Assembly (NCBI RefSeq): GCF_023701485.1
Contig: NZ_JAMQBK010000039.1
Span: 1-64,000, forward strand
Direction: 5' to 3'
DNA: 64,000 bases
Origin: Aporhodopirellula aestuarii
Lineage (GTDB): Bacteria > Planctomycetota > Planctomycetia > Pirellulales > Pirellulaceae
In this document: piece after piece, positions 1-64,000 of the stretch
How the letters are laid out: each line of letters starts with the position of its first letter
How positions within the stretch are numbered: position 1 is the first letter of the stretch
Translations under genes and position numbers: made by a program
Notes under the pieces: generated by a model
Seen by the model: the letters and a program-made list of their open reading frames with translations, nothing else
Database searches by the model: none
What the model was told of the DNA's origin: nothing

Positions 1-302
1 CGGACCAAGGAGCCTAAGCGACGCAGTTCCGGCACGACTGAGCAAGTGAACGCCGGAACTCGCAAAGCCTCGGTCCGGCCTACAGTTCGCGGCAGTTTCG
101 CCAGATGATTCCTGCATACCTGCTTAGATCGAAAGGCCGCCTGCGGTCGATTATTCCCCGTTCGCCGGTTTTGCTCAAAATACAGGCCTATAAGCCAGTT
201 TCTGTGCCGAATCGGAGAATCCCTGTGTGATACAATAGGGCCGCTTTGACGCTCTTGGGTTGGCGTTAAAGGATCTGACGGCACCGCACGAGGGCGAGGC
301 GA
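1..302. other. gene-free left edge with nested inverted repeats
   Basis: No credible gene. Bases 25-33 and 52-60 form a perfect 9-bp inverted repeat around an 18-base spacer. Bases 1-6 pair perfectly with 72-77, and after one mismatch 8-10 pair with 68-70, enclosing the inner stem. This nested arrangement suggests the end of a structured RNA whose 5' part lies outside the window, but no known RNA family was identified. The rest, up to the gene at 303, shows nothing I recognise apart from GAGG just before the ATG at 303. Confidence 0.35.
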
Positions 303-1241
303 ATGGGTGAGTGGGAAGTGAAGCGGCACAGAATTGGCATGTCAAGATCGGCTTTCACGCTGGTCGAATTGCTGGTGGTAATCGCGGTGATTGGGGTACT
401 GATCGGGCTGTTGTTGCCGGCCGTGCAGGCGGCGAGGGAAGCTGCTCGGCGAATGCAGTGCTCAAACAATCTGAAACAGATCGCACTGGCCTGCCACAAT
501 TATCACTCCGTCTATCGCCAATTGCCGCGGCAGCAGGATCCCAATCACGAGCACACGTGGGCCGTAGGCATTTTGCCGTTCATCGAGCAAGGTGCGATTT
601 ACGAGCGATATGATTTTAACGTGGATTGGGATCATTTGAACAATCGCGAGATCATCAAGACCAACATCAACACCTACCTGTGCCCGACGACGCCTGATAA
701 CCAAATGTATGCCCACGATGGCGGGTTTCCCTCTGCGACGACGGATTACGTGCCGCCAGGGGCGATCGCATCGGATTTGAATCAATCCGGCTACATCACG
801 AGACGCCATAAGCCGAACGGGATGTTGCGTGGCACTCATATCACCCGTTTTCGCGATGTTTTGGATGGGCTTTCCAATACGCTGTTGCTGACCGAATGCG
901 CCGGCCGGCCGCAGTTTTTTGTCATCAACCGGCTCGGTCCCGCCACAAACGTCAATGGTTGCGGCAATGCTGACGTCAGCGGATCGCTATCGAAATGGGG
1001 CGGTTGGGCGAATCCGGGCCACTCGATTCCGATCCACGGATTCCAAGGCGACGGGTTGAACTGTACGGGGCCGTACGTCATCAACAAAACCAACAACAAC
1101 GAAGCCTATTCGTTTCACACCGGTGGCCTGCAGATCAATTTGGCTGACGGGAGCGTGCGATTCATCTCCGAGCAGATTGACGCCAACTTGTTCGTGTCGC
1201 TGATCACGTATCAAGAAAACGAGGTCGTCGGCGAATTCTGA
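303..1241 (+). CDS. DUF1559 domain-containing prepilin-like protein
   Basis: 312 residues. The N-terminus has a type IV pilin/pseudopilin signature (FTLVELLVVIAVIGVLIGLL from about residue 18) followed by AVQAAREAARRMQCSNNLKQ, the standard opening of the planctomycete DUF1559 family. The C-terminus has the family's H-X9-DG motif (HTGGLQINLADG). The family is very numerous in planctomycetes. The N-terminal helix implies prepilin-peptidase processing and membrane or pseudopilus assembly; the function is unknown. The GAGG upstream favours the ATG at 303; an alternative ATG at 339 would give a short leader typical of the family. It stands alone, with no pilus-assembly genes nearby. Confidence 0.93.
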   Translation: MGEWEVKRHRIGMSRSAFTLVELLVVIAVIGVLIGLLLPAVQAAREAARRMQCSNNLKQIALACHNYHSVYRQLPRQQDPNHEHTWAVGILPFIEQGAIYERYDFNVDWDHLNNREIIKTNINTYLCPTTPDNQMYAHDGGFPSATTDYVPPGAIASDLNQSGYITRRHKPNGMLRGTHITRFRDVLDGLSNTLLLTECAGRPQFFVINRLGPATNVNGCGNADVSGSLSKWGGWANPGHSIPIHGFQGDGLNCTGPYVINKTNNNEAYSFHTGGLQINLADGSVRFISEQIDANLFVSLITYQENEVVGEF

Positions 1242-1486
1242 CGTAGGCGTCGTTGGTTTTACTGGGCCCCAGTTCGGGGTTGGGAGTCGATGTGGGCGGG
1301 CAATCGCCAGCCCGGATGTAGTCGTTGTCGACGTGTTCGCCGGAAGTGGCGGTCCAGGCGGTGGAGGAATCTCAAGGGGGCAAAACAACCGGGGCTGGGG
1401 AAAAAGGCGTTGAGAACCTAAAGTGGGGCGTTCTTGCCTAAAAGTTTTTTTCTCCACAACCCGGTTCCCTCAAGGTTTGGTTTTCG

Positions 1487-4400
1487 ATGACCGCGAAACC
1501 CACCCAGTCCTCAGCCCCCGCCACCGCGTCTCCGTCGCCGTCGAAGCCATCGAACGCATTCGCGGCCGTCTCGGCGAGCCCCTCTTTTCCTGCCCTGGAA
1601 GAAGACGTGCTCGCGTTTTGGGACGAGCACCAGATTTACGAGAAATCGTTGGCCCGTCGCGCCGACGCACCGACCTTCGTGTTTTTTGAAGGTCCGCCGA
1701 CGGCGAACGGGATGCCGCACCCGGGGCACTGCCTGACTCGCGCGATCAAGGACGTATTCCCCCGCTACAAAACCATGCGGGGCTATCGGTGTGAACGCAA
1801 AGCCGGGTGGGACACCCACGGGCTGCCCGTTGAGGTCGAGGTCGGCAAAGAACTCGGCATTCACAGCAAAGAGGAAATCGAAGCTTACGGCGTCGAGCCG
1901 TTTATTCAGAAATGTCAGCAGAGTGTTTGGCGTTACATGCGGGAGTGGGAAACGCTCACGCGGCGGCTCGGGTTTTGGGTCGACCTCAAACAAGCCTACG
2001 TCACCTACCATCAATCTTACGTTGAGAGTGTTTGGTGGAGCCTCAAGAACCTGTTCGATCGCGGGTTGCTCTACCAAGGCCACAAAATCGTTTGGTGGTG
2101 GGCTCAGGGGGGAACCGCGTTGTCGGCCGGCGAAGTCGGACAGGGATACCGCGAAGTCGCCGACCCGAGTGTTTATGTTCTGTTCCCTTTGATCAATGCC
2201 GATGCGTCCGCACCCAAACGGTCGCTCGTCGTGTGGACGACGACGCCGTGGACGTTGCCGAGCAACATGTACGCGGCGGTGAAGGAAGACCTCGACTACG
2301 CGGTTGTCGAAGACAGCGAAACCGGTGAGCAACTCGTCCTCGCCGCAGCGTTAGTTGAAACCCTCGCTGGGAAGATCAAACGCGACCTGAAACTTGTTGA
2401 ATCAGTCTCCGGTGCATCCTTGGTTGGCCAACGTTATGAGCCACCTTTTGCCGACTACAAGGACAGCCTTTCCGACCCGCAAGGCAGCTTGAAATCGGGT
2501 GAGAAAGAATACTTGTACTGGAGAGTCGTCGCGGCCGATTTCGTTACGACGGACTCCGGTAGTGGACTCGTCCACCTCGCGCCCGCATTTGGTGAAGTTG
2601 ACTACGAGGTGCTCGCCGTTGAGCGAGAACGTTTCGTTGAGCTGGAACGCCCTGACTTGTTGTGCGCCGTCGGGCCAGATGGGAAATTCACCGACGAGTT
2701 TGCTTCGCTGAAGGGCGAGTGGGTTAAGTCGACCGATAAAACGCTGACGCGGCGCCTGCGTGACGACGGAAAACTGTTGCATCAAGAGCAGTACTTGCAC
2801 GACTACCCATTTTGCTGGCGTGCCGATGACGATCCGTTGATCCAATACCCTCGCGAGAGTTGGTTCATCCGGACGACCAAATTCCGTGATCTGATGTTGA
2901 AGAACAACTCGCAAATCGGATGGCAGCCTGAGCACATCCGCGATGGACGGTTCGGCAATTTCCTCGACAGCAACGTGGATTGGGCGCTCTCGCGGGAACG
3001 TTACTGGGGCACGCCGTTGCCGATTTGGGTTTGCCAATCAACCGGACAAATGGAAGCGATCAGCAACTACGACGAACTGCTCGCAAAGCCCGACGTCCAA
3101 GGCACCGAAGTGTGGGAGGCCGCGAAGGCGGCTAACCCCGAACTCGCCGATGACCTGCGCGTTCACAAGCCGTACATCGATGCGGTGACTTACGCGTCAC
3201 CGTTCGCCGACGGGGCGCGGATGAAACGTGTCACCGAAGTGATCGACTGCTGGTACGACAGTGGTGCCATGCCGTTTGCGCAGTGGGGATGGCCGCATCA
3301 GAATGACGATCGCTTTGCCGAGCAATTCCCAGCGGACTTCATCAGCGAAGCGATCGATCAAACCCGTGGATGGTTCTATAGCCAACTCGCGATCAGCACG
3401 ATGTTGTTCGGCGAAGGCGCGAGGGTCGATGTGTCGGACGCTCCTGCCACGAGCGCCGACGATAAAGCGAACAGCACAATCGCCCGCTCTGCCGATCAAT
3501 CCTACCCACACCCGTATCGCAATTGCATCGTGCTCGGGTTGATGCTCTCGCAGTGGTACGAAGCCACGCCGAGTGATGGTGGCGCGAAAATCATCGCGCT
3601 GACCGAAGAGGAAACCGCTGAACACGCTGGGGTGACGTTCACTAAGAAGACCGGCAAGATGTCCAAGCAGTTGCGGAATTACCGCAGCCCGTCGGAGATC
3701 TTTGATCGTTACGGAGCCGACGCGATGCGTTGGTACTTCTTCGCCAATCAAGCTCCTTGGAACTCGATCATCTATGCCGATGGCGCGATCCGTGATTCGA
3801 TTCCGGAATTCTTGTTGCGGTTGTGGAACACGTTTAGTTTCTTCACGATCTACGCAGAGATTGACGGTTTCGATCCGACAACCGCGACGGGAGTGGACGA
3901 TCAACTCACACCTGAAAGTCTCGCGTCGGCACCCACGTACCGACCCGTCGCCGAACGCAGCGAGATCGATCGCTGGGTGATTTCAGAACTCAACGTTGCG
4001 ATCGATACCATCGTTCAACGGATGGACAATCTCGATAACTACAACGCCTGCCAAGCGATCACGTCGGTGCTCGATGGTTTGAGCAATTGGTATGTGCGCC
4101 GAAGTCGTGATCGTTTCTGGGCCAAAGACACACAGTCGCAGGACAAGCACGACGCCTACTGGACGTTGTATGAATGCCTCTTGCAGCTCACCAAAGTGAT
4201 CGCCCCGTTTGTACCGTTCCTGTCCGAAAAGTTATGGCAAGAACTCACCAAGCCGTTCGGTGACCGCGTGCTCTGCAGCGTGCACTTGTGCGATTACCCA
4301 TCCGTCGATGAAACTCGAATCGATGCCGATTTGTCGCGATCGATGAAAGTGCTTCGTGAAATCGCATCGCTCGGTCGTTCGGCTCGCGCCGACGCCAAAT

Positions 4401-5074
4401 TGAAGGTGCGACTGCCGCTCTCCGCGGTCGAAGTCATCCTGACGGACGATTCTCAAATCGCGTGGTTGCAATCGCATGATTCGCTTGTCCGCGAAGAACT
4501 CAACGTGAAGACGGTCGCCTACACCACCGATGGTGGCGATTACGTTCAGTACAGCGTTATGCCGAATTTCAAACGGCTCGGTCCAAAAGTCGGCAAGCAA
4601 ATCCCCGCGGTCAAGAAACTGCTCGGTGAAGCCGACGGCAATGATCTGCTCAGCCAATTGCAGGCGACCGGAAAGGTTACGTTGACATTGCCCGATGGCA
4701 GTACCCTCGAACTCGATAACGATGACATCGAAGTGCGTCTGAAGGCTCGCGAAGGATGGGCGGCCGCGCAGGGGCCAACTTGCGTTGTCGTGCTCAATAC
4801 CGAAGTCACCGACGAGTTGCGTCGCGAAGGCATCGCAAAAGATTTGATCCGGGCGATTCAAAGCCAACGCAAAGTGATCAGCTGCGATTATACCGATCGC
4901 ATCGAAGTCGGCATCGTGACACAGGACGCGGAAATGTTGCGTGCGATCGAGTTGCACACGGAGATGATCTGTCAAGAAACCTTGGCCGAGCAATTGGTGC
5001 TCGATGCGTTGCCAAAACTTTCGCCCGTCGAGATCGAAAACGGTGAGCTGTTCGTCGCGAAGGTGAACGCCTGA
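1487..5074 (+). CDS. ileS: isoleucyl-tRNA synthetase
   Basis: Charges tRNA-Ile with isoleucine in the cytoplasm. 1195 residues, class I. The HIGH motif appears as HPGH (residues 78-81), the editing domain has the Thr-rich [10 protein letters not shown] (about 250-259), the catalytic-domain segment [13 protein letters not shown] is present, and the KMSKS loop reads KMSKQ (724-728). The [19 protein letters not shown] stretch, the YGVEPF..KC segment and the length resemble the eukaryote-like type 2 enzymes, which in other bacteria are often mupirocin-tolerant (inference here). Residues 1-35 are a Ser/Ala/Pro-rich extension. AAGG lies about 9 bases before the ATG. The stop overlaps the purN start by one base (TGATG), so the two are probably co-translated. 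Confidence 0.97.
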
Positions 5075-5667
5075 TGTCGAGTTCAGAGTTATTGCCGATC
5101 GCGGTTTTTCTCAGTGGCAGTGGTCGCACGTTGGCCAATCTGCTTCGTCATCGTGATGAGCATGGATTGCCGATCGACATCCGGCTCGTGATCAGCAGCC
5201 GGAGTGACGTTCGAGGTGTGCAGATCGCGAAAGAAGCTGGAATCGAAACGATGGTCATTCGCGAACGCGACTATCCCGATGCCAATGGCTACAGTGCCGC
5301 GATGTTTGCCCCGATGGCCGAACGCGGCATCGAGTACGTGGTCATGGCGGGATTTCTAAAACACGTTTTGATTCCGGACGCGTTTGAGAACCGCGTTTTA
5401 AATATTCATCCGTCACTTCTGCCCGCCTTTGGTGGACAAGGCATGTACGGGCATCATGTTCACGAAGCCGTGCTGGCTCGTGGCGTTCGGATTACCGGAT
5501 GCACGGTCCACTTTGTCGACAACCAATATGACAACGGACCCATTCTCCACCAACGTTCTTGTCCGGTGTTGCCGGACGACACTCCCGATACGCTCGCTGC
5601 GCGTGTGTTCGAGCAAGAATGTTTGGCATTGCCCGAAGCAATCGCGATGTTGCCGCGGAAAGCGTAG
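5074..5667 (+). CDS. purN: phosphoribosylglycinamide formyltransferase
   Basis: Transfers a formyl group from 10-formyl-tetrahydrofolate to GAR, the third step of purine synthesis. 197 residues, normal for PurN. The N-terminus has the expected nucleotide-binding start (IAVFLSGSGRTLANLL). The catalytic triad is intact: Asn110 and His112 in NIHPSLLPAF and Asp153 in VHFVDNQYDNGPIL. It overlaps ileS by one base. The short GAR enzyme is distinguished from Fmt, a longer relative encoded at 58251-59258, by length and the missing C-terminal tRNA-binding domain. Confidence 0.95.
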   Translation: MSSSELLPIAVFLSGSGRTLANLLRHRDEHGLPIDIRLVISSRSDVRGVQIAKEAGIETMVIRERDYPDANGYSAAMFAPMAERGIEYVVMAGFLKHVLIPDAFENRVLNIHPSLLPAFGGQGMYGHHVHEAVLARGVRITGCTVHFVDNQYDNGPILHQRSCPVLPDDTPDTLAARVFEQECLALPEAIAMLPRKA

Positions 5668-5673
5668 AACGCT

Positions 5674-6606
5674 TTAGACTTCGAGTAGCGTTTCCAGGTA
5701 GACGGTGATCGAATCGGAGAGTGCTTCGGGGTTGTAGCCGCCCTCGAGCACGCTGACCAATCGACCGCTGGCATGTTTGGCTGCGACGTTTAATAACGTC
5801 TTTGCGATATCGCCAAAGTCTTCGGTGTGCAGGCCCAGAGAACCTACCGGATCGTCAACGTGTGCGTCGAATCCAGCGCTCGCGATCACGAGTTCTGGTT
5901 TGATCCGATCAGCGAACTCGGTGACTTCGCGAGCAAACATTTCTCGCTGCTGAGCACGTGGGGTGCCCATCGGGACGGGCACGTTCTTCGTTGTTCCCCG
6001 TCCCGCACCGGCCCCCGTTTCTTTCGCCGATCCGGTGTGGGGCCAAAAGTTGTCTCGGTGCATCGAAAAGTATCCGACTGATGCATCGTCCCAAAAAATG
6101 TCTTGTGTCCCGTTGCCATGGTGGACATCGAAATCAACGATCAGGACACGTCTGATTCCGAGCGAATGGATCGCATGTCGGGCTGCCACGGCGACGTGGT
6201 TGAACAAGCAGAATCCCATCGCTTGATCTGCGGTGGCGTGGTGTCCTGGGGGGCGGAGCAAGCAGAATGCGGTGTGGTCTTCGTCGGCGACCACTCGGGT
6301 TACCGCATCGCAGACTGCGCCGGTTGCCGAGCAAGCGACTTCATAAGATCGATTGGAAAGTCGGGTGTCCGCATCCAACCATCCACCCCCGGAGGACGCA
6401 ACACGCTCGACATGGTCGATGTGTTCGGGGGCGTGTGCGAGACTCAGTTGTTCTCGCGTGGCGGGTTCCCAGGACGGACGTCGGCAGGCGACGTCGAGTC
6501 CCAGGAAACTCAGATGACGTACGATCGGCAGCAACCTTTTCGGGCTCTCAGGATGGTCGCCCGTCTGATGCTCCATGAAAACCGGATCGTAGTACAACAG
6601 CGTCAT
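5674..6606 (-). CDS. histone deacetylase family protein (AcuC/class II HDAC-like)
   Basis: 310 residues, one arginase/deacetylase-fold domain. The signature is complete: HPESPKR near the N-terminus, RPPGHHA with the His pair at 122-123, zinc ligands Asp160 and His162 in VDFDVHHGNG and Asp247 in SAGFDAH, and the C-terminal EGGY tyrosine. It should therefore be an active zinc-dependent deacetylase acting on acetyl-lysine or small acetylated amines; the substrate cannot be told. It follows the hibernation-factor gene by 14 bases on the same strand, suggesting co-transcription, and converges with purN 6 bases away. Confidence 0.92.
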   Translation of the reverse strand: MTLLYYDPVFMEHQTGDHPESPKRLLPIVRHLSFLGLDVACRRPSWEPATREQLSLAHAPEHIDHVERVASSGGGWLDADTRLSNRSYEVACSATGAVCDAVTRVVADEDHTAFCLLRPPGHHATADQAMGFCLFNHVAVAARHAIHSLGIRRVLIVDFDVHHGNGTQDIFWDDASVGYFSMHRDNFWPHTGSAKETGAGAGRGTTKNVPVPMGTPRAQQREMFAREVTEFADRIKPELVIASAGFDAHVDDPVGSLGLHTEDFGDIAKTLLNVAAKHASGRLVSVLEGGYNPEALSDSITVYLETLLEV

Positions 6607-6620
6607 CAGCAGTCGATCAC

Positions 6621-6986
6621 CTAACCCAACGGTTCGGCATCGATGATGACACTTTCATGGCGATGTTCCAATCGGCCGAGAGTTTTCTCGACCAAATGCA
6701 GCAGCTTGTCCGCCGCGCCTTCAAACGCGTCTTTGACGGTCGTGTCATGATGACGCACCGACAACGGTTTCAGTCCGCGTAGTCGAGCCTCCATCACACA
6801 CCGTTTGTCGTTGTCGTCATTGTGCCCAATGTGTTTGTCACGGGCATGCTCTTCGGCCAAAAACACTTCGACTCGAGTAATCCGGTCCTCGTAACGTCCT
6901 AAAGCGTGCTCGACTGATTCCTGCACATGTGCATGAAGGATCTCGTCGCCTTGGATGTGGTTGTCGGTGTGAGTTTGAATCTGCAT
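6621..6986 (-). CDS. HPF/RaiA-family ribosome hibernation factor (short form)
   Basis: 121 residues matching the N-terminal domain of the S30AE/HPF/YfiA family: MQIQTHTDNHIQGDEILHAH opening, a helix with VEHALGRYEDRITRVEVFL, then a strand and a C-terminal helix. It lacks the C-terminal dimerisation domain of long HPF, so it would be a short HPF/YfiA type that binds idle 30S subunits. AAGG stands 9 bases before the start. A consensus -10 box lies about 55 bases upstream. First gene of a likely two-gene unit with the deacetylase-like gene. Family assignment comes from overall pattern rather than a catalytic motif. Confidence 0.8.
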   Translation of the reverse strand: MQIQTHTDNHIQGDEILHAHVQESVEHALGRYEDRITRVEVFLAEEHARDKHIGHNDDNDKRCVMEARLRGLKPLSVRHHDTTVKDAFEGAADKLLHLVEKTLGRLEHRHESVIIDAEPLG

Positions 6987-7041
6987 TTGGTCAGCCTTTG
7001 AAGGGTGATGATGGAGTGGGCAACGCGCCGCACACTTCTCA

Positions 7042-7047
7042 ATTATA
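7042..7047 (-). promoter_or_regulatory. putative -10 box for the hibernation-factor gene
   Basis: The minus strand reads TATAAT here, a perfect sigma70 -10 hexamer, about 55 bases before the ATG of the HPF-like gene. No good -35 hexamer is found at 16-18 bases spacing, so the assignment is tentative. The 252-base region 6987-7238 is divergent and should also hold the promoter of the FAD oxidoreductase gene, which I could not locate. Confidence 0.3.
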
Positions 7048-7238
7048 GTGCAAACCTCGCACCGTAGTGCGTGGCACTGGTAGAATTAACTGCCGTCGTT
7101 CCAGTCCCTACAATCCCAACCCTGGGTGAGCGGAAACGTTCCTAAAGTGTGCCGCGACCGCTCACCCGCCAGGAATTTCCGTGGCTCGGACCTTGATTCC
7201 TTCCTCCCCCTCCCTCCCCCGCCAATTGCGATAGAAAA

Positions 7239-9608
7239 ATGCTGTTGCTTCGATATTTACATGTCTCCTTATCCAATTCCCACGCTCGTTTGTGCGGATT
7301 GGCTGCCATTTGGACGGTGACGTTTGTTCTCTTGTCCCCGGGTGTTACCTCCAACGTGTTTGGCGAAGAAATCTTCGTTGAAACGGAAAGTTTTGCTGAC
7401 CATGGTGGCTGGAAACTGGACACTCAGTTCATCGAACAAATGGGGTCACCCTACTTACTCGCGCATGGGCTCGGGCAACCCGTGGACGATGCGCGAACAA
7501 CGATTTCGGTGACCACGCCGGGAGAATATCGAGTTTGGGTGCGAACACTCGATTGGGTGGCACGCTGGGCAGCCTCTCCGTCGCCGGGGCAGTTTCAAGT
7601 GTCCTTCGATGGGACGCCGCTGAAGCCAACATTTGGTACCGAATCGGCCGTGTGGCATTGGCATGACGGCGGAGTGGTTCGTCTCTCGGCCGGTGACCAC
7701 GAGGTCCGTCTCCACGATCTCACCGGATTTGATGGCCGCTGCGACTGTTTGTATCTGACCACCGACGTTGATCGCGAGACGCCGCCGCCGGCCGTAGACG
7801 ACGTGCTTTCACCGTGGCGGAGAGAACAGCTCGGGCTGCCCCGCGATCCGGTTACCGAAGGCCCTTACGATCTCGTGGTTATCGGTGGCGGATATGCCGG
7901 CATGGGGGCCGCGTTGTCGGCCGCGAGAATGGGATGTCGCGTTGCCTTGATCCAGGACCGTGGCGTTCTCGGCGGTAACGGATCAAGTGAGGTCCGCGTG
8001 TGGGCGATGGGGAACATACGACGCGGCAAATTTCCGCGGATCGGTGAGATCATCGAAGAATTCTGTGACCATGCGACGAAATCTCCGGGGACATATGAAG
8101 AGTTCGGTGACGACAAAAAAGAAGCGATCGTTCTCGCCGAAGCCAACATCGATTTGATGCTCAATCATTTTGCCTATGCGGTGGACGCGCACGATGCCAA
8201 AGCGGGCAAAGCGGAAAACGCACCCGCCCGTCACATCGATGCCGTTCGTGTCATGAACACGCATACGGGTGAAGATTTGCGAGTCACCGGAGAGATGTTC
8301 GTTGACTGTACCGGCCATGGATGGATCGGCGAATGGGCAGGAGCGGATACCGACATGACGCCTGGAGGACGAATGGGCATGAGCAACATGTGGAGTTGGG
8401 CCGAAGGGGAGTCTACAAAAACTTTCCCCGAAACTCCGTGGGCTCTTGATTTGACGATGTCTGATTTTCCATACCCGCGTGATCATCACGGACAATGGTT
8501 TTGGGAAAGCGGGTTCGACATTGATCCGATTGGCCAAGCCGAAGCGATTCGTGATTGGAATCTGCGAGCGGTCTATGGTGCGTTCAATGCGATGAAGAAC
8601 CGAGATGGCGCTGATAATCATCGCACCGCGGAACTGACTTGGGTCGCGTACATCGGCGGGCCACGCGAGAGTCGACGCATCATGGGCGATGTCGTCCTGA
8701 CGCAGGACGACGTGGTGAGCAAACGCGAGTTTCCCGACGGTTGTGTCCCGAGCACGTGGTCGATCGACCTTCACTATCCGAAAAAACAATACGCGGCGAA
8801 GTTCCCCGAGAACCCGTTTATCAGCGTTGCCGTCCATGATCGTCGAGTGGACCGCACGTACGGATACCCGGTACCGTACCGATGCTTTTACAGCCGCAAT
8901 GTTGAGAATCTGTTTACCGCCGGGCGTTGTATCAGTGTCACGCACGAGGCGCTCGGCACAGTTCGAGTCATGAAAACGTGCGGCATGATGGGCGAAGTCG
9001 TCGGTAAAGCGGCGTCGATCTGCACGCTGCACGATTGTTATCCTCGCGATGTCTATGAATCGCACTTGGACGAACTGCTGACGCTGTTGCGTCTCCCTGG
9101 CAAGGCGCGTCGGCAGACTCCAGCGAGTGAGATTGTGATTCCCGATGATGCGATGGAGTTGGCCAGTTCGATCGGTCCGATGCCGGGACGCAAGCCTGCG
9201 GAGTTGTCTGGCGTGGTGATCGACGATCGTGACGCGATTCGCACAGGCAATTGGAAAGAAGGGACAGGTCTACGCGGCTATGTTGGTTGGTCATATCGTT
9301 ACGCGAGTGAGAATTCATCGGCGTCGGCTCGCTTTGAAACCAAACTTGAGAAAGCGGGACGCTATCGACTGAAACTCTACAATCAACCTCACGCCAATCG
9401 CGGCACGACGGTGCCAGTCTCGGTGGAAGTTGCCGGAAAAGCGATTTCAACCTTGCGAGTGAACCAGAGCGTCACCCCGGAATCGGGAGCAATCGATGCA
9501 GGTGAATTTGACTTGCCGTCCGGCGAGACCGTCAGTGTTGTGTTTACGACCGAGAATGCCGGCGGTCTCGTTCACATCGACGCGGTCGCGTGGGAGTTCG
9601 TGGAATAA
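7239..9608 (+). CDS. exported FAD-dependent oxidoreductase
   Basis: 789 residues. A hydrophobic segment (about 17-35) indicates export or an N-terminal anchor. Residues about 45-175 look like a beta-sandwich, carbohydrate-binding-like part (tract HEVRLHDLTGFDGRCDCLYL). A Rossmann motif DLVVIGGGYAGMGAALSAAR (211-230) starts a large FAD-dependent oxidoreductase domain of the pfam12831 type, with GGNGSSEVRVWAMG after it and FTAGRCISVTHEALGTVR near its end. A second beta-rich part fills the last 120 residues. Such enzymes are abundant in planctomycetes beside polysaccharide-degradation genes; here the substrate is unknown and no sulfatase or glycosidase is adjacent. Confidence 0.88.
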   Translation: MLLLRYLHVSLSNSHARLCGLAAIWTVTFVLLSPGVTSNVFGEEIFVETESFADHGGWKLDTQFIEQMGSPYLLAHGLGQPVDDARTTISVTTPGEYRVWVRTLDWVARWAASPSPGQFQVSFDGTPLKPTFGTESAVWHWHDGGVVRLSAGDHEVRLHDLTGFDGRCDCLYLTTDVDRETPPPAVDDVLSPWRREQLGLPRDPVTEGPYDLVVIGGGYAGMGAALSAARMGCRVALIQDRGVLGGNGSSEVRVWAMGNIRRGKFPRIGEIIEEFCDHATKSPGTYEEFGDDKKEAIVLAEANIDLMLNHFAYAVDAHDAKAGKAENAPARHIDAVRVMNTHTGEDLRVTGEMFVDCTGHGWIGEWAGADTDMTPGGRMGMSNMWSWAEGESTKTFPETPWALDLTMSDFPYPRDHHGQWFWESGFDIDPIGQAEAIRDWNLRAVYGAFNAMKNRDGADNHRTAELTWVAYIGGPRESRRIMGDVVLTQDDVVSKREFPDGCVPSTWSIDLHYPKKQYAAKFPENPFISVAVHDRRVDRTYGYPVPYRCFYSRNVENLFTAGRCISVTHEALGTVRVMKTCGMMGEVVGKAASICTLHDCYPRDVYESHLDELLTLLRLPGKARRQTPASEIVIPDDAMELASSIGPMPGRKPAELSGVVIDDRDAIRTGNWKEGTGLRGYVGWSYRYASENSSASARFETKLEKAGRYRLKLYNQPHANRGTTVPVSVEVAGKAISTLRVNQSVTPESGAIDAGEFDLPSGETVSVVFTTENAGGLVHIDAVAWEFVE

Positions 9609-9750
9609 GCTACGTCCGGGATGTGTCCATTGACGACCCGTCACTCGTTGTAAAAAAGTGCGGTGCGGGACAAACGGCAGTCGCAAAAAGTGTTAAAACG
9701 TTTCACTGAGCCAGTCTCAGTGCTCGGGCTCTCACTTTGGCGAGGACACA

Positions 9751-10893
9751 ATGGAACAAACTTTCTCTGGCGGCGTTTTCAGCGATTCGCTCGACGGTGG
9801 TCGGGCGGGGGCGGAGATCGAACTGATGCCTTCAGGAGTCGGCGCACGCACTCCGGACGGGGAAGCCTTCGTGATCCCGTATCGTGATTGTCAGGTCGAG
9901 GTTGGGGGCTTCAGCGGGCGGATGGTTTTTTGTCGTAGCGCCGACCGCAGCCTGACGATCTTTTGTGAAGAGTCCAAGTTCCCCAAGGCGTTGTCGTTCG
10001 CGTCGTCTGGGATGCTCGATGATCAGTTGAAATTAGGTGCAAAGCAACGCCGCAGTGAATCCCGACGCGGCCTCTTGATCGGCACGTTTCTGACGGTCGG
10101 GTTTCTACTGTTGGTCGTGGGCGGGTATTTTACGATTCGGTCCGGCGCCCGCGCCGCGGTGTTGGCCTTGCCCGTCAGCATTGACGCCCAAATCGGCGAC
10201 GCCGCTATGGATTCGATGGATCTCGGCGGTCCCGAGGTCGACGATCCCGTGGTCATCGCGGCGCTCGAGTCGATTGTCGATCGTCTCGCACCGACCGCGG
10301 CCGTCGAGGGAATCGACTTTCGCGTGCACGTGGTTGATTCACCCGAAGTCAATGCGTTTGCGTTGCCGGGCGGAAACATGGTCGTCTACACCGGATTGAT
10401 CCGTGATGCGGAGACGGCGGAGCAAATGGCTGCGGTCTTGGCACATGAGATGTCTCACGCGACGCTGCGTCATGGATTGCAACGGATCGGCCAATCTCTT
10501 GGGATCTGGGCCGGCGTGTCGCTGTTGATTGGTGATCTCAGTGGGTTGATGGGGGCCGGTGTCGACATGCTGCAGATCGCATCGGTCAACAGTTATTCGC
10601 GTGCTCATGAAAACGAAGCCGACGAGGAGGGGATCCGAATGCTGTACGCTGCCGAGATCAATCCGGCCGCGATGGCGGACCTGTTCCAATTGATGAAAGA
10701 AAATCAAGCTGAACTGCCTGGAATTTTCTCTTGGGTCAGCACACACCCCGATCATGCATCTAGAATAGCGAACGTCCATGACCAAGTCGCCGCACTGCCG
10801 CCTCGCAAGTATCGCGAGATCAGTGTGGATTGGCCCGAGGTCAAACGACGCATAAACCAGGACGACAACAGGGAAAATGCCGAGGTCGAATGA
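9751..10893 (+). CDS. M48-family membrane zinc metalloprotease
   Basis: 380 residues. An N-terminal soluble part of about 105 residues is followed by a membrane helix (about 108-128), then a peptidase M48 domain with HEMSH (232-236) and the third zinc ligand Glu287 in HENEAD. The set is complete, so an active Ste24/HtpX/BepA-like protease is expected, probably in membrane-protein or outer-membrane quality control. GAGGA lies 6 bases before the ATG. Its stop overlaps the next gene's ATG (ATGA), making it the first gene of a run with three AIM24 proteins. A 7-bp hairpin (9704-9722) precedes the gene. Confidence 0.93.
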   Translation: MEQTFSGGVFSDSLDGGRAGAEIELMPSGVGARTPDGEAFVIPYRDCQVEVGGFSGRMVFCRSADRSLTIFCEESKFPKALSFASSGMLDDQLKLGAKQRRSESRRGLLIGTFLTVGFLLLVVGGYFTIRSGARAAVLALPVSIDAQIGDAAMDSMDLGGPEVDDPVVIAALESIVDRLAPTAAVEGIDFRVHVVDSPEVNAFALPGGNMVVYTGLIRDAETAEQMAAVLAHEMSHATLRHGLQRIGQSLGIWAGVSLLIGDLSGLMGAGVDMLQIASVNSYSRAHENEADEEGIRMLYAAEINPAAMADLFQLMKENQAELPGIFSWVSTHPDHASRIANVHDQVAALPPRKYREISVDWPEVKRRINQDDNRENAEVE

Positions 10894-11549
10894 TGCAAAC
10901 TCAAATCCGTGACAAGCCTTCGTTCGCCAACATTCACGTGCGGCTCGAACCCGGTGACCAGATTGTTGCCGAAGCCGATGCGATGGCCAGCATGAGTTCG
11001 ACGATCGATATGAAAACGCAGTGGAGTGGTGGATTCGTCAAAGGCGTTTTGCGGCGAATCTTTGGCGGTGAATCGATGTTCGTCAACACGTTCTCGACGC
11101 AGTCCGGTGGCGAACTCGTTCTGACGCAGCCCTTTCCTGGTGACATTCAGTGCATCGAGTTGAAAGGTAACACGATGTTTCTCCAGCCCGGTGCATTCAT
11201 CGCGTGTGAACCCGGCGTGAAATTGGGGCTTGGATGGGCAGGTTTGAAAATGTTCATCGCCCGTGAAGGATTGTTCCGGCTCAAGGTGAGTGGGACGGGG
11301 CGGATCTGGTTCGGCGCTTACGGTGGAATCTTTCAACGCGAAATTGATAGTGAGTACATTGTCGACTCGGGACACCTCGTCGCCTACGAACCCACCGTGG
11401 CAGTCAAGATCGCGTTGGCGGGTGGGATCTTTTCGAGTTTCTTCAGCGGCGAAGGTTTGGTGACTCGCGTGACCGGACCAGGGAAAATTTACATGCAGTC
11501 ACGTTCGTTCGACGGGTTGGCCGCGTGGACCAATTCGCATCTGTATTGA
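10890..11549 (+). CDS. AIM24-family protein (first of three)
   Basis: 219 residues, TIGR00266/AIM24 family (beta-rich fold, function unknown in bacteria; the yeast member is mitochondrial). Family traits: early MASMSSTIDMKTQW, the GGESMFVNTF strand, GDIQCIELKGNTMFLQPGAF, and the terminal GEGLVTRVTGPGKIYMQSR. Two adjacent ATGs (10890, 10893); the first overlaps the stop of the M48 gene, so coupled translation is likely. No signal peptide, so probably cytoplasmic or membrane-associated. Confidence 0.88.
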   Translation: MMQTQIRDKPSFANIHVRLEPGDQIVAEADAMASMSSTIDMKTQWSGGFVKGVLRRIFGGESMFVNTFSTQSGGELVLTQPFPGDIQCIELKGNTMFLQPGAFIACEPGVKLGLGWAGLKMFIAREGLFRLKVSGTGRIWFGAYGGIFQREIDSEYIVDSGHLVAYEPTVAVKIALAGGIFSSFFSGEGLVTRVTGPGKIYMQSRSFDGLAAWTNSHLY

Positions 11550-11606
11550 TCAGCCGTTTTTCAGAAAACACCACGCATAATTCTCAACCGATGGTTCGCT
11601 AGCATC

Positions 11607-12290
11607 ATGCATCATCAACTACTCGCCCAACCGGCCATGTCCATTGCCAAGCTGACGCTTCAAGCGGGTGAGTCGATCACTTGCGAAGTCGGTGCGATGA
11701 TTGCGATGTCGAGCGGGTTTACCGTCGAGACGACTTCACGAAACAAAGGTGGTGGCGGAGGCCTCGCAAAAGGGCTCAAGCGTATGTTTGCCGGAGAGAA
11801 CTTTTTCCTGAATCACTTTACTGCCACGGCTCCGAACCAATCGTTATGGATCGGCCCTGGACTACTCGGTGACGTGATGCATTATCCGTTGAGCGGAGGA
11901 TCGTTGATCGTCCAAGGTTCGAGCTGGCTCGCCTCGGCGGTCGGTATCGAAATCGACGCGACGTGGCAGGGGCTCGGCAAAGCGTTGTTTAGCGGTGAGG
12001 GAATGTTCTGGGTCAAGTGCAGTGGTCGAGGCGATTTGTTCTTGAACAGTTTTGGAGCCATCTACCCGGTGGACGTTAATGGCGAGTATGTCGTTGACAC
12101 CGGGCACATCGTCGCTTTCGAAGACACGTTGAATTTTAAAATTGGAAAAGCTGGCTCAAGTTTGGTCGGCAGTATTCTCGGTGGCGAAGGTTTGGTTTGC
12201 AAATTCAGCGGCCAAGGAAAGCTTTATTGCCAAAGCCACAATCCGCCTAGTTTCGGAAAACTGCTCGGACCGAAACTGAAAGCACGGTAG
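11607..12290 (+). CDS. AIM24-family protein (second of three)
   Basis: 227 residues, clear paralogue of the genes on both sides: AMIAMSSGFTVETTS, AGENFFLNHF, SGRGDLFLNSFGAIYP, and GEGLVCKFSGQGKLYCQSH near the end. Diverged from the first copy enough that this is not a recent duplication. A Gly-rich stretch (NKGGGGGLAKGLKRMFAGEN) may form a loop. It follows the first copy by 57 bases. Confidence 0.88.
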   Translation: MHHQLLAQPAMSIAKLTLQAGESITCEVGAMIAMSSGFTVETTSRNKGGGGGLAKGLKRMFAGENFFLNHFTATAPNQSLWIGPGLLGDVMHYPLSGGSLIVQGSSWLASAVGIEIDATWQGLGKALFSGEGMFWVKCSGRGDLFLNSFGAIYPVDVNGEYVVDTGHIVAFEDTLNFKIGKAGSSLVGSILGGEGLVCKFSGQGKLYCQSHNPPSFGKLLGPKLKAR

Positions 12291-12312
12291 TCCCCTCGTC
12301 GGGTAAAACATC

Positions 12313-13464
12313 ATGATTGAAATCGCATGTCCCAGTTGTCAAAAACGCTACCGACTCGACGATAAGTTCGCGGGCAAGAAGGCGAAGTGCAAACAGTGCG
12401 GCGCCGTGCTGTTAATCAAAGCTCCCGTTGACGACGTGGCTGGTAGTCCGCCAGCTTCGCCTGCCAAGCCGGTGGCACCAGCCAAGCCCGCCCCGACGCA
12501 GGCATCGCCCGCTCCGCCATCACCGCCACGGCCTGCTGCCCCGGCTGGATCGGCCCAACGTCCTCCCACGCCGGCGCCTCGTGCCGCGTCACCTCCGGTC
12601 GCCGAGGCGATCCCGACGGTCACGGCCGAGCCGATTATCGAGGCGGTTGTCGTTGAGCCACAGGTGGTAGAGGTAGCAGAGGTGGTTGAGCCCTTTGCGG
12701 GGACGCCGGGTCCACGTTCCGGACCCGGGGCGTCACAAAACGGGGCAGCCGAAACATTGCGTGGGACCACGAGTCACATGCAGTACGAGATCAGCCAGCG
12801 TCCCGATTTTTCGATCGTCAAGATCCATTTGCCGCAAGGCGGGAAGGTCTACGCGGAACCTTCGGCGATGGTTTCCATGACGCCGTCGATGCACCTCGAA
12901 GCAGGTTTTAAAGGGGGACTCGGCAAGACGTTCGGACGTCTGCTTGGCGGTGAGAGTTTGATCATCAACACGTTCACCGCGCAAGACGGTCCCGGCGAAG
13001 TCATGTTTGCCGGAGGAGCCGCCGGGGACGTGGCCTATCATCGGCTCAACGGCAATTCGCTGTACTTGCAGCGTGGTGCCTACATGTTCAATAGTGAAGG
13101 TGTGGAAGTATCCGGGAAGTGGCAAGGGGCGAAAGGATTCTTTAGCGGCGAGGGACTCGTCTTGCTCAAAGCAACCGGCACCGGAGACATCTTTTTCAAC
13201 TCGTACGGTGCGATCATCCCGATCGATGTCACCGAAGGGTTCATGGTCGACACGGGATACATTGTGGCGTTTGAGGAATCGTTGCAGTACCGCGTGACGG
13301 TGCTGCCTGGTTTGCGAACGGCCGGGAAAATCAAGTCGTTCTTCTTCGGCGGCGAGGGGCTCGTGTGCCAGTTCGCAGGCAGCGGACGCGTTTGGATCCA
13401 GACCCGCCAGGTCAAGTCGTTCCTCGCTTGGGTGAACGCGTTCCGACCGACGAAAAGTAATTAG
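12313..13464 (+). CDS. AIM24-family protein with N-terminal zinc ribbon (third of three)
   Basis: 383 residues. Residues 1-36 form an MJ0042-type zinc finger with CxxC pairs at Cys6/Cys9 and Cys26/Cys29. A long Pro/Ala-rich linker (about 45-150) leads to a C-terminal AIM24 domain of about 230 residues with AMVSMTPSMHLEAG, GGESLIINTF and GEGLVCQFAGSGRVWIQTR. The zinc ribbon and linker are absent from the other two copies. The stop codon is directly followed by the ATG of the next gene. Function unknown; the fusion suggests a tethered or adaptor role. Confidence 0.88.
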   Translation: MIEIACPSCQKRYRLDDKFAGKKAKCKQCGAVLLIKAPVDDVAGSPPASPAKPVAPAKPAPTQASPAPPSPPRPAAPAGSAQRPPTPAPRAASPPVAEAIPTVTAEPIIEAVVVEPQVVEVAEVVEPFAGTPGPRSGPGASQNGAAETLRGTTSHMQYEISQRPDFSIVKIHLPQGGKVYAEPSAMVSMTPSMHLEAGFKGGLGKTFGRLLGGESLIINTFTAQDGPGEVMFAGGAAGDVAYHRLNGNSLYLQRGAYMFNSEGVEVSGKWQGAKGFFSGEGLVLLKATGTGDIFFNSYGAIIPIDVTEGFMVDTGYIVAFEESLQYRVTVLPGLRTAGKIKSFFFGGEGLVCQFAGSGRVWIQTRQVKSFLAWVNAFRPTKSN

Positions 13465-16053
13465 ATGCGTTTTCGCCCGGTGTGGTTAGCTCCCGTCGTG
13501 GCTCCGGCGTGTCTCCTCGTGATGTTTGCGTCCGTTCTCTTGGGACGTGATCGTCTGGCGTTTCGTGACGTGGGTTACTTTTACACGCCGTTGTATGAAT
13601 GGGTTGCCGAGCTGTGTCATGCCCAGCGAGGCGGAGCGTTTGGCGGCGCGATTTGGAACCCGCTCGATCAAACCGGCATGCCGCTGGCGGGAGAAACCAC
13701 CACCGCGGTTTTCTATCCGCTTCGGATGTTGGTCTACGCTCCGCCCTGGTCTGCCGAAACCGCGATCGGCGTCTACGTGGTATTGCATCTGATCATTGCA
13801 TCGCTAACCGCGTACCAAACCGCGCGTCGTCTTCGCTGCGACGCGTGGTCTGCCTGTGTCGCGGGATTGGTTTATCCCTTGTCCGGGATCGTGTTGTTTT
13901 CGGCGACCAATCCGCCGTTTCTTGTGGGAGCCGCATGGTTGCCGCTTCTTTTGACGCCGTTGATCATGCGGGGCTGCCGGTCAGTTGTCGTGCCCGCCAT
14001 TGCGATGGCGATGATCGTTCTCGGCGGGGACCCGCCCACCGCACTACACGCGATGATTGTTGCGGCGATCGTGCATCTAATGCGTTTTTCGTCGCAGCTT
14101 TACCATCGTCGTAAACTCGCTGACGCGGACCGATCGCCCGCAAATCGGCTGGCTGCGTTTCTCGCCGCACGGATCAGTCAAATGGCGATGGTGTGCACGC
14201 TGGCTTCGATGTTGGCGGCACCTCAAATCGCCGCCTCGGTGGCTTGGTCCGCTCGCAGTGACCGCGTGCAGCATGACGCAACTCCGGAGGCGTTTAAGAT
14301 TCGAGAACAGGCGTACGCGTTTTCCGTGCCGCCGTGGCGAGTGGCCGAGTTCGCGGTTCCCAATCTGTACTCAACACCATGGCCGGTCAATGCGCGGTGG
14401 GATCGGATCGTTTTCGACGGTGGAGTGACACGTGTCGAGACGTCGTTGTGGACACCTTCGTTGTACTGCGGGTTGTTGTTCCCGATGTTGGTAATCGATT
14501 GCCTCGTTAGACGGTTGTTGCACCGTCGACGTCGCTGGCGGTGCGTCAGCGTGTTGCGACCGTGGGGCGTTGTGTTTGTGATTGGTTTGGTGACCGCCGG
14601 TGGAGCGTATGGGCCCGGGTATGCTGTGCGAAGTCTTTTCGCGGCGACCCATTGGTTGCTCGGTTCGCTCGATGCCTCGTGGTTGCTACCGCCGTCGTGG
14701 AGACTCATTGACGGGCAAAGGGGCGGACCATTTTGGCTGCTTCATGAATACTTTCCGGGCTACGATTCGCTTCGTTATCCGTCGAAATGGTTGCCGTTCG
14801 TAGCACTTTCACTGGCCGTGTACTGTGCGATCGCGGTCCGACGTTTGGGGCTTGTGCTTCGATACCAACAGCGTCGGACGACTCACCGTTTGGCTGCTCG
14901 TGGAAACGTTGTTGGCATCGCTGGCATGTTTACCATGATGATGGTGGGGTATGTCGTTGTGGCGGCGACGTTGAGGAATCAGTCCGCGATGCCGAACGAC
15001 CCTTTTTGGGGCCCGTTTGTGGCGGAGTCTGCGTGCTGGCAACTCCTGTTCGCACTGGCTCATGTAGCGGTGATTGGCTCAATCTTGGTGTGGGGTCAGC
15101 AGCGTCAATGGTTTGCGGGGCGACAATGGTTGGTGGTTGTGATCGCCCTCGATGTCATGATTGCCCACTACGATCTCGTTCCTCGGATCGACCGAGCCGC
15201 CGAAGCGAGTCTGATCGACACGGCTTCATCGGAAGTTCAAGGCAGCGAGGTTTTAACACGTTGGATGCGTCTGCATCCCAACAATGGGTTGCCCGTATCG
15301 TGGGCACGGCAATCCAGCGACGATCGCATGTTGACAGTGGAAGCAGGGCTTCGTCGCGCCGGTTTCGGACGATGGCATGTGGAGCATGGCGATGCCGTCG
15401 TTAACAACATGGTGTCGATCGGCACTCGCGAGATGGCTGAGTTCTGGAGTCATGCCAAAGTGCTGGACAAAGAGATGGCCTCGTCAGATGCCCTGCATTG
15501 GCGGGGTTGGTGCCGGATGCTCGGCGTGGCGGGCTACCTCCGCATGGGAGGCGATGTATCTGAGCTAACGCGGACGCAGTCGGGCGATGTGCTGCCCGAG
15601 GTCTCGCATGAACTGTTGGTTCAATCGCAACGCCCAGTGGATCCATCCAGCGACCTGTGGATTCAGCAACAGGTTGTGGCGTTGGACAATGATCGGGCGA
15701 CCGCGTGGAGGCAAGTGTTGACGGCTTACGCGACAAATCCGGTTGATCCCCCCGCGTTCGTTTCGCCAGACATTGCGACAAAGTTTGACAAGACTGAATC
15801 GATGTTGGTATCTCGCCGCGTGTACCAGGACGGTTACTGGCGAGCGTTGTTAACGCCGACCGATCGAGAGGGCGAACCGATCGAGGCACAGATTTTCGCG
15901 GTCGATTTTTTGTCCCAAGGAATCGTCTGTCCCCCTGGTCAATGGCAGATCGAATTTCGCTACGTGCCGTGGTGGTACATGCCGCTGGTCATTGTGGCGC
16001 TGTTCACTTGGGCGACTGTGTCGGTGATCTTGATCAAGCGATGTTGTAGTTAA
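13465..16053 (+). CDS. YfhO-like polytopic membrane protein
   Basis: 862 residues, around a dozen hydrophobic segments, with a last one at about 827-855. The N-terminal pattern DVGYFYTPLYEW...WNPLDQTGMPLAGE...FYPLRMLVY and the C-terminal CPPGQWQIEFRYVPWWYMPL match the layout of YfhO-type membrane proteins (GT-C-like fold), in which acidic loop residues and a C-terminal beta part are typical. In Gram-positives YfhO works on lipoteichoic-acid glycosylation; the role in planctomycetes is unknown. It starts on the base after the previous stop, so it is co-transcribed. Its 3' end overlaps the convergent zinc-ribbon gene by 20 bases. Confidence 0.75.
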   Translation: MRFRPVWLAPVVAPACLLVMFASVLLGRDRLAFRDVGYFYTPLYEWVAELCHAQRGGAFGGAIWNPLDQTGMPLAGETTTAVFYPLRMLVYAPPWSAETAIGVYVVLHLIIASLTAYQTARRLRCDAWSACVAGLVYPLSGIVLFSATNPPFLVGAAWLPLLLTPLIMRGCRSVVVPAIAMAMIVLGGDPPTALHAMIVAAIVHLMRFSSQLYHRRKLADADRSPANRLAAFLAARISQMAMVCTLASMLAAPQIAASVAWSARSDRVQHDATPEAFKIREQAYAFSVPPWRVAEFAVPNLYSTPWPVNARWDRIVFDGGVTRVETSLWTPSLYCGLLFPMLVIDCLVRRLLHRRRRWRCVSVLRPWGVVFVIGLVTAGGAYGPGYAVRSLFAATHWLLGSLDASWLLPPSWRLIDGQRGGPFWLLHEYFPGYDSLRYPSKWLPFVALSLAVYCAIAVRRLGLVLRYQQRRTTHRLAARGNVVGIAGMFTMMMVGYVVVAATLRNQSAMPNDPFWGPFVAESACWQLLFALAHVAVIGSILVWGQQRQWFAGRQWLVVVIALDVMIAHYDLVPRIDRAAEASLIDTASSEVQGSEVLTRWMRLHPNNGLPVSWARQSSDDRMLTVEAGLRRAGFGRWHVEHGDAVVNNMVSIGTREMAEFWSHAKVLDKEMASSDALHWRGWCRMLGVAGYLRMGGDVSELTRTQSGDVLPEVSHELLVQSQRPVDPSSDLWIQQQVVALDNDRATAWRQVLTAYATNPVDPPAFVSPDIATKFDKTESMLVSRRVYQDGYWRALLTPTDREGEPIEAQIFAVDFLSQGIVCPPGQWQIEFRYVPWWYMPLVIVALFTWATVSVILIKRCCS

Positions 16054-16672
16054 GTGCATCGTCGATCGCGGTTTCGAATTCCTGATCGGTCAACTCGAGC
16101 AGATCACGCATCGACCGCAGAGTCGCGAGTTTCTTTTTCGATAGACCATCTTCTTCTTCTGCCGCAGTCGCGGCGAGGAACATGCCTTGCAAAGCGAGCA
16201 GCCGCTGTTGCATCGTCCATCGCTTGGAAACCGTTAGAACGTAGTTGTTCACTTGAATGCCGGCTTGTCTGGCGATCGAGCACAATCGCCCAAGTTCTTC
16301 GCGATCGATCGGTCGATCGAATAACACCGCTGATAGGCTTAGAAGGGATTCGATTTCCGGTTCGGAGATGACGTCGTCGACGAGCGTCATCAAGACTGCC
16401 GACCGAATCGCCTCGTCTCGGAATTTTTCTTCTTGGACGAGTTCATGAGCGGCTCGGTCCATCTGCAGCACCGTCTCGTCCCAACTCGAACGACAATGGT
16501 CGCACTGGACGAACAATTCGGGGGCCCCGATGGGAACGGTGGGGATCAGGTAAAGCGTCAGGAACGGCCGGCGGGCTCGCAAACGATACGACTGCGTGGC
16601 ACCACAGGTGGGGCAATAAAAATCGCCCCGCTCGCGGGTTCGCGTCAAATTCATCGTGCCGATCAAAATCAT
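16034..16672 (-). CDS. zinc-ribbon protein with TerB-like helical domain
   Basis: 212 residues. CxxC pairs at 20-23 and 57-60 form a zinc ribbon around a hydrophobic segment (FLTLYLIPTVPIG). The remaining 140 residues are helical and acidic with an EIRSAVLMTLVDD-like pattern and a repeated acidic loop, resembling tellurite-resistance TerB domains. An internal ATG at 16654 would give a better-looking start (MNLTRTRERGDFYC). Its last 20 bases overlap the end of the convergent YfhO-like gene. Function unknown. Confidence 0.75.
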   Translation of the reverse strand: MILIGTMNLTRTRERGDFYCPTCGATQSYRLRARRPFLTLYLIPTVPIGAPELFVQCDHCRSSWDETVLQMDRAAHELVQEEKFRDEAIRSAVLMTLVDDVISEPEIESLLSLSAVLFDRPIDREELGRLCSIARQAGIQVNNYVLTVSKRWTMQQRLLALQGMFLAATAAEEEDGLSKKKLATLRSMRDLLELTDQEFETAIDDALNYNIA

Positions 16673-16945
16673 GAGCCGTGACGGGTTCAGAAGTTCTAGG
16701 AGCGGACCGTGGTGGCGGGCGTCGTCGAGCCAATTTTAAGGGAAATCGCTCCCATGATGATCCGGTGGTGTGGGGAGCGACAGACCTCGGATTCTCTATG
16801 AGGATACAAAATCGTCAAAAAATGGGCGAGTTTCGCAAGAAAAGCTCATGGTATTTTCTGGGTATCGCCGGGTTAGCAGTTTTGCCTAGACTCCCGGCTC
16901 GACGTATGTGGTGAACGATTCACCGGTCGACGAAAAAACGCTTCG

Positions 16946-18322
16946 ATGGAGTCAAACGGCATGGATGCCACCGCCAATCGCACCCACTCGGTCTGCGCCC
17001 AGCAATCCGCGAGTCGGGTATTCGGCCCTTGGTCGTCACCTCGCAAGCACTTCTCGGTGTATGGGGTTTTGTTCAGTGCTGTCCTGTTGGGCGTCACTTT
17101 GACGGCCGCAAGTTCAGACGCGGCGAACTTCCGCACACGAAACTTTTTAATCGAAGCCCCCACGCCCCAATTGGCGAAATCAGTGGGCGATGCCGCCGAG
17201 CGATATCGTGACGAGCTGGCAACCTACTGGACCGGCTCCACTCTGCCACCGTGGCCGACACCCTGTCCGGTTCGCGTGGTCGCGGGACCCAATCTCGCTG
17301 CCCAAGGCGTGACGACTTACAACCCCGCCCCCGTGCGTGATTTCCAAATGGAGGTCATCGGCACACCCGAGCGAATTCTCGACAGCGTGCTGCCACACGA
17401 AGTCACCCACACGGTGCTGGCGACCTATTTCGGCCGCCCTCTGCCTCGCTGGGCGGACGAAGGAATTTGCACAACGGTTGAACACGTTTCCGAACGAACC
17501 AAACACGAAGCCAAACTGCGTGAGTTTCTTTCCTCACGGCGTGGCATCGCGATGAACCGATTGTTCTTGTTGACCGAGTATCCCGCCGACGTGTTGCCGA
17601 TGTACGCCCAAGGCTACTCCGTCTGCCGATTCTTGATCGCTCAACAAGGACCGAGAACGTTTATTAGTTTTTTGAAAGACTACATGCAGCGACCGTCGTG
17701 GACTGCCAACGTTCAGAAACACTACGGATACGAATCGCTCGCTGAACTGCAAGAGTTTTGGCTCTCATGGGTCGAAGCGGGCAGTGGCCCGGTTGAGCAA
17801 TTCGTCAAAGCGGACACTCGTCGACCATCGACGCCAGACGCCTCCATCGCATCGCTCGACGCAGCCAACGCATCGGCGTCGGCACGACCGCAGCGCAACA
17901 TCGCCCCAGCAACCGCGTTTGCCGCCGCGACGCGTCCGCAGCCGACTGCCGGCAATGATCGGACTCGCAGTCTCGTTGCTGCGAACGATCGTGGTCGGGT
18001 GAGCGAAGCGGATGCCGGTAACGGTTGGTACCATCGTCGGGCCGAAGGATTGGCGACGTCGAGTCGTCCCGAGGCAGCGGGAATCGAAATGTTGCCACCT
18101 GGAAATCGGGTCGCCGTTTCCAACAACAGCACCGCCGTCGAATCTTTAGCCGCCGGCCGAACCACACCGACCTGGGCACCGCCATCTGTGTTGGCCAGTG
18201 GTCGCTATTCCGCAGCGACGCCTCAGCCTGAAACGTCATTATCGACGCCGATTAGTCCGGCTGTTCTCGACTCACGCGTCGGTGACCGAGGTCGCGGACC
18301 CAGTTCGGGAACGTGGCGTTAA
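16946..18322 (+). CDS. exported gluzincin-like putative metalloprotease
   Basis: 458 residues. A hydrophobic stretch at about 39-60 (VLFSAVLLGVTLTAASSDAA) gives a signal peptide with a long n-region; the true start may be the Met at residue 6. HEVTH (151-155) plus Glu172 in RWADEG fit the HExxH...E arrangement of MA-clan gluzincins. The C-terminal 190 residues are low-complexity, Ala/Ser/Thr/Pro-rich, with no recognisable domain. A periplasmic peptidase is plausible; no substrate is suggested by context. The 273-base region before it (16673-16945) is a divergent promoter region without other features. Confidence 0.78.
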   Translation: MESNGMDATANRTHSVCAQQSASRVFGPWSSPRKHFSVYGVLFSAVLLGVTLTAASSDAANFRTRNFLIEAPTPQLAKSVGDAAERYRDELATYWTGSTLPPWPTPCPVRVVAGPNLAAQGVTTYNPAPVRDFQMEVIGTPERILDSVLPHEVTHTVLATYFGRPLPRWADEGICTTVEHVSERTKHEAKLREFLSSRRGIAMNRLFLLTEYPADVLPMYAQGYSVCRFLIAQQGPRTFISFLKDYMQRPSWTANVQKHYGYESLAELQEFWLSWVEAGSGPVEQFVKADTRRPSTPDASIASLDAANASASARPQRNIAPATAFAAATRPQPTAGNDRTRSLVAANDRGRVSEADAGNGWYHRRAEGLATSSRPEAAGIEMLPPGNRVAVSNNSTAVESLAAGRTTPTWAPPSVLASGRYSAATPQPETSLSTPISPAVLDSRVGDRGRGPSSGTWR

Positions 18323-18404
18323 CTGGGTGGCGGTGTCTCCCTGAAAAAACGCGATCGGTTTTGATTCCTTTTCGTTTCCTACTCTTTCGGATCATGGTTG
18401 TGTC

Positions 18405-20591
18405 GTGACGACGACCGTTGCCAGCGAACCGTTTCTCTTCACACCGGGAATGTCAGAGACGTCCTCCGGTGCAGCTGGCGGTGCGCCGTTTCGCGGTGGA
18501 AACCCGGCGTCCACCGAAGGGCTTGTGGATCAAGCACGCCAGGAAATTTCTCAGATCGTTCGCGAAGTTGCCGCCGCGCAGCGGAGTGATGGCGGACGCG
18601 AAAAATACATGCGTTTCCTCGCCGATCGTGTTCTTCGAGCGATGGCGGCGCACGGTGTCGTGGTCTGGACCGCGATCGATGACTCGTCGAACACCGTTAC
18701 AACGAACGACGCCGGTAAACCGTTGTACTACCGCGCCGAACATCGCATCGGCACGATCACGGATCATCAATTCGATCCCACTGCCGAAGCGGTACACGAT
18801 TGTTTGTTGCTCGAAGTCGCGGGACAAAATTCGCCCGTCGTGGTGCCGCCAACTCCCGGGGCTTCGGACGCCGATGTTCCAGCCAACCCAACCAAATATC
18901 CGGCAGCGATCGTTCCTATTCTGGTGGACCCGGCAGCTTCGCTCCCCAATTGTTTGCTGGAGGTTTTTCTCGAACCCGGCGGCAGTCCCGCCAGCCAGAG
19001 GGGCTCGCTGCGTTTTCTGGCGCAGATGGGAGAACTCGCCGGTGAGTTTTTGCGAGCCGATCAACTCCGTACGATGACGCGACGATTGCGATCGCTCGAA
19101 GAATGCACGCAACTGATCGACCAGATGGGCAAACTCACGTCCACGCGAGCGATCCAGGCGGCGTGGGTCGATGCGGTCGCGCGGGTGACGAACTGCCCAC
19201 GAGTCGCGTTATGCCGCGTCGATCGTGGACGTCCGCAAATCGTTGCGGTCAGTCATGTTGACCGGATTGACCAACACAGTGATGCGGCGGCGGAGATTCG
19301 CCGTGTCGCTGAGGTGCCGCTGCGCCGCAACAAACGATTCGCGTTTGCCTCGATCGAAACCAATCGTCGCTCGGGAGAGGACCGTCGCCAATCCGAGTCG
19401 GCATCGAGCGGATCGGCAACCAACAAACCAGCGGTGATGCCGCGATGGTTGGTCGCTCATCATTGCGAATCAAGATGGCGGCTGGTCTTGTTCGAACCCA
19501 TCGACCAATCTCGCCAACAGGACGAGCCGAACCCCGAGGTCAGCGAAGTCCTTGAAAGGTTACTCATTGGCGGGAATCAAGCTTGGCTGGCTGCGAACCG
19601 GATCGAAGCGATTCCGGGCGGACGATGGTGGACCCGATTGTCTGCAACCGAAGAGGATGAGTCGGCGTTGGCGCTAGGATCCGAAAATACGGAACGCAAA
19701 CGTTCGGTATATTCAGCCGCTCGCCGTCGCTCCGGTTTAATCGCCGCGATCGCACTGACCACCACGCTGCTGCTCTGTTTGCCGATCCCGTCAATGGTTC
19801 CAGCGACCGGATTGATCCGCCCGTTGGAACTCGACACGTATCACACGGTGGCCGACGCGACGGTGGAAACGCTGCATGTGTATCACGGACAAACCGTACA
19901 AAGCGGTGACATGCTGGCAACTCTCGTTTCCCGTGAACTCACCGAACGCAAAACAACATTGCTGGGACGTCGCGCCGTTTTGATGCAGCGGCGTGATCAA
20001 TTTAATCATGCCTTGGTCGCATCGAGCAGCCCAACGGGTGGAGCCGCCGAATTGCAGAGCGATCACGAGATCAGCGAAGAGATCGACGCGATCGACCGTC
20101 AGCTCGAACTCATCGCCGAATGCGAAGCTGATCTCGTGCTTCGTGCCCGTCGTGACGGGCGTGTGGATGCATGGCGACTGCAAGAACGACTGGCGGGCCG
20201 GCCGCTCAAACGAGGTGACGTGGTGCTCAGCGTGATTGCCGAAGACACGACTTGGGTGGTGGACGCCACGATTCCTCAACGTCGTGTTGCGCGAGTTGAT
20301 CATGCTCTCGCCGAAGAAAACCTGACCGCTGAAGTCTCGACCCGATGGGCACCGGGTGAGTCGCAGAAGGCTACCCCGCATCGCTTTGGTCCTGTCGTTC
20401 CTGATCCCGTTGATGGGACCCCCGGCGTGATTTTGCGAATGACGTTGTCGGCGGCGCCTCAACTCGGCGACCAGCCGCTGACCGAAACGCCCGCCCGAGT
20501 TGCAATCCACTGCGGTCGAACATCGCTCGGATGGTTTCTCATGGAAGACATCGTCAGTTGGTGCCAAACCCGAGTCGGAATCTACCTATGA
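18405..20591 (+). CDS. HlyD-like membrane-fusion protein with large cytoplasmic N-terminal half
   Basis: 728 residues, GTG start. Residues 1 to about 440 are soluble with a GAF-like pattern (AAHGVVVWTAIDDSSN..., then VDAVARVTNCPRVALCRVDRG). One membrane helix at about 443-466 (GLIAAIALTTTLLLCLPIPS) is followed by a lipoyl/barrel-sandwich domain (VADATVETLHVYHGQTVQSGDMLATL), a helical hairpin and a final beta part, as in HlyD/MacA adaptors. The topology implies a cytoplasmic sensor or docking half and a periplasmic adaptor half. Its stop overlaps the next ATG (ATGA). First gene of the three-gene module; the GAF assignment is tentative. Confidence 0.8.
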   Translation: MTTTVASEPFLFTPGMSETSSGAAGGAPFRGGNPASTEGLVDQARQEISQIVREVAAAQRSDGGREKYMRFLADRVLRAMAAHGVVVWTAIDDSSNTVTTNDAGKPLYYRAEHRIGTITDHQFDPTAEAVHDCLLLEVAGQNSPVVVPPTPGASDADVPANPTKYPAAIVPILVDPAASLPNCLLEVFLEPGGSPASQRGSLRFLAQMGELAGEFLRADQLRTMTRRLRSLEECTQLIDQMGKLTSTRAIQAAWVDAVARVTNCPRVALCRVDRGRPQIVAVSHVDRIDQHSDAAAEIRRVAEVPLRRNKRFAFASIETNRRSGEDRRQSESASSGSATNKPAVMPRWLVAHHCESRWRLVLFEPIDQSRQQDEPNPEVSEVLERLLIGGNQAWLAANRIEAIPGGRWWTRLSATEEDESALALGSENTERKRSVYSAARRRSGLIAAIALTTTLLLCLPIPSMVPATGLIRPLELDTYHTVADATVETLHVYHGQTVQSGDMLATLVSRELTERKTTLLGRRAVLMQRRDQFNHALVASSSPTGGAAELQSDHEISEEIDAIDRQLELIAECEADLVLRARRDGRVDAWRLQERLAGRPLKRGDVVLSVIAEDTTWVVDATIPQRRVARVDHALAEENLTAEVSTRWAPGESQKATPHRFGPVVPDPVDGTPGVILRMTLSAAPQLGDQPLTETPARVAIHCGRTSLGWFLMEDIVSWCQTRVGIYL

Positions 20592-21601
20592 AGTCACCCA
20601 TCTTGTTTGCCGTCTTGGCCTTTGCGATTCCGTTGTCATCTCTCCACGGCAGCGACGATTCGGTTGTCGAGGTGCGAGACGTCGTCGTCGAATTCGCTGG
20701 AAAAATCGATGTCCCGGCGAGACAAAGTGGTCCGGTTGCGGAATTGAAGGCTCGGCAAAATCAGTGGGTGACTCAAGGTCAAACGATCGCGAAACTGGAT
20801 GACACCGCGTTGGTGATCCGTCGCCGGGCGGCATCGTTGCGATACGATTCCGCCCGTTTGGTGCTGCAAGATCGCGTCGAAATTCAGTACGCCGAAACAG
20901 CTCTCGCTGAAGCCCAAGCGGAACTGGATGACGGTCAAGCGGCGAGCGATCGAGTCAGTGGCGCGGTCGCACGCAATCAATTGCGGCGGATGAAGCTCGC
21001 CACCGAACGCGCCGAACTCGAACTCGCGCGAGCCGAAAAACAGTGGCGTCAAGCTGAGATCGACATGCAACTGCGTGCGGCCGATCTCGCCATGATCGAT
21101 CACGAACTGCAGCAACTCGAGTGCACGAGCCCGATTGATGGAATCGTCCTCGACGTGTATCGCGAACTTGGCGAATGGATTCATGCGGGTGACCCCTTAG
21201 TCACGATCGCCGACGCCGGTGTCCTGCATCTGCATGCCCTCGTTGATGCAGATCAGCTCGACCCGGCACGCTGTGTCGGTTTGTCGGTAACGGTCCATTG
21301 GTCCAACGAATCCAGGAAGCCGCATGTCTCCTCCTCGGCTTCGACTGCGCAGGGGACAGGCTCGTTACGCGGTCAGGTGATCTCGGTCGACCCGACTCGG
21401 TTACCCGGCAATCGCTTCCGTTTGCATGCCGAAGTCGAAAATCGGCGGCACATTGCCGGAACCGTCGACGCGCAGAAACCCGGCATGGTTGGCGATGGAT
21501 GGCAATTGTCGCCAGGGATGGAAGTGATGATGAAAATCCACTGCTCGGATGCTGAGATCGCGTGGAGGAAGAATCGCTCCGTATCGGGTTCGCTGAGATG
21601 A
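20588..21601 (+). CDS. HlyD-family periplasmic adaptor
   Basis: 337 residues from the ATG at 20588, which overlaps the upstream stop by 4 bases and begins a clean signal peptide (MKSPILFAVLAFAIPLSSLHG). A lipoyl half-motif (DVPARQSGPVAELKARQNQWVTQGQTIAKL) is followed by a long coiled-coil hairpin (about 90-190), the second half-motif (LECTSPIDGIVLDVYRELGEWIHAGDPLV) and a beta-barrel part, the standard membrane-fusion protein order. It would be periplasmic. The next gene starts inside its stop (ATGA at 21598). Confidence 0.87.
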   Translation: MKSPILFAVLAFAIPLSSLHGSDDSVVEVRDVVVEFAGKIDVPARQSGPVAELKARQNQWVTQGQTIAKLDDTALVIRRRAASLRYDSARLVLQDRVEIQYAETALAEAQAELDDGQAASDRVSGAVARNQLRRMKLATERAELELARAEKQWRQAEIDMQLRAADLAMIDHELQQLECTSPIDGIVLDVYRELGEWIHAGDPLVTIADAGVLHLHALVDADQLDPARCVGLSVTVHWSNESRKPHVSSSASTAQGTGSLRGQVISVDPTRLPGNRFRLHAEVENRRHIAGTVDAQKPGMVGDGWQLSPGMEVMMKIHCSDAEIAWRKNRSVSGSLR

Positions 21602-23697
21602 GCCGGTTGCCGCTCCGCCGCGACCTGCAAATCTCGACGCTGTCGGGAAACCGCGATTGTGTGATCGTCGACGACATTGGCGGTCGCTTCGCCAGAATCA
21701 AACGAGCGGTTTGGGATCAACTGTGCGGTTGGTCGAGCGGTCAAGACACGGTATCGACTGAGCCGGATGCCTCCTTATGGCAGCAGGCCGTCGCCGCGGG
21801 ATGGACGGAGAACCGCTGCGGCCGCGTTGCTGGTCCCTCCTGGTCGTTGCTTTCAATACGTATTCCGATCGGGTCCATTGATCCGATCGCACGCCGATTG
21901 GTGCGTTGGAGTGGTTTCGTTTATGCACCGCGAGCGTTGCTGTTCTGGATCATTGCCGCCATCGCCGGATTGATCATGATCGTCGTGCGGTGGGAGAATT
22001 GGAGCGGATCCATTCCGTCGCTTTCGGCTTATCTGCAATCGCTACATCCGGTGAGTGTTGCGTTGTTATTCGTGATCACGAAATCAGTGCATGAACTGGG
22101 GCACGCGACCGCATGTCGACGCCTGGGGTCTCGGTGCGGCGTAGCGGGGATTTGGTTCCTGTGTTTGATGCCGTGTCCCTATGTCGATGTTACCGAAGTT
22201 TGGCGACAACCAAACGCGATCCGGCGCGCGGCGGTGATGGCGTCCGGGATGATTGCCGAAGGTGTGTTGTGTGTGCTTGCGATCTGGGCATGGATTTTGT
22301 CGGATTCGCCGAATGTTCAATTGGCGGCGATGAATATCATCTTGGTGTGTGGCGTCAGCACGATTTTATTCAACGCTAACCCACTCATGCGGTACGACGG
22401 ATATTTCATCTTGAGTGATCTCGTCGACAGCACCAATTTGCGAAGCGAAGCACGGCGAGCGTGGCAACGATTTTTGACCGAGCCGCTTATGCGATGGCTC
22501 CACCTCGGGCATCGCCGTTGGGCGCTTCTGATTTACCATGTCGCAGCGGCTGTCTATCGGTTGACCCTGGTCGTCGCGATCGCCGCGATGTTGCTCGGTA
22601 TCGCCGATCGATGGGGCGCGTGGCGGTTAGTGGCCACGGTGTTAGTTGCGATGGCGGGCCGAGCCTTGTATCGAAAAATGAATGCGGGATGGGAAATGTG
22701 GAAGGGAAGCGGATTCTGGTCGGCGGTTTCGAGCATTCGGCGTCGCGGGTTGGTGTTGCTCGCGGTCGCCGCAGTGGTGGCTCTGATTGGTGTGCCGATG
22801 CCGCGATATCGACATGTCGAAGGTCAGATACGCAGCAAGGATGCCCATAGCGTTTACTTGCCCGCCGAAGGCACGATTGACGAGGTGAACGTGCGAGTAG
22901 GGGATCAAGTTTTGCAGGGGCAATGTTTAGCTCGGCTTAGCGATCCTGAGCTATCACTCGAAATGGCAGCAACGCACGGGCAAGCACGCGTGCTTGAGCA
23001 TCGCTCCCGAGCAGCCCGGCTCGCGTCATTGCAGTCCAGCCGCAATATGAATGCAATGTCGAGCCGAAATCGCCGCCAATCGGGAGTTCCAGGTCATGCA
23101 CCGGAGTCACATTGGGATGTGCTCGATGCGGCGACTCGAGCGGTTACCGAAAAAGTCGCCGAATTGCAGTCTCGGCAATCAAAACTGGACGTTCTGTCTC
23201 CGGCCGACGGAGTGATTTTGCCGTCCGGCGACGTTCCAGTGGCTCAGCACGACGTGCATCAAAATCCGATTCATCTTTCGCCCGGTGTAGGAGAGCCAGC
23301 GGGTGATCGCTACTCATGGTGCCGCGTTGCGTCCTCGAATCGTCTGCAGCTATTTATGCCGATGAACGCGGGTGACCAACACGATGTTCAGATCGGTTGC
23401 CCGGTGCGATTTCGTATTCCCGGTTATGATTCCACTGTCTTGAGGTCGGAAGTGTCGGGTGTTTCTCCGCTGCATGCCCCGGATACGTTAGAGTCTCAGC
23501 CGACGTCGCGACCCGAAGGTGACAACCCCGATTTGCGTGTCTACCAAGCCGTGTGTGATGTCCCTGAACAGGTTGATATTCCGATCGACACACTGCCCCG
23601 TTGGGAGGGAGTCCGCTGTGAAGTGGTGGTGCATTTGCCACCGCGACCACTGTGGAAAGATCTTTGGCAGATGGTCCAAGACATCATGGGTATTTAG
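21598..23697 (+). CDS. M50-type membrane metalloprotease fused to HlyD-like C-terminus
   Basis: 699 residues from the ATG at 21598 (a GTG at 21562 would add 12). Residues 1-75 (IVDDIGGRFARIKRAVWDQL) resemble a small PqqD-like module. The membrane part carries HELGH at 165-169 and NPLMRYDGY at 261-269, the HExxH and NPxxxxDG motifs of site-2 proteases, with several helices around. From about residue 421 a lipoyl-like motif (AEGTIDEVNVRVGDQVLQGQ) begins a HlyD-like periplasmic half. Similar fusions occur beside peptide-export systems. No ABC transporter or precursor-peptide gene is adjacent. Confidence 0.87.
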   Translation: MSRLPLRRDLQISTLSGNRDCVIVDDIGGRFARIKRAVWDQLCGWSSGQDTVSTEPDASLWQQAVAAGWTENRCGRVAGPSWSLLSIRIPIGSIDPIARRLVRWSGFVYAPRALLFWIIAAIAGLIMIVVRWENWSGSIPSLSAYLQSLHPVSVALLFVITKSVHELGHATACRRLGSRCGVAGIWFLCLMPCPYVDVTEVWRQPNAIRRAAVMASGMIAEGVLCVLAIWAWILSDSPNVQLAAMNIILVCGVSTILFNANPLMRYDGYFILSDLVDSTNLRSEARRAWQRFLTEPLMRWLHLGHRRWALLIYHVAAAVYRLTLVVAIAAMLLGIADRWGAWRLVATVLVAMAGRALYRKMNAGWEMWKGSGFWSAVSSIRRRGLVLLAVAAVVALIGVPMPRYRHVEGQIRSKDAHSVYLPAEGTIDEVNVRVGDQVLQGQCLARLSDPELSLEMAATHGQARVLEHRSRAARLASLQSSRNMNAMSSRNRRQSGVPGHAPESHWDVLDAATRAVTEKVAELQSRQSKLDVLSPADGVILPSGDVPVAQHDVHQNPIHLSPGVGEPAGDRYSWCRVASSNRLQLFMPMNAGDQHDVQIGCPVRFRIPGYDSTVLRSEVSGVSPLHAPDTLESQPTSRPEGDNPDLRVYQAVCDVPEQVDIPIDTLPRWEGVRCEVVVHLPPRPLWKDLWQMVQDIMGI

Positions 23698-23734
23698 CGA
23701 GCACGGGCGGATGGAACCGACATCTGCCAATGCC

Positions 23735-24364
23735 TTACGCTGACTTGGTTTCCTGGTACGTCCACAGGCAGCGGATGCGTTCGATTTTGCGTGAAATCGT
23801 TCGTTCGACGCAGTTCATCATTTCCGAGATTTCTTTGTTGGAATAGCCTTCGAATTTGAGCCAAGCGATACGGCGAAGGTTTGGGTCGGGCAGTCTGTCC
23901 ATAAGTTCTTGAATCGTTTCGGCGGCTCCCATTGCCATTTCGGGCGACGGTTCCTGCCCGAGGACTTGTTCGAGGCCGGGCCTCGTTGTGTCATCGGAAG
24001 AGATGAAGATCGATTCGCCACGCACCCGTCCGCTGCCGCGTTTGGCGGCGATTTGTCGACGATACTGCGCCGAGATTTTTCTAGCGGTGATCACCACTAG
24101 CAGTTTCCACAGATCTGAAGGGTCGTCCAACTGTGTCACGCGATCCTCTTTGATTGCGCGAAAGAGACTATTAAATGAGCTGATCGCGATGTCTTCTTCG
24201 TCGAACTCTCGCATCCGTGTTCCACGCAGTTTGCTGCGGGTCATCGCAATCAGCCGCGAGAAATAGGTATTCCAGATTTCCTGTTGCGTGCGTGAATCGC
24301 CCTTTTTCAGGTTGCCGATCCACGTTGAAAGTTCATCGTCCAATTCCATCTCGCACCTGATCAC
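23735..24364 (-). CDS. ECF-type RNA polymerase sigma factor (planctomycete type)
   Basis: 209 residues, Sigma70_ECF-like (pfam07638). Region 2 is TQQEIWNTYFSRLIAMTRSKL and following DEEDIAISSFNSLFRAI, region 4 is RIAWLKFEGYSNKEISEMMN and VERTISRKIERIRCLW. A start at 24349 (MELDDEL) is equally likely. It is divergent from a cNMP-binding Ser/Thr kinase gene across a 300-base region. In planctomycetes these sigma factors are often encoded next to Ser/Thr kinases and lack a classical anti-sigma factor, so phosphorylation control by the neighbour is a reasonable inference. Confidence 0.9.
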   Translation of the reverse strand: MIRCEMELDDELSTWIGNLKKGDSRTQQEIWNTYFSRLIAMTRSKLRGTRMREFDEEDIAISSFNSLFRAIKEDRVTQLDDPSDLWKLLVVITARKISAQYRRQIAAKRGSGRVRGESIFISSDDTTRPGLEQVLGQEPSPEMAMGAAETIQELMDRLPDPNLRRIAWLKFEGYSNKEISEMMNCVERTISRKIERIRCLWTYQETKSA

Positions 24365-24664
24365 ACGTTGTGTTGACCCGTCCTGATTGACGAGTCGCCT
24401 CTGGTATCTTGTTCACTGACGCGGCGGTACTCGCCCCATGGTCTGCCAGGTTTGTCATCGTTCTGCACCAGCGTTTTGCTGGGAATTCTCGAAAACGCGA
24501 CGGTTACTAATCGGGATCGCTATTCGAGTCGTCGGCCGGTTGGGGGCAGCCTCGGGGGACCCGTATGATACAGTATCGTGCGAGAGAGGGCGGGGGGAGT
24601 ATGATTGATTCGCCGACGCTGGGCAGCGGCAACGACGTCGCCGTGTTATTAAAAGAGTTAAATC
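24365..24664. promoter_or_regulatory. divergent promoter region, sigma factor / kinase
   Basis: 300 bases between two divergent genes. On the plus strand TATGAT at 24564-24569 resembles a -10 box, without a good -35. From 24601 a short reading frame precedes and overlaps the kinase start (separate entry). TTGAC-like hexamers occur at 24372-24392, but none pairs convincingly with a -10. Confidence 0.3.
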
Positions 24665-24675
24665 GTGGCCTATGA
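24601..24675 (+). CDS. possible 24-residue leader ORF overlapping the kinase start
   Basis: ATG at 24601 preceded by a purine-rich GGGGGGAG, reading MIDSPTLGSGNDVAVLLKEL and four more residues before TGA at 24673. It overlaps the kinase GTG (24665) in another frame by 11 bases, the geometry of translational coupling. It may be chance; there is no homology evidence. Confidence 0.25.
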   Translation: MIDSPTLGSGNDVAVLLKELNRGL

Positions 24676-26215
24676 TAAACAATTGACTCCGGACGAGCTC
24701 GCGACGATCGATCAATTGTGCGATGAGTTCGAAATCGCTTGGCTGCTATCAGGCGGACGCGAATCGCTGCAGCAATGGGTCGAAAAAGCGGCCGAACCGC
24801 TGCGTACCAAATTGTTTGCCGAGTTGTTGGCGATGGATGCCCAATTGCGGACGCGGCAGGACGAATCGTCGCTGATGTATTCACTTTCGCGCATATGTCC
24901 GTTCGATGTGGTCATGCCCGAGGAGGAATCGTCATTTTTCGGCGACGGAAGGTTGGTGTCGATTCGGACCGCGCGTCACGCTTTGGTCGACTGTCCGACC
25001 TTTGCGGGGCTGACTCGCACAGCAGTCGAACGACTTGAGCAGTCATTCACCGAGAGCAAGTTTGTTGCCGGCGACGCGATGATGAGCCAAGGGGCACCGA
25101 CGCAGGGGCTGTTCATCGTTCTGTCCGGACATCTTGAGATACGAAAAACCTCCGAGACGGGAGAGACCTCAGTGATCGATCGTTGTGGTCCAGGGAGCGT
25201 AGTCGGCGAGATGTCGCTTTTAAGCGGACACACCTGCACCGCGACGGTACTCGCAACCGAAAACGTGCGAACGTTGACCCTTTCGGCAGACGCGTTCGCG
25301 GACTTGCGGGAGGAATTCCCCGAAATCGAAATCGCGCTGAGCCAATTGGTGAGCGATCGACTCGGCCGACGCGAGATCGATGCACTTTGTGGACGCAGCT
25401 TGGGCGGATACCGTTTGCTGCGATGCATCGGTCGAGGAGGCATGGGGGTTATCTATGAGAGTCATCCCGACGGTGAACCGGAACGTCGCGTGGCTTTGAA
25501 AATGCTTCGTCATCGCTTCGTGCACGATCCCGCCGTCGTGGACCTGTTTCACCGAGAGTCGAGTGTGCTTCAGAGTCTGCGTCATCGCAACGTGATCGAA
25601 GTTTACGATTCGTTCGTCGACGTGCGAACGCGGTTTTTGGTTTTGGAATTATTCGACGGTACCGACTTGCGTTGTGTGCTTCGCCATCGGGGTTCGCTGG
25701 ACGAATCCTCCGTGCGACGATTGGTCGGGCAGATCGCCTGCGGTTTACACCACGCCCACTCGAAGAATGTGGTGCATTTGGACGTCAAACCCGAGAACGT
25801 CTTACTGGACCGCCAAGGTCGGGTGGCGCTCGCCGATTTCGGTTTGTGTCAGTCGTTGGATCAAGATCAATCGGATCTCTACATCAAGGGGACACCCGCT
25901 TACATGGCACCCGAACAATTGTGCGGCGACGCGGTCACTCCGAGTTCGGATTGGTACGCGTTGGGTTGCATGATGGCTGAGTTAGCAACCGGACGACGAT
26001 TGTTTCAAGATCGTGACCCCGTCAATTTACTCGATCTCAAACGGGCGACCGTTCCGTCGTCTGAATGGCCCAAGCTGAATGTGTCCGACGAACTACAGGG
26101 CGTGCTCACGGGGCTACTCCACCCCGATCCGAAGTGCCGCCGATGGGATGCCGATCAAATGTGTTCCTGGGCCGATGACACTCCCGAATTAGCCGCCGAC
26201 ATCACGACCGGTTGA
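24665..26215 (+). CDS. serine/threonine kinase with cyclic-nucleotide-binding-like domain
   Basis: 516 residues, GTG start, AGAG 9 bases upstream. Residues about 115-235 form a cNMP-binding/CRP-like beta roll (GDAMMSQGAPTQGLFIVLSG ... GSVVGEMSLLSGHTCTATV). A Hanks kinase follows: GRGGMG glycine loop, Lys279 in VALKML, catalytic loop HLDVKPEN (371-378) with Leu where most kinases have Arg, and DFG at 391-393, then GTPAYMAPEQ. All catalytic residues are present, so it should be active but of the non-RD type. No membrane segment, so a cytoplasmic kinase possibly gated by a nucleotide. Divergent from an ECF sigma factor, a likely partner. Confidence 0.92.
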   Translation: MAYDKQLTPDELATIDQLCDEFEIAWLLSGGRESLQQWVEKAAEPLRTKLFAELLAMDAQLRTRQDESSLMYSLSRICPFDVVMPEEESSFFGDGRLVSIRTARHALVDCPTFAGLTRTAVERLEQSFTESKFVAGDAMMSQGAPTQGLFIVLSGHLEIRKTSETGETSVIDRCGPGSVVGEMSLLSGHTCTATVLATENVRTLTLSADAFADLREEFPEIEIALSQLVSDRLGRREIDALCGRSLGGYRLLRCIGRGGMGVIYESHPDGEPERRVALKMLRHRFVHDPAVVDLFHRESSVLQSLRHRNVIEVYDSFVDVRTRFLVLELFDGTDLRCVLRHRGSLDESSVRRLVGQIACGLHHAHSKNVVHLDVKPENVLLDRQGRVALADFGLCQSLDQDQSDLYIKGTPAYMAPEQLCGDAVTPSSDWYALGCMMAELATGRRLFQDRDPVNLLDLKRATVPSSEWPKLNVSDELQGVLTGLLHPDPKCRRWDADQMCSWADDTPELAADITTG

Positions 26216-26223
26216 CCAACAAC

Positions 26224-26961
26224 ATGAATTCTCCATTCCTGACGGCTGAATGGCGTCGACTCGTGATGCTGAATTTCGAGATCGATCCCGTCGAGCTTAG
26301 CGAATTCGTTCCAGCGGGAACCGAGATCGATTTTTGGGAAGGCAAAACGTTTGTCAGCTTGGTCGCGTTCCAGTTTTTGCATACGAAGGTACTGGGCGTT
26401 CCGATTCCGTTTCATCGCAATTTCGACGAAGTCAACTTGCGGTTTTATGTGCGGCATCGAGCCAGCGGGGAGTGGCGACGCGGCGTAGTGTTTGTGCGTG
26501 AAGTCGTGCCACGGTTCGCGATCGCGGCGGTAGCGAGATGGATCTACAAAGAGAACTATGTCTCTCTGCCCATGCGATCGACGCTCGCAGCTCCTTCGCC
26601 TCAAGCCAACGGGCGAGCCAGTTACAGTTGGCGGCACGCCGGTCAATGGCTAACGATCGGGGGCGAGTACCACGGCGACCCTTTTTATCCTGAACCGGGC
26701 TCCCAAGAAGAATTCATTACCGAACACTACTGGGGCTACTCGTCCAAGCGAAACCGCGGCACGATCGAATACCAAGTCGAACACCCTCAGTGGCGAGTTT
26801 GGGAGGCGGTCAGCACTCAACTCGATGGCGACTTCGCCGGATTTTATGGAAAGCAATTTGCCAACTCACTCGCCTCCTCCCCATCCTCCACCTTCGTCGC
26901 CGAAGGCTCACCCGTGACCGTAAGACAGGGCCAAGCTATCTTGGGAACGGCTGCCAACTGA
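26224..26961 (+). CDS. DUF2071 (YqjF-like) protein
   Basis: 245 residues from the ATG at 26224, 8 bases after the kinase stop (a TTG at 26212 overlaps that stop). The pattern FLTAEWRRLVMLNFEIDP near the N-terminus, FWEGKTFVSLVAFQFLHTKV, FDEVNLRFYVRH and ITEHYWGYSSKRNRGTIEYQVEHPQW are diagnostic of DUF2071/YqjF. Function unknown; acetoacetate-decarboxylase-like fold is known for the wider group. May be co-transcribed with the kinase gene. Confidence 0.88.
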   Translation: MNSPFLTAEWRRLVMLNFEIDPVELSEFVPAGTEIDFWEGKTFVSLVAFQFLHTKVLGVPIPFHRNFDEVNLRFYVRHRASGEWRRGVVFVREVVPRFAIAAVARWIYKENYVSLPMRSTLAAPSPQANGRASYSWRHAGQWLTIGGEYHGDPFYPEPGSQEEFITEHYWGYSSKRNRGTIEYQVEHPQWRVWEAVSTQLDGDFAGFYGKQFANSLASSPSSTFVAEGSPVTVRQGQAILGTAAN

Positions 26962-27019
26962 GGTCAAGTCAACTCCATACGCGCTGACGGCATCAACGAT
27001 GAAATAATTCGACTCGGAC

Positions 27020-27718
27020 ATGTCCGATAGCTCGCATCTTGAAAACCGTGAGAGTGCCAGCGAGGAAAGTACGTTTATGAGTGAGTCATCCCATCCGGCC
27101 GGAAAACCGTCGGGCAAAGATTCCGACCAGTCGCCGGCAATGCCTGCGGCGGACGAGCGGATGCCGCTGACGAAGGTGGATTCGCCTCATCCGGCGGTGT
27201 GGGATGTCGATGAATTATTAAAACAGTGTGACTTTCGAACGCAGGCTCGCGGTGGTCCCGGTGGCCAGCATCGCAATCGCACAGCGTCGGGGGTGTTTGT
27301 CACCTTTCGGCCCGCCGAGATCACTGCCGAGGCGACCGAAGAGCGGAATCAGCATCGCAATCGAGAGGTTGCGATTCGCCGGTTGCGGTACGTGCTCGCG
27401 GTGAGTCTGCGGACGCCGTCTCCGTTGGCTGACGCGTTGGGGGCCAGCGACCGGGGCTCAGCCGATTCGCAGGAGCAGGCGGTTCGCGACCGTTTTCGTG
27501 GTTCGCCGCTGAAAATGGCGGAGGGAAATGACGCCAAACCGGCGGTGCTCGCACTTTTGCTCAACGATTTGCACGCCGCAGGCGGCCAGCCGAGCTTGGT
27601 GGCGCCGTTTTGGAAGGTTTCCACCAGCCGAATTGCCGCATGTTTACGGTCGCATCACCTCGCCATGACGCTGGTGAATCGCATTCGCCAGCACCACGGC
27701 CGAGGACCGCTGAAGTAG
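27020..27718 (+). CDS. peptide-chain-release-factor-like protein with GGQ motif
   Basis: 232 residues. Residues about 62-135 contain the RF-1 catalytic domain with GGPGGQHRNRTASGV (GGQ at 81-83), which hydrolyses peptidyl-tRNA in release factors. There is no codon-recognition domain, so this is not RF1 or RF2. Related small GGQ proteins (ArfB/YaeJ group, and an RF-like planctomycete group) rescue stalled ribosomes; ArfB's basic C-terminal tail is not evident here. The N-terminal 60 residues are polar and probably disordered. A second start at 27077 is possible. Confidence 0.82.
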   Translation: MSDSSHLENRESASEESTFMSESSHPAGKPSGKDSDQSPAMPAADERMPLTKVDSPHPAVWDVDELLKQCDFRTQARGGPGGQHRNRTASGVFVTFRPAEITAEATEERNQHRNREVAIRRLRYVLAVSLRTPSPLADALGASDRGSADSQEQAVRDRFRGSPLKMAEGNDAKPAVLALLLNDLHAAGGQPSLVAPFWKVSTSRIAACLRSHHLAMTLVNRIRQHHGRGPLK

Positions 27719-27821
27719 CCGACGTCGGCGAAAGGGATTGGGCCTGCGAAATCTCGCTGACTTTCGTTAAGTTGTGCAGCTTCTGAATTCTGTCCCATTC
27801 TCGCAACCGATCCTCCCGCTG

Positions 27822-29105
27822 ATGCTCGATCGCAAATTCATTCTGCAAAATCCCGAACTGGTCTCCGAAAACTCGGCTCGACGTGGGGTTTCCGTGGACG
27901 TCCAAGCCATCTGCGAACTCGAGTCCCAACGGCTCGCGGCGTTGAAACGGTCCCAGGAATTCAATACCCAGGCGAACGAAACCAGCAAACGGATCGCTGG
28001 TGCGAAGGACAACGAAGAACGGCAAAAGTTAATCGCCGAGGGGCGTGCGCTCCGCGAGCAAAAAGACGCCGCTGCCGCCGAACAAAGTGAACTCGAGGCC
28101 AAGATTCTCGAACTGCAAGCGGTCTTGCCCAACCTGACCCATCCGGCCGTGCCCGATGGCGGGGAGGAAGACGCCAACGAGCTGGGGTTTGGCAAAACCT
28201 CGAAACCCTCCTTCGATTTCAAACCGATCGACCATTTGGAACTCGGCGAAAAGCACGACCTTTTCGATTTCGAGAGCGGCGCCCGCGTGGCCGGATCCGG
28301 ATTCTATTTCCTGCGAAACGCTGCCGTGCGATTGGATTTGGCGCTGCAGCAATTTGCGATCAGTTTTCTGAGTGATCGTGGGTTCACGCCTGTATCCACA
28401 CCCGACTTGGCCCTGACCAGTGTTCTGCACGGCACCGGGTTCAATCCGCGCGGTCCGGAGACACAGATTTACAGCATCGAGAATACCGAGCTGAATCTCG
28501 TCGCGACGGCGGAAATCACGCTCGGCGGCATGCTCAGCGGCCAGATTCTCGAGAGCGAGAAGCTGCCGATCAAATTATGTGGGCTCAGTCACTGTTTCCG
28601 GACCGAAGCCGGTGCAGCCGGACGGGCTTCGCGAGGCCTGTACCGCGTCCACCAGTTCACCAAGATCGAGATGTTCGCCTTCACGCTGCCCGAACAGAGT
28701 GAATCGATTCACGAAGAAATGCGTGAACTCGAATGCGAAATCTTTGACGCCTTGGAAGTCCCCTACCGGGTTGTGGACACCGCCGCCGGTGACCTCGGCG
28801 GACCCGCGTATCGCAAATACGACCTCGAAGCCTGGATGCCCGGACGCGGGGATGGCGGCGAGTGGGGAGAGGTTACCAGCACGAGCAATTGCACGGACTA
28901 CCAAGCCCGTCGACTCGACGTTCGTTACAAGACGCCGGGGCAAAAGGGGACGCAGTATGTTCACACGCTCAACGGCACCGCGATTGCAACCGGTCGTGCG
29001 ATGATTGCGATTCTCGAAAACCACCAACGTGCCGATGGTTCGATCGCCGTCCCCAAGATCTTGCAGCCTTGGGTGGGTAAAGAAATCTTGGAACCCGTGA
29101 GCTGA
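27822..29105 (+). CDS. serS: seryl-tRNA synthetase
   Basis: Class II synthetase for Ser-tRNA and the first step of selenocysteine charging. 427 residues from the ATG at 27822; this start gives the canonical MLDRKFILQNPELV opening (a GTG at 27774 would add 16 residues of no family similarity). The tRNA-binding coiled coil runs about 25-105. Motif 2 reads FRTEAGAAGRASRGLYRVHQF... and motif 3 LNGTAIATGRAMIAILEN. The EVTSTSNCTDYQARR segment is typical. Followed 144 bases later by alaS. Confidence 0.97.
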   Translation: MLDRKFILQNPELVSENSARRGVSVDVQAICELESQRLAALKRSQEFNTQANETSKRIAGAKDNEERQKLIAEGRALREQKDAAAAEQSELEAKILELQAVLPNLTHPAVPDGGEEDANELGFGKTSKPSFDFKPIDHLELGEKHDLFDFESGARVAGSGFYFLRNAAVRLDLALQQFAISFLSDRGFTPVSTPDLALTSVLHGTGFNPRGPETQIYSIENTELNLVATAEITLGGMLSGQILESEKLPIKLCGLSHCFRTEAGAAGRASRGLYRVHQFTKIEMFAFTLPEQSESIHEEMRELECEIFDALEVPYRVVDTAAGDLGGPAYRKYDLEAWMPGRGDGGEWGEVTSTSNCTDYQARRLDVRYKTPGQKGTQYVHTLNGTAIATGRAMIAILENHQRADGSIAVPKILQPWVGKEILEPVS

Positions 29106-29249
29106 CCGCTCATTGACTGGGGTTGCCGGCCCGTTTCAGACTGCAGACCTCGATCGGTCAATTCCACTTTTGTCCGTTCAAACGCTCGTCCTCGGAAGAG
29201 CGTTCTTTGATACCGAATTTTAACACACCACTCACTACACCGAACGAAA

Positions 29250-32099
29250 ATGAAGACCGACGAATTACGCGAAAAGTACCTCGAGTTCTTTGAAACGAAA
29301 GGCTGTGTTCGCCAACCCAGTGATGTGTTGGTTCCGGCATGGGACCCGTCCGTGCTATTCACCCCCGCGGGTATGAACCAATTCAAAGATCACTTTCTCG
29401 GCAAGGTAAAGCTCGACTTCACTCGCGCGACAACGTGTCAGAAATGTCTCCGTACCGGGGACATCGACAATGTCGGACGTACGGCGTTTCACCACACATT
29501 TTTCGAAATGCTTGGTAACTTCAGCTTCGGCGATTACTTCAAACCGGAAGCCATCGCCTGGGCATGGGAGTTCCTCACCGACAAAAAATGGCTGGCCATC
29601 GATCCGGACCGTCTATCGGTGACGGTATACAAAGACGACGACGAAGCGTTCAAAATTTGGAACGAAACGATTGGTTTGCCGACGTCGCGAATCGCACGCA
29701 TGGAGGAAGACGAAAACTTCTGGCCCGCGTCGGCGCCGAGCGAAGGTCCTGACGGTGTTTGTGGACCGTGCAGCGAAATCTACTACCATCTCGATGACGG
29801 CAGCGACGTTGAGATTTGGAACCTTGTTTTCACCCAGTTCAATCGCGTCGGTGCACCACCGAATAACTTGCATCCGTTGCCCAGCAAGAACATCGACACG
29901 GGCATGGGACTCGAACGCACGGCCAGCGTTCTGCAGGGCGTTCCGACGAACTTTCACATCGACAGCTTGCTGCCGATCGTGCACGCGGCCGCTGAAGTTT
30001 GCGGGGTGAAGTACGAGTACCAGAGCGACAACGGACGTAGGCTTCGCCGGATTACCGACCACGCCCGCGCGGCGGTCTTTTCGATTCACGAGAACGTTTA
30101 CCCCGGTCCAAAAGATGCCCGCTCGGTTATCCGTCGGTTGATTCGCCGCGCCGTGCTCGACGGTTATCAAATGAACCTCCGCGAACCGTTCTTGTACCAA
30201 CTCACTAGCGCCGTCGCTGAAGCATCCAAGGCAGCGTATCCCGAACTCAGCCAAACGACGCAGCGGGTTGGCGAAGCGATTGAATCCGAAGAGCGTGCGT
30301 TCTTTGCCACGATCGACGGCGGCATGAAACGGATCGGTAATCTGTTTGAGGATATGAAAGCCGAATCGTCGGTCATGGTTCCGGGCGCCGAAGCGGCGGA
30401 TCTGTTGACAACGTATGGCGTGCCACCTGAGCTCGTCCAAACGCTCGCCGCCGAACAGAACTTCACGTTCGATTGGGTCGGATTCCGCGAAGCGATGGAA
30501 AAACACGCCGGTGACAGCGATGGCGGTCAACGGGTGTTGTTCCAAACCGGACCGCTCGAAACGCTCAAAGAAGCTCTGCGGGAGACTCCGTTTGTCGGCT
30601 ACGAATCGACCGAAGCGACCGCTACCGTCAAAGGCATCATCACCGGTGACGGAAGAGAGAAAGGCGACGAAGGGCAGTTGCTCTCGCATCTGGATCGTCC
30701 CGGCGACGCGGTGTTGCGGATCGTGCTGGATCACTCGCCGTTTTATGGTGAATCCGGTGGTCAGGTGGGCGATACCGGCGTGATCGAAAACAAAAACTTC
30801 CGCTTCGAAGTGCTCGACACCCAACGCCATGCTTCGTTAATTGTTCATCACGGCAAACTCGTCAAAGGCAAGATCAGCGAAGGCGAAACGTGCACGGCGA
30901 AAGTGGACGTCGCTAACCGAACCGCCCTCGCCCGCGCTCACTCGGCGACGCACGTGTTGCACCACGCGTTGCACACACACGTCGGTCGTCACGCCGAGCA
31001 ACAAGGTAGTAAAGTCGAACCGGACCGTTTGCGCTTTGACTTTACAAACCCCAAAGCGATTCCCGACGAAACGTTGCTAGAGATCGAAAAGGATGTGCTG
31101 GAGTTTGTCGCCAAACGTGAGCCAATCCGCTGGGACACGGTATCGCTCGACGATGCCCGCAAGGCTGGGGCGATGATGCTGTTTGGTGAGAAATACCCGG
31201 ATCCTTGTCGGATGGTTTCGATGGGTGAATTCAGCCGCGAACTTTGCGGCGGGACGCACCTGACCAACACCGCCGACATCGGTGCCTTTGAGGTTGTTGT
31301 CGAGGAGAGCGTGTCGACGGGAACGCGTCGAATCCAAGCTCTCACCGGTGAGCGAGCCAAACAGCACCGTGAGCAAACGATGCACTTGCTCGATAAAGTT
31401 GCCGAGCGACTCGGTTGCAAACCCGCCTACGCAGCGGCCGCAACGGAAGCGTTGTTGGAGGACGTCCGGACACTCAAGAAAGAACTTTCGGCAGGCAAGG
31501 CGGTAGACCATTCGACCGAGTTTCGGTTCGATCCCGCCGCCGCGAAAGCGACACCGACGGATACGTCCGACTACAACGCCGTTCGGGCTGCTGTGCGAGC
31601 GTTGACGCGGCGTCTCAACGTCGCGATCGATGACGTTGTCGATCGACTCGATTCCCTGTTGACCGATCGCAGCCGTTTGGTCACCGAGTTAAAAGAGATC
31701 AGTGAAGGCGGATTGATCTCCGCCGACGATTTGATTGAGTCCGGATCGACGGTGGGCGACACGTTGCTCGTCGTTGCCGAAACGCCTGGTGCCAACCCCA
31801 ACATCATGCGGGGATGGATCGACCAAATCCGCAAGAAGAGCAAGGGGCCAACCGCGGTGTTGTTGGGATCGGCTCAAGGCGACAAGGTTGTTTTGGTTGG
31901 CGGTCTGAGCCGCGACCTCGTCGACCGTGGCCTCAAAGCAGGCAACTGGGTCGGCGACGCGGCAAAGGTTGTCGGTGGAGGTGGCGGTGGCCGGCCAGAC
32001 ATGGCGCAGGCGGGCGGCAAGGACCCAGCGAAGCTGCCGCAGGCGATCGAGGAAGCTCGCCAAAGCATGACGGAGCAGTTGCAAAAGGCGAAAGCCTAA
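29250..32099 (+). CDS. alaS: alanyl-tRNA synthetase
   Basis: 949 residues, somewhat longer than E. coli AlaRS (876). Starts with the family motif LREKYLEFFETKGC. Catalytic core (FTPAGMNQFKDHF, RTGDIDNVGRTAFHHTFFEM), then the editing domain with HSATHVLHHAL (about 563-573) and CGGTHLTNT (about 666-674), both zinc-binding His/Cys sites intact, and a C-Ala domain ending in the Gly-rich VVGGGGGGRPDMAQAGGKDP. So both aminoacylation and Ser/Gly editing should work. The extra length lies between residues 340 and 560. Single-gene unit. Confidence 0.97.
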   Translation: MKTDELREKYLEFFETKGCVRQPSDVLVPAWDPSVLFTPAGMNQFKDHFLGKVKLDFTRATTCQKCLRTGDIDNVGRTAFHHTFFEMLGNFSFGDYFKPEAIAWAWEFLTDKKWLAIDPDRLSVTVYKDDDEAFKIWNETIGLPTSRIARMEEDENFWPASAPSEGPDGVCGPCSEIYYHLDDGSDVEIWNLVFTQFNRVGAPPNNLHPLPSKNIDTGMGLERTASVLQGVPTNFHIDSLLPIVHAAAEVCGVKYEYQSDNGRRLRRITDHARAAVFSIHENVYPGPKDARSVIRRLIRRAVLDGYQMNLREPFLYQLTSAVAEASKAAYPELSQTTQRVGEAIESEERAFFATIDGGMKRIGNLFEDMKAESSVMVPGAEAADLLTTYGVPPELVQTLAAEQNFTFDWVGFREAMEKHAGDSDGGQRVLFQTGPLETLKEALRETPFVGYESTEATATVKGIITGDGREKGDEGQLLSHLDRPGDAVLRIVLDHSPFYGESGGQVGDTGVIENKNFRFEVLDTQRHASLIVHHGKLVKGKISEGETCTAKVDVANRTALARAHSATHVLHHALHTHVGRHAEQQGSKVEPDRLRFDFTNPKAIPDETLLEIEKDVLEFVAKREPIRWDTVSLDDARKAGAMMLFGEKYPDPCRMVSMGEFSRELCGGTHLTNTADIGAFEVVVEESVSTGTRRIQALTGERAKQHREQTMHLLDKVAERLGCKPAYAAAATEALLEDVRTLKKELSAGKAVDHSTEFRFDPAAAKATPTDTSDYNAVRAAVRALTRRLNVAIDDVVDRLDSLLTDRSRLVTELKEISEGGLISADDLIESGSTVGDTLLVVAETPGANPNIMRGWIDQIRKKSKGPTAVLLGSAQGDKVVLVGGLSRDLVDRGLKAGNWVGDAAKVVGGGGGGRPDMAQAGGKDPAKLPQAIEEARQSMTEQLQKAKA

Positions 32100-32371
32100 G
32101 CTCGGCTTCTGACGGTTCTCATTCGCCGATTCTGTCGGCGAGTGTTCAACTGTGGAATCGTTTTCCGATGGCCTTCGTCCTTCTCGTGAGTGGGGCGGAG
32201 GCGTCACTTCCCGCGCGCGGGAGGGTGAAGTCAAAGAACGCAATTTCAGGGCGCGCAAGTGAGCGGACCTTTAGAATCCCTTGCTCGCACGGCGGGCTAG
32301 TAAATCAGATGCCGGTGATCCCCACGAGGGAGGCAAAGTGACGTCCAGGCGAACTTTTGAAGGAAGAGTTG
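32100..32371. other. convergent intergenic region with a GC-rich palindrome
   Basis: 272 bases between alaS and lptB. A 9-bp stem with a 5-base loop (32121-32143) follows alaS by 20 bases but has no T-run, so at best a weak terminator. A perfect 14-bp palindrome (TCCCGCGCGCGGGA) sits at 32209-32222. No gene is evident. Confidence 0.3.
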
Positions 32372-33277
32372 CTAGACGTCGGTGACGCGGCGGGGGCGTT
32401 GGCGGGTGACGGCGGGTTTGACGCGGAGGTTTTCGTGCGGCGCGTCGACACGCTGGATGTTCGCTTCCTGCGGTCGATGGGGAACTCCGGCCGCGGCATC
32501 CAGGTCGCCGAGGTATTCCTCTCGCACTTTCGGATGCCGTTTGACTTCGTCCGGTGTGCCGTCAATCAGCACTTGGCCTTGGTAGATCACGTAGCAACGA
32601 TCGACCGTCGTCAAAATCTCGCGGGCGGCGTGGTCGGTGATGAGCACGCTGATCCCGGAATCACGTAATTGCGTGATCACGCTTTGGATCGATTGCACGG
32701 TCACGGGGTCGATACCCGCGAACGGCTCGTCGAGCATCACGATTTGTGGGTTGGAAACGAGGCACCTCGCGATTTCCAGACGCCGTCGTTCACCACCGCT
32801 AAGACCCGCGGCAGGGCTCTTGCGGATATGGGTGATGTTGAATTCTTCGAGGAGTTCGTCGGTGCGTTCTTTCCGCCGCTTGCGATCGAATCCGAGCAAT
32901 TCGAGCAGTGCTGAGATGTTTTGCTCGACCGAGAGTTTCTTGAAGACGCTGGGCTCCTGAGGCAGGTAACCCATGTTCCCGTCGCGGGCTCGGCGGAACA
33001 TTGGCCAATCGGTGACATCCTGGCCGCTCAAGTAGACGCGTCCCCGGTCCGGTTGCACCAAGCCGCAAATCATGCGGAAACTGGTCGATTTACCCGCCCC
33101 GTTGGGCCCGAGCAATCCCACAATTTCCGCGGCGCCGACGCTGAGATTGACACCGTCGACCACTCGCCTGCGGCCGTAGGTTTTTTGCAGACCGACCGCC
33201 TCGAGAATCGGCTCTCGTTCGGCAAACTCTTCTCGGCCGTTGCGGGGCATGGTGGCGGAATCGAAATCGTCAGACAT
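32372..33277 (-). CDS. lptB: LPS-export ABC transporter ATP-binding protein
   Basis: 301 residues. Walker A GPNGAGKST (57-65), Q-loop region YLPQEPSVFKKLSVEQN, signature LSGGERRRLEIARC, Walker B IVMLDEPFAGIDPVTV, and the late H-loop ITDHAAREIL, which with the YLPQEPSVF and DHAARE forms is typical of LptB. LptB with LptF/LptG pulls lipopolysaccharide from the inner membrane; no lptFG or lptA/C lies in this window. About 35 extra residues after the normal C-terminus are hydrophilic and of no known domain. It lies downstream of the signal peptidase gene on the same strand (84-base gap). Confidence 0.92.
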   Translation of the reverse strand: MSDDFDSATMPRNGREEFAEREPILEAVGLQKTYGRRRVVDGVNLSVGAAEIVGLLGPNGAGKSTSFRMICGLVQPDRGRVYLSGQDVTDWPMFRRARDGNMGYLPQEPSVFKKLSVEQNISALLELLGFDRKRRKERTDELLEEFNITHIRKSPAAGLSGGERRRLEIARCLVSNPQIVMLDEPFAGIDPVTVQSIQSVITQLRDSGISVLITDHAAREILTTVDRCYVIYQGQVLIDGTPDEVKRHPKVREEYLGDLDAAAGVPHRPQEANIQRVDAPHENLRVKPAVTRQRPRRVTDV

Positions 33278-33361
33278 GGTAGGCCGGCATCTTGGGATGC
33301 GGGAAGGGAAAACGGGGCGTCAGCCTACAATCGCAAAATCCCGTCGCCAGCACAATCTCGA

Positions 33362-35401
33362 CTATCGAATCAGACGCATGCGGCTGAAATTGGGGGTAAA
33401 GGGGAGCGGTGACGGCCAGGGGTGAGGCCAAAAGATCGCGAGTGCCTTGCCCACCAGTAAATCTCGTGGCACGTAGGAGGCGTCGGCAAACTTGTACGAG
33501 TCGGGATCGACGCTGCGATTACGCCCGAATCGTTCCTTGGTGCCCGCCCAACAGCGAGCGTCGAGACTTTCGGGGCTGTTGTCACCCATCGGGAAAAACT
33601 GATCTTCTCCGATCGGAAACGAGACGACCCGCCGCGTCGCCCATCCGGGAAATTCGTCCCAAATTTCGGGTTCGCCCATTACCGCTTGGATTTCTTCCAC
33701 GCGGACCACCGACCCCACGAATTCGTTTAGACCGGGAATGTCGTAATCGAGCATCCGAGATTCGCCGTCTTTGGTGGCGATGTAGTACTTGTCCCGGTTG
33801 ATATCGAGATGATGGAGCGTCGCCGCCCCGCCTTGCACCGCGACGCCGACTGGCGAGGCATCCAGCGGATTTCCAGGGCCGTCGTATTTAGGGCGAACCG
33901 ATTGAGGGCTGAGGAAGCTGGAAACGTCAAACGTTGTTGGGCCATCAAAGGAGACAACCTCTCCATCGACCCACAACAACAGTTCGTCGTCACAATTGCT
34001 AAACCGGATTTTGTGGCGGGTACCCGCTGTCACGGACGTGGATGCAACCGGGTTTGGATTGGAGACCTTTTCGTCAAAGGTGTCAAAGAATCTCGGTTGA
34101 TCATCTTCCATTGATAGCTGTGCTTGACCCGTGGCGAGGTCGATCGTGCAGCGATACTGCACGCCAGCTTCGACGATTTCCAGCGTGAGTGATTGTGCAC
34201 CCGATGCCGTCTCGATATCTGCTTCGACGATCAAATCGCCGACCCAGTGAACACCGTCGCCGGCGTACCCGGTGCCACCATACTTAAGGTGATTACGGAA
34301 TTGGCTGAGGTCGCCACCCGATTGATAGTCAGGTCGGAAGACGCCACCGCTGCGGGATTGTCCCGACAACGAGAAGCCTCCGGGTGACGGTTTGAGGTCG
34401 TAGACGCGGCCGGACGCAACGTACAGGTACGCATCGTAGGCATAGAAGTCCGTGATCAAACGACTCCCGTACGGATTGGTGTTGGCGAGTGAGAGTCCCG
34501 ATTTGGCCTTCTGCCATTGCTCGTCGGTTGGCCAGCGATGGTAGTACCTCAGCCATTCAGGCTGTGCCCCCGCGGTGACCTTGGCAACAAGTCCGTCGGC
34601 CGATTGAGACACGTTCCACGAATCAGATGGTGGTCGGGTCGCACCCGGTCGCCACGGTTGTAACCGGGCCGGATAATTCGCGTCGAGGAGCGCGGCGGCT
34701 TGGTGATTGCTGTCGTAGACCAAATGCTGCATCGCCAACAGCTTTTCGGGCGGTTTGCGTAAGATCTCGCCCAGCGCCGTGCGGCGATTCGCGGTCATCG
34801 GCTGGGCCTCCACGCTAGCCGGCCCGGTGGGTGACGAATAAACGTCGCCATGCATGATGCTCAATGTTTCGTTGGGCAGCCCGACGAGTCGTTTGATGTA
34901 GTTTTGTTTCGGATTGATGGGGACTTTGAACACGATCACGTCCCAGCGTTTGGGATCACTGATCGCATATGCAAACTTGCTGACCAAGATCCGGTCGCCG
35001 CTGAAGGTCGCGTCTTCCGAATTGTCCTTCAAGTCCAACGCGTTCACGTATCGACAATTCGGACAAATCCCGCCCACGACGACGTCTTCGATCGTCGACT
35101 GGCGATTCTCCAGGCTCGCACCGATCGGAAATTGCTGGCCGCACTGGTCGCAGAAAATGTCCTTGTGGGCGCCCATCAGCGCGGGCGCCATCGATCCGGT
35201 CGGGATCACGAACGCTTCGGCGATAAATGCTCGAAACAACAATGCCAGCACGAACGCGACGACAAACGCTTCTGCGGTTTCACGCCCCCACTGGACTCGA
35301 AAGACGGCCGCCCGTTGCTGCAGCAGCGGCATCGAATCCCAGGCTTCCTGGGGCGAAGGTTCTGCATCGGTTTCAGTCGCGGAAGCTGCGGTTTCAGGCA
35401 T
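33362..35401 (-). CDS. lepB: signal peptidase I with zinc-ribbon and large beta-rich insertions
   Basis: Removes signal peptides from exported proteins. 679 residues, about twice the usual size. One N-terminal membrane helix (about 45-62) is followed by Ser70 in PTGSMAP, the general base Lys170 in [14 protein letters not shown] and the C-terminal box [14 protein letters not shown]. Two additions interrupt the family: CxxC pairs at Cys84/87 and Cys113/116 between the Ser and Lys boxes (zinc-ribbon-like), and about 400 residues (about 195-600) containing a LamG/concanavalin-like stretch ([20 protein letters not shown]..., [20 protein letters not shown]). Catalytic residues are intact. Confidence 0.93.
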
Positions 35402-35670
35402 GTCGGATCAAGCAGAGGGGCGGAAAAAGTCATCGGCAGAAGGGGAGAACCGGAAAAGTTCCGCCCAGGAGCCGCACACCAGGCATTTAAAGGAAATCTG
35501 GCGAGCAGGTAGTGTAGCGTTTAACCGCGATTGGGCAGTACCTCAATCGGAAGTGCTCGACGAGAGCTGAAATGCTCTCCGCGAGCTGTCAAACCGATCG
35601 TGGACGAATTTTCAGCGGTCATCACCTGATACGCCGGGGATTCCCGCGCGGTTTATGCGAGACTCTGTGT

Positions 35671-36441
35671 TCACTGCAGCCGAGGGGGCACCGGGAATTG
35701 CAGTGAAAACTTGGTGCCGCGGTTGAGTTCGCTTTGAACGCTGATGCGACCGCCATGGGCCTCGATGATTTTGCGAGCCGTCGGAAGCCCCAGACCGGAA
35801 CCACCATCTTTGGTGCTGTAGAAGGGTTCAAACATATGCAGCACGGTGTTGTCGTCGAGTCCGCCGCCGGTGTCGATCAGGTCCAGCCCGACGCCACTTC
35901 GGTTGCTATACGTGCGTGCCCACAACTGCCCGCCATCGGGCATCGCCTCGAGCGCGTTCTTGACGAGGTTCATGAGGGCTGACTGCAGCGAGTCGCTGTG
36001 CAATCGGATCGATGGTAAATCAGGGTCGAGATACCGCTGCAGGTCCACTTTCTGGGCATCGGCTTGCGCCTGATAGGCTCCGAGCACCTGTTTGACTTGA
36101 TCGTTCAAACTGCCGGGGATCAAGTCGATGTGTCGCAACCGCGCGTATTTCAAGAAGTCTCGCAACAACGCTTCCATCCGCTCGCATTGCGTGCGGACCA
36201 TGTCGACGCGGGGCAAACAACGGCGACTCGCGGGCGTATCAATGTCGACCAAGTCTTCGCTCAGTAATTCGATATTCATGTGAATGATCGAAAGCGGGTT
36301 TTTGATCTCGTGGGCGAGTGATCCAGCCAATTCGGCGAGTTCTTCGTACTGCCCACGGACCTCGTCCATTGCCGCCTGATGAATGGCAGCCTGTTTCGCA
36401 CGTTCGTCGCGAGGATTCGGTTCGTTGGAGGTTGAGTTCAT
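35671..36441 (-). CDS. soluble two-component sensor histidine kinase
   Basis: 256 residues without a membrane segment. A short helical N-terminus (about 10-40) leads to the dimerisation helix with the phospho-acceptor His44 in SLAHEIKNPLSIIHMN, then a HATPase domain with MNLVKNALEAMPDGG (N box), DTGGGLDD (G1), and GGSGLGLPTARKIIEAHGG (G2). It resembles the NtrB/KinA-type kinase core. No response regulator or PAS domain is adjacent, so its signal and partner are unknown. The region before it (35402-35670) shows no other gene. Confidence 0.9.
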   Translation of the reverse strand: MNSTSNEPNPRDERAKQAAIHQAAMDEVRGQYEELAELAGSLAHEIKNPLSIIHMNIELLSEDLVDIDTPASRRCLPRVDMVRTQCERMEALLRDFLKYARLRHIDLIPGSLNDQVKQVLGAYQAQADAQKVDLQRYLDPDLPSIRLHSDSLQSALMNLVKNALEAMPDGGQLWARTYSNRSGVGLDLIDTGGGLDDNTVLHMFEPFYSTKDGGSGLGLPTARKIIEAHGGRISVQSELNRGTKFSLQFPVPPRLQ

Positions 36442-36643
36442 CAGTGCAGTTGGAATGATCGCGAAATTTCGGGCGTGCGAGGACGCTCAGGAGGTCACAA
36501 GATTGTAACGGTTGGCAGATTCCGTGCCGATCGGCTCGACGCACACTTCCGAAAATCAGTCGCCCCCTGTGAATCGCAGGGACGTAATTTGCACCTGAAA
36601 CCGATATTGTTGACCCGATTGAGGATTCCGTAGGGTGGGCGGG

Positions 36644-37612
36644 ATGAGCATATCCAATCAAAACACACGCAACCAATCCGCGCAGGCTACCCTTTCACAC
36701 CCCAGCGAAGAATCGCGGGCTGAAGAAGAAGTTCTCGGCCAATACATCCCGCTGCTCTATCACTACAACATGCTGCAGGATGAGGATCGCGTCGGTGCCT
36801 TTCGCGACGCGATTGATTTGACCGTCCGGCCTGGAATGCATGTCGTCGAACTCGGTGGCGGCACCGGTGTCCTATCTTCATTCGCCGCACGGCGGGGGGC
36901 ACGGGTCACCTGTGTCGAGCGAAACCCAGAACTGGTAGCCACCTCGCGTCGCTTTCTTGCAGCGAACGGGCTCGCGGAACTGGTCAATGTCGTGCACGCC
37001 GATGCGGCGGAGTACGTACCATCTGAGCCGGTCGACGTGGTGGTGTGTGAAATGTTGCACGTCGGATTGCTGCGGGAAAAGCAAACCGAGGTAATTCATT
37101 CGTTTAAACAAAACTATCGTCGTGCGATGAACGCTCATTCGCGCTGCCCGGTCGCCCTGCCGGTCTTCCTCCCCGAAGTTTCGATCTTGATGGTACAGCT
37201 TGTCGAGCAGTCGTTCGACTTTGCGGGATATCATGCCCCGGTACCGATGTTCCAAGCACCAACGGCGGGACAAACCCGAACGATCGAACTTTCGGATCTG
37301 CATCCATACGCCAACCTCGCCTACGACGAAGCGATCCCCACACGATTTGCGGCTGCGATTCCGATCCAGCTCCGCTGCGACGGCCACGTCAACGCGATCC
37401 GGTTGGTCACGCAGAACGTTTTGACGATCGATGAACCCGCCCAACGCGCGATCACGTGGGCCAACCAATGTCTGGTTCTTCCGCTCGAAAAACCGCTCGA
37501 TTGTGAAGCCGCGACCGCGCTCACGGTCGCGTTTGATTATGCGGCTGGAGGAGCGATCGAGGAGTTGTCACAGTCGCTTCAAGTCGACGTGGTTGCAACT
37601 GTAACCAACTAG
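36644..37612 (+). CDS. SAM-dependent methyltransferase, PRMT-like
   Basis: 322 residues from the ATG at 36644 (GTG 36635 possible). SAM-binding motif I is VVELGGGTGVLSSFAARRGA, motif II CVERNPELV, and the later VVVCEMLHVGLLREKQ resembles the double-E loop of protein arginine methyltransferases. The first 40 residues are polar. The target could be a protein or a small molecule. Single gene between two divergent or convergent neighbours. Confidence 0.8.
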   Translation: MSISNQNTRNQSAQATLSHPSEESRAEEEVLGQYIPLLYHYNMLQDEDRVGAFRDAIDLTVRPGMHVVELGGGTGVLSSFAARRGARVTCVERNPELVATSRRFLAANGLAELVNVVHADAAEYVPSEPVDVVVCEMLHVGLLREKQTEVIHSFKQNYRRAMNAHSRCPVALPVFLPEVSILMVQLVEQSFDFAGYHAPVPMFQAPTAGQTRTIELSDLHPYANLAYDEAIPTRFAAAIPIQLRCDGHVNAIRLVTQNVLTIDEPAQRAITWANQCLVLPLEKPLDCEAATALTVAFDYAAGGAIEELSQSLQVDVVATVTN

Positions 37613-37613
37613 T

Positions 37614-37642
37614 ACTTCGGGGCTCGGCGGGGTTTCCGAAGT
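37614..37642. terminator. possible bidirectional hairpin between convergent genes
   Basis: A 7-bp perfect stem (ACTTCGG at 37614-37620, CCGAAGT at 37636-37642) begins 2 bases after the methyltransferase stop; the loop is 15 bases and no T-run follows. Weak terminator candidate for the region between two convergent genes. Confidence 0.22.
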
Positions 37643-37768
37643 GAACCGCACCGCATGCGCGTCCAGGCGTGGTGCGCCGCCTGAGGTTTGGCAGATTTCG
37701 GCTCACTCTTTTGGAAGTGTGGAATTCTGAGACGCCGATAGGATGCTCGTTTCGCCAACGACCAGCGG

Positions 37769-40432
37769 TTATGGGATCGAGACCTTACCCCAGAACGGAC
37801 GAACCCGGTCGGCTCGCGTGCGGGTGTCCTCGAGTAGCATGTCGATCTCGCCAGAGAACTGGAAGTTGCTGCGACGATTTCGATAGCGAACGGTGATCTG
37901 GTCGCCGAAATCGAGCGGCATGTCCGGTGACAACCAAACCGTGAACGCGGTACTCGGGGCCTGCGAGATTCGGATTTCATTGTTGGCGCCGACGCTGGCC
38001 GAAACCTTGGCGTGTTTGGGCGATGAGACGGCGTCCCACAAGATCGGATCCATCACCGTATCGGGTAACGATTCGTCCCATTCCAACCACCAAAAGAAGC
38101 GATCACCGGCCCGCATCGAAGCCACTTCGATCGATTCAGGTAGTCTCGGTCGACGGTGCTCGGATGTTTTCATCCAATCAAAAATGCGTCCACTCTCTTC
38201 GTAAAAGAACTCTTTGCCGCGTCCGCGATACAGCACGACCATCGCATCGTGTTGGTACGACATGTAGTCATCGTAGACGGCTCCGTTACGCTTAAGCGGT
38301 CGGCCGTCTTTCTCTCCCATCACGATGTAGGTGGGCATGTAGACGGCGTTGACGTCGTAATGCAGCAAGGTCTTGCGCGGCTCGGCGCTGATCGAGATCA
38401 TTCCGGCCCAGATGTCAGGATGGGATAGCGCGATGTCCCACGCCGCGGCGCCGCCGGCACCGTGACCGCCGATGAACACCCGATCGGCATCAATTGAGAA
38501 TCTTCGCATCGCACTGCGGAGGCTTCGTAACACCGCGTCGTGCTCCCGCATCGTGTACTCGTAGCTTTGTTGCCCGCCGCGTGTCCACCGCGGCGCGACG
38601 ACGATGAAGCCGTTTTGCGCTGCCCGACCCAGACGCACGTGATCCGGCATTGGAGGCTGCGTCGTTTCTGTGTCAGCGGCTTCAACGGCAGCTGATTCGT
38701 CGGGAGCCAAGAACTGTTTGGACGCAACGCCCGCCCACCAGTTTAACTGCGTTTCAGCAGCCGCACCCGCGGCGTGCAACGCCACAACACAAGGGTAAGG
38801 CCTCAGCGGATCGTACTCCGGTGGCAGCTGCACGACGTAAGAAGGTTCCGGAATATCAAACGGTTTCGTTACCGTCAGTGAGTTGTAGTCGTCCTGGTTC
38901 AGGCCGACGTGATACATGCCTTGGACATGGGGGTCAGGAACCGCGTCGATCGGCACATGGAATGCGGCATCACTGGACTCCATCGCGTCCTCGCTGCCAC
39001 GGTGAATCGCGATGGCTTGATCGCTCGCCATTGGTGGCGGCAGTAGCGGCAGTAGTTTGGCGATCAGTTCCGCACGGGTTGCTTCGAGCGTTTTTAATTT
39101 TGCCAAAATCGCCGCACGTGCGCCGGGATTCGGATGAGCAAGAAATTGTTGGACGAGATCACGGACTTCGATCAGGGAGATCGTCAGTGTCAGGTTCTGT
39201 TCGCCTGACCCGCTGCCGAGAATCCATCCGGCAATCGCCAGCGCCACACGCTGACGGGCAGCGGTGGCCTCGTTGGTTCCTAACCGGATGAAATCGCTCA
39301 GTCGGTTGAGCGTGTTTGCAGACAGCTTGTCATCGATTTCATCGGCGATCGGTTTCAGCGCCGCTTGGTCTGCGGCCGGTAAATCGGCCAGGAGTTTGCG
39401 AAGCAGTGCGACGGTTTCATCGCGTTGTGTTCGGATCTTAGCGATGGCGGTCAGTTCGTCCTGCACCCGCAATCGCGTGACCCGGCCGACTCGGCCGAGT
39501 GGGAATTGCTTGAGGATCGCTTCGGCCAACCGAGGTTGCCCCGACTCGCGGCGCAATTGGGCCTGCTCGATCAACTGCATCGCTTGGCGTTCGACGAGCG
39601 CGGTGAGTTGCGGGCGAAGTTCTTCCTGCTCGGGAAATTGGTTGAGAATGGATTGCAGCTCTTTCCTGGCGTCTCCGTACCGTTCCGCTTCCATGAAGAA
39701 CCGCACCGTCTCGAGTCGTTCGTCCGGATTGTTCGGATCCAAACGCTTCTGGAATATCCGTAGTAGCGACGGAGTGTCGATCGATTCGGTGGCGACCCGC
39801 ATGTCTAACCGGATCGATTTCTCTGCCTTGAGCGTCTCGAGTTTTGCATAGCGAGCTGTCAGTTCGGTCAGCCCTTGATGCAAGATGGTCGGAGAACCAT
39901 CGACACCACGAACGGTAAGTTCGCGTCGTCCATATGCGTTGAGTGGTGAGACTCCGAGGATCCTACCGATTGAACCAACCTCATCGCCTCCATCGGCGAC
40001 CGGTTGGGGGAACTCGATACGCAGTCCCAAGTCCGGTACGTCGACCGGTGCGTTGTTGACCATCCCTCGACGGTGAATGTAAGTGCGTCGCAGGCCGTCA
40101 TCGACCATCCAAATCGGGCGTGATTGGATTCCGCCGTCTGCTCCGAGCGAAAACGAGTTTTGATCGAGAGTTGCAATCTCGATGTAGACGCCGCGAAGCG
40201 TGATCCCGTTTCGAAGCGTGATCAATTGCTCGGCCTGAACCGCGTTGGCCGAAGCCAACGCAACGACGAAACATGCCAGGAGCATGGTCCAGGGGGCACG
40301 CGTGACGCCGGACACGCCCACCGAAATGAATGCACTTGCCGATTTCAGCGCCGTGTTGTGCCGGGATACCACGCCACATTCGACGCGACTGACCGGGCCG
40401 CGTTTTGAGAAGCGATCAGAGGTGGACATCAT
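37769..40432 (-). CDS. exported protein with alpha/beta-hydrolase (prolyl-oligopeptidase-like) C-terminus, apparently lacking the nucleophile
   Basis: 887 residues. A signal-type hydrophobic stretch ends near VQA at residue 67. About 400 residues of helical, TPR-like or uncharacterised sequence follow. Residues about 540-800 look like an esterase/prolyl-oligopeptidase domain (YVVQLPPEYDPLRPYPCVVALHAAG; RVFIGGHGAGGAAAWDIALSHPD). The nucleophile elbow reads GHGAG, so Gly stands at the normal Ser position (residue 658), and YRGRGKEFFYEE has Lys where many relatives have His. It probably binds but does not hydrolyse. Its start overlaps the ECF sigma gene by 4 bases (ATGA), implying coupled expression. 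Confidence 0.82.
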   Translation of the reverse strand: MMSTSDRFSKRGPVSRVECGVVSRHNTALKSASAFISVGVSGVTRAPWTMLLACFVVALASANAVQAEQLITLRNGITLRGVYIEIATLDQNSFSLGADGGIQSRPIWMVDDGLRRTYIHRRGMVNNAPVDVPDLGLRIEFPQPVADGGDEVGSIGRILGVSPLNAYGRRELTVRGVDGSPTILHQGLTELTARYAKLETLKAEKSIRLDMRVATESIDTPSLLRIFQKRLDPNNPDERLETVRFFMEAERYGDARKELQSILNQFPEQEELRPQLTALVERQAMQLIEQAQLRRESGQPRLAEAILKQFPLGRVGRVTRLRVQDELTAIAKIRTQRDETVALLRKLLADLPAADQAALKPIADEIDDKLSANTLNRLSDFIRLGTNEATAARQRVALAIAGWILGSGSGEQNLTLTISLIEVRDLVQQFLAHPNPGARAAILAKLKTLEATRAELIAKLLPLLPPPMASDQAIAIHRGSEDAMESSDAAFHVPIDAVPDPHVQGMYHVGLNQDDYNSLTVTKPFDIPEPSYVVQLPPEYDPLRPYPCVVALHAAGAAAETQLNWWAGVASKQFLAPDESAAVEAADTETTQPPMPDHVRLGRAAQNGFIVVAPRWTRGGQQSYEYTMREHDAVLRSLRSAMRRFSIDADRVFIGGHGAGGAAAWDIALSHPDIWAGMISISAEPRKTLLHYDVNAVYMPTYIVMGEKDGRPLKRNGAVYDDYMSYQHDAMVVLYRGRGKEFFYEESGRIFDWMKTSEHRRPRLPESIEVASMRAGDRFFWWLEWDESLPDTVMDPILWDAVSSPKHAKVSASVGANNEIRISQAPSTAFTVWLSPDMPLDFGDQITVRYRNRRSNFQFSGEIDMLLEDTRTRADRVRPFWGKVSIP

Positions 40433-41589
40433 GAAACCGACGTCAGTGTTCGCTGGACCAACACGGCTTCATCGTGAAATGCATCCGGCAGTCCGTTGCC
40501 GTTCGCGTTGACGTTCTCGTCGGAGTTGTCAGGCGACAACGAGTTCCGTGGCATTGAGGACGTTTCGGTCGCGGCAAGGTCACACTGAAACAGGTAAGCG
40601 ACCCGTTGGAGCGTTTTCCCAAGCGGCTCAATTCCCATTCGCAAATGGTTGATTGTCGGTTTGGTTTCTTGCACCCAATCGGCGACTGGCAGGGCGTGAA
40701 TGTCATCGACGGTGAAGTCGGCACGGGAGAACGAGTCGAGCGATACCAGTTGCCAATCGACATGGATGCTCGGATTCTCCGGTGCAGTCAATGGTGATGT
40801 TGCGTCGCTTGCCAGGCCGCCCAAGACGGTTTCGTTCGACGGTGCGAATGTGCCCCCGGGGACGGAGGCCGTTTGGTTCGATCCCGACAGGCCTTCTCCA
40901 ACTGGGCCCTCTCCCACCGGGCCGCGAGTGCCGATCCAAAATCCCGCGAGAACGAACAGCGAGGCGACCCAGGTCGCCGCGGCTTTGCGAGTGGACGCGC
41001 CGCGACGCACGGTCGTTGATGGCAGTTCGGGCTCGTTTCCACCGAGCGTGTTTTGCATCGCAAGCTTGGCGCGACGGACCCACGTCTTGACCGTGCCCGT
41101 GGAGCGTCCCATTACGGATGCGGCTTCCGGGTACGAAAGTTCTTTGCCGTGGACGAGTTCGAACGCTTGACGCTGTTGATCGGGCAGGCGACGCAGTGCG
41201 TGGGTGAGTTGTTCGTCGAGTGAGGCACGCTGGGCAACATCCGGTTGCGACTTGGTATCCGCGACGGCTTCATCAATGCGGTCGACGGAATGATCTATCC
41301 TTCGGCGGGATAGAAACGTGCGGCAACGATTGGCCGCAATGGTTACCAGCCACGGTTCGAGCGGGCGATGTGATTCAACACGCGGCAGCGCGAGCGCGGC
41401 ACGGCGAAACGTTTCCTGGGTGATGTCTTCGGCGTCGTGGTGATGGCCGAGATATCGCAAACAAACGCGATAGACCATTTGCCGATGTCGTTCGAAGATC
41501 TCTGTGAACGCCGCTTCGTCTTGTTGTCGACATCGATCGACCAATGCGGCGTTGGATAGAACCGCGAAAGATTCGGGAGGCGGGCTCAT
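40429..41589 (-). CDS. ECF sigma factor with membrane-anchored C-terminal extension
   Basis: 386 residues. Region 2 (FTEIFERHRQMVYRVCLRYL, DAEDITQETFRRAA) and region 4 (LRRLPDQQRQAFELVHGKEL, SVMGRSTGTVKTWVRRAKLAM) are complete in the first 185 residues. After a basic linker, a membrane helix lies at about 207-226 (KAAATWVASLFVLAGFWIGT) and 160 further residues, probably periplasmic, have no known domain. This resembles a sigma factor with a built-in membrane anchor, possibly an anti-sigma-like control. It overlaps the hydrolase-fold gene by 4 bases. Confidence 0.88.
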   Translation of the reverse strand: MSPPPESFAVLSNAALVDRCRQQDEAAFTEIFERHRQMVYRVCLRYLGHHHDAEDITQETFRRAALALPRVESHRPLEPWLVTIAANRCRTFLSRRRIDHSVDRIDEAVADTKSQPDVAQRASLDEQLTHALRRLPDQQRQAFELVHGKELSYPEAASVMGRSTGTVKTWVRRAKLAMQNTLGGNEPELPSTTVRRGASTRKAAATWVASLFVLAGFWIGTRGPVGEGPVGEGLSGSNQTASVPGGTFAPSNETVLGGLASDATSPLTAPENPSIHVDWQLVSLDSFSRADFTVDDIHALPVADWVQETKPTINHLRMGIEPLGKTLQRVAYLFQCDLAATETSSMPRNSLSPDNSDENVNANGNGLPDAFHDEAVLVQRTLTSVS

Positions 41590-41623
41590 CAGTTGAATAG
41601 CCGTTGAGGGAATCGAAATGATT

Positions 41624-42370
41624 TCAGCGTCCGCTAAAGAAACGCTTTAACGCGTCATCGGCGGCGTCCCGAGAAGTTTCCTGCATGACCTTCTTGAGTC
41701 CCTCAGGCAGCTTGCCGGGTTTCTGTTTCTTTGGCGGTACGAATTTCTTGGACTTCTCTGATTCGTCCTCGATCCCCGTATCTTGGGTCGCGTTGATATC
41801 ATTTTCCGCACCCTCTTTGGACGGCATGATCGCTTCGCTAACCGACAGGTCGTCGCTGTCGGCACCCGTGTTCGCTTGCATTTCATTAAGCGTGAGCTGA
41901 CGGGTCTCGGGGTCGTTCATCTTGCGAACCCGGTCGATTGCGTCGGCCTCATCGAGCCACGAGCTGACGTCGACTTCTTCAAACCGACTGTCCGATGTGC
42001 CCTCGGAATGTGTCCGAGCGGCAGCTTCGGCGACGCTCTTGACTTCAGGTTTCTTGGCCGCGTGTAGGCCGTGTTCGATCACCAATGCAAACGTGAGCTT
42101 GCCGATGCGGAGGATGTCGCCGTCCTTGAGCACCTTCGCTTTGTCAGGCGGTAGACGCTTGTCGTTAACAAACGTTCCGTTGCGGCTCTTGAGGTCTTGG
42201 ACAAGCACTCGGCCGTTTTGGACAGCGATGATGCAATGTTTACGGCTAACCGATTCGCTTTTAGGACGGAGTTGGCAGGAGTCGCTTCGACCAATGACGA
42301 ACTTCTCTTGGCCTATTTCGATTTCCTTACCTTTTAGGCTGCCTGTTTCAACTCGGAGTCTTATTTTCAT
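41624..42370 (-). CDS. FHA-domain protein
   Basis: 248 residues. Residues about 5-95 form a forkhead-associated domain (FVIGRSDSCQLRPKSESVSRKH, then DLKSRNGTFVN), with the Arg, Ser, His and Asn residues that bind phosphothreonine. The rest is Ser/Asp/Glu-rich, with a Lys/Pro-rich stretch near residue 215. A cytoplasmic phospho-reader; it could serve the Ser/Thr kinases of the genome, for example the one at 24665. No signal peptide. It lies downstream of a gene-free tract. Confidence 0.88.
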   Translation of the reverse strand: MKIRLRVETGSLKGKEIEIGQEKFVIGRSDSCQLRPKSESVSRKHCIIAVQNGRVLVQDLKSRNGTFVNDKRLPPDKAKVLKDGDILRIGKLTFALVIEHGLHAAKKPEVKSVAEAAARTHSEGTSDSRFEEVDVSSWLDEADAIDRVRKMNDPETRQLTLNEMQANTGADSDDLSVSEAIMPSKEGAENDINATQDTGIEDESEKSKKFVPPKKQKPGKLPEGLKKVMQETSRDAADDALKRFFSGR

Positions 42371-43106
42371 TTCTACCCTTCGCGATCGACGAAGATTGCC
42401 ACCGGGGTCATTCCCGTGGTTTTGGCGACTGTCCCACTATTCGGTGAACGACCGAGGTGGCAGCCAACGTTTCTACGCTAGACATTCACCGAACGCTCAT
42501 CGTCCAAGAACGTTCGCACGCATTGAGCACGTCGCAAATCGATCCCGCAGGGCGACACCGTTTTAACCTAATCGTACTCGCCCTTGCATACTTTGGGGGC
42601 GTAGAATTCCATTAGGGTAAGTGTATCGGCCTGTGGGCACCACTGCGGGTTGTTACGCGGGCGCAAATTTCCACTTGAAAAATTGTCTGCTCCCTTATGT
42701 GAGGGGGCCTTTTCTTGTGGTTTTGCGACTGGTCCGCGTTTGTCTGTGCCGTGCTTAGAGGCGTCTTCATTGTTAGCGTTTGGGAAGTCTTGGCCGCTAG
42801 GTTAATCAAAATGATAACGGACGCCTACACTCGCGGTGCTGATGTTATCTGGCTGCTCAAAATGCAACTGCTGAGCGTCTCGTCAGCGAGGTGTTCGCGG
42901 ACATGAATGCGGCAACGAGAACAGGCGATGTGCAGGAGGGGTTGCGCATCTGGCTTATAAAATTGAGGGTTTCGGCGGCTCACTCACCCACTGTCTTCCA
43001 GGTAGACGCATGAGCATCTTCTCGCCGAAGGCGTTGAGTCACCAGGGATCGATTCGACGACGGCCACTATGAGATACCCGGCCGGCCGGTCGGCGCGGAA
43101 CGGATG

Positions 43107-43136
43107 GTTGCCGGCTACTCCGTTACCGGCCACTCC
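43107..43136. repeat. imperfect tandem 15-mer
   Basis: GTTGCCGGCTACTCC is followed directly by GTTACCGGCCACTCC: 13 of 15 bases match. It lies in a gene-free tract. Confidence 0.55.
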
Positions 43137-43326
43137 ATAGAATAGAACTGTTTGGGTTCTGCCAGACGAAGCCACCTAAGGATTCTGCTTGTTTGGACAG
43201 ACCGCCGAGAGATTGGTGGCAGGTCACTACTGCCCGGTGGCCACGATCCAACGGGGCTCGAAACACCCGGCTTTCGCATCGGACGTGTTTCGGGGGCATT
43301 GTTTCAGGGGCTTGTGTCCCAGAGCC

Positions 43327-43363
43327 GTGGTTTGCCGGACCTCGTGGTTTGCCGGACCTCGTG
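43327..43363. repeat. perfect tandem 17-mer
   Basis: GTGGTTTGCCGGACCTC occurs twice in a row, followed by GTG of a third copy. Perfect copies suggest a recent slippage or duplication event, in a tract with no gene. Confidence 0.75.
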
Positions 43364-43463
43364 CACCACCTTTGGAAGGGGCGGTGTTGCGGGTCACATT
43401 GGCGTTTGATTTGAGCGGACAAGCCGTTTCAAACGCCGTGCGTTTCGTCGAGCGAAAAGCGGT

Positions 43464-43712
43464 CTAGGCAGGCGGATTGAGCTCTTGGAGCGATTTGCCG
43501 AGACGCTTTTGGCTGGTTCCCTTGCGAGTGACACGCTTGCGTGAGGCCGCGCCGCTCGATTTGCCCGCAGGGTCGCCTAACAATGCGGCGACTTCGGGGT
43601 TCAGTTCAGCGGCGTTGTCGGGGGTCCCGATTTGTTCGACCGCGTCGCTAACGCCGAGCAGCACGGATTGGCGAACGCCATCGCGGAGCCAGTCAAAAAA
43701 GTTGAAGTTCAT
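43464..43712 (-). CDS. small hypothetical protein
   Basis: 82 residues from the ATG at 43712 (MNFNFFDWLRDGVRQSVLLG); an ATG at 43727 adds five. The N-terminal 25 residues are amphipathic, FDWLRDGVRQSVLLGVSDAVEQIG, and the C-terminal half is basic and Ser/Lys-rich. Codon use is like the neighbours, and the N-terminus looks selected rather than random. No known family. It is divergent from rpsA (327-base gap). Confidence 0.55.
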   Translation of the reverse strand: MNFNFFDWLRDGVRQSVLLGVSDAVEQIGTPDNAAELNPEVAALLGDPAGKSSGAASRKRVTRKGTSQKRLGKSLQELNPPA

Positions 43713-43727
43713 GGTCTTGTGTTCCAA

Positions 43728-44054
43728 AAAACAGGGCGATTTGAAGTGGGTGGCGGGTGTGGCGTGACGGCATTGGACGTCGAAACGTCACCGCCAGACC
43801 GAACCCGTTGGTATTTGGCCTTTCGCTTTTAAGAAAGCCGCGAGGGGGATGTCCATAGCGAAGCTGAGAATCTCCCCCGACTTTCCACCACAACGCCGTT
43901 GTGACGGTTTTGCTTGTTTGGTAGCCTACGCAACTAGGCGCCACGTGCCGTCAATCCGGCCCATTTCAACAATCTCCTTTAACCCCCTCGGGATGAACCC
44001 CGCGAGCCCTGTGGCCGGTACTCGCTTGTTTTCGTTCATCCCTGGTAATGATTC
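43728..44054 (+). promoter_or_regulatory. leader and promoter region of rpsA
   Basis: 327 bases. A 15-base palindrome (CACAACGCCGTTGTG, 43889-43903) overlaps TTGTGA at 43899; 17 bases further TAGCCT at 43922-43927 gives a weak sigma70-like pair. No strong Shine-Dalgarno precedes the rpsA ATG, as is common for rpsA mRNAs, whose translation is often autoregulated by S1. No gene is evident in the region. Confidence 0.3.
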
Positions 44055-45854
44055 ATGGTCAACCGCAACCTCATCCGCTCACTCGAAGACGACGACATCC
44101 TCGCAGATTTGGCCCTCATGGCTCCGGAGGATGAAGTCGAAGAATGGATGATCGAGAATTTTGCTGCGGAGCAGCAAGACTACAACTCCGGAAACATCGT
44201 CGAAGGCCGGATTGTCGAAATCAATGACGAGTGGGCACTCGTCGACGTCGGCTTTAAGAGCGAAGGCACCGTCGGACTCGATGAATGGGGCCCCGACGAA
44301 GACGCCCCCAAAGTCGGCGACACAGTCAAAGTCCTCATCGAAGAGATGGAGGATGAACTCGGTGCCGCAGACGATCCTTACGGCATGATTTCGCTGAGCA
44401 AGCGAAAAGCCGAGAAGATCATCGAGTGGGAAGAAATGATGGAAACGGTTGCCGAGGGCCAAGTGGTCACCGGTACCGTTATTCGCAAAATCAAAGGTGG
44501 TTTGCTCGTCGACATCGGTGTCAACGTCTTCCTGCCGGGCAGCCAAGTTGATATCCGTCGTCCCGGCGACATCGGCGACTTCATCGGTCGCGTTGTCCAA
44601 GCCGAAGTGCTCAAGATCGACGATACCCGCCGCAACATCGTTATCAGCCGTCGTAGCCTGATCGAACGGCAACGTGAAGAAGATCGCACGTACCTGATGC
44701 AGGAACTCGAGATCGGTCAGATCCGCACCGGTATCGTCAAAAACATCGCCGACTTCGGTGCCTTCGTCGACCTCGGCGGAATCGACGGTTTGCTGCACAT
44801 CACCGACATGGCATGGGAACGCATCGGTCACCCGACCGAAATGGTTTCGATCGATCAAGAAATCGAAGTCAAGGTTCTGCACATCGACCGCGAAAAGCAA
44901 AAGATTGCTCTCGGTCTGAAGCAGAAGGACCGCAACCCGTGGGAAAACATCGAGTCGAAGTACCCTGTCGAATCACGGCACCCTGGCGAAGTCGTCAACG
45001 TGATGAGCTACGGTGCATTCGTCAAACTCGAACCGGGCATCGAAGGTCTGGTTCACATCAGCGAAATGAGCTGGACCAAACGCGTCAATCACCCGAGCGA
45101 ACTGGTCAACATTGGCGACAAGATCGAAGTCATGATCCTCGGTGTCGATCCCGAAGGTCAACAACTCTCGCTGGGTATGAAGCAAACGCTCAAGAACCCA
45201 TGGGACGAAGTCCTCGAGAAGTACCCAGAAGGCAAGGACGTCACCGGCAAGGTGCGTAACCTGACCAACTACGGTGCGTTTATCGAACTCGAAGAAGGTA
45301 TCGACGGATTGCTGCACGTCAGCGACATGTCCTGGACCCGCAAGATCGCTCACCCGAGCGAAGTTCTCGAGAAAGGCCAAGAGCTCGAGTGCCGTATCCT
45401 CAGCGTTGACGAGCAACGTCGTCGTATCGCCCTGGGACTCAAGCAACTCGACAACGACCCGTGGGATGGCGACATTCCAGACAAGTATCAGCCTGGCCAA
45501 CTGGTCAAAGGCGAAGTCACCAAGATCACCAACTTCGGTGTCTTCATCGGACTCGAAGATGGCCTCGAAGGTCTCCTTCACGTCAGCGAATTGGCTGATC
45601 ACAAGGTCGACGACCCAGAAGAAGTCGTCAAAGTTGGTGACCAAATCGAAGTCAAAGTGCTTCGCGTCGACACCGACGAACGCAAGATCGGCCTGTCGCT
45701 CAAACGCGTCGACTGGAGCGAAGAACAAGAGAAGTCGGCCGCAGCTGCCGAAGCAGCCGAATCCGGCGTTCCCGCAACGCTCGACGAAGGCAACCTCAAG
45801 GGTGGCCTCGGCAGCGCAGGACCCTTGTTCCCAACCGGTGGGGACGACAACTAA
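44055..45854 (+). CDS. rpsA: 30S ribosomal protein S1
   Basis: 599 residues, six S1 repeats. They begin near GNIVEGRIVEINDEWALVDVG, EGQVVTGTVIRKIKGGLLVD, IGQIRTGIVKNIADFGAFVD, RHPGEVVNVMSYGAFVKLEP, GKDVTGKVRNLTNYGAFIEL and GQLVKGEVTKITNFGVFIGL. Repeats 3-6 share the GAF...GLLHIS pattern for RNA binding; the first two are ribosome-binding and degenerate, as in E. coli S1 (557 residues). The C-terminal 50 residues are acidic and Ala-rich. S1 binds mRNA leaders and helps translation start. Single gene with its own terminator. Confidence 0.97.
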   Translation: MVNRNLIRSLEDDDILADLALMAPEDEVEEWMIENFAAEQQDYNSGNIVEGRIVEINDEWALVDVGFKSEGTVGLDEWGPDEDAPKVGDTVKVLIEEMEDELGAADDPYGMISLSKRKAEKIIEWEEMMETVAEGQVVTGTVIRKIKGGLLVDIGVNVFLPGSQVDIRRPGDIGDFIGRVVQAEVLKIDDTRRNIVISRRSLIERQREEDRTYLMQELEIGQIRTGIVKNIADFGAFVDLGGIDGLLHITDMAWERIGHPTEMVSIDQEIEVKVLHIDREKQKIALGLKQKDRNPWENIESKYPVESRHPGEVVNVMSYGAFVKLEPGIEGLVHISEMSWTKRVNHPSELVNIGDKIEVMILGVDPEGQQLSLGMKQTLKNPWDEVLEKYPEGKDVTGKVRNLTNYGAFIELEEGIDGLLHVSDMSWTRKIAHPSEVLEKGQELECRILSVDEQRRRIALGLKQLDNDPWDGDIPDKYQPGQLVKGEVTKITNFGVFIGLEDGLEGLLHVSELADHKVDDPEEVVKVGDQIEVKVLRVDTDERKIGLSLKRVDWSEEQEKSAAAAEAAESGVPATLDEGNLKGGLGSAGPLFPTGGDDN

Positions 45855-45889
45855 GTCTAAGTTGTCACTCTGGTTAGCAAATTAGCGAA

Positions 45890-45921
45890 AGGCCCGATCG
45901 GATTCCGATCGGGCCTTTTTT
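45890..45921 (+). terminator. strong intrinsic terminator after rpsA
   Basis: A perfect 12-bp stem (AGGCCCGATCGG / CCGATCGGGCCT) with a 3-base loop, followed by six T residues (45916-45921). It lies 35 bases after the rpsA stop. Confidence 0.92.
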
Positions 45922-45925
45922 CGTT

Positions 45926-46121
45926 CTAGCTACGAGCTACGAGCTTCTAGCTTTTAGCAAGAATGGATAGTCACGAAGTGACGTCATGCGACAGCGACGG
46001 ACGTGAGTCCGTGGATTGGGAACGCAACGCGATGACCGGAAACTACGAATGAACTGTAGCCACCGTCGCCAGACGGTGGACCACCTTCCTAATAGCTAAC
46101 AGCTAAAAGCTAGCAGCTAAC
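45926..46121. repeat. intergenic element bounded by inverted AGCT-heptamer arrays
   Basis: Both ends consist of 7-base AGCTnnn units: 45926-45958 and 46093-46121. The 17-mer AGCTTCTAGCTTTTAGC at 45942-45958 is the reverse complement, with one mismatch, of 46102-46118. Between them lie three perfect hairpins: GTCAC-GAA-GTGAC (45970-45982), ACGGAC-GTGA-GTCCGT (45997-46012) and CCACCGTC-GCCA-GACGGTGG (46060-46079). No reading frame is present. The design resembles a small non-coding dispersed repeat. Confidence 0.6.
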
Positions 46122-46166
46122 GCAAACAACCGATCGATAGATTGCACTATCGATCGGTTGTTCGCG
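46121..46166. terminator. long inverted repeat, possible bidirectional terminator
   Basis: AACAACCGATCGATAG (46125-46140) pairs with 46147-46162 in a perfect 16-bp stem with a 6-base loop; three more base pairs follow after one mismatch (46121-46123 with 46164-46166). TTTT follows on the plus strand. It lies 43 bases after the TPR gene on its 3' side and may end that transcript or the reverse one. Confidence 0.5.
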
Positions 46167-46208
46167 TTTTCGGTGATCCCTGTTCGGCTGGCCGAACCGG
46201 TTAGGTTG

Positions 46209-47558
46209 CTACTGCATGTTCGGCAGCGTGAATCCGCCTGGCAGCATGAAACCGCTCTGTGACGGTGGATCTTGCGGGTTGGTCGCCGCGGGTGCAGGTG
46301 TTGTTGCCGCTGGCGGAGATTGACCTGTCGACGCTTGGGGCGAGGACGTTGGCGTCGTCGTTGCCCCTGGGGTCGCTCCAGCAGGTACCTGTGGTGACAT
46401 GTAACTGCGTGGGTCTTGGTAGCTCACCGGGGTCATGCTCTCAGGAGCCACGCCTTGCGGCGATACCTGCCCGAGTATTTGTGGTGATTGATTTGCACGG
46501 TGCGCGGGGGCTGCCGCGATGATCGCCGAAGGCCCTGCTGCAGGTCCAATCTCGGCAGGCGTGCCTTCAGGCATCGCTTGGCGTCTCGCCGGTAAGGCTC
46601 CGCCCGGGTTGAGTTGGGCGAGCATCTCACGCGACCGATCGATTGCACGTTTGGTAGCCGGATCCGAAGAGGCTTCCTGTTCGTGAGCGAGCGATTGTTT
46701 GAGTTGAGCTTGAGCTTGAGCGGTTTGTCCCTTCTTGTAGTGCAGGAACGCCATGTTGAAGTGAGCCACGGCGGGCTTGTTGTTCGCCGTGAGAACCTTG
46801 AGGGCTTCGTCGGTCTTGCCCGATTCAAAATGCACGCTGGCCAAGTTGTTGGCATAGCGAGACGTTCCCGGTGCGAGTTCCAATGCCCGTTGAAGCGTTT
46901 TGGCTGCAATCTCGTGTTGCCCCAGTTTGCTCAGCGTGAGGCCAAGGTCGTTATAAAGAGCAGCATCGTTTGGAGTTTGCGCGATCGCTTTTTGGAAGTA
47001 CTCTGCCGATTGTGGGTAGTTCGATTCGCGGAAGTGCAGTCGAGCGATGCTAGTCAACGCGGGACCGTTATTCGGATCCGTTTCGAGCGCCTTGGCATAG
47101 CTTTCCATCGCCTTGGTGAGGTTGCCGGTCGATTCCCAGAGTTGACCGTTGGCTACGAACACGTCTGGCTCAAGCTTCTCGGGCTGAGTATCGAGGGACA
47201 ACGGGTCGTCCTGGTCAGAGGTGTCGTCATCGCCGCGGCCGAACCAACTGGCGATCGTGCCAGTTGTCTTGGAGGCCATGCTCTTCGACGCACTCACCGT
47301 GTCTGAGGCGACCTTGCTGGTCGTTGAAACCAACTTGCCAGGGGTTTCCGTGATGCTCGTTTCACTCGACTTGGCCTTAAACGGATTCATCGAAGCGAGC
47401 GACATCGAACGTCCAGCACAGCCGGCCGATGTGAGGCTTACGGTGCTGCCGATGACCATCACGGCGAAAAGTTGTCGGCGGACGGCCCGCCGAGAAGCGA
47501 CGGATCGGTCCGTGCGATTTGATCGCCGATCTTGTTGAGAGATTCGTGTGTCGTCCAT
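46209..47558 (-). CDS. TPR-repeat lipoprotein or secreted protein
   Basis: 449 residues. A hydrophobic segment ends in VSLTSAGCAG with a lipobox-like SAGC (Cys47), so a lipoprotein is likely. Residues about 125-300 carry at least four tetratricopeptide repeats (LTKAMESYAKALETDPNNGPAL; YPQSAEYFQKAIAQTPNDAALY; HEIAAKTLQRALELAPGTSRYA), typical of protein-protein scaffolds. The last 110 residues are Pro/Gln/Thr-rich. It may assemble an envelope complex; no partner is identified. Its gene is divergent from the double-FHA gene. Confidence 0.83.
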   Translation of the reverse strand: MDDTRISQQDRRSNRTDRSVASRRAVRRQLFAVMVIGSTVSLTSAGCAGRSMSLASMNPFKAKSSETSITETPGKLVSTTSKVASDTVSASKSMASKTTGTIASWFGRGDDDTSDQDDPLSLDTQPEKLEPDVFVANGQLWESTGNLTKAMESYAKALETDPNNGPALTSIARLHFRESNYPQSAEYFQKAIAQTPNDAALYNDLGLTLSKLGQHEIAAKTLQRALELAPGTSRYANNLASVHFESGKTDEALKVLTANNKPAVAHFNMAFLHYKKGQTAQAQAQLKQSLAHEQEASSDPATKRAIDRSREMLAQLNPGGALPARRQAMPEGTPAEIGPAAGPSAIIAAAPAHRANQSPQILGQVSPQGVAPESMTPVSYQDPRSYMSPQVPAGATPGATTTPTSSPQASTGQSPPAATTPAPAATNPQDPPSQSGFMLPGGFTLPNMQ

Positions 47559-47914
47559 GTTTCACACTTCGTTGAAAGCGGGTTATTGTCGATCGATTGG
47601 ATGCGACGGAGGGTGAAAGCCGAGCGTGTGTCGGTTTCACGACCTTTCTCGTTTGAATGGATTTGCCGAACCATGCGTTCGGGGCGTCCTACCATCATGA
47701 AAATCGGCATATTGATGGCACTGTCTTGATCGACTTTGCCGGATTGTCCGCATTTTTCGAGATACCTTCGATTCGCATCAGCAGATCGCCACCCGTCCCG
47801 GATCTACTGACCCCAGGGGGTGTGCGGCATGGGCCACCCGTTAAGCTGTTTGCTTGCTTCCTATCAGTGGGATAAACTTGTTGTCATTACGATACTCAGC
47901 ACGGTGAGGCCCCG
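47559..47914. promoter_or_regulatory. divergent intergenic region, TPR gene / double-FHA gene
   Basis: 356 bases with no credible gene and no promoter I can call with confidence; the short frames in it contradict each other. The regions next to both starts should carry the promoters. Confidence 0.3.
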
Positions 47915-49846
47915 ATGACTGATCGACAATGGATAATCGGCTGCGATCGCGATGTGGACGTACTCGTCCGCGATAGCGTCGTTTCGCGCCGACATTGTCG
48001 TTTGTCATTGCATGGAAGCCATTACTTCATCGAAGATTTGGCTAGTCGAAACGGAACATTCATTGGTGACAAGCGAATTGTCACCCGGACCGAGGTTCAG
48101 CCGGGCGTCAAAGTGATGTTGGCCGACAGCGTCCTAATGCCGTGGCCCGATGAGACTCACGCTGAGCAGAAGTGGCAGATCGGCCGAGCGGCTTCCAATG
48201 ACATCGTCATTGATGACCCCAGTGTTTCATCGCATCATGCGGTCCTGTTCCGTGACCCCAATGGCGTCTGGATCGTACGAGATCTCGGTAGCACCAATGG
48301 AATCAGCTTGGGCGACCACGAGCCGGTGACTTCAGCCGCTCGAGTTTCCAATGACGACGTCATTCGGTTTGGAAGCGTTGCCGAAACGTTGAGCAGCTTG
48401 CGGCGGAACGTTGCGAGTCATGCCAGCAATGTGCCAGGGACTACCGAACAACCCAGATCGAACGATCAGGGCCCGCAATCGCTTAGCCGTGACGATGCCG
48501 CGCCGACGTCGTCACCACAGTCACGCCCCGGTGGCGATACGACTGCGGTCCTTCGCAAACAAAATATTTTTCATGCCGCCATTCGCTATTGGAAGTCCTT
48601 GCCGCAGCGCGTCGCCGTTGCGGTGGTTTCGGTAGCGGCGCTTATAGCGGTGCTGGGTTTGTGGAGCGTCGCGGGGAGTGGGCCTGCTGAGATCAATGAC
48701 ACTTCGGTGGCAGCCACCGAACCAACCGAAAACGGATCCGAGCAACCGGCGTCCAAGAACCGCGATCCCGCAACGGCGTCCGCAATTGGCGAGAACAATC
48801 CTGCTTCGACGCAACGCGTTGAACAGGCAGGTGTTCTCGCGAGCAATGGTCAGAACCCCGGTGTCGCCCCCGACGTCACGCTCCCGCGCGAACTTCCCGT
48901 GAAGGTCGGTGATTTCGAATCGGCTATCCGAGATTGCATGTATCAAGTGATCGCAATTTCCGATGGAAATCGATTTGGCTTGGGAATGGCTTTAGCCGTC
49001 GACTCGCATCGCTTGCTGACGACAGGCAACGTGGTCGAGAACATGCAGCGTATGGATGCCACCATCGAACCGGTTTGTCGTCACCTCGCGTCCACCGTCG
49101 AGTTGAAGGTTGACGAGTCCGCGTTGCATCCGCGATGGATGGAAAGTCGACGGATCGAGCGTCAGTGCCTCGACTGGTTGAAAGACTTTCAGTCTCGAGC
49201 TGCCGTGATCGACGAGATCGAAGGCCCCGAAAAAGTGGAAGTGATGGAGCAACGAGATAAGGTTTATCGCACGGCCTTGGCCACCCAAATGCTTGCTCGT
49301 GTTTTTGACGCAGCCGTCATCAGAGCGGTCGATGAGTTACCCAGCCATCTGGCGGCGCATATGGAAGCATCAGGTGCAAATGCTTCGACTGACGATGCGT
49401 CACCGCTGCAGTGGGTCGCGACGCGGAAAAAGCCTCTGCGGCCGATGGCATCACATCGCTTGCTCGGTGCGTTTTTCAAACAAGACGATCCCTATCTGCA
49501 ACCGGATGTTCCTGTGGAGACGGGGGTAAAGAAGGTTCAGCCACTTTTCTTGTTGCCCCGAATCACAACCGATATGCCGCCGCTCTACATCGGTCGGATG
49601 CCGAATGAGGCCGGCACGACATTGGATTTTTCAGGCGGGGTCATCTTGGATGACCGAGGCCGGCTCGCCGGCATGTTGTCGACACCTGCGAAATTAGACC
49701 AATCCCAAAAAGATAAAATTGGGCGTCTCGTTTCTGATCGGGACATGACTTTTGATTGGATTTCGCTCGATGTCCTAGCTGACTTACTCGCAAATCCCTC
49801 ATTGGCGTGGAGCCCGGTTGAAACCGTTGCATCCGAATCGCCCTAA
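47915..49846 (+). CDS. double-FHA membrane protein with degenerate trypsin-like domain
   Basis: 643 residues. FHA domain 1 at about 5-70 (RHCRLSLHGSHYFIEDLASR), FHA domain 2 at about 88-150 (WQIGRAASNDIVIDDPSVSS). A Ser/Pro/Asp-rich linker leads to a membrane helix at about 229-255 (VAVAVVSVAALIAVLGLWSV). The periplasmic part of about 340 residues has the pattern LLTTGNVVENM (about 368), like the LTaaHVv of trypsin-fold proteases but with Asn for His, and FSGGVILDDRGRLAGM (about 572), like the GxSGGP site. It therefore appears to be a membrane phospho-reader with a protease-like but probably inactive outer domain. Followed 29 bases later by an exported unknown gene. Confidence 0.82.
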   Translation: MTDRQWIIGCDRDVDVLVRDSVVSRRHCRLSLHGSHYFIEDLASRNGTFIGDKRIVTRTEVQPGVKVMLADSVLMPWPDETHAEQKWQIGRAASNDIVIDDPSVSSHHAVLFRDPNGVWIVRDLGSTNGISLGDHEPVTSAARVSNDDVIRFGSVAETLSSLRRNVASHASNVPGTTEQPRSNDQGPQSLSRDDAAPTSSPQSRPGGDTTAVLRKQNIFHAAIRYWKSLPQRVAVAVVSVAALIAVLGLWSVAGSGPAEINDTSVAATEPTENGSEQPASKNRDPATASAIGENNPASTQRVEQAGVLASNGQNPGVAPDVTLPRELPVKVGDFESAIRDCMYQVIAISDGNRFGLGMALAVDSHRLLTTGNVVENMQRMDATIEPVCRHLASTVELKVDESALHPRWMESRRIERQCLDWLKDFQSRAAVIDEIEGPEKVEVMEQRDKVYRTALATQMLARVFDAAVIRAVDELPSHLAAHMEASGANASTDDASPLQWVATRKKPLRPMASHRLLGAFFKQDDPYLQPDVPVETGVKKVQPLFLLPRITTDMPPLYIGRMPNEAGTTLDFSGGVILDDRGRLAGMLSTPAKLDQSQKDKIGRLVSDRDMTFDWISLDVLADLLANPSLAWSPVETVASESP

Positions 49847-49875
49847 ACACAGTTCTTCACCTAAGGAATTTCACC

Positions 49876-51192
49876 ATGTATCTGCGAAAACTAAGCCATA
49901 ACGTTTTGGCGTGGGAAATCCGACGTTGGCGGCGGGCAACTCCTTCGCTTGGTTGTCTGCTCCTCTTCACATGGCTTGTGCTGTTGTCGGGGGTGGCCGA
50001 GGCCCAACCCGTTGCTCCCGTGTTGCCCGGCATGCCGGCTGTCCCGGAAGGAGCCCCTGTCGAGGGTGATATCTTTGCAGCGCCGGTTACCAACGAAGCG
50101 ATCGAGACGATGTTGGTGGATTCGGAAATCGATCTGAATGATCGCGCAATGAAAGCATCGCGAATCGTTGCACTTGCCGAAATGTATCGTTCGTCACGCA
50201 CTTGGCACCGAGATTTCAATGGCTTCCGAGTGCGTAACACAATCGCGACGGAGATGGAGCTCAATACGTGGAAACAGTTTGTTGATGACTTCTTTAAGCG
50301 ACGGATCAAAAATCTGGAAGGCAGAATGGCGGTGGCGGATACCTACCAACAGAAGGCCGATCAGACCGTGCGAATCCGCCGAGACAATCAGCGTCGTGTG
50401 CTCAGCCAAATCTATTCCAACCCACGTTACGCCGGAAAACCTGACCGCGTCATGAACGAGCTGCTGCTCGGTTTTGCCAACACACCGATCGGTTATGGCG
50501 TTGGGCTGGAAGAATATTTTGCGTCCAACCCGAGTCATTCCCGATGGGACCTCAGTCCCGAGATGTTTGAATCGCTGCGGGTGAGAAGCCCTAGAAACAA
50601 TGGCGGGCAACTCGAGTTTTCACTGAGCGATCCGGTGCCTTTGCAACTGGATTGGTGGCCACCAGTCTTTCGCGAGCAGATTTTTCAAGAGGTCATCAGC
50701 GACGTTGAAGCCAACCGCGATCACCTGATGGCACTGAGCGAACAGAACCCGCAACTCCCCATCGACGCGATCAACGCTTTTGATGACGCCTTGGCGCAAG
50801 TCAGCCAAGCGTTCTATGGATACTTTCCACCGCCATGGCGAAACATGGCAACCGAGCGCGTGCTTGAACTGATCGCCGCCGAACGACACTTGATTCAGGT
50901 CAGCCGGGAGGTCGAAGCGATTCGAGATCGTGGAACCCTCAACGCGATGACGCGTGGGCAGTATTTTGATCCGCTCAGCGATGGCGAAAATGCTGCTACC
51001 CTGATCGCCTGGATGACTCGCAACGGGATGGAGTTTGCACCGCCGCGCCCCGGACATGAGGACGCCTACGCAACCTTGATGGGGCAATTGAAGGAAATGT
51101 ATGTCATTTTTGGCGAGCCGTTGCCGGACCCCACCGCGCCGTTGCCGAAGACAAATCCCCGTCGCGCAACCGATATCCCGCGGCCTCAGTAA
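49876..51192 (+). CDS. exported protein of unknown function
   Basis: 438 residues. Hydrophobic stretch at about 24-40 (LGCLLLFTWLVLLSGVAEAQ) with a cleavage-like AEA|Q, so exported. The remainder is helical and charged, with an ARG-rich region at about 80-140 and a Pro-rich tail. No known domain was recognised. It lies 29 bases downstream of the double-FHA gene and is probably co-transcribed; AAGGAATTTCACC precedes the ATG. Confidence 0.75.
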   Translation: MYLRKLSHNVLAWEIRRWRRATPSLGCLLLFTWLVLLSGVAEAQPVAPVLPGMPAVPEGAPVEGDIFAAPVTNEAIETMLVDSEIDLNDRAMKASRIVALAEMYRSSRTWHRDFNGFRVRNTIATEMELNTWKQFVDDFFKRRIKNLEGRMAVADTYQQKADQTVRIRRDNQRRVLSQIYSNPRYAGKPDRVMNELLLGFANTPIGYGVGLEEYFASNPSHSRWDLSPEMFESLRVRSPRNNGGQLEFSLSDPVPLQLDWWPPVFREQIFQEVISDVEANRDHLMALSEQNPQLPIDAINAFDDALAQVSQAFYGYFPPPWRNMATERVLELIAAERHLIQVSREVEAIRDRGTLNAMTRGQYFDPLSDGENAATLIAWMTRNGMEFAPPRPGHEDAYATLMGQLKEMYVIFGEPLPDPTAPLPKTNPRRATDIPRPQ

Positions 51193-51369
51193 CAGGCGCG
51201 GAAGCGGGATTGATAGGACGCGGCTTGCCTGACGGTCGCAATCCGCCGTCACCTGCAAACCGATCGAGCAAGTTTTCTATAAAGGCAGAAATCGGGTGAA
51301 CCGATCGTGCCCGTGGGCTTGATGCCATTGTCAGACCGATTCAAATGGGCACGTCTCAAGACGTGAACC

Positions 51370-52278
51370 ATGCGATCCTGCTTTTCGATCTTGACCCTCA
51401 TTTCCGTTTGGTCCATCGCCGGCACCCGTGGCTCGAGCCCCATCATGCAACCCGACAGCAATCAGCTCGATGATTCGGTCCGACGATTAACCGATCAATG
51501 GATCGCGTCAGGACTGCTCGCGTCGAAAGACCACCAGCATTCGATGGGGTCGACCAATTCGGTGGCCGGCCAATGGGTGCAGTCACATCGTGAAAAGAAC
51601 GCGGAATCAGGTGCGAACCCGACCGAACAACTTCCACGCTTGATCATTGCGGACGTACAAACGGCCGGACGAGGGCGGTTGGGGCGAACATGGAAGGCCC
51701 AATCGGACGGACTCGCGTTCTCGTTGGTGATCCAAGGATGTCATGAGCTCCTATCGATTGCCGTCGGTGTGGCAATCGCCGAATCGATTGAGCACATCGT
51801 CGCGCCTGTGCGATGTGGTCTCAAGTGGCCCAACGACACTTGGATGAGCGGCGTGAAGGTTGCCGGGACTCTGATCGAACGGTTTGATACCACTGCTGGC
51901 ATCGCTAATTCTAACAAAGCGATCGCGGTGATCGGGATCGGTGTGAACGTGGGTACGAGTCCGACGCTCGACGATTCGCCTGCCACGTCGATTCAAGAAT
52001 CAACCGGACGTTGGGTTACTCGGGCTGAGGTGCTCTCAGAACTCATTCCAACGCTAATTCAAAAAATAGAAATGTGCGAATCCGACAGCCAGGAACTTTT
52101 GGATTCGTTCCGTCGCCGTTGTGTGTTAACCGGCGAGTTGATCCGATGCTCAATCGATGGTCGCGCAGTCGAAGGCCGCTGTGAAGGCATTAACGATGAA
52201 GGGGAGCTGCGAGTCCGCACCGAGTCGGGGGAATTGATCTGCCGGAGTGGTGAAGTGAGCCGAGTGAGAATGGTTTAG
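51370..52278 (+). CDS. birA: biotin--acetyl-CoA-carboxylase ligase
   Basis: 302 residues. The BirA catalytic core is clear: GSTNS for the biotin pocket, GRGRLGRTWKAQSDGLAFSL, KWPNDTWMSGVKVAGTLIE, and the C-terminal SH3-like end (GELIRCSIDGRAVEGRCEGI). There is no N-terminal winged-helix domain, so it ligates biotin but does not act as a repressor. The first 25 residues (before the Met at 51445) do not look like the family, and the real start may be 51445, which gives 277 residues. No carboxylase genes are nearby. Confidence 0.93.
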   Translation: MRSCFSILTLISVWSIAGTRGSSPIMQPDSNQLDDSVRRLTDQWIASGLLASKDHQHSMGSTNSVAGQWVQSHREKNAESGANPTEQLPRLIIADVQTAGRGRLGRTWKAQSDGLAFSLVIQGCHELLSIAVGVAIAESIEHIVAPVRCGLKWPNDTWMSGVKVAGTLIERFDTTAGIANSNKAIAVIGIGVNVGTSPTLDDSPATSIQESTGRWVTRAEVLSELIPTLIQKIEMCESDSQELLDSFRRRCVLTGELIRCSIDGRAVEGRCEGINDEGELRVRTESGELICRSGEVSRVRMV

Positions 52279-52341
52279 GGACGCGTTAGGTCAGCTCGTG
52301 GTGAGTTGGCGACGCGTGTCGGTTTGAGGTTGTGAGTGGGA

Positions 52342-53352
52342 ATGATGCTAGTCGATGCTGCTGCCAATGCCCGCAACCAAAAATGGTCCATCGCGGTGGC
52401 CTTGGTGATCGCCGTCGTCGGAGGCGGCCTCGCGTTGGTCTCGTTCTGGTGGCTTATTTTGTTGCCTCTGGCGGGATGTGTTTACTATTTGATGCGGCGG
52501 AAGTCGCGTCGACGGTTTGAGTTGATCGGGCAACCTTTTCCTGATGTTTGGGAAGCCACTTTACAATCGCAAGTCGAGTATTTCCGGCGTTTGCCACCTG
52601 AGCAACAAGATCGATTCCGCAATCTGGTAAAGGTGTTTCTCGATGAAGTGGCGATTACAGGCATCCGGACGGATGTCGATGAAGCGACGCGAACGCTTGT
52701 CGCCGCCAGTGCCGTGATTCCGATCTTGGGCTTTGAGGATTTCGAGTATGCGGGGCTCGGCGAAGTCTTGGTGTACCCGGGATCGTTTGACGACAACTAT
52801 CAATCTGATGGGGGCGGGGATGATCGCATTCTCGGGATGATCGGAGTCAGTCATCTCAGTGGCGTGATGATCTTGTCCAAGCCGTCGTTGATCAGCGGTT
52901 TTGCAAACATGTCCGACAAACGAAACGTCGGTATTCACGAGTTCGCCCATCTGGTCGATAAGCGGGATGGCGATGTCGATGGCGTGCCGCCCACGATCGA
53001 CGCGGACACCTACGACCCATGGGTCCGCTGGGTTGGCGAGGAACTGCGACGTGATGTGGGCGGGGGCGAACACATCGACGACTATGCCTACACCAACGAA
53101 GCGGAATACTTTGCGGTCTTGAGCGAGTATTTCTTCGAGGCTCCCGCGCTGCTCGAAAAGAAGAACCCCAAACTCTATGCGATGATGCAAAAAATGTATC
53201 ACCAAAACCCCAAACGCATCCTCGGCAGTGCCCCTCGCCGGCGTCGTCGCATCGGACGCAATGCACCGTGCCCATGTGGCAGCGGCGACAAGTTCAAACA
53301 CTGCTGCAAACGCAAGTCCATGCGCGGGATCCCGGCGACCACGGTTGCCTAG
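52342..53352 (+). CDS. MtfA-like membrane zinc peptidase with C-terminal SEC-C motif
   Basis: 336 residues from the ATG at 52342 (GTG 52336 possible). Two N-terminal hydrophobic helices (about 15-55), then a MtfA/DUF980-type domain with HEFAHLVDKRDGDVDGVP (HExxH near residue 199) and a later acidic EYFFEAPALLEKKNPKLYAMM. The C-terminus ends with RNAPCPCGSGDKFKHCCKR, a zinc-binding SEC-C motif known from SecA and other proteins. MtfA inactivates Mlc in E. coli, but here membrane anchoring and SEC-C suggest another task. It converges with the cytochrome gene. Confidence 0.87.
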   Translation: MMLVDAAANARNQKWSIAVALVIAVVGGGLALVSFWWLILLPLAGCVYYLMRRKSRRRFELIGQPFPDVWEATLQSQVEYFRRLPPEQQDRFRNLVKVFLDEVAITGIRTDVDEATRTLVAASAVIPILGFEDFEYAGLGEVLVYPGSFDDNYQSDGGGDDRILGMIGVSHLSGVMILSKPSLISGFANMSDKRNVGIHEFAHLVDKRDGDVDGVPPTIDADTYDPWVRWVGEELRRDVGGGEHIDDYAYTNEAEYFAVLSEYFFEAPALLEKKNPKLYAMMQKMYHQNPKRILGSAPRRRRRIGRNAPCPCGSGDKFKHCCKRKSMRGIPATTVA

Positions 53353-53745
53353 CGAAACTTTCCGGTGGCGTAACGAGTCAAGAGTTTCGGCCAACGCCAA
53401 GTGTGAGCGGAAGGTTTTAAAATCCCGGGCGGCACACGATCAATGCTATGTACCGTAGTAGCGGTGCGGCGCAAGCCGCCCGGTTACAGGGAGTAAAATG
53501 TTCGAAATTTACCGGGCGGTTCGCGCCCTTCCGCTATGAAAGCCAACCGGTCAGTGCGACAGTAGATGGTATTGGGCACGCACTGGCGTGTTGATTCAGT
53601 AACCCGTTGCGTCGGTGCGGAGGGAACGTGATCCCGCAGTGAGACAGCAGGTTCTAATTGGATCGTTCAGTCTCGGATCTCGACAAAACGCCACGCCGCT
53701 CATGAAATCAAGAGTTCGCGAACGCCAAGATCTGGAAGGACTTCC
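53353..53745. other. convergent intergenic region
   Basis: 393 bases between two convergent genes, with no gene. It contains the large inverted repeat at 53459-53536 (separate entry). The stretch after 53537 shows nothing recognisable. Confidence 0.35.
53459..53536. repeat. large GC-rich inverted repeat
   Basis: The left arm (53459-53486) and the right arm (53510-53536) are reverse complements over about 27 bases with six mismatches or gaps; TAGCGG/CCGCTA ends and GCCGCCCGG-type cores are perfect. The spacer is 23 bases. There is no T-run. It may be a dispersed repeat or a bidirectional terminator for the two converging genes. Confidence 0.6.
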
Positions 53746-54705
53746 TTAACGATACTGTTCGTGACACGCCGCACAGCTTTGTGTCACTTCGCCGACCGCG
53801 CCACGCACGGAGTCGAAGTCTTGCCGATCGATTGCCGTCACGACCGATCGTGCCGCCGCGGTCATCGCGCGGCTGAGCATTTGGTAATCTTCGTCTTCGG
53901 AATCATCCATCCCTTCTTGGACGAGAATCTCTCCGAGAACGGCCAGCAGTTCGGCATTGCGGCGGACCGCGTCCACGTTGTCCTTGGCTGATTCGGCGCT
54001 GTTGGAATCGCCACTCAGTTTGTCGAGAACCAACTCGGCGTATTCCATCAACGGTGAGCGATCGGCGATCATGGACCAATCGTTTTCATCTTCTCCGGCT
54101 TTTGCTGCCGATAATCCCGCACCTGACATCAGGTCTTGTAAATCGGCTTTTCGGAGTTGGGCTTCGTTGAATACCGGAGTCGATCCAGCGGCACAATTCA
54201 GTGCCGTCTTGGCGGTGATGTCGCGGGCCGTCTTGGCATCGGACTTCCATCGCACGTCCCCTGAGTATTCCGAGATCACAGCGAACAGCGACGCGAGCAC
54301 TGAAAGGTGCAAACGCGCCTCCTGGTAACCCCCACCGTTAAATGCACCTGGTGTGGTTATCGATGCGTCGAACTTCAATTTCACCCGTTTGATTTCGTCT
54401 TCGAGCGAAATCGGTGAGATCAATTGGTTCCAACGTTGATCACCTGACTCCTCTGTGTCGCTGCCGGATTCATTGGTCTTCGCCAGTGCCGCGGCGGCGT
54501 CCGTTTTTTGTAAACTCGCGAGTGTCGGTCGCTCCCCACGAATAGCCGCAGAAATGTCGGGGAAAAAAATTCTCGACGTGGTGCCTTCGTCAAAAACGGG
54601 AGGGCGTGCCCGCTGTTCCTGCGCCGTTGCCGAAGCCGAGTCGAACGAAGCGGCAACCGCCATCGCGGCAAGAGGAAGCAAAACGGAGTGGAAGAGACGG
54701 TGCAT
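53746..54705 (-). CDS. cytochrome c-prime-like exported protein
   Basis: 319 residues from the ATG at 54705, which begins a signal peptide (MHRLFHSVLLPLAAMAVAAS); 21 residues further upstream are a less likely start. The body is helical. The only heme motif is at the C-terminus, SCAACHEQYR, as in cytochromes c-prime, where CxxCH is near the end of a four-helix bundle. Two helical blocks are apparent, so it could be a fused pair with one heme. A periplasmic redox or gas-binding role is inferred. Confidence 0.75.
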   Translation of the reverse strand: MHRLFHSVLLPLAAMAVAASFDSASATAQEQRARPPVFDEGTTSRIFFPDISAAIRGERPTLASLQKTDAAAALAKTNESGSDTEESGDQRWNQLISPISLEDEIKRVKLKFDASITTPGAFNGGGYQEARLHLSVLASLFAVISEYSGDVRWKSDAKTARDITAKTALNCAAGSTPVFNEAQLRKADLQDLMSGAGLSAAKAGEDENDWSMIADRSPLMEYAELVLDKLSGDSNSAESAKDNVDAVRRNAELLAVLGEILVQEGMDDSEDEDYQMLSRAMTAAARSVVTAIDRQDFDSVRGAVGEVTQSCAACHEQYR

Positions 54706-54832
54706 GGGGTTGGTCAAAGGTCGCGAAGTGTTGGGGTGCGAACACGCGTGCTCGGTACGAATCATCATACTCTCTGCATGGTTGCGACATGGATCGAGGG
54801 TTGCCGCAGGGTGGCCGGCAACCGTTGGCCGC

Positions 54833-55327
54833 TCACGATTTGCCGTTCAAATATTCTTCGACAGCGTCGAGAAGAGGGTCAATCGTCTGGCTCTGGATCG
54901 GCCGCCGGGGGGACCAGGGGAACCATTCGTGAGACTCGTGTTCGGTAACATCAATTTTAACGATGTCGGGTAACCACGCCAAAAAGTACCTGACATTCTT
55001 CTGGAAAATTTTCCCCGGCTGTTTCCGATAACTCACCTCGTATTGAATATCAAACTGAAAATCTTCCGCGAATCGGCAGTTTTTGGGGGAGATACCGGTT
55101 TCCTCTCGCATTTCGCGTTTGGCCGTTTCAAGGTAGGTTTCCTCGCCGTCACAATGTCCTTTGGGAAGATCCCAGCGATCGTGATGCCGCATCAGCAAAA
55201 AATGTGGTTCCGGCGTTTCCGTCATCAGCAGCACGCCCGCTGCTCGGACGAGATCGTCTTTCGTTTTCTTTCCCTTTGACACCCGATTACCCTTTCGATT
55301 CATATTTACCCGCCACATTTGCGGCAA
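54833..55327 (-). CDS. Nudix hydrolase
   Basis: 164 residues (a start at 55303 gives 156). The Nudix box GHCDGEETYLETAKREMREETGI is complete. The flanking RWDLPKG and FLLMRHHDRW fit the MutT/bis(5'-nucleosyl)-tetraphosphatase group, which hydrolyses nucleoside-diphosphate derivatives; the exact substrate cannot be read. Its start and the cobalamin adenosyltransferase start are divergent and only 8 bases apart (or 32, from the alternative start), so promoters must overlap the coding regions. Confidence 0.9.
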   Translation of the reverse strand: MPQMWRVNMNRKGNRVSKGKKTKDDLVRAAGVLLMTETPEPHFLLMRHHDRWDLPKGHCDGEETYLETAKREMREETGISPKNCRFAEDFQFDIQYEVSYRKQPGKIFQKNVRYFLAWLPDIVKIDVTEHESHEWFPWSPRRPIQSQTIDPLLDAVEEYLNGKS

Positions 55328-55335
55328 GCATCAGC

Positions 55336-55935
55336 ATGAAGATTTATACACGAACCGGTGACAGTGGGACGACCGGGTTGTTTGGTGGTCCTCGAGTCGC
55401 CAAAGATGACACGCGGATCGAAGCCTACGGGACCGTCGACGAACTCAACGCCGTCTTGGGCTGCGTACGAAGCGTGCTCGAAACGGCAACCAGCGACATC
55501 AAAGATCAGCCAGACACGATCGCCTCGCTCAACCAACTCAACGAGCGACTCGGGCAAGTCCAGCATGAACTGTTCTCGATCGGTGCCGAACTCGCATCTC
55601 CCCATCCCGATGAATATCAACTGCGCGTGATCGGCGCCCCTCATATCGAGCGACTCGAACAATGGATCGATGAGACCGAACACCTGCTGCCACCGTTGAA
55701 GCAATTTATCCTTCCGGGAGGTAGCGAGGTTGCCTCGCAAGTTCACCTCGCGCGAGCGGTCTGCCGCCGCAGCGAACGACGGGTCATCACCCTCGCCGAC
55801 TCGGTGCAATCGGAAACGCCGATCGGCGACGAAGTCATTATCTATCTCAATCGGCTCAGTGATTGGTTGTTCGTCGTCTCTCGTGACGTCAACCGCTTAC
55901 TCGGACGCGAAGACCAACCATGGCCAAAACCATAG
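55336..55935 (+). CDS. pduO: PduO-type cob(I)alamin adenosyltransferase
   Basis: 199 residues from the ATG at 55336. Family motifs: TRTGDSGTTGLFGG (ATP-binding N-terminus), AYGTVDELNAVLG, LPGGSEVASQVHLARAVCRR and the C-terminal NRLSDWLFVVSRDVN. It converts cob(I)alamin to adenosylcobalamin using ATP. Its length matches the family. The next gene starts 16 bases before its stop in another frame. Confidence 0.95.
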   Translation: MKIYTRTGDSGTTGLFGGPRVAKDDTRIEAYGTVDELNAVLGCVRSVLETATSDIKDQPDTIASLNQLNERLGQVQHELFSIGAELASPHPDEYQLRVIGAPHIERLEQWIDETEHLLPPLKQFILPGGSEVASQVHLARAVCRRSERRVITLADSVQSETPIGDEVIIYLNRLSDWLFVVSRDVNRLLGREDQPWPKP

Positions 55936-58232
55936 CGTTGACTGAGCCAACGACCGTCGACGCGGCACCGGTTCGATGGGTCCGAGTGGCCTCGGTGATG
56001 TCGTTGATCGCTGTGCTCGTCTTGCCGTTCGATGCCAATGTCATTGGACAATCTCCTGCCGACGCAACGATCTCGCTCTCCGACGATGCCGCATCGGATA
56101 GCCAGTTTGATGCGATACGTAGCGATCTCATTACCGCGATCACGCAAGGGGCGAGTCCTGCCGAGATTCAGAGGCTGATCAGCCGCCGAAAACGAATCGA
56201 CGAGCTACTCGAAAATAGGCTACGGTCGAACCGCGATGAGCTGGCTGAGATCGAACGGGCTGAGTTTGATCCCCAGACCTTGCCGCGTCGCGAGGAATTG
56301 AGACGGCAACAAAGTGTGCTTTGGCTTTCTCGTGTCGAGCTGATCTCTTTGGTCACCGAGATGTTTGCCGAGAGGTCACCCGATGGCGTGGCGATGGCGG
56401 AGCAATCGATCCAGATGATTCGAGACGCGATTGCGAGTTTCCCGAACGACGGCGTTGTCCGTCTCGAGTTGATGCGTTTGCTAGCCGAAGCACAATTGCG
56501 TGCCGGCCATGCCGAAGCCGCCGTTCGTACGATGGCCCTCTCGGCCCGTGCCGCAGCCGATTCGGAATCCGCAAGCGAAACGCCTGCTAACGAGAAAGCT
56601 CCCAATCCGGAACTTGTTGTCAACACGCCCGATGAACTCGCCTTCGTCATTCGTGTCGATCTTGCTAAGCAGAATTGGGAGGCGGCGGCCGAGAAGCTCG
56701 ATCTGTTCTACGGCGCTGAACCAGCAAAGTCTCCCATCAACACGGCGATGGATTTGGTTCGTTTGCAATATTTGCTGATGCGGCCCCCGCGTGACACGGC
56801 GCTCGTGGAAGTCGGTCAGTGGCTGGATGCAATCGAACGACGCAGCGGCGCGACAACTCGCCGCGCGGCCGAAACGCTCCTCGCCCGCTATCGCGAATTT
56901 CGAAATCCCACCGCATCTCAAACCGGCAAACAACAATCGCCAGTCGACCCCCGCGTGCTTCGAGCGGACGCTCGCTATTACTTGCGAGTTGATCAACCGT
57001 TGCCCGCCGCAGTCACGTTTGCCCGCGCCGCGATCGAAGATTCCGATCCCGATCGAAGTATCGACTCAGCCATCCGCTCGGTCGCCATTTTGAACGACAT
57101 CGACAAACGGCCCGCCGCGGTACAGCTGCTGCGCCAAACCGCGATCCGACATGAACAACACGAATACGCCTCGATGTTAATGCTGCAGGCCGCGTCGCTG
57201 CGCAGCGAAACCGACGCATCCGAGACTCCACCTGGCGTCCCAACCGCCGACGAGCTCCTCCACGAGCTGATCGAAAAATGGCCGGTCTCCTCCGCCGCGG
57301 TCGCGGCTCGAAACGCGTTAATCGATTCGGCGATCGCGCGAGAAGACTGGATCCACGCCGCCGTTTTGGCGACGCATCCGCCCGCTGAACACTGGAGCGA
57401 TGCCACCGCTACCCGCTGCCGTGATCTTTGGCAGCGGGCGATCGTGAATCCCGACCAAATCGCAACGGCGTGTCACTGGGACGATCGCAAGTGCCAGGAG
57501 ACCGCCGCCGACTCGCTCGCGAAACGTCTTTCTCGAATGCGTGAAGCGTTCGCCACGTCGGCCTCTCATCCGCTCGCGATGCAAACGCTCTACGCCTGCA
57601 CGATCTTGCTCGATTCAGCGGCCGCCGGAACACCCGGTGGTCAACGGCTTACCGTTGCCGCGAAAGAGACTTCAGATCCGTTTCTTGCGTCGGTAGCGGC
57701 GCTTCGTCTGGGGGAACCGCACCAAACGACTGCACCGGATGGACGGTATGCCGCTGCCAAGGATTTGCGAGACACTGTGGTTTGGCGATTGCACCAAGAC
57801 GTTTTGGAGAATCCGGTTCTGCATCGTCCGATCGCCGCCTACCTGCTCACGATGACGCGTGATGACGAAGTCACTCCTCGTTTACGAATCAGTTGGCTGA
57901 TGTGGAACGAGCAGGTCGAACAAGGGATGCAAGAATTGAGGAAACAATTGGCCACAGCGGACCACCCAGGCGATTTGCTTGCCGCGGCCGCATCAGCGCT
58001 GGCCGACTCGTCGCGGAATCGCGATCGGAAACAGGCGGCGATCTTGTGGGAGGAACTCGCCAGCGGCATCCCGACGTCGCACCGTTCGCATCATCAGGCA
58101 AAGGTAGAAAGCATCGTTTGCCGAGGACGCAGCGGTGATCTCGAGGGTGCCAAAGCCGCCGCCGAATGGATGCTGTTGAGCAATCCACCTAACGACCAAG
58201 AACTCCTGGATCGATTGCGGGAATGGATTTAG
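55920..58232 (+). CDS. exported helical-repeat protein of unknown function
   Basis: 770 residues. A hydrophobic N-terminal segment (about 23-43, VASVMSLIAVLVLPFDANVI) gives export. The rest is helical, Ala/Arg/Leu-rich and repetitive in character, with patterns such as VVRLELMRLLAEAQLRAGHAEAAVRTMALSARAA reminiscent of TPR or other solenoids. No enzymatic motif. It begins inside the end of pduO (16-base overlap), suggesting one transcript. It converges with fmt 18 bases away. Confidence 0.75.
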   Translation: MAKTIALTEPTTVDAAPVRWVRVASVMSLIAVLVLPFDANVIGQSPADATISLSDDAASDSQFDAIRSDLITAITQGASPAEIQRLISRRKRIDELLENRLRSNRDELAEIERAEFDPQTLPRREELRRQQSVLWLSRVELISLVTEMFAERSPDGVAMAEQSIQMIRDAIASFPNDGVVRLELMRLLAEAQLRAGHAEAAVRTMALSARAAADSESASETPANEKAPNPELVVNTPDELAFVIRVDLAKQNWEAAAEKLDLFYGAEPAKSPINTAMDLVRLQYLLMRPPRDTALVEVGQWLDAIERRSGATTRRAAETLLARYREFRNPTASQTGKQQSPVDPRVLRADARYYLRVDQPLPAAVTFARAAIEDSDPDRSIDSAIRSVAILNDIDKRPAAVQLLRQTAIRHEQHEYASMLMLQAASLRSETDASETPPGVPTADELLHELIEKWPVSSAAVAARNALIDSAIAREDWIHAAVLATHPPAEHWSDATATRCRDLWQRAIVNPDQIATACHWDDRKCQETAADSLAKRLSRMREAFATSASHPLAMQTLYACTILLDSAAAGTPGGQRLTVAAKETSDPFLASVAALRLGEPHQTTAPDGRYAAAKDLRDTVVWRLHQDVLENPVLHRPIAAYLLTMTRDDEVTPRLRISWLMWNEQVEQGMQELRKQLATADHPGDLLAAAASALADSSRNRDRKQAAILWEELASGIPTSHRSHHQAKVESIVCRGRSGDLEGAKAAAEWMLLSNPPNDQELLDRLREWI

Positions 58233-58250
58233 TTATCGCGTGAGCGAAAT

Positions 58251-59258
58251 TCAAGCTTTCCCAAAACGAAATCCATTTTCGAGACGATGTCCGCGGATGA
58301 ATTCTGCCGCGTCCATCTCATTCTTACCCGCCGGTTGCAACCGCTCGACGATCACACGGCCATCACCGCACCCGATCGCCATTTCGTTTTTCGTCTCCGT
58401 TGGCAGCAAACAGCCGATTTGGTCCGCCGTCACGGTTTCGTCGGCCACCGGCGTCACTCGTTGGATCGCCAGACGGATCGGTGGCTTCCCCGGCTTCGTT
58501 TCGGCAAACGTGTACGCGACCGGCCAAGGTTGCATGCCGCGTACGAGACAATCGATGTGCCGGGCTGACTTGGACCAGTCAATTTCGGCTTCGGCTTTAC
58601 TCAGACGCGGCGCCTTTGAAACTTTTGACGGATCTTGGACCGAGCCGATGACCGGCAGCGGCTCGCCACTGACATGCGATCCGAGTTCTCGTTGCAATCT
58701 CTCGATCGCTTCCATCGTTGCTTCGACGCCGAGGCGAGACAGTCTCTCTTCGAGTTGGCCTGCCGTTTCGGTCGATTCAATCGGCGTCCGGCGGGTGGCA
58801 ACGATCGGACCGCCATCGAGCCGTGGAGTCATATGGATCACGCTCACGCCCGTCTCGGTATCGCCACTGAGAACCGCACGTTGCACCGGAGCAGCGCCAC
58901 GATACGCGGGCAATAAAGAACCGTGCAGATTGATCCCGCCCCACGTCGTTGCCGCAAGCGCCGGTTTGCCCAAAATTTGTCCGTAGTCGCAGACAACCAT
59001 CAGATCGGCACCGAGTGATTCAAGCTGCTCGACGGTTTCCGGATCGTTAATGCTCGCCGGAGCTTCGATCGGCAGCCCGTGCTCAGTGGCCCAATCGCGG
59101 ACGGGAGCAGGCGGCGGCCCACCCCGACTCTTGACCGGTGGCATCGGCCGCGTGATCACGACCGGAATGTTATGGCCGGCAGCGCGGATGGCTTCGAACG
59201 AGGGCACCGCAAACGGGCCCGTTCCCATCAAAATGATTCGGATGGAGGCGGAGCTCAT
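58251..59258 (-). CDS. fmt: methionyl-tRNA formyltransferase
   Basis: 335 residues from the ATG at 59258. Formylates Met-tRNA for initiation. Catalytic motifs NLHGSLLPAYRGAAPVQ (Asn, His) and the Asp in PRLDGGPI are in place, as is the GTGPFAVPSF folate-domain start. The C-terminal domain has the KAEAEIDWSKSARHIDCLVRGMQPWP tRNA-binding pattern. The ATG overlaps the def stop by 4 bases (ATGA), so def and fmt are coupled. Confidence 0.96.
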   Translation of the reverse strand: MSSASIRIILMGTGPFAVPSFEAIRAAGHNIPVVITRPMPPVKSRGGPPPAPVRDWATEHGLPIEAPASINDPETVEQLESLGADLMVVCDYGQILGKPALAATTWGGINLHGSLLPAYRGAAPVQRAVLSGDTETGVSVIHMTPRLDGGPIVATRRTPIESTETAGQLEERLSRLGVEATMEAIERLQRELGSHVSGEPLPVIGSVQDPSKVSKAPRLSKAEAEIDWSKSARHIDCLVRGMQPWPVAYTFAETKPGKPPIRLAIQRVTPVADETVTADQIGCLLPTETKNEMAIGCGDGRVIVERLQPAGKNEMDAAEFIRGHRLENGFRFGKA

Positions 59259-59839
59259 GTGTATTTCGCTTCCCAATCGGCCAAGCGTTTTGCGAGTTCG
59301 GCGTCGTCCGGGATGCTGCCGGTGCTGCGGAGCGAATCGAACGTGGTTGCAAACTCCGCCAAGCCGTGTTCGATATCACGCATCGCTTCACTGCTGATGC
59401 GATCGAAAAACATCACCCCGTCGAGGTGATCGACTTCATGTTGGACGACTCGAGAAAGAAACCCATCAAGTTCCTTGTTGATCTCGTTGCCTTGCAAGTC
59501 ATAACCCTGCAGCCGAACTGTTTTGGGCCGTTTGACTTGCGCGTATAACCCGGGAACGCTGAGGCACCCTTCTTGCCCCGCTTCGCTGCCCTTGGGGCGG
59601 TCGATTACGGGGTTGATCACCACCCATTCTTCGCCCTCGCCTCGCACACCACTCGCGTTGGCAACGAACATCCGGATCGGTAAATCAACCTGGTTGGCAG
59701 CGAGTCCGACGCCTTCGTTCTTGTACATCAGGTCCAACATTTCCGCTGCCATCTCTCGGAGCTGGGCGTCAACTCGGACGATCGGCCGGCTCCGATGGCG
59801 AAGTGTGGGGTGCGGGAAGTGGATAATCGAAAGGGACAT
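59255..59839 (-). CDS. def: peptide deformylase
   Basis: 194 residues from the ATG at 59839. All three motifs are present: GVGLAANQVD, EGCLSVPG and HEVDHLDG; their Cys and two His bind the catalytic metal. Removes the formyl group from new proteins. The frame continues 35 residues upstream, but the MSLSIIHFPHPTLRHRSRPI start is the family's usual one. It is first in the def-fmt pair. Confidence 0.96.
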   Translation of the reverse strand: MSLSIIHFPHPTLRHRSRPIVRVDAQLREMAAEMLDLMYKNEGVGLAANQVDLPIRMFVANASGVRGEGEEWVVINPVIDRPKGSEAGQEGCLSVPGLYAQVKRPKTVRLQGYDLQGNEINKELDGFLSRVVQHEVDHLDGVMFFDRISSEAMRDIEHGLAEFATTFDSLRSTGSIPDDAELAKRLADWEAKYT

Positions 59840-60210
59840 GGCATCGACATCAAATGGAAACTTGGAAAAAACGTCCCCTAACATGATGGATTTTCGCTGT
59901 TTTGATAAGGCACCACGGGAACGAAAGGGGGCCGACACGATCAAGATTCTTGGTTGACTGGCGGTTCTGGCACCATTAGGCTGGCGTGATGAGCTGGGGT
60001 TGCTCTTAGCGACTCAGTTTATCCCCGCCTGCCTCCCACCTATTGGCTACCGATTCGGACCTCTCGAATTGGACCGGCGATGATTGTTCATCCGTTTCAC
60101 GCGGCTGTTTGATCGGATTGTCTGGCGAACACACAGCGAACCTTCGTTGGTAGAGCTTGCCGTCGATCACGACTGACCGACCGCGTTCAACGCCGCAAGG
60201 AATATTCGTC
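59840..60210. promoter_or_regulatory. divergent region, def / cytochrome gene
   Basis: 371 bases. No gene seen. TTGACT at about 59953, 17 bases before TAGGCT, is a weak plus-strand promoter-like pair. AAGGA at 60197-60201 lies 9 bases before the GTG of the downstream gene and is its likely ribosome-binding site. Confidence 0.3.
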
Positions 60211-63200
60211 GTGAAAAGTTGTCTCTTTGTATCCGGTCAGAGGGTTCGATGCCTCGTCACTCGGACTCTCTCTTTGTGCTTGGCTCTCTGTTTCTCCGCG
60301 TCTTCACTTTGTGCGGACCCGCCTGCGGAAAACGCCACGACCCAAGACGTTCCGGCAACAATTGGTGGAACCGCTCGTCAGGTCAGCTTTCTAACTGACG
60401 TCTTGCCGATCGTGCGGACGAAGTGTTTCGGTTGTCACCAAGGTGCCCGAAAGCTTGGCGAATATCAGATGAACGATTTCGCCGAAATGCTGCGGGGCGG
60501 TGAATCGGGCGAGCCCGCGATTGTCCCCGGTGATGCCAACGCGAGTTATCTGATCGACCAAATCGTGTCCGAAGACGGCGTCGCGGCGATGCCCAAAACC
60601 CCACAAAAGCCGCTTCACAAATCTGAAGTGGAGCTGATTCGACGATGGATCGATCAAGGTGCGGTGAACGATTCCGGTGAAGCACCAGGGTTGGCAGTTT
60701 CTCCCGATCATCCGCCGCAATACGTCGGTCCGCCGACAATCCCATCGATCGACCTTTCACCTGACGGAACAACGCTCGCCGCTGCCGGTTATCACGAAGT
60801 CGTGTTGGTTGACGCCGAATCAGGAGAAATTCGTGACCGGCTGATTGGGATCAGCCCGCGGATCAACTCCGTCGCTTTTTCTCCCGATGGCACTCGTCTC
60901 GCAGCCACAGGAGGCACCCCGGGCGAGCATGGCGATTTGCAAATTTGGGACGTCGAATCGGGGCAGCTAACGCTCTCTAAAATGATGACCCACGACACCA
61001 TCACCGGTGTGTCGTGGTCGCCTGATGGAAAGCTCGTCGCGTTCGGCGCCAACGACAACGTCGTGCGTGCGATCGATTCTTCCTCGGGTGAGCAAGTCCT
61101 CTATCAAGGCGCGCATGAGGATTGGATTCGCGGCACCAGTTTCACCGCAGATGGAAAACATCTGATTTCCGTGGCCCGTGACATGACGTGCAAATTAACA
61201 GAAGTGGCCACACAACGGTTTGTTGACAACATCACCTCCATCACGCCAGGGGCCCTCTCGGGTGGACTGTCGAGTGTCGTCACTCATCCGACTCGTGACG
61301 AAATTGTCGTCGGTGGTTCCGACGGTATCGCCAAACTCTATCGTGTCTTCCGTCAAACCGAACGAAAGATCGGTGATGACGCCAACCTGATTCGTCGGTT
61401 GCCCGCGATGGACGGGCGGATCCGTGACGTCGCCATTGACGCAAACGGCCGATACATCGCTGCGGGAGCGACGATCAACGGACACAGCGAAGTGCGGGTT
61501 TGGGAGTACGATTCCGAAACCGGTCTGACCGCCGAACAAAAAGCGATCCTGGCAAAACGTGTCGCTGATCGCTCGGCGGATGAGAACAAGAAAATCGAAG
61601 CTGCACGCAGCAAACCGACGCCCCAAACATTGCACTACAAAATTCCCGATGCAGCGGCTTACAGCGTCGACGTGGACGACGACGGAGGCGTTTGGGTTGC
61701 CGCCAATGACGGATTGGTTCGCTACATCACACCCGAAGGAATCCTTGAGAAGTCTTACCCGATCGCCGACTGGGAGCACTCCGGTTCTGATTCAGTGGCG
61801 ACATTCAATTCCGATGTTTGGGTCAAAGAATCGAACGGACGGGTCCGGCTCGAATCAGATGCAAGTGATCCGGTATCGACGGCTTCGCTCGTCAGCGATG
61901 CCCAAGTCGTTGAATTGAAGGTGACTCCGACCGCCATCGAGCTGGCATCGCCCTACGAATACGTGCAACTCGTTGCCATGGCGACAATGCAGGATGGTTC
62001 GACGCTGGACGTCACCGACCAAGTCGAAATTCATCCGCATGATTCTCTCGCGATTCAAACGGGCGGGCTGATCCGGCCGCGAGGCAACGCGGCTGGCGAG
62101 GTGAGTGTTCAGTTTGGTCGACATGTTGTGAAAATCCCATTCAAAAGCACTGGGCAAACCGAGTTTGATGTCGACTTCATCCGCGACGTCAATCCCGTGC
62201 TCAGCCGTCTGGGGTGCAATCAAGGAACCTGTCACGGAGCACAAAAAGGCAAGAACGGATTCCGTTTGTCGCTACGAGGTTACGACCCGATTTTCGACAT
62301 CCGCGCACTCACTGATGACCTCGCCGCGCGGCGGATCAATCCCGCTGCACCGGAGGATTCGATGATGCTGCGCAAACCGCTCGGGTTGACTCCTCACGAA
62401 GGTGGCACATTGATGTCCAGCGGAGATCCGTACCACGCCGTGCTGCGGCAATGGATTGCGGCGGGTTCTCAGTTGCGACTCGAGACACCACGCGTGGCAT
62501 CGATTGAATTGTTTCCCAGTAACCCCGTCGTGCAGTCGATCAACGCGAGACAGCAGGTTCGCGTCGTTGCCACGTACACGGACGGTTCGTCTCGTGATGT
62601 CACCCGCGAAGCGTTTATCGAAAGCGGCAACAGCGAAGTCGCGACGCCCCGTGCCGGTGGCGTGCTTCACGCCGTCCGCCGCGGCGAAGCTCCCGTGCTC
62701 GCTCGATTCGAGGGAGCCTACGCTGCCACCACGCTTACCGTCATGGGTGACCGAACCGGTTATGAACAACCGGATGTCCCGTCATGGAACCGAATCGACG
62801 AACTCGTAGCGCAGAAATGGGAACGCATGAAGATCGTGCCCAGCGATATCGCCGACGATGCAACGTTCCTACGCCGCGTTCATCTCGACCTCACCGGATT
62901 ACCTCCGTCGAGCGACGCCGTCCGAGCGTTTTTGGCCGACCCGACTCCGGTCCAAGAAAAACGTGCCAAGGTCGTTGATCAACTCATCGGTAACGATGAC
63001 TTCGTTGTCTATTGGACCAACAAATGGGCTGACTTGCTCCAAGTCAATCGAAAATTCTTGGGTGTCGAAGGCAGCAAAACGTACCGCCAATGGATTCGCG
63101 ATGCGATCGCCGAGAACCGCCCCTACGACGAGTTTGCACGACAGATTCTGACCGCGACGGGATCCAATCAATCCAACCCGCCCGCGTCCTACTACAAAGT

Positions 63201-64000
63201 GCTCAGGACGCCGGAAGAAACGATGGAGAACACCACGCATCTGTTCCTCGGCATCCGATTCAATTGCAACAAGTGCCACGACCATCCGTTTGAACGATGG
63301 ACCCAAGACCAATATTACGAGATGGCTGCATTCTTCGCCCATGTCGGCCGCAAACGTGACCCCGCATCCGGTGACCGCAAAGTGGGCGGTTCCGCCGTCG
63401 AGAAGGCGACGCCGCTATTCGAAATGATCGACGATTCGTCTGATGCGGAGGTGATGCACGCACGCACCGGTGATGCGGTCGCTCCGAAGTTCCCATTTGA
63501 CCTGCGATCCGACACGCCACCAACCACCGATGACGACGTTGCAAATCGCGATTCAGTGGATGCTGCAAATCTCAACGCCGTTCCCGCAGAAACATTGACG
63601 GCGGTCCGAAAGGCCGACGATGTCAAGTTGCCGTCTCGTCGTGAAAGGCTCGCCGAGTGGATGACTTCGCCCAACAACGCGTATTTCGCTCGCAGTTATG
63701 TCAATCGAGTTTGGGCTTATTTGACCGGCGTCGGGTTGATCGAACCGATCGACGACATCCGCGCCGGAAATCCACCGACCAATCCCGAGCTTCTCGATTA
63801 TCTCACGGACGAATTCGTGCGATCGGGATTCGATTGCCGTGCGCTGATACGATTGATCTGTCATTCGAGGACGTATGGTTTGTCCGTCGAAACGCATCCG
63901 CTCAACGCCGACGATCATCAAAACTATTCGCACGCAACGCCGCGTCGATTGCCTGCGGAAGTGATCTACGATGCTGTGCATCAACTGACCGGTGCCACCA
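60211..64000 (+). CDS. planctomycete DUF1549/DUF1553 cytochrome protein with WD40-like repeats (3' end beyond window)
   Basis: GTG start, 1263 codons to the window edge without a stop. Signal peptide (LSLCLALCFSASSLCA), then a PSCyt1 heme motif CFGCH (72-76), about 500 residues of WD40-like beta-propeller (INSVAFSPDGTRLAATGG; ITGVSWSPDGKLVAFGANDN), a Big2-like domain, a second heme-like motif CNQGTCH (669-675, CX4CH), another Big2-like domain, DUF1549 (FLRRVHLDLTGLPPS; CNKCHDHPF at 1019-1026) and the start of DUF1553 (YFARSYVNRVWAYLTGVGLIEPIDD). These large proteins are hallmarks of planctomycetes and are thought to be periplasmic, of unknown function. Confidence 0.92.
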   Translation, partial: MKSCLFVSGQRVRCLVTRTLSLCLALCFSASSLCADPPAENATTQDVPATIGGTARQVSFLTDVLPIVRTKCFGCHQGARKLGEYQMNDFAEMLRGGESGEPAIVPGDANASYLIDQIVSEDGVAAMPKTPQKPLHKSEVELIRRWIDQGAVNDSGEAPGLAVSPDHPPQYVGPPTIPSIDLSPDGTTLAAAGYHEVVLVDAESGEIRDRLIGISPRINSVAFSPDGTRLAATGGTPGEHGDLQIWDVESGQLTLSKMMTHDTITGVSWSPDGKLVAFGANDNVVRAIDSSSGEQVLYQGAHEDWIRGTSFTADGKHLISVARDMTCKLTEVATQRFVDNITSITPGALSGGLSSVVTHPTRDEIVVGGSDGIAKLYRVFRQTERKIGDDANLIRRLPAMDGRIRDVAIDANGRYIAAGATINGHSEVRVWEYDSETGLTAEQKAILAKRVADRSADENKKIEAARSKPTPQTLHYKIPDAAAYSVDVDDDGGVWVAANDGLVRYITPEGILEKSYPIADWEHSGSDSVATFNSDVWVKESNGRVRLESDASDPVSTASLVSDAQVVELKVTPTAIELASPYEYVQLVAMATMQDGSTLDVTDQVEIHPHDSLAIQTGGLIRPRGNAAGEVSVQFGRHVVKIPFKSTGQTEFDVDFIRDVNPVLSRLGCNQGTCHGAQKGKNGFRLSLRGYDPIFDIRALTDDLAARRINPAAPEDSMMLRKPLGLTPHEGGTLMSSGDPYHAVLRQWIAAGSQLRLETPRVASIELFPSNPVVQSINARQQVRVVATYTDGSSRDVTREAFIESGNSEVATPRAGGVLHAVRRGEAPVLARFEGAYAATTLTVMGDRTGYEQPDVPSWNRIDELVAQKWERMKIVPSDIADDATFLRRVHLDLTGLPPSSDAVRAFLADPTPVQEKRAKVVDQLIGNDDFVVYWTNKWADLLQVNRKFLGVEGSKTYRQWIRDAIAENRPYDEFARQILTATGSNQSNPPASYYKVLRTPEETMENTTHLFLGIRFNCNKCHDHPFERWTQDQYYEMAAFFAHVGRKRDPASGDRKVGGSAVEKATPLFEMIDDSSDAEVMHARTGDAVAPKFPFDLRSDTPPTTDDDVANRDSVDAANLNAVPAETLTAVRKADDVKLPSRRERLAEWMTSPNNAYFARSYVNRVWAYLTGVGLIEPIDDIRAGNPPTNPELLDYLTDEFVRSGFDCRALIRLICHSRTYGLSVETHPLNADDHQNYSHATPRRLPAEVIYDAVHQLTGAT

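Follow-up and report, generated by a model that had tools for sequence, protein, structure and literature searches.

Described systems related to the locus

A set of three protein architectures, an M50 protease fused to an HlyD half, a GAF-HlyD protein and a separate HlyD protein, was described in planctomycetes in 2015 beside a secondary SecA_DEAD gene and without an ABC transporter, in the report by Kamneva, Poudel and Ward (PMC4452313). According to the same text, some secondary SecA genes have their associated genes elsewhere in the genome, and the biological role of the locus was called unknown; the term LEPR-XLL is not in it. In a search of the later literature, one passage citing this work was found, and it contributes nothing regarding function.

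The window, by which we mean the whole stretch of DNA analyzed, consists of 64,000 nt from Aporhodopirellula aestuarii (GCF_023701485.1, contig NZ_JAMQBK010000039.1, positions 1 to 64,000, forward strand). At 18405-23697 it contains a trio of genes with the three architectures of the 2015 family, and this kind of trio is thus not new. The window trio differs from the described locus in lacking an adjacent SecA gene and in forming its own subfamily in the tree. It also differs from type I secretion, where an HlyB-type ABC exporter lies beside the adaptor. The initial annotation had considered three adaptor halves for one protease to be unusual; according to PMC4452313, they are the make-up of the family.

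Architecture of the three genes

The three genes lie on the + strand and encode, in order, a tandem-GAF-TM-HlyD protein (P0001), a probably secreted HlyD protein (P0002) and an M50-HlyD protein (P0003). Their coordinates and features are collected in Table 1. An ATGA overlap is present at both junctions between these co-directional reading frames, as the initial annotation had stated. The start codons are supported since all three genes of the nearest ortholog align from residue 1. In sequence searches of the PDB, the matches were adaptors and biotinyl/lipoyl domains only.

Table 1. Features of the trio in the window
Feature	Position	Strand	Evidence
Gene 1, P0001, 728 aa, GTG start: tandem GAF, one TM helix, MacA-like HlyD	18405..20591	+	ORF, Pfam, AlphaFold2
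Tandem GAF of P0001 (residues 35-402)	18507..19610	+	AlphaFold2 model and fold matches
TM helix of P0001 (residues 431-458)	19695..19778	+	Model helix; hydropathy peak 443-461
HlyD/MacA-like part of P0001 (residues 460-707)	19782..20525	+	Pfam HlyD_3, fold match
ATGA overlap, gene 1 stop/gene 2 start	20588..20591	+	Sequence
Gene 2, P0002, 337 aa: probable signal peptide and HlyD adaptor	20588..21601	+	Pfam; hydropathy peak 1-19
ATGA overlap, gene 2 stop/gene 3 start	21598..21601	+	Sequence
Gene 3, P0003, 699 aa: M50 intramembrane protease with a probable PqqD-like N-terminus and an HlyD half	21598..23697	+	ORF, Pfam, model, fold search
Probable PqqD-like N-terminal domain (about residues 9-72)	21622..21813	+	PF05402 matches of relatives; model strands then helices
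HELGH zinc motif (165-169)	22090..22104	+	Sequence; H, E, H invariant
NPLMRYDG motif (261-268)	22378..22401	+	Sequence; N, P, D, G invariant
MacA-like HlyD half of P0003 (residues 400-684)	22795..23649	+	Fold match

The first gene had been labeled 'GAF-like', and this label is borne out by the AlphaFold2 model of P0001, which contains two GAF folds. In a fold search the GAF part matched PDE2A (3ibj_B; Z 16.1, rmsd 7.0, 288 aligned) and a single GAF domain (4g3v_A; Z 15.9, rmsd 2.6, 146 aligned). Pfam gave no GAF match on P0001 itself and GAF matches in 28 of the 44 sequences of its family alignment. HlyD was matched above the Pfam cut-off, and this part resembled MacA (9qgy_G; Z 16.7, rmsd 5.8, 231 aligned). 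The GAF pair would be cytoplasmic, with the HlyD adaptor probably in the periplasm. P0002, the separate HlyD/lipoyl protein, also matched HlyD above the Pfam cut-off.

P0003 has the characteristics of an M50 site-2 protease, namely HExxH and NPxxxxDG motifs in a predicted membrane protein of the S2P fold. H165, E166, H169, N261, P262, D267 and G268 do not vary among P0003 and 12 orthologs, nor in a 70-sequence family alignment. The protein resembles RseP, SpoIVFB and MjS2P in its zinc motifs and by fold match (RseP 7w6y; Z 10.3, rmsd 3.9, 132 aligned, a Z that at this size can reflect a common helical arrangement), but it additionally carries an HlyD half and, at its N-terminus, a probable PqqD-like domain. 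The HlyD half, recognized in the initial annotation as lipoyl-like, scored below the Pfam cut-off and is MacA-like by fold (9qgy_G; Z 16.8, rmsd 6.6, 264 aligned). While P0001 and P0003 have adaptor parts with the fold of MacA-type periplasmic adaptors, the trio has no adjacent MacB or other ABC partner, and two of its adaptors are fused to other domains.

The probable PqqD-like domain was absent from the initial annotation. PF05402 matched the N-terminus of 14 of 44 family M50 proteins (best 1e-7) and did not match P0003 itself. No PqqD chain was among the fold matches listed for P0003, most of which cover residues 382-690 and barely reach the N-terminus.

The adaptors were also searched for the pattern R-x3-L-x6-S/T, which we take to be the TolC-docking tip motif. 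It was found in 3 of 63 P0002-like adaptors versus 6.4 in shuffled sequences and hence was not enriched, which counts against the TolC-type export proposed below. For P0003 the pattern occurred in 4 of 13 orthologs (shuffled fraction 0.24) and in 13 of 70 family members (0.18); for P0001 the figures were 11 of 13 orthologs (0.34) and 14 of 44 family members (0.18). The sole match in P0001 itself is at the TM helix, outside the hairpin.

Conservation of the trio and its neighbors

The order and strand of the three genes are kept in all 13 ortholog regions, so gene order is conserved outside this strain. The Peptidase_MA-like gene upstream (16946-18322) precedes the trio in 10 of these regions. 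It was rejected as a fourth member because it is present in 59 of 60 genomes, including two without the trio, and does not adjoin the trio in three others. The RF-1-domain gene downstream (27020-27718) comes after the trio in 11 of the 13 regions, directly in 10; it is not found there in another, and in the last the contig ends first. It was likewise regarded as a bystander, since the same two trio-less genomes possess it.

Relation to the SecA2 module

By sequence, gene order and tree, the window trio is a SecA-less paralog of the SecA2/GAF-HlyD/HlyD/M50-HlyD export module. Of 20 regions selected because SecA2 or LEPR lay nearby, 10 have the SecA2, GAF-HlyD, HlyD and M50 genes on one strand in that order. 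With SecA2 directly upstream in these 10, the order GAF-HlyD, HlyD, M50 is not incompatible with SecA, as a set of 33 loci with that order and no SecA among them had suggested. No SecA_DEAD match was found on the contig of the window or in the 13 ortholog regions, and the trio was filed as a SecA-less variant because its locus holds no secondary SecA_DEAD gene. The same genome has seven M50-HlyD loci and, besides a long SecA_DEAD gene, three shorter ones (C98, C117 and C57). C117 and C57 each hold SecA, HlyD, GAF-HlyD, M50 and OEP.

The trio had initially been viewed as an envelope system that processes a substrate in the membrane. The envelope module, the intact set of protease motifs and the lack of an adjacent ABC exporter agree with that view; the family, however, includes a further part, which is the secondary SecA ATPase rather than an ABC exporter.

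Association with genes for LEPR-XLL giants

We found that genes of giant LEPR-XLL proteins (NCBIfam NF012209) lie near M50-HlyD loci beyond chance and that the two co-occur at the genome level. Among the matches listed, 17 of 150 LEPR positions were within 15 kb of an M50 position (16 of 150 without one M50 position that came from a separate search), compared with 1.8 expected (p 5e-12), linked loci within one genus not being independent. Control gene sets of 60 and 59 positions gave 0 of 150 each among the matches listed. In genomes outside the first 60, linkage was seen for 7 of 136 (about 0.85 expected, p 3e-5). Across 343 planctomycete genomes, 68 had both LEPR and M50, 5 LEPR only, 75 M50 only and 195 neither (p 2e-25); in the same order, a strict M50 criterion gave 68/5/65/205, and genomes outside the class of the window gave 44/5/27/193. 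At E 0.02, 75 of 143 M50 genomes were without LEPR, and 5 of 73 LEPR genomes were without M50.

The longest open LEPR frame had 13,664 codons among the matches listed. At the sister loci C117 and C8 in the genome of the window, the facing giant ORFs match LEPR-XLL with 18.2 and 20.1 bits, above the cut-off of 17; the LEPR-XLL proteins are a candidate substrate family. None adjoins the window trio, and an LEPR gene was within 15 kb at only two of the seven M50 loci among the matches listed. From the M50 side, 135 of 151 positions were not near LEPR among the matches listed. By motif, LEPR-type ORFs were recognized at no more than 4 of the 80 named or MAG loci, a fifth being a false match. No link to M50 or HlyD was found in the accessible literature on 'LEPR-XLL'.

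The best joint explanation, to which we give a probability of about 0.55, is that the three genes are a paralogous copy of the SecA2 module without SecA and that the family exports LEPR-XLL giants.

Alternative explanations

LEPR-XLL and M50-HlyD might merely share lineages or genome styles, with the LEPR proteins leaving the cell by another route. Both are clustered by family, 133 of 150 LEPR positions are unlinked among the matches listed, and no significant link was present inside family f54 (1/1/2/10 for both, LEPR only, M50 only and neither). We nevertheless consider this improbable, since the association persists with families as the unit of counting (15/1/11/39, p 4e-7) as well as within family f45 (4/2/1/22, p 0.003), physical linkage occurs in separate lineages, and the type I HlyD (TIGR01843) is nearly absent at the threshold used (E 1e-40; 4 of 343 genomes). 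Somewhat less doubtful, though still unlikely, is that the window subfamily has left export: the GAF pair would sense a small molecule, the M50 protease would cut a membrane protein by regulated intramembrane proteolysis, and the adaptors would form a periplasmic sensor scaffold. No SecA2 or LEPR was within 15 kb of any of 14 window-type copies among the matches listed, and the LEPR role is consequently assigned by family only. No OEP was called in 13 ortholog regions or five named or MAG loci of the clade, the invariant catalytic residues are as such a protease would have them, and an ECF sigma gene adjoins the trio both in the window and in two of the ortholog regions. In the remaining 11 of the 13 regions, however, no such gene was found, and the three adaptor parts have all been retained, with 30-76% identity among orthologs, a better fit to a conduit than to a sensor.

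Maturation and export of a RiPP or bacteriocin, at which the initial annotation had hinted, appears the least probable. Here the PqqD-like domain, seen in relatives, would bind a small precursor, the M50 protease would cut it and the adaptors would export it. The best NCBIfam match of P0003 is indeed a daptide protease (NF041824), but at 108.4 bits it is far below the cut-off of 300, and the other protease model matched, YydH/LiaK of the epipeptides, gave 22.8 bits, also below cut-off. The three proteins scored 13.5, 31.6 and 24.8 bits against the type I adaptor TIGR01843 (cut-off 208.65) and 15.6, 29.2 and 28.6 bits against the NHLM bacteriocin adaptor TIGR03794 (156.2). Both the absence of a visible precursor and that of an encoded ABC exporter, noted at the outset, held up. 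There was no clade-conserved ORF of at least 45 aa other than ORFs overlapping known genes, a search that would miss shorter precursors. Pfam analysis of flanking genes and a Walker A plus LSGG motif scan of ORFs revealed no ABC exporter beside the trio. An ORF with both motifs lies 8.7 kb downstream in the window; such ORFs occurred somewhere in 4 of 80 related loci, in 0 of 20 regions fetched first and in 1 of 20 fetched later, and a conserved ABC partner was therefore rejected.

Proposed mechanism and implications

Returning to export of LEPR-XLL giants, the domains, the conserved catalytic motifs and gene order, the SecA2 adjacency in relatives and, by statistics, the family's association with LEPR genes are what we observed; beyond these, we infer the following mechanism. 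The family would be a SecA2-driven, TolC-type exporter with the M50 protein as leader-trimming protease. A giant substrate with an N-terminal LEPR-XLL motif would be taken up by SecA2, the motor in the cytoplasm, together with the M50-HlyD protein in the membrane; the leader would be bound by the PqqD-like domain of the protease and cut by the M50 site, either within the membrane or at its surface. A mixed ring, which the three different adaptors could form, would then guide the chain across the periplasm into a TolC-type channel, with gating or regulation from the cytoplasm perhaps provided by the GAF pair. Since no SecA2, channel or substrate gene lies beside it, the window copy would use a motor, channel and substrate encoded elsewhere in the genome, or it may serve a different substrate or have been repurposed.

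We tentatively propose that SecA2, together with three adaptors that differ from one another and of which one bears a leader-binding intramembrane protease, constitutes a distinct type of protein secretion system for moving LEPR-XLL giants across both membranes; the window copy would be a specialized branch relying on a motor and a channel shared in trans.

Very long genes are found in planctomycetes, and we know of no demonstrated export route for the products of these giant genes. If the proposal is true, an exporter that runs on SecA2, needs no ABC protein and has a named signal motif would provide a route for the giants and a substrate for the orphan locus of 2015. The window copy shows that there is also a branch of the module in which the motor gene is missing.

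The GAF-HlyD, HlyD and M50-HlyD genes

The trio encodes a GAF-HlyD protein (P0001), an HlyD adaptor (P0002) and an M50-HlyD protease (P0003), and an ATGA overlap is present in the sequence at both gene junctions. HlyD_3 was above the Pfam cut-off in both P0001 and P0002; P0003 matched Peptidase_M50 above cut-off and HlyD_D23 below threshold. The AlphaFold2 model of P0001 (pLDDT 81.4) contains two GAF folds (residues 35-402), a TM helix (~431-458) and a MacA-like adaptor. In a structural search it matched the tandem GAF chain of PDE2A (3ibj_B; Z 16.1, rmsd 7.0, 288 aligned) and MacA (9qgy_G; Z 16.7, rmsd 5.8, 231 aligned). Pfam found no GAF in P0001 itself; of the 44 sequences in the P0001 family alignment, 28 matched GAF. 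The P0003 model (pLDDT 85.5) consists of a site-2 protease core and a MacA-like half. The core resembles RseP (7w6y; Z 10.3, rmsd 3.9, 132 aligned) and MjS2P (3b4r_A; Z 9.0, rmsd 3.4, 135 aligned), Z scores modest for helical folds, with agreeing motifs; the adaptor half resembles MacA 9qgy_G (Z 16.8, rmsd 6.6, 264 aligned). Judged from sequence, residues 1-90 are probably a PqqD-like domain. PF05402 was matched in 14 of 44 family proteases and not, by Pfam, in P0003 itself.

Features of the window
Feature	Position	Strand	Description
P0001	18405-20591	+	728 aa, GTG start
P0002	20588-21601	+	337 aa
P0003	21598-23697	+	699 aa
Insert before RF-1-domain gene	23735-26961		ECF sigma factor (minus), cNMP-binding Ser/Thr kinase, DUF2071 gene
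ABC ATPase-like ORF	32372-33277	-	Walker A and LSGG motifs, ~8.7 kb downstream of trio
Peptidase_S26 protein	33362-35401	-	679 aa, three separate signal peptidase stretches
AIM24-domain gene	11607-12290		adjoins the next
AIM24-domain gene	12313-13464		zinc-ribbon match
Golvesin fusion	7239-9608		Golvesin C-terminal domain fused onto FAD-dependent oxidoreductase

R. rubra (L076) has a similar Walker A/LSGG ORF ~9 kb downstream. Signal peptidases are usually shorter than the Peptidase_S26 protein of the window.

Conservation of the trio

Among 60 genomes, own genome counted in, 59 carry an M50-HlyD relative of some kind. Beyond the own genome, the genus has window-type copies (>240 bits and coverage of at least P0003 residues 6-626) in 10 of 12 genomes; such copies were also found in 3 of 24 genomes from the family's other genera and in 0 of the remaining 23. 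The initial annotation had read the three genes as one envelope module, and their arrangement held up in relatives, with order and strand kept in 13/13 fetched ortholog regions. The zinc residues of M50 are invariant in a 13-row ortholog alignment and a 70-sequence family alignment. A quick tree was built from 89 M50 proteins; its window clade, with 19 rows (16 of them different) and SH-aLRT 100, contains no SecA-linked member. The RF-1-domain gene directly follows M50 in 10 of 13 ortholog regions; the insert seen in the window recurs in one genome (G003), and its ECF gene also in another (G012).

Relation to secondary-SecA loci

Passages of Kamneva et al. 2015 (PMC4452313) describe loci of secondary SecA_DEAD, GAF-HlyD, HlyD and M50 proteins with HlyD domains, suggest that SecA is the ATPase and that the M50 protein may form a pore, and give the broader role of these loci as unknown. 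The window trio is the same protein set minus SecA. The order GAF-HlyD, HlyD, M50 occurred in 33 of 100 related loci, with SecA in 0/33. A further 20 regions were chosen for a secondary SecA (SecA2) or LEPR-XLL gene nearby; since ten of them have SecA2, GAF-HlyD, HlyD and M50 in that order on one strand, many relatives have SecA2 next to the trio, unlike the window.

Four SecA_DEAD genes exceed the cut-off in the own genome. One, in a frame of 1271 codons, is probably the housekeeping SecA; the other three, on contigs C98, C117 and C57, are shorter. Seven M50-HlyD loci are present. Those on C117 and C57 carry SecA, HlyD, GAF-HlyD, M50 and OEP (a TolC-type outer membrane channel protein), those on C8 and C95 GAF-HlyD, HlyD and M50 with a neighbouring OEP gene, that on C144 GAF-HlyD and M50, and those on C148 and in the window the trio only. 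The C148 trio (L056) and the secondary SecA on C98 (L062) lie apart; in eight regions fetched from the family's other genera, such a trio comes immediately after a secondary SecA. Pseudomonadota, too, carry the module together with SecA, as in a Litoricola MAG (L096) and in Falsiroseomonas stagni (L138); the L138 locus also has a LEPR-type ORF that spans 3127 codons or more.

LEPR-XLL giants as candidate substrate

Giant ORFs run divergent from the exporter genes at C117 (3045-codon frame) and C8 (2748-codon frame), scoring 18.2 and 20.1 bits against LEPR-XLL NF012209 (cut-off 17). Among the matches listed in 60 genomes, 17 of 150 LEPR genes lay within 15 kb of M50-HlyD (1.8 expected, p 5e-12; 16 without one M50 position from a separate own-genome search) and 133 had none at that distance. 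Control positions near LEPR among these matches were 0/150 for 60 housekeeping SecA and 0/150 for 59 Peptidase_MA genes. Outside this set the linkage was 7/136 (~0.85 expected, p 3e-5).

Of 343 planctomycete genomes, 143 have M50-HlyD and 73 have LEPR at E 0.02; among control genomes, LEPR was found in 0/14. The two co-occur, in counts that are influenced by shared ancestry and cover the matches listed, the family-level test being the fairest. Classical type I HlyD (E 1e-40) was found in only 4/343 genomes.

Co-occurrence of LEPR and M50-HlyD
Set	Both	LEPR alone	M50 alone	Neither	p
343 genomes	68	5	75	195	2e-25
Ten weak M50 genomes scored as lacking	68	5	65	205	
Outside window's class	44	5	27	193	4e-26
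Outside window's class, by family	15	1	11	39	4e-7
Inside family f45	4	2	1	22	0.003
Inside family f54 (not significant)	1	1	2	10	0.4

A strong hydrophobic stretch was absent from the LEPR-type N-termini listed (top 15-residue mean 1.67). Other planctomycetes (L169, L171, L172, L175) likewise have giant ORFs, LEPR-XLL or unlabelled, next to a SecA2 or M50 locus; the LEPR frame in L171 (G346:C73) is open for 8904 codons.

For the window copy, a LEPR role would follow from family membership, because SecA2 or LEPR lay within 15 kb of 0/14 window-type copies (among matches listed, some contigs being short), most LEPR genes are unlinked, LEPR lay within 15 kb of only 2/7 own-genome M50 loci (among matches listed), and a LEPR-type ORF occurred in 4/80 related loci.

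Proposed mechanism

In the favoured reading of the complete module, SecA2 would be the driving motor, M50-HlyD would receive and trim the substrate, the three adaptors would form a conduit with OEP as exit, and the GAF part would act as regulator. Adaptors can pair heteromerically, e.g. TriA/TriB, and the three types would suit a mixed hexamer, two of each. A search for the TolC-docking tip motif gave no support for TolC docking. Rival explanations take the trio as a sensor module based on proteolysis or as one for peptide export.

In the retrieved parts of the publications from a literature search, none connected LEPR-XLL to the SecA/GAF-HlyD/HlyD/M50 module. The parts and the module are already in print; the SecA-less subfamily is a new form of that module, and its window copy may use SecA2 and OEP encoded elsewhere in the genome, or may serve a new substrate.
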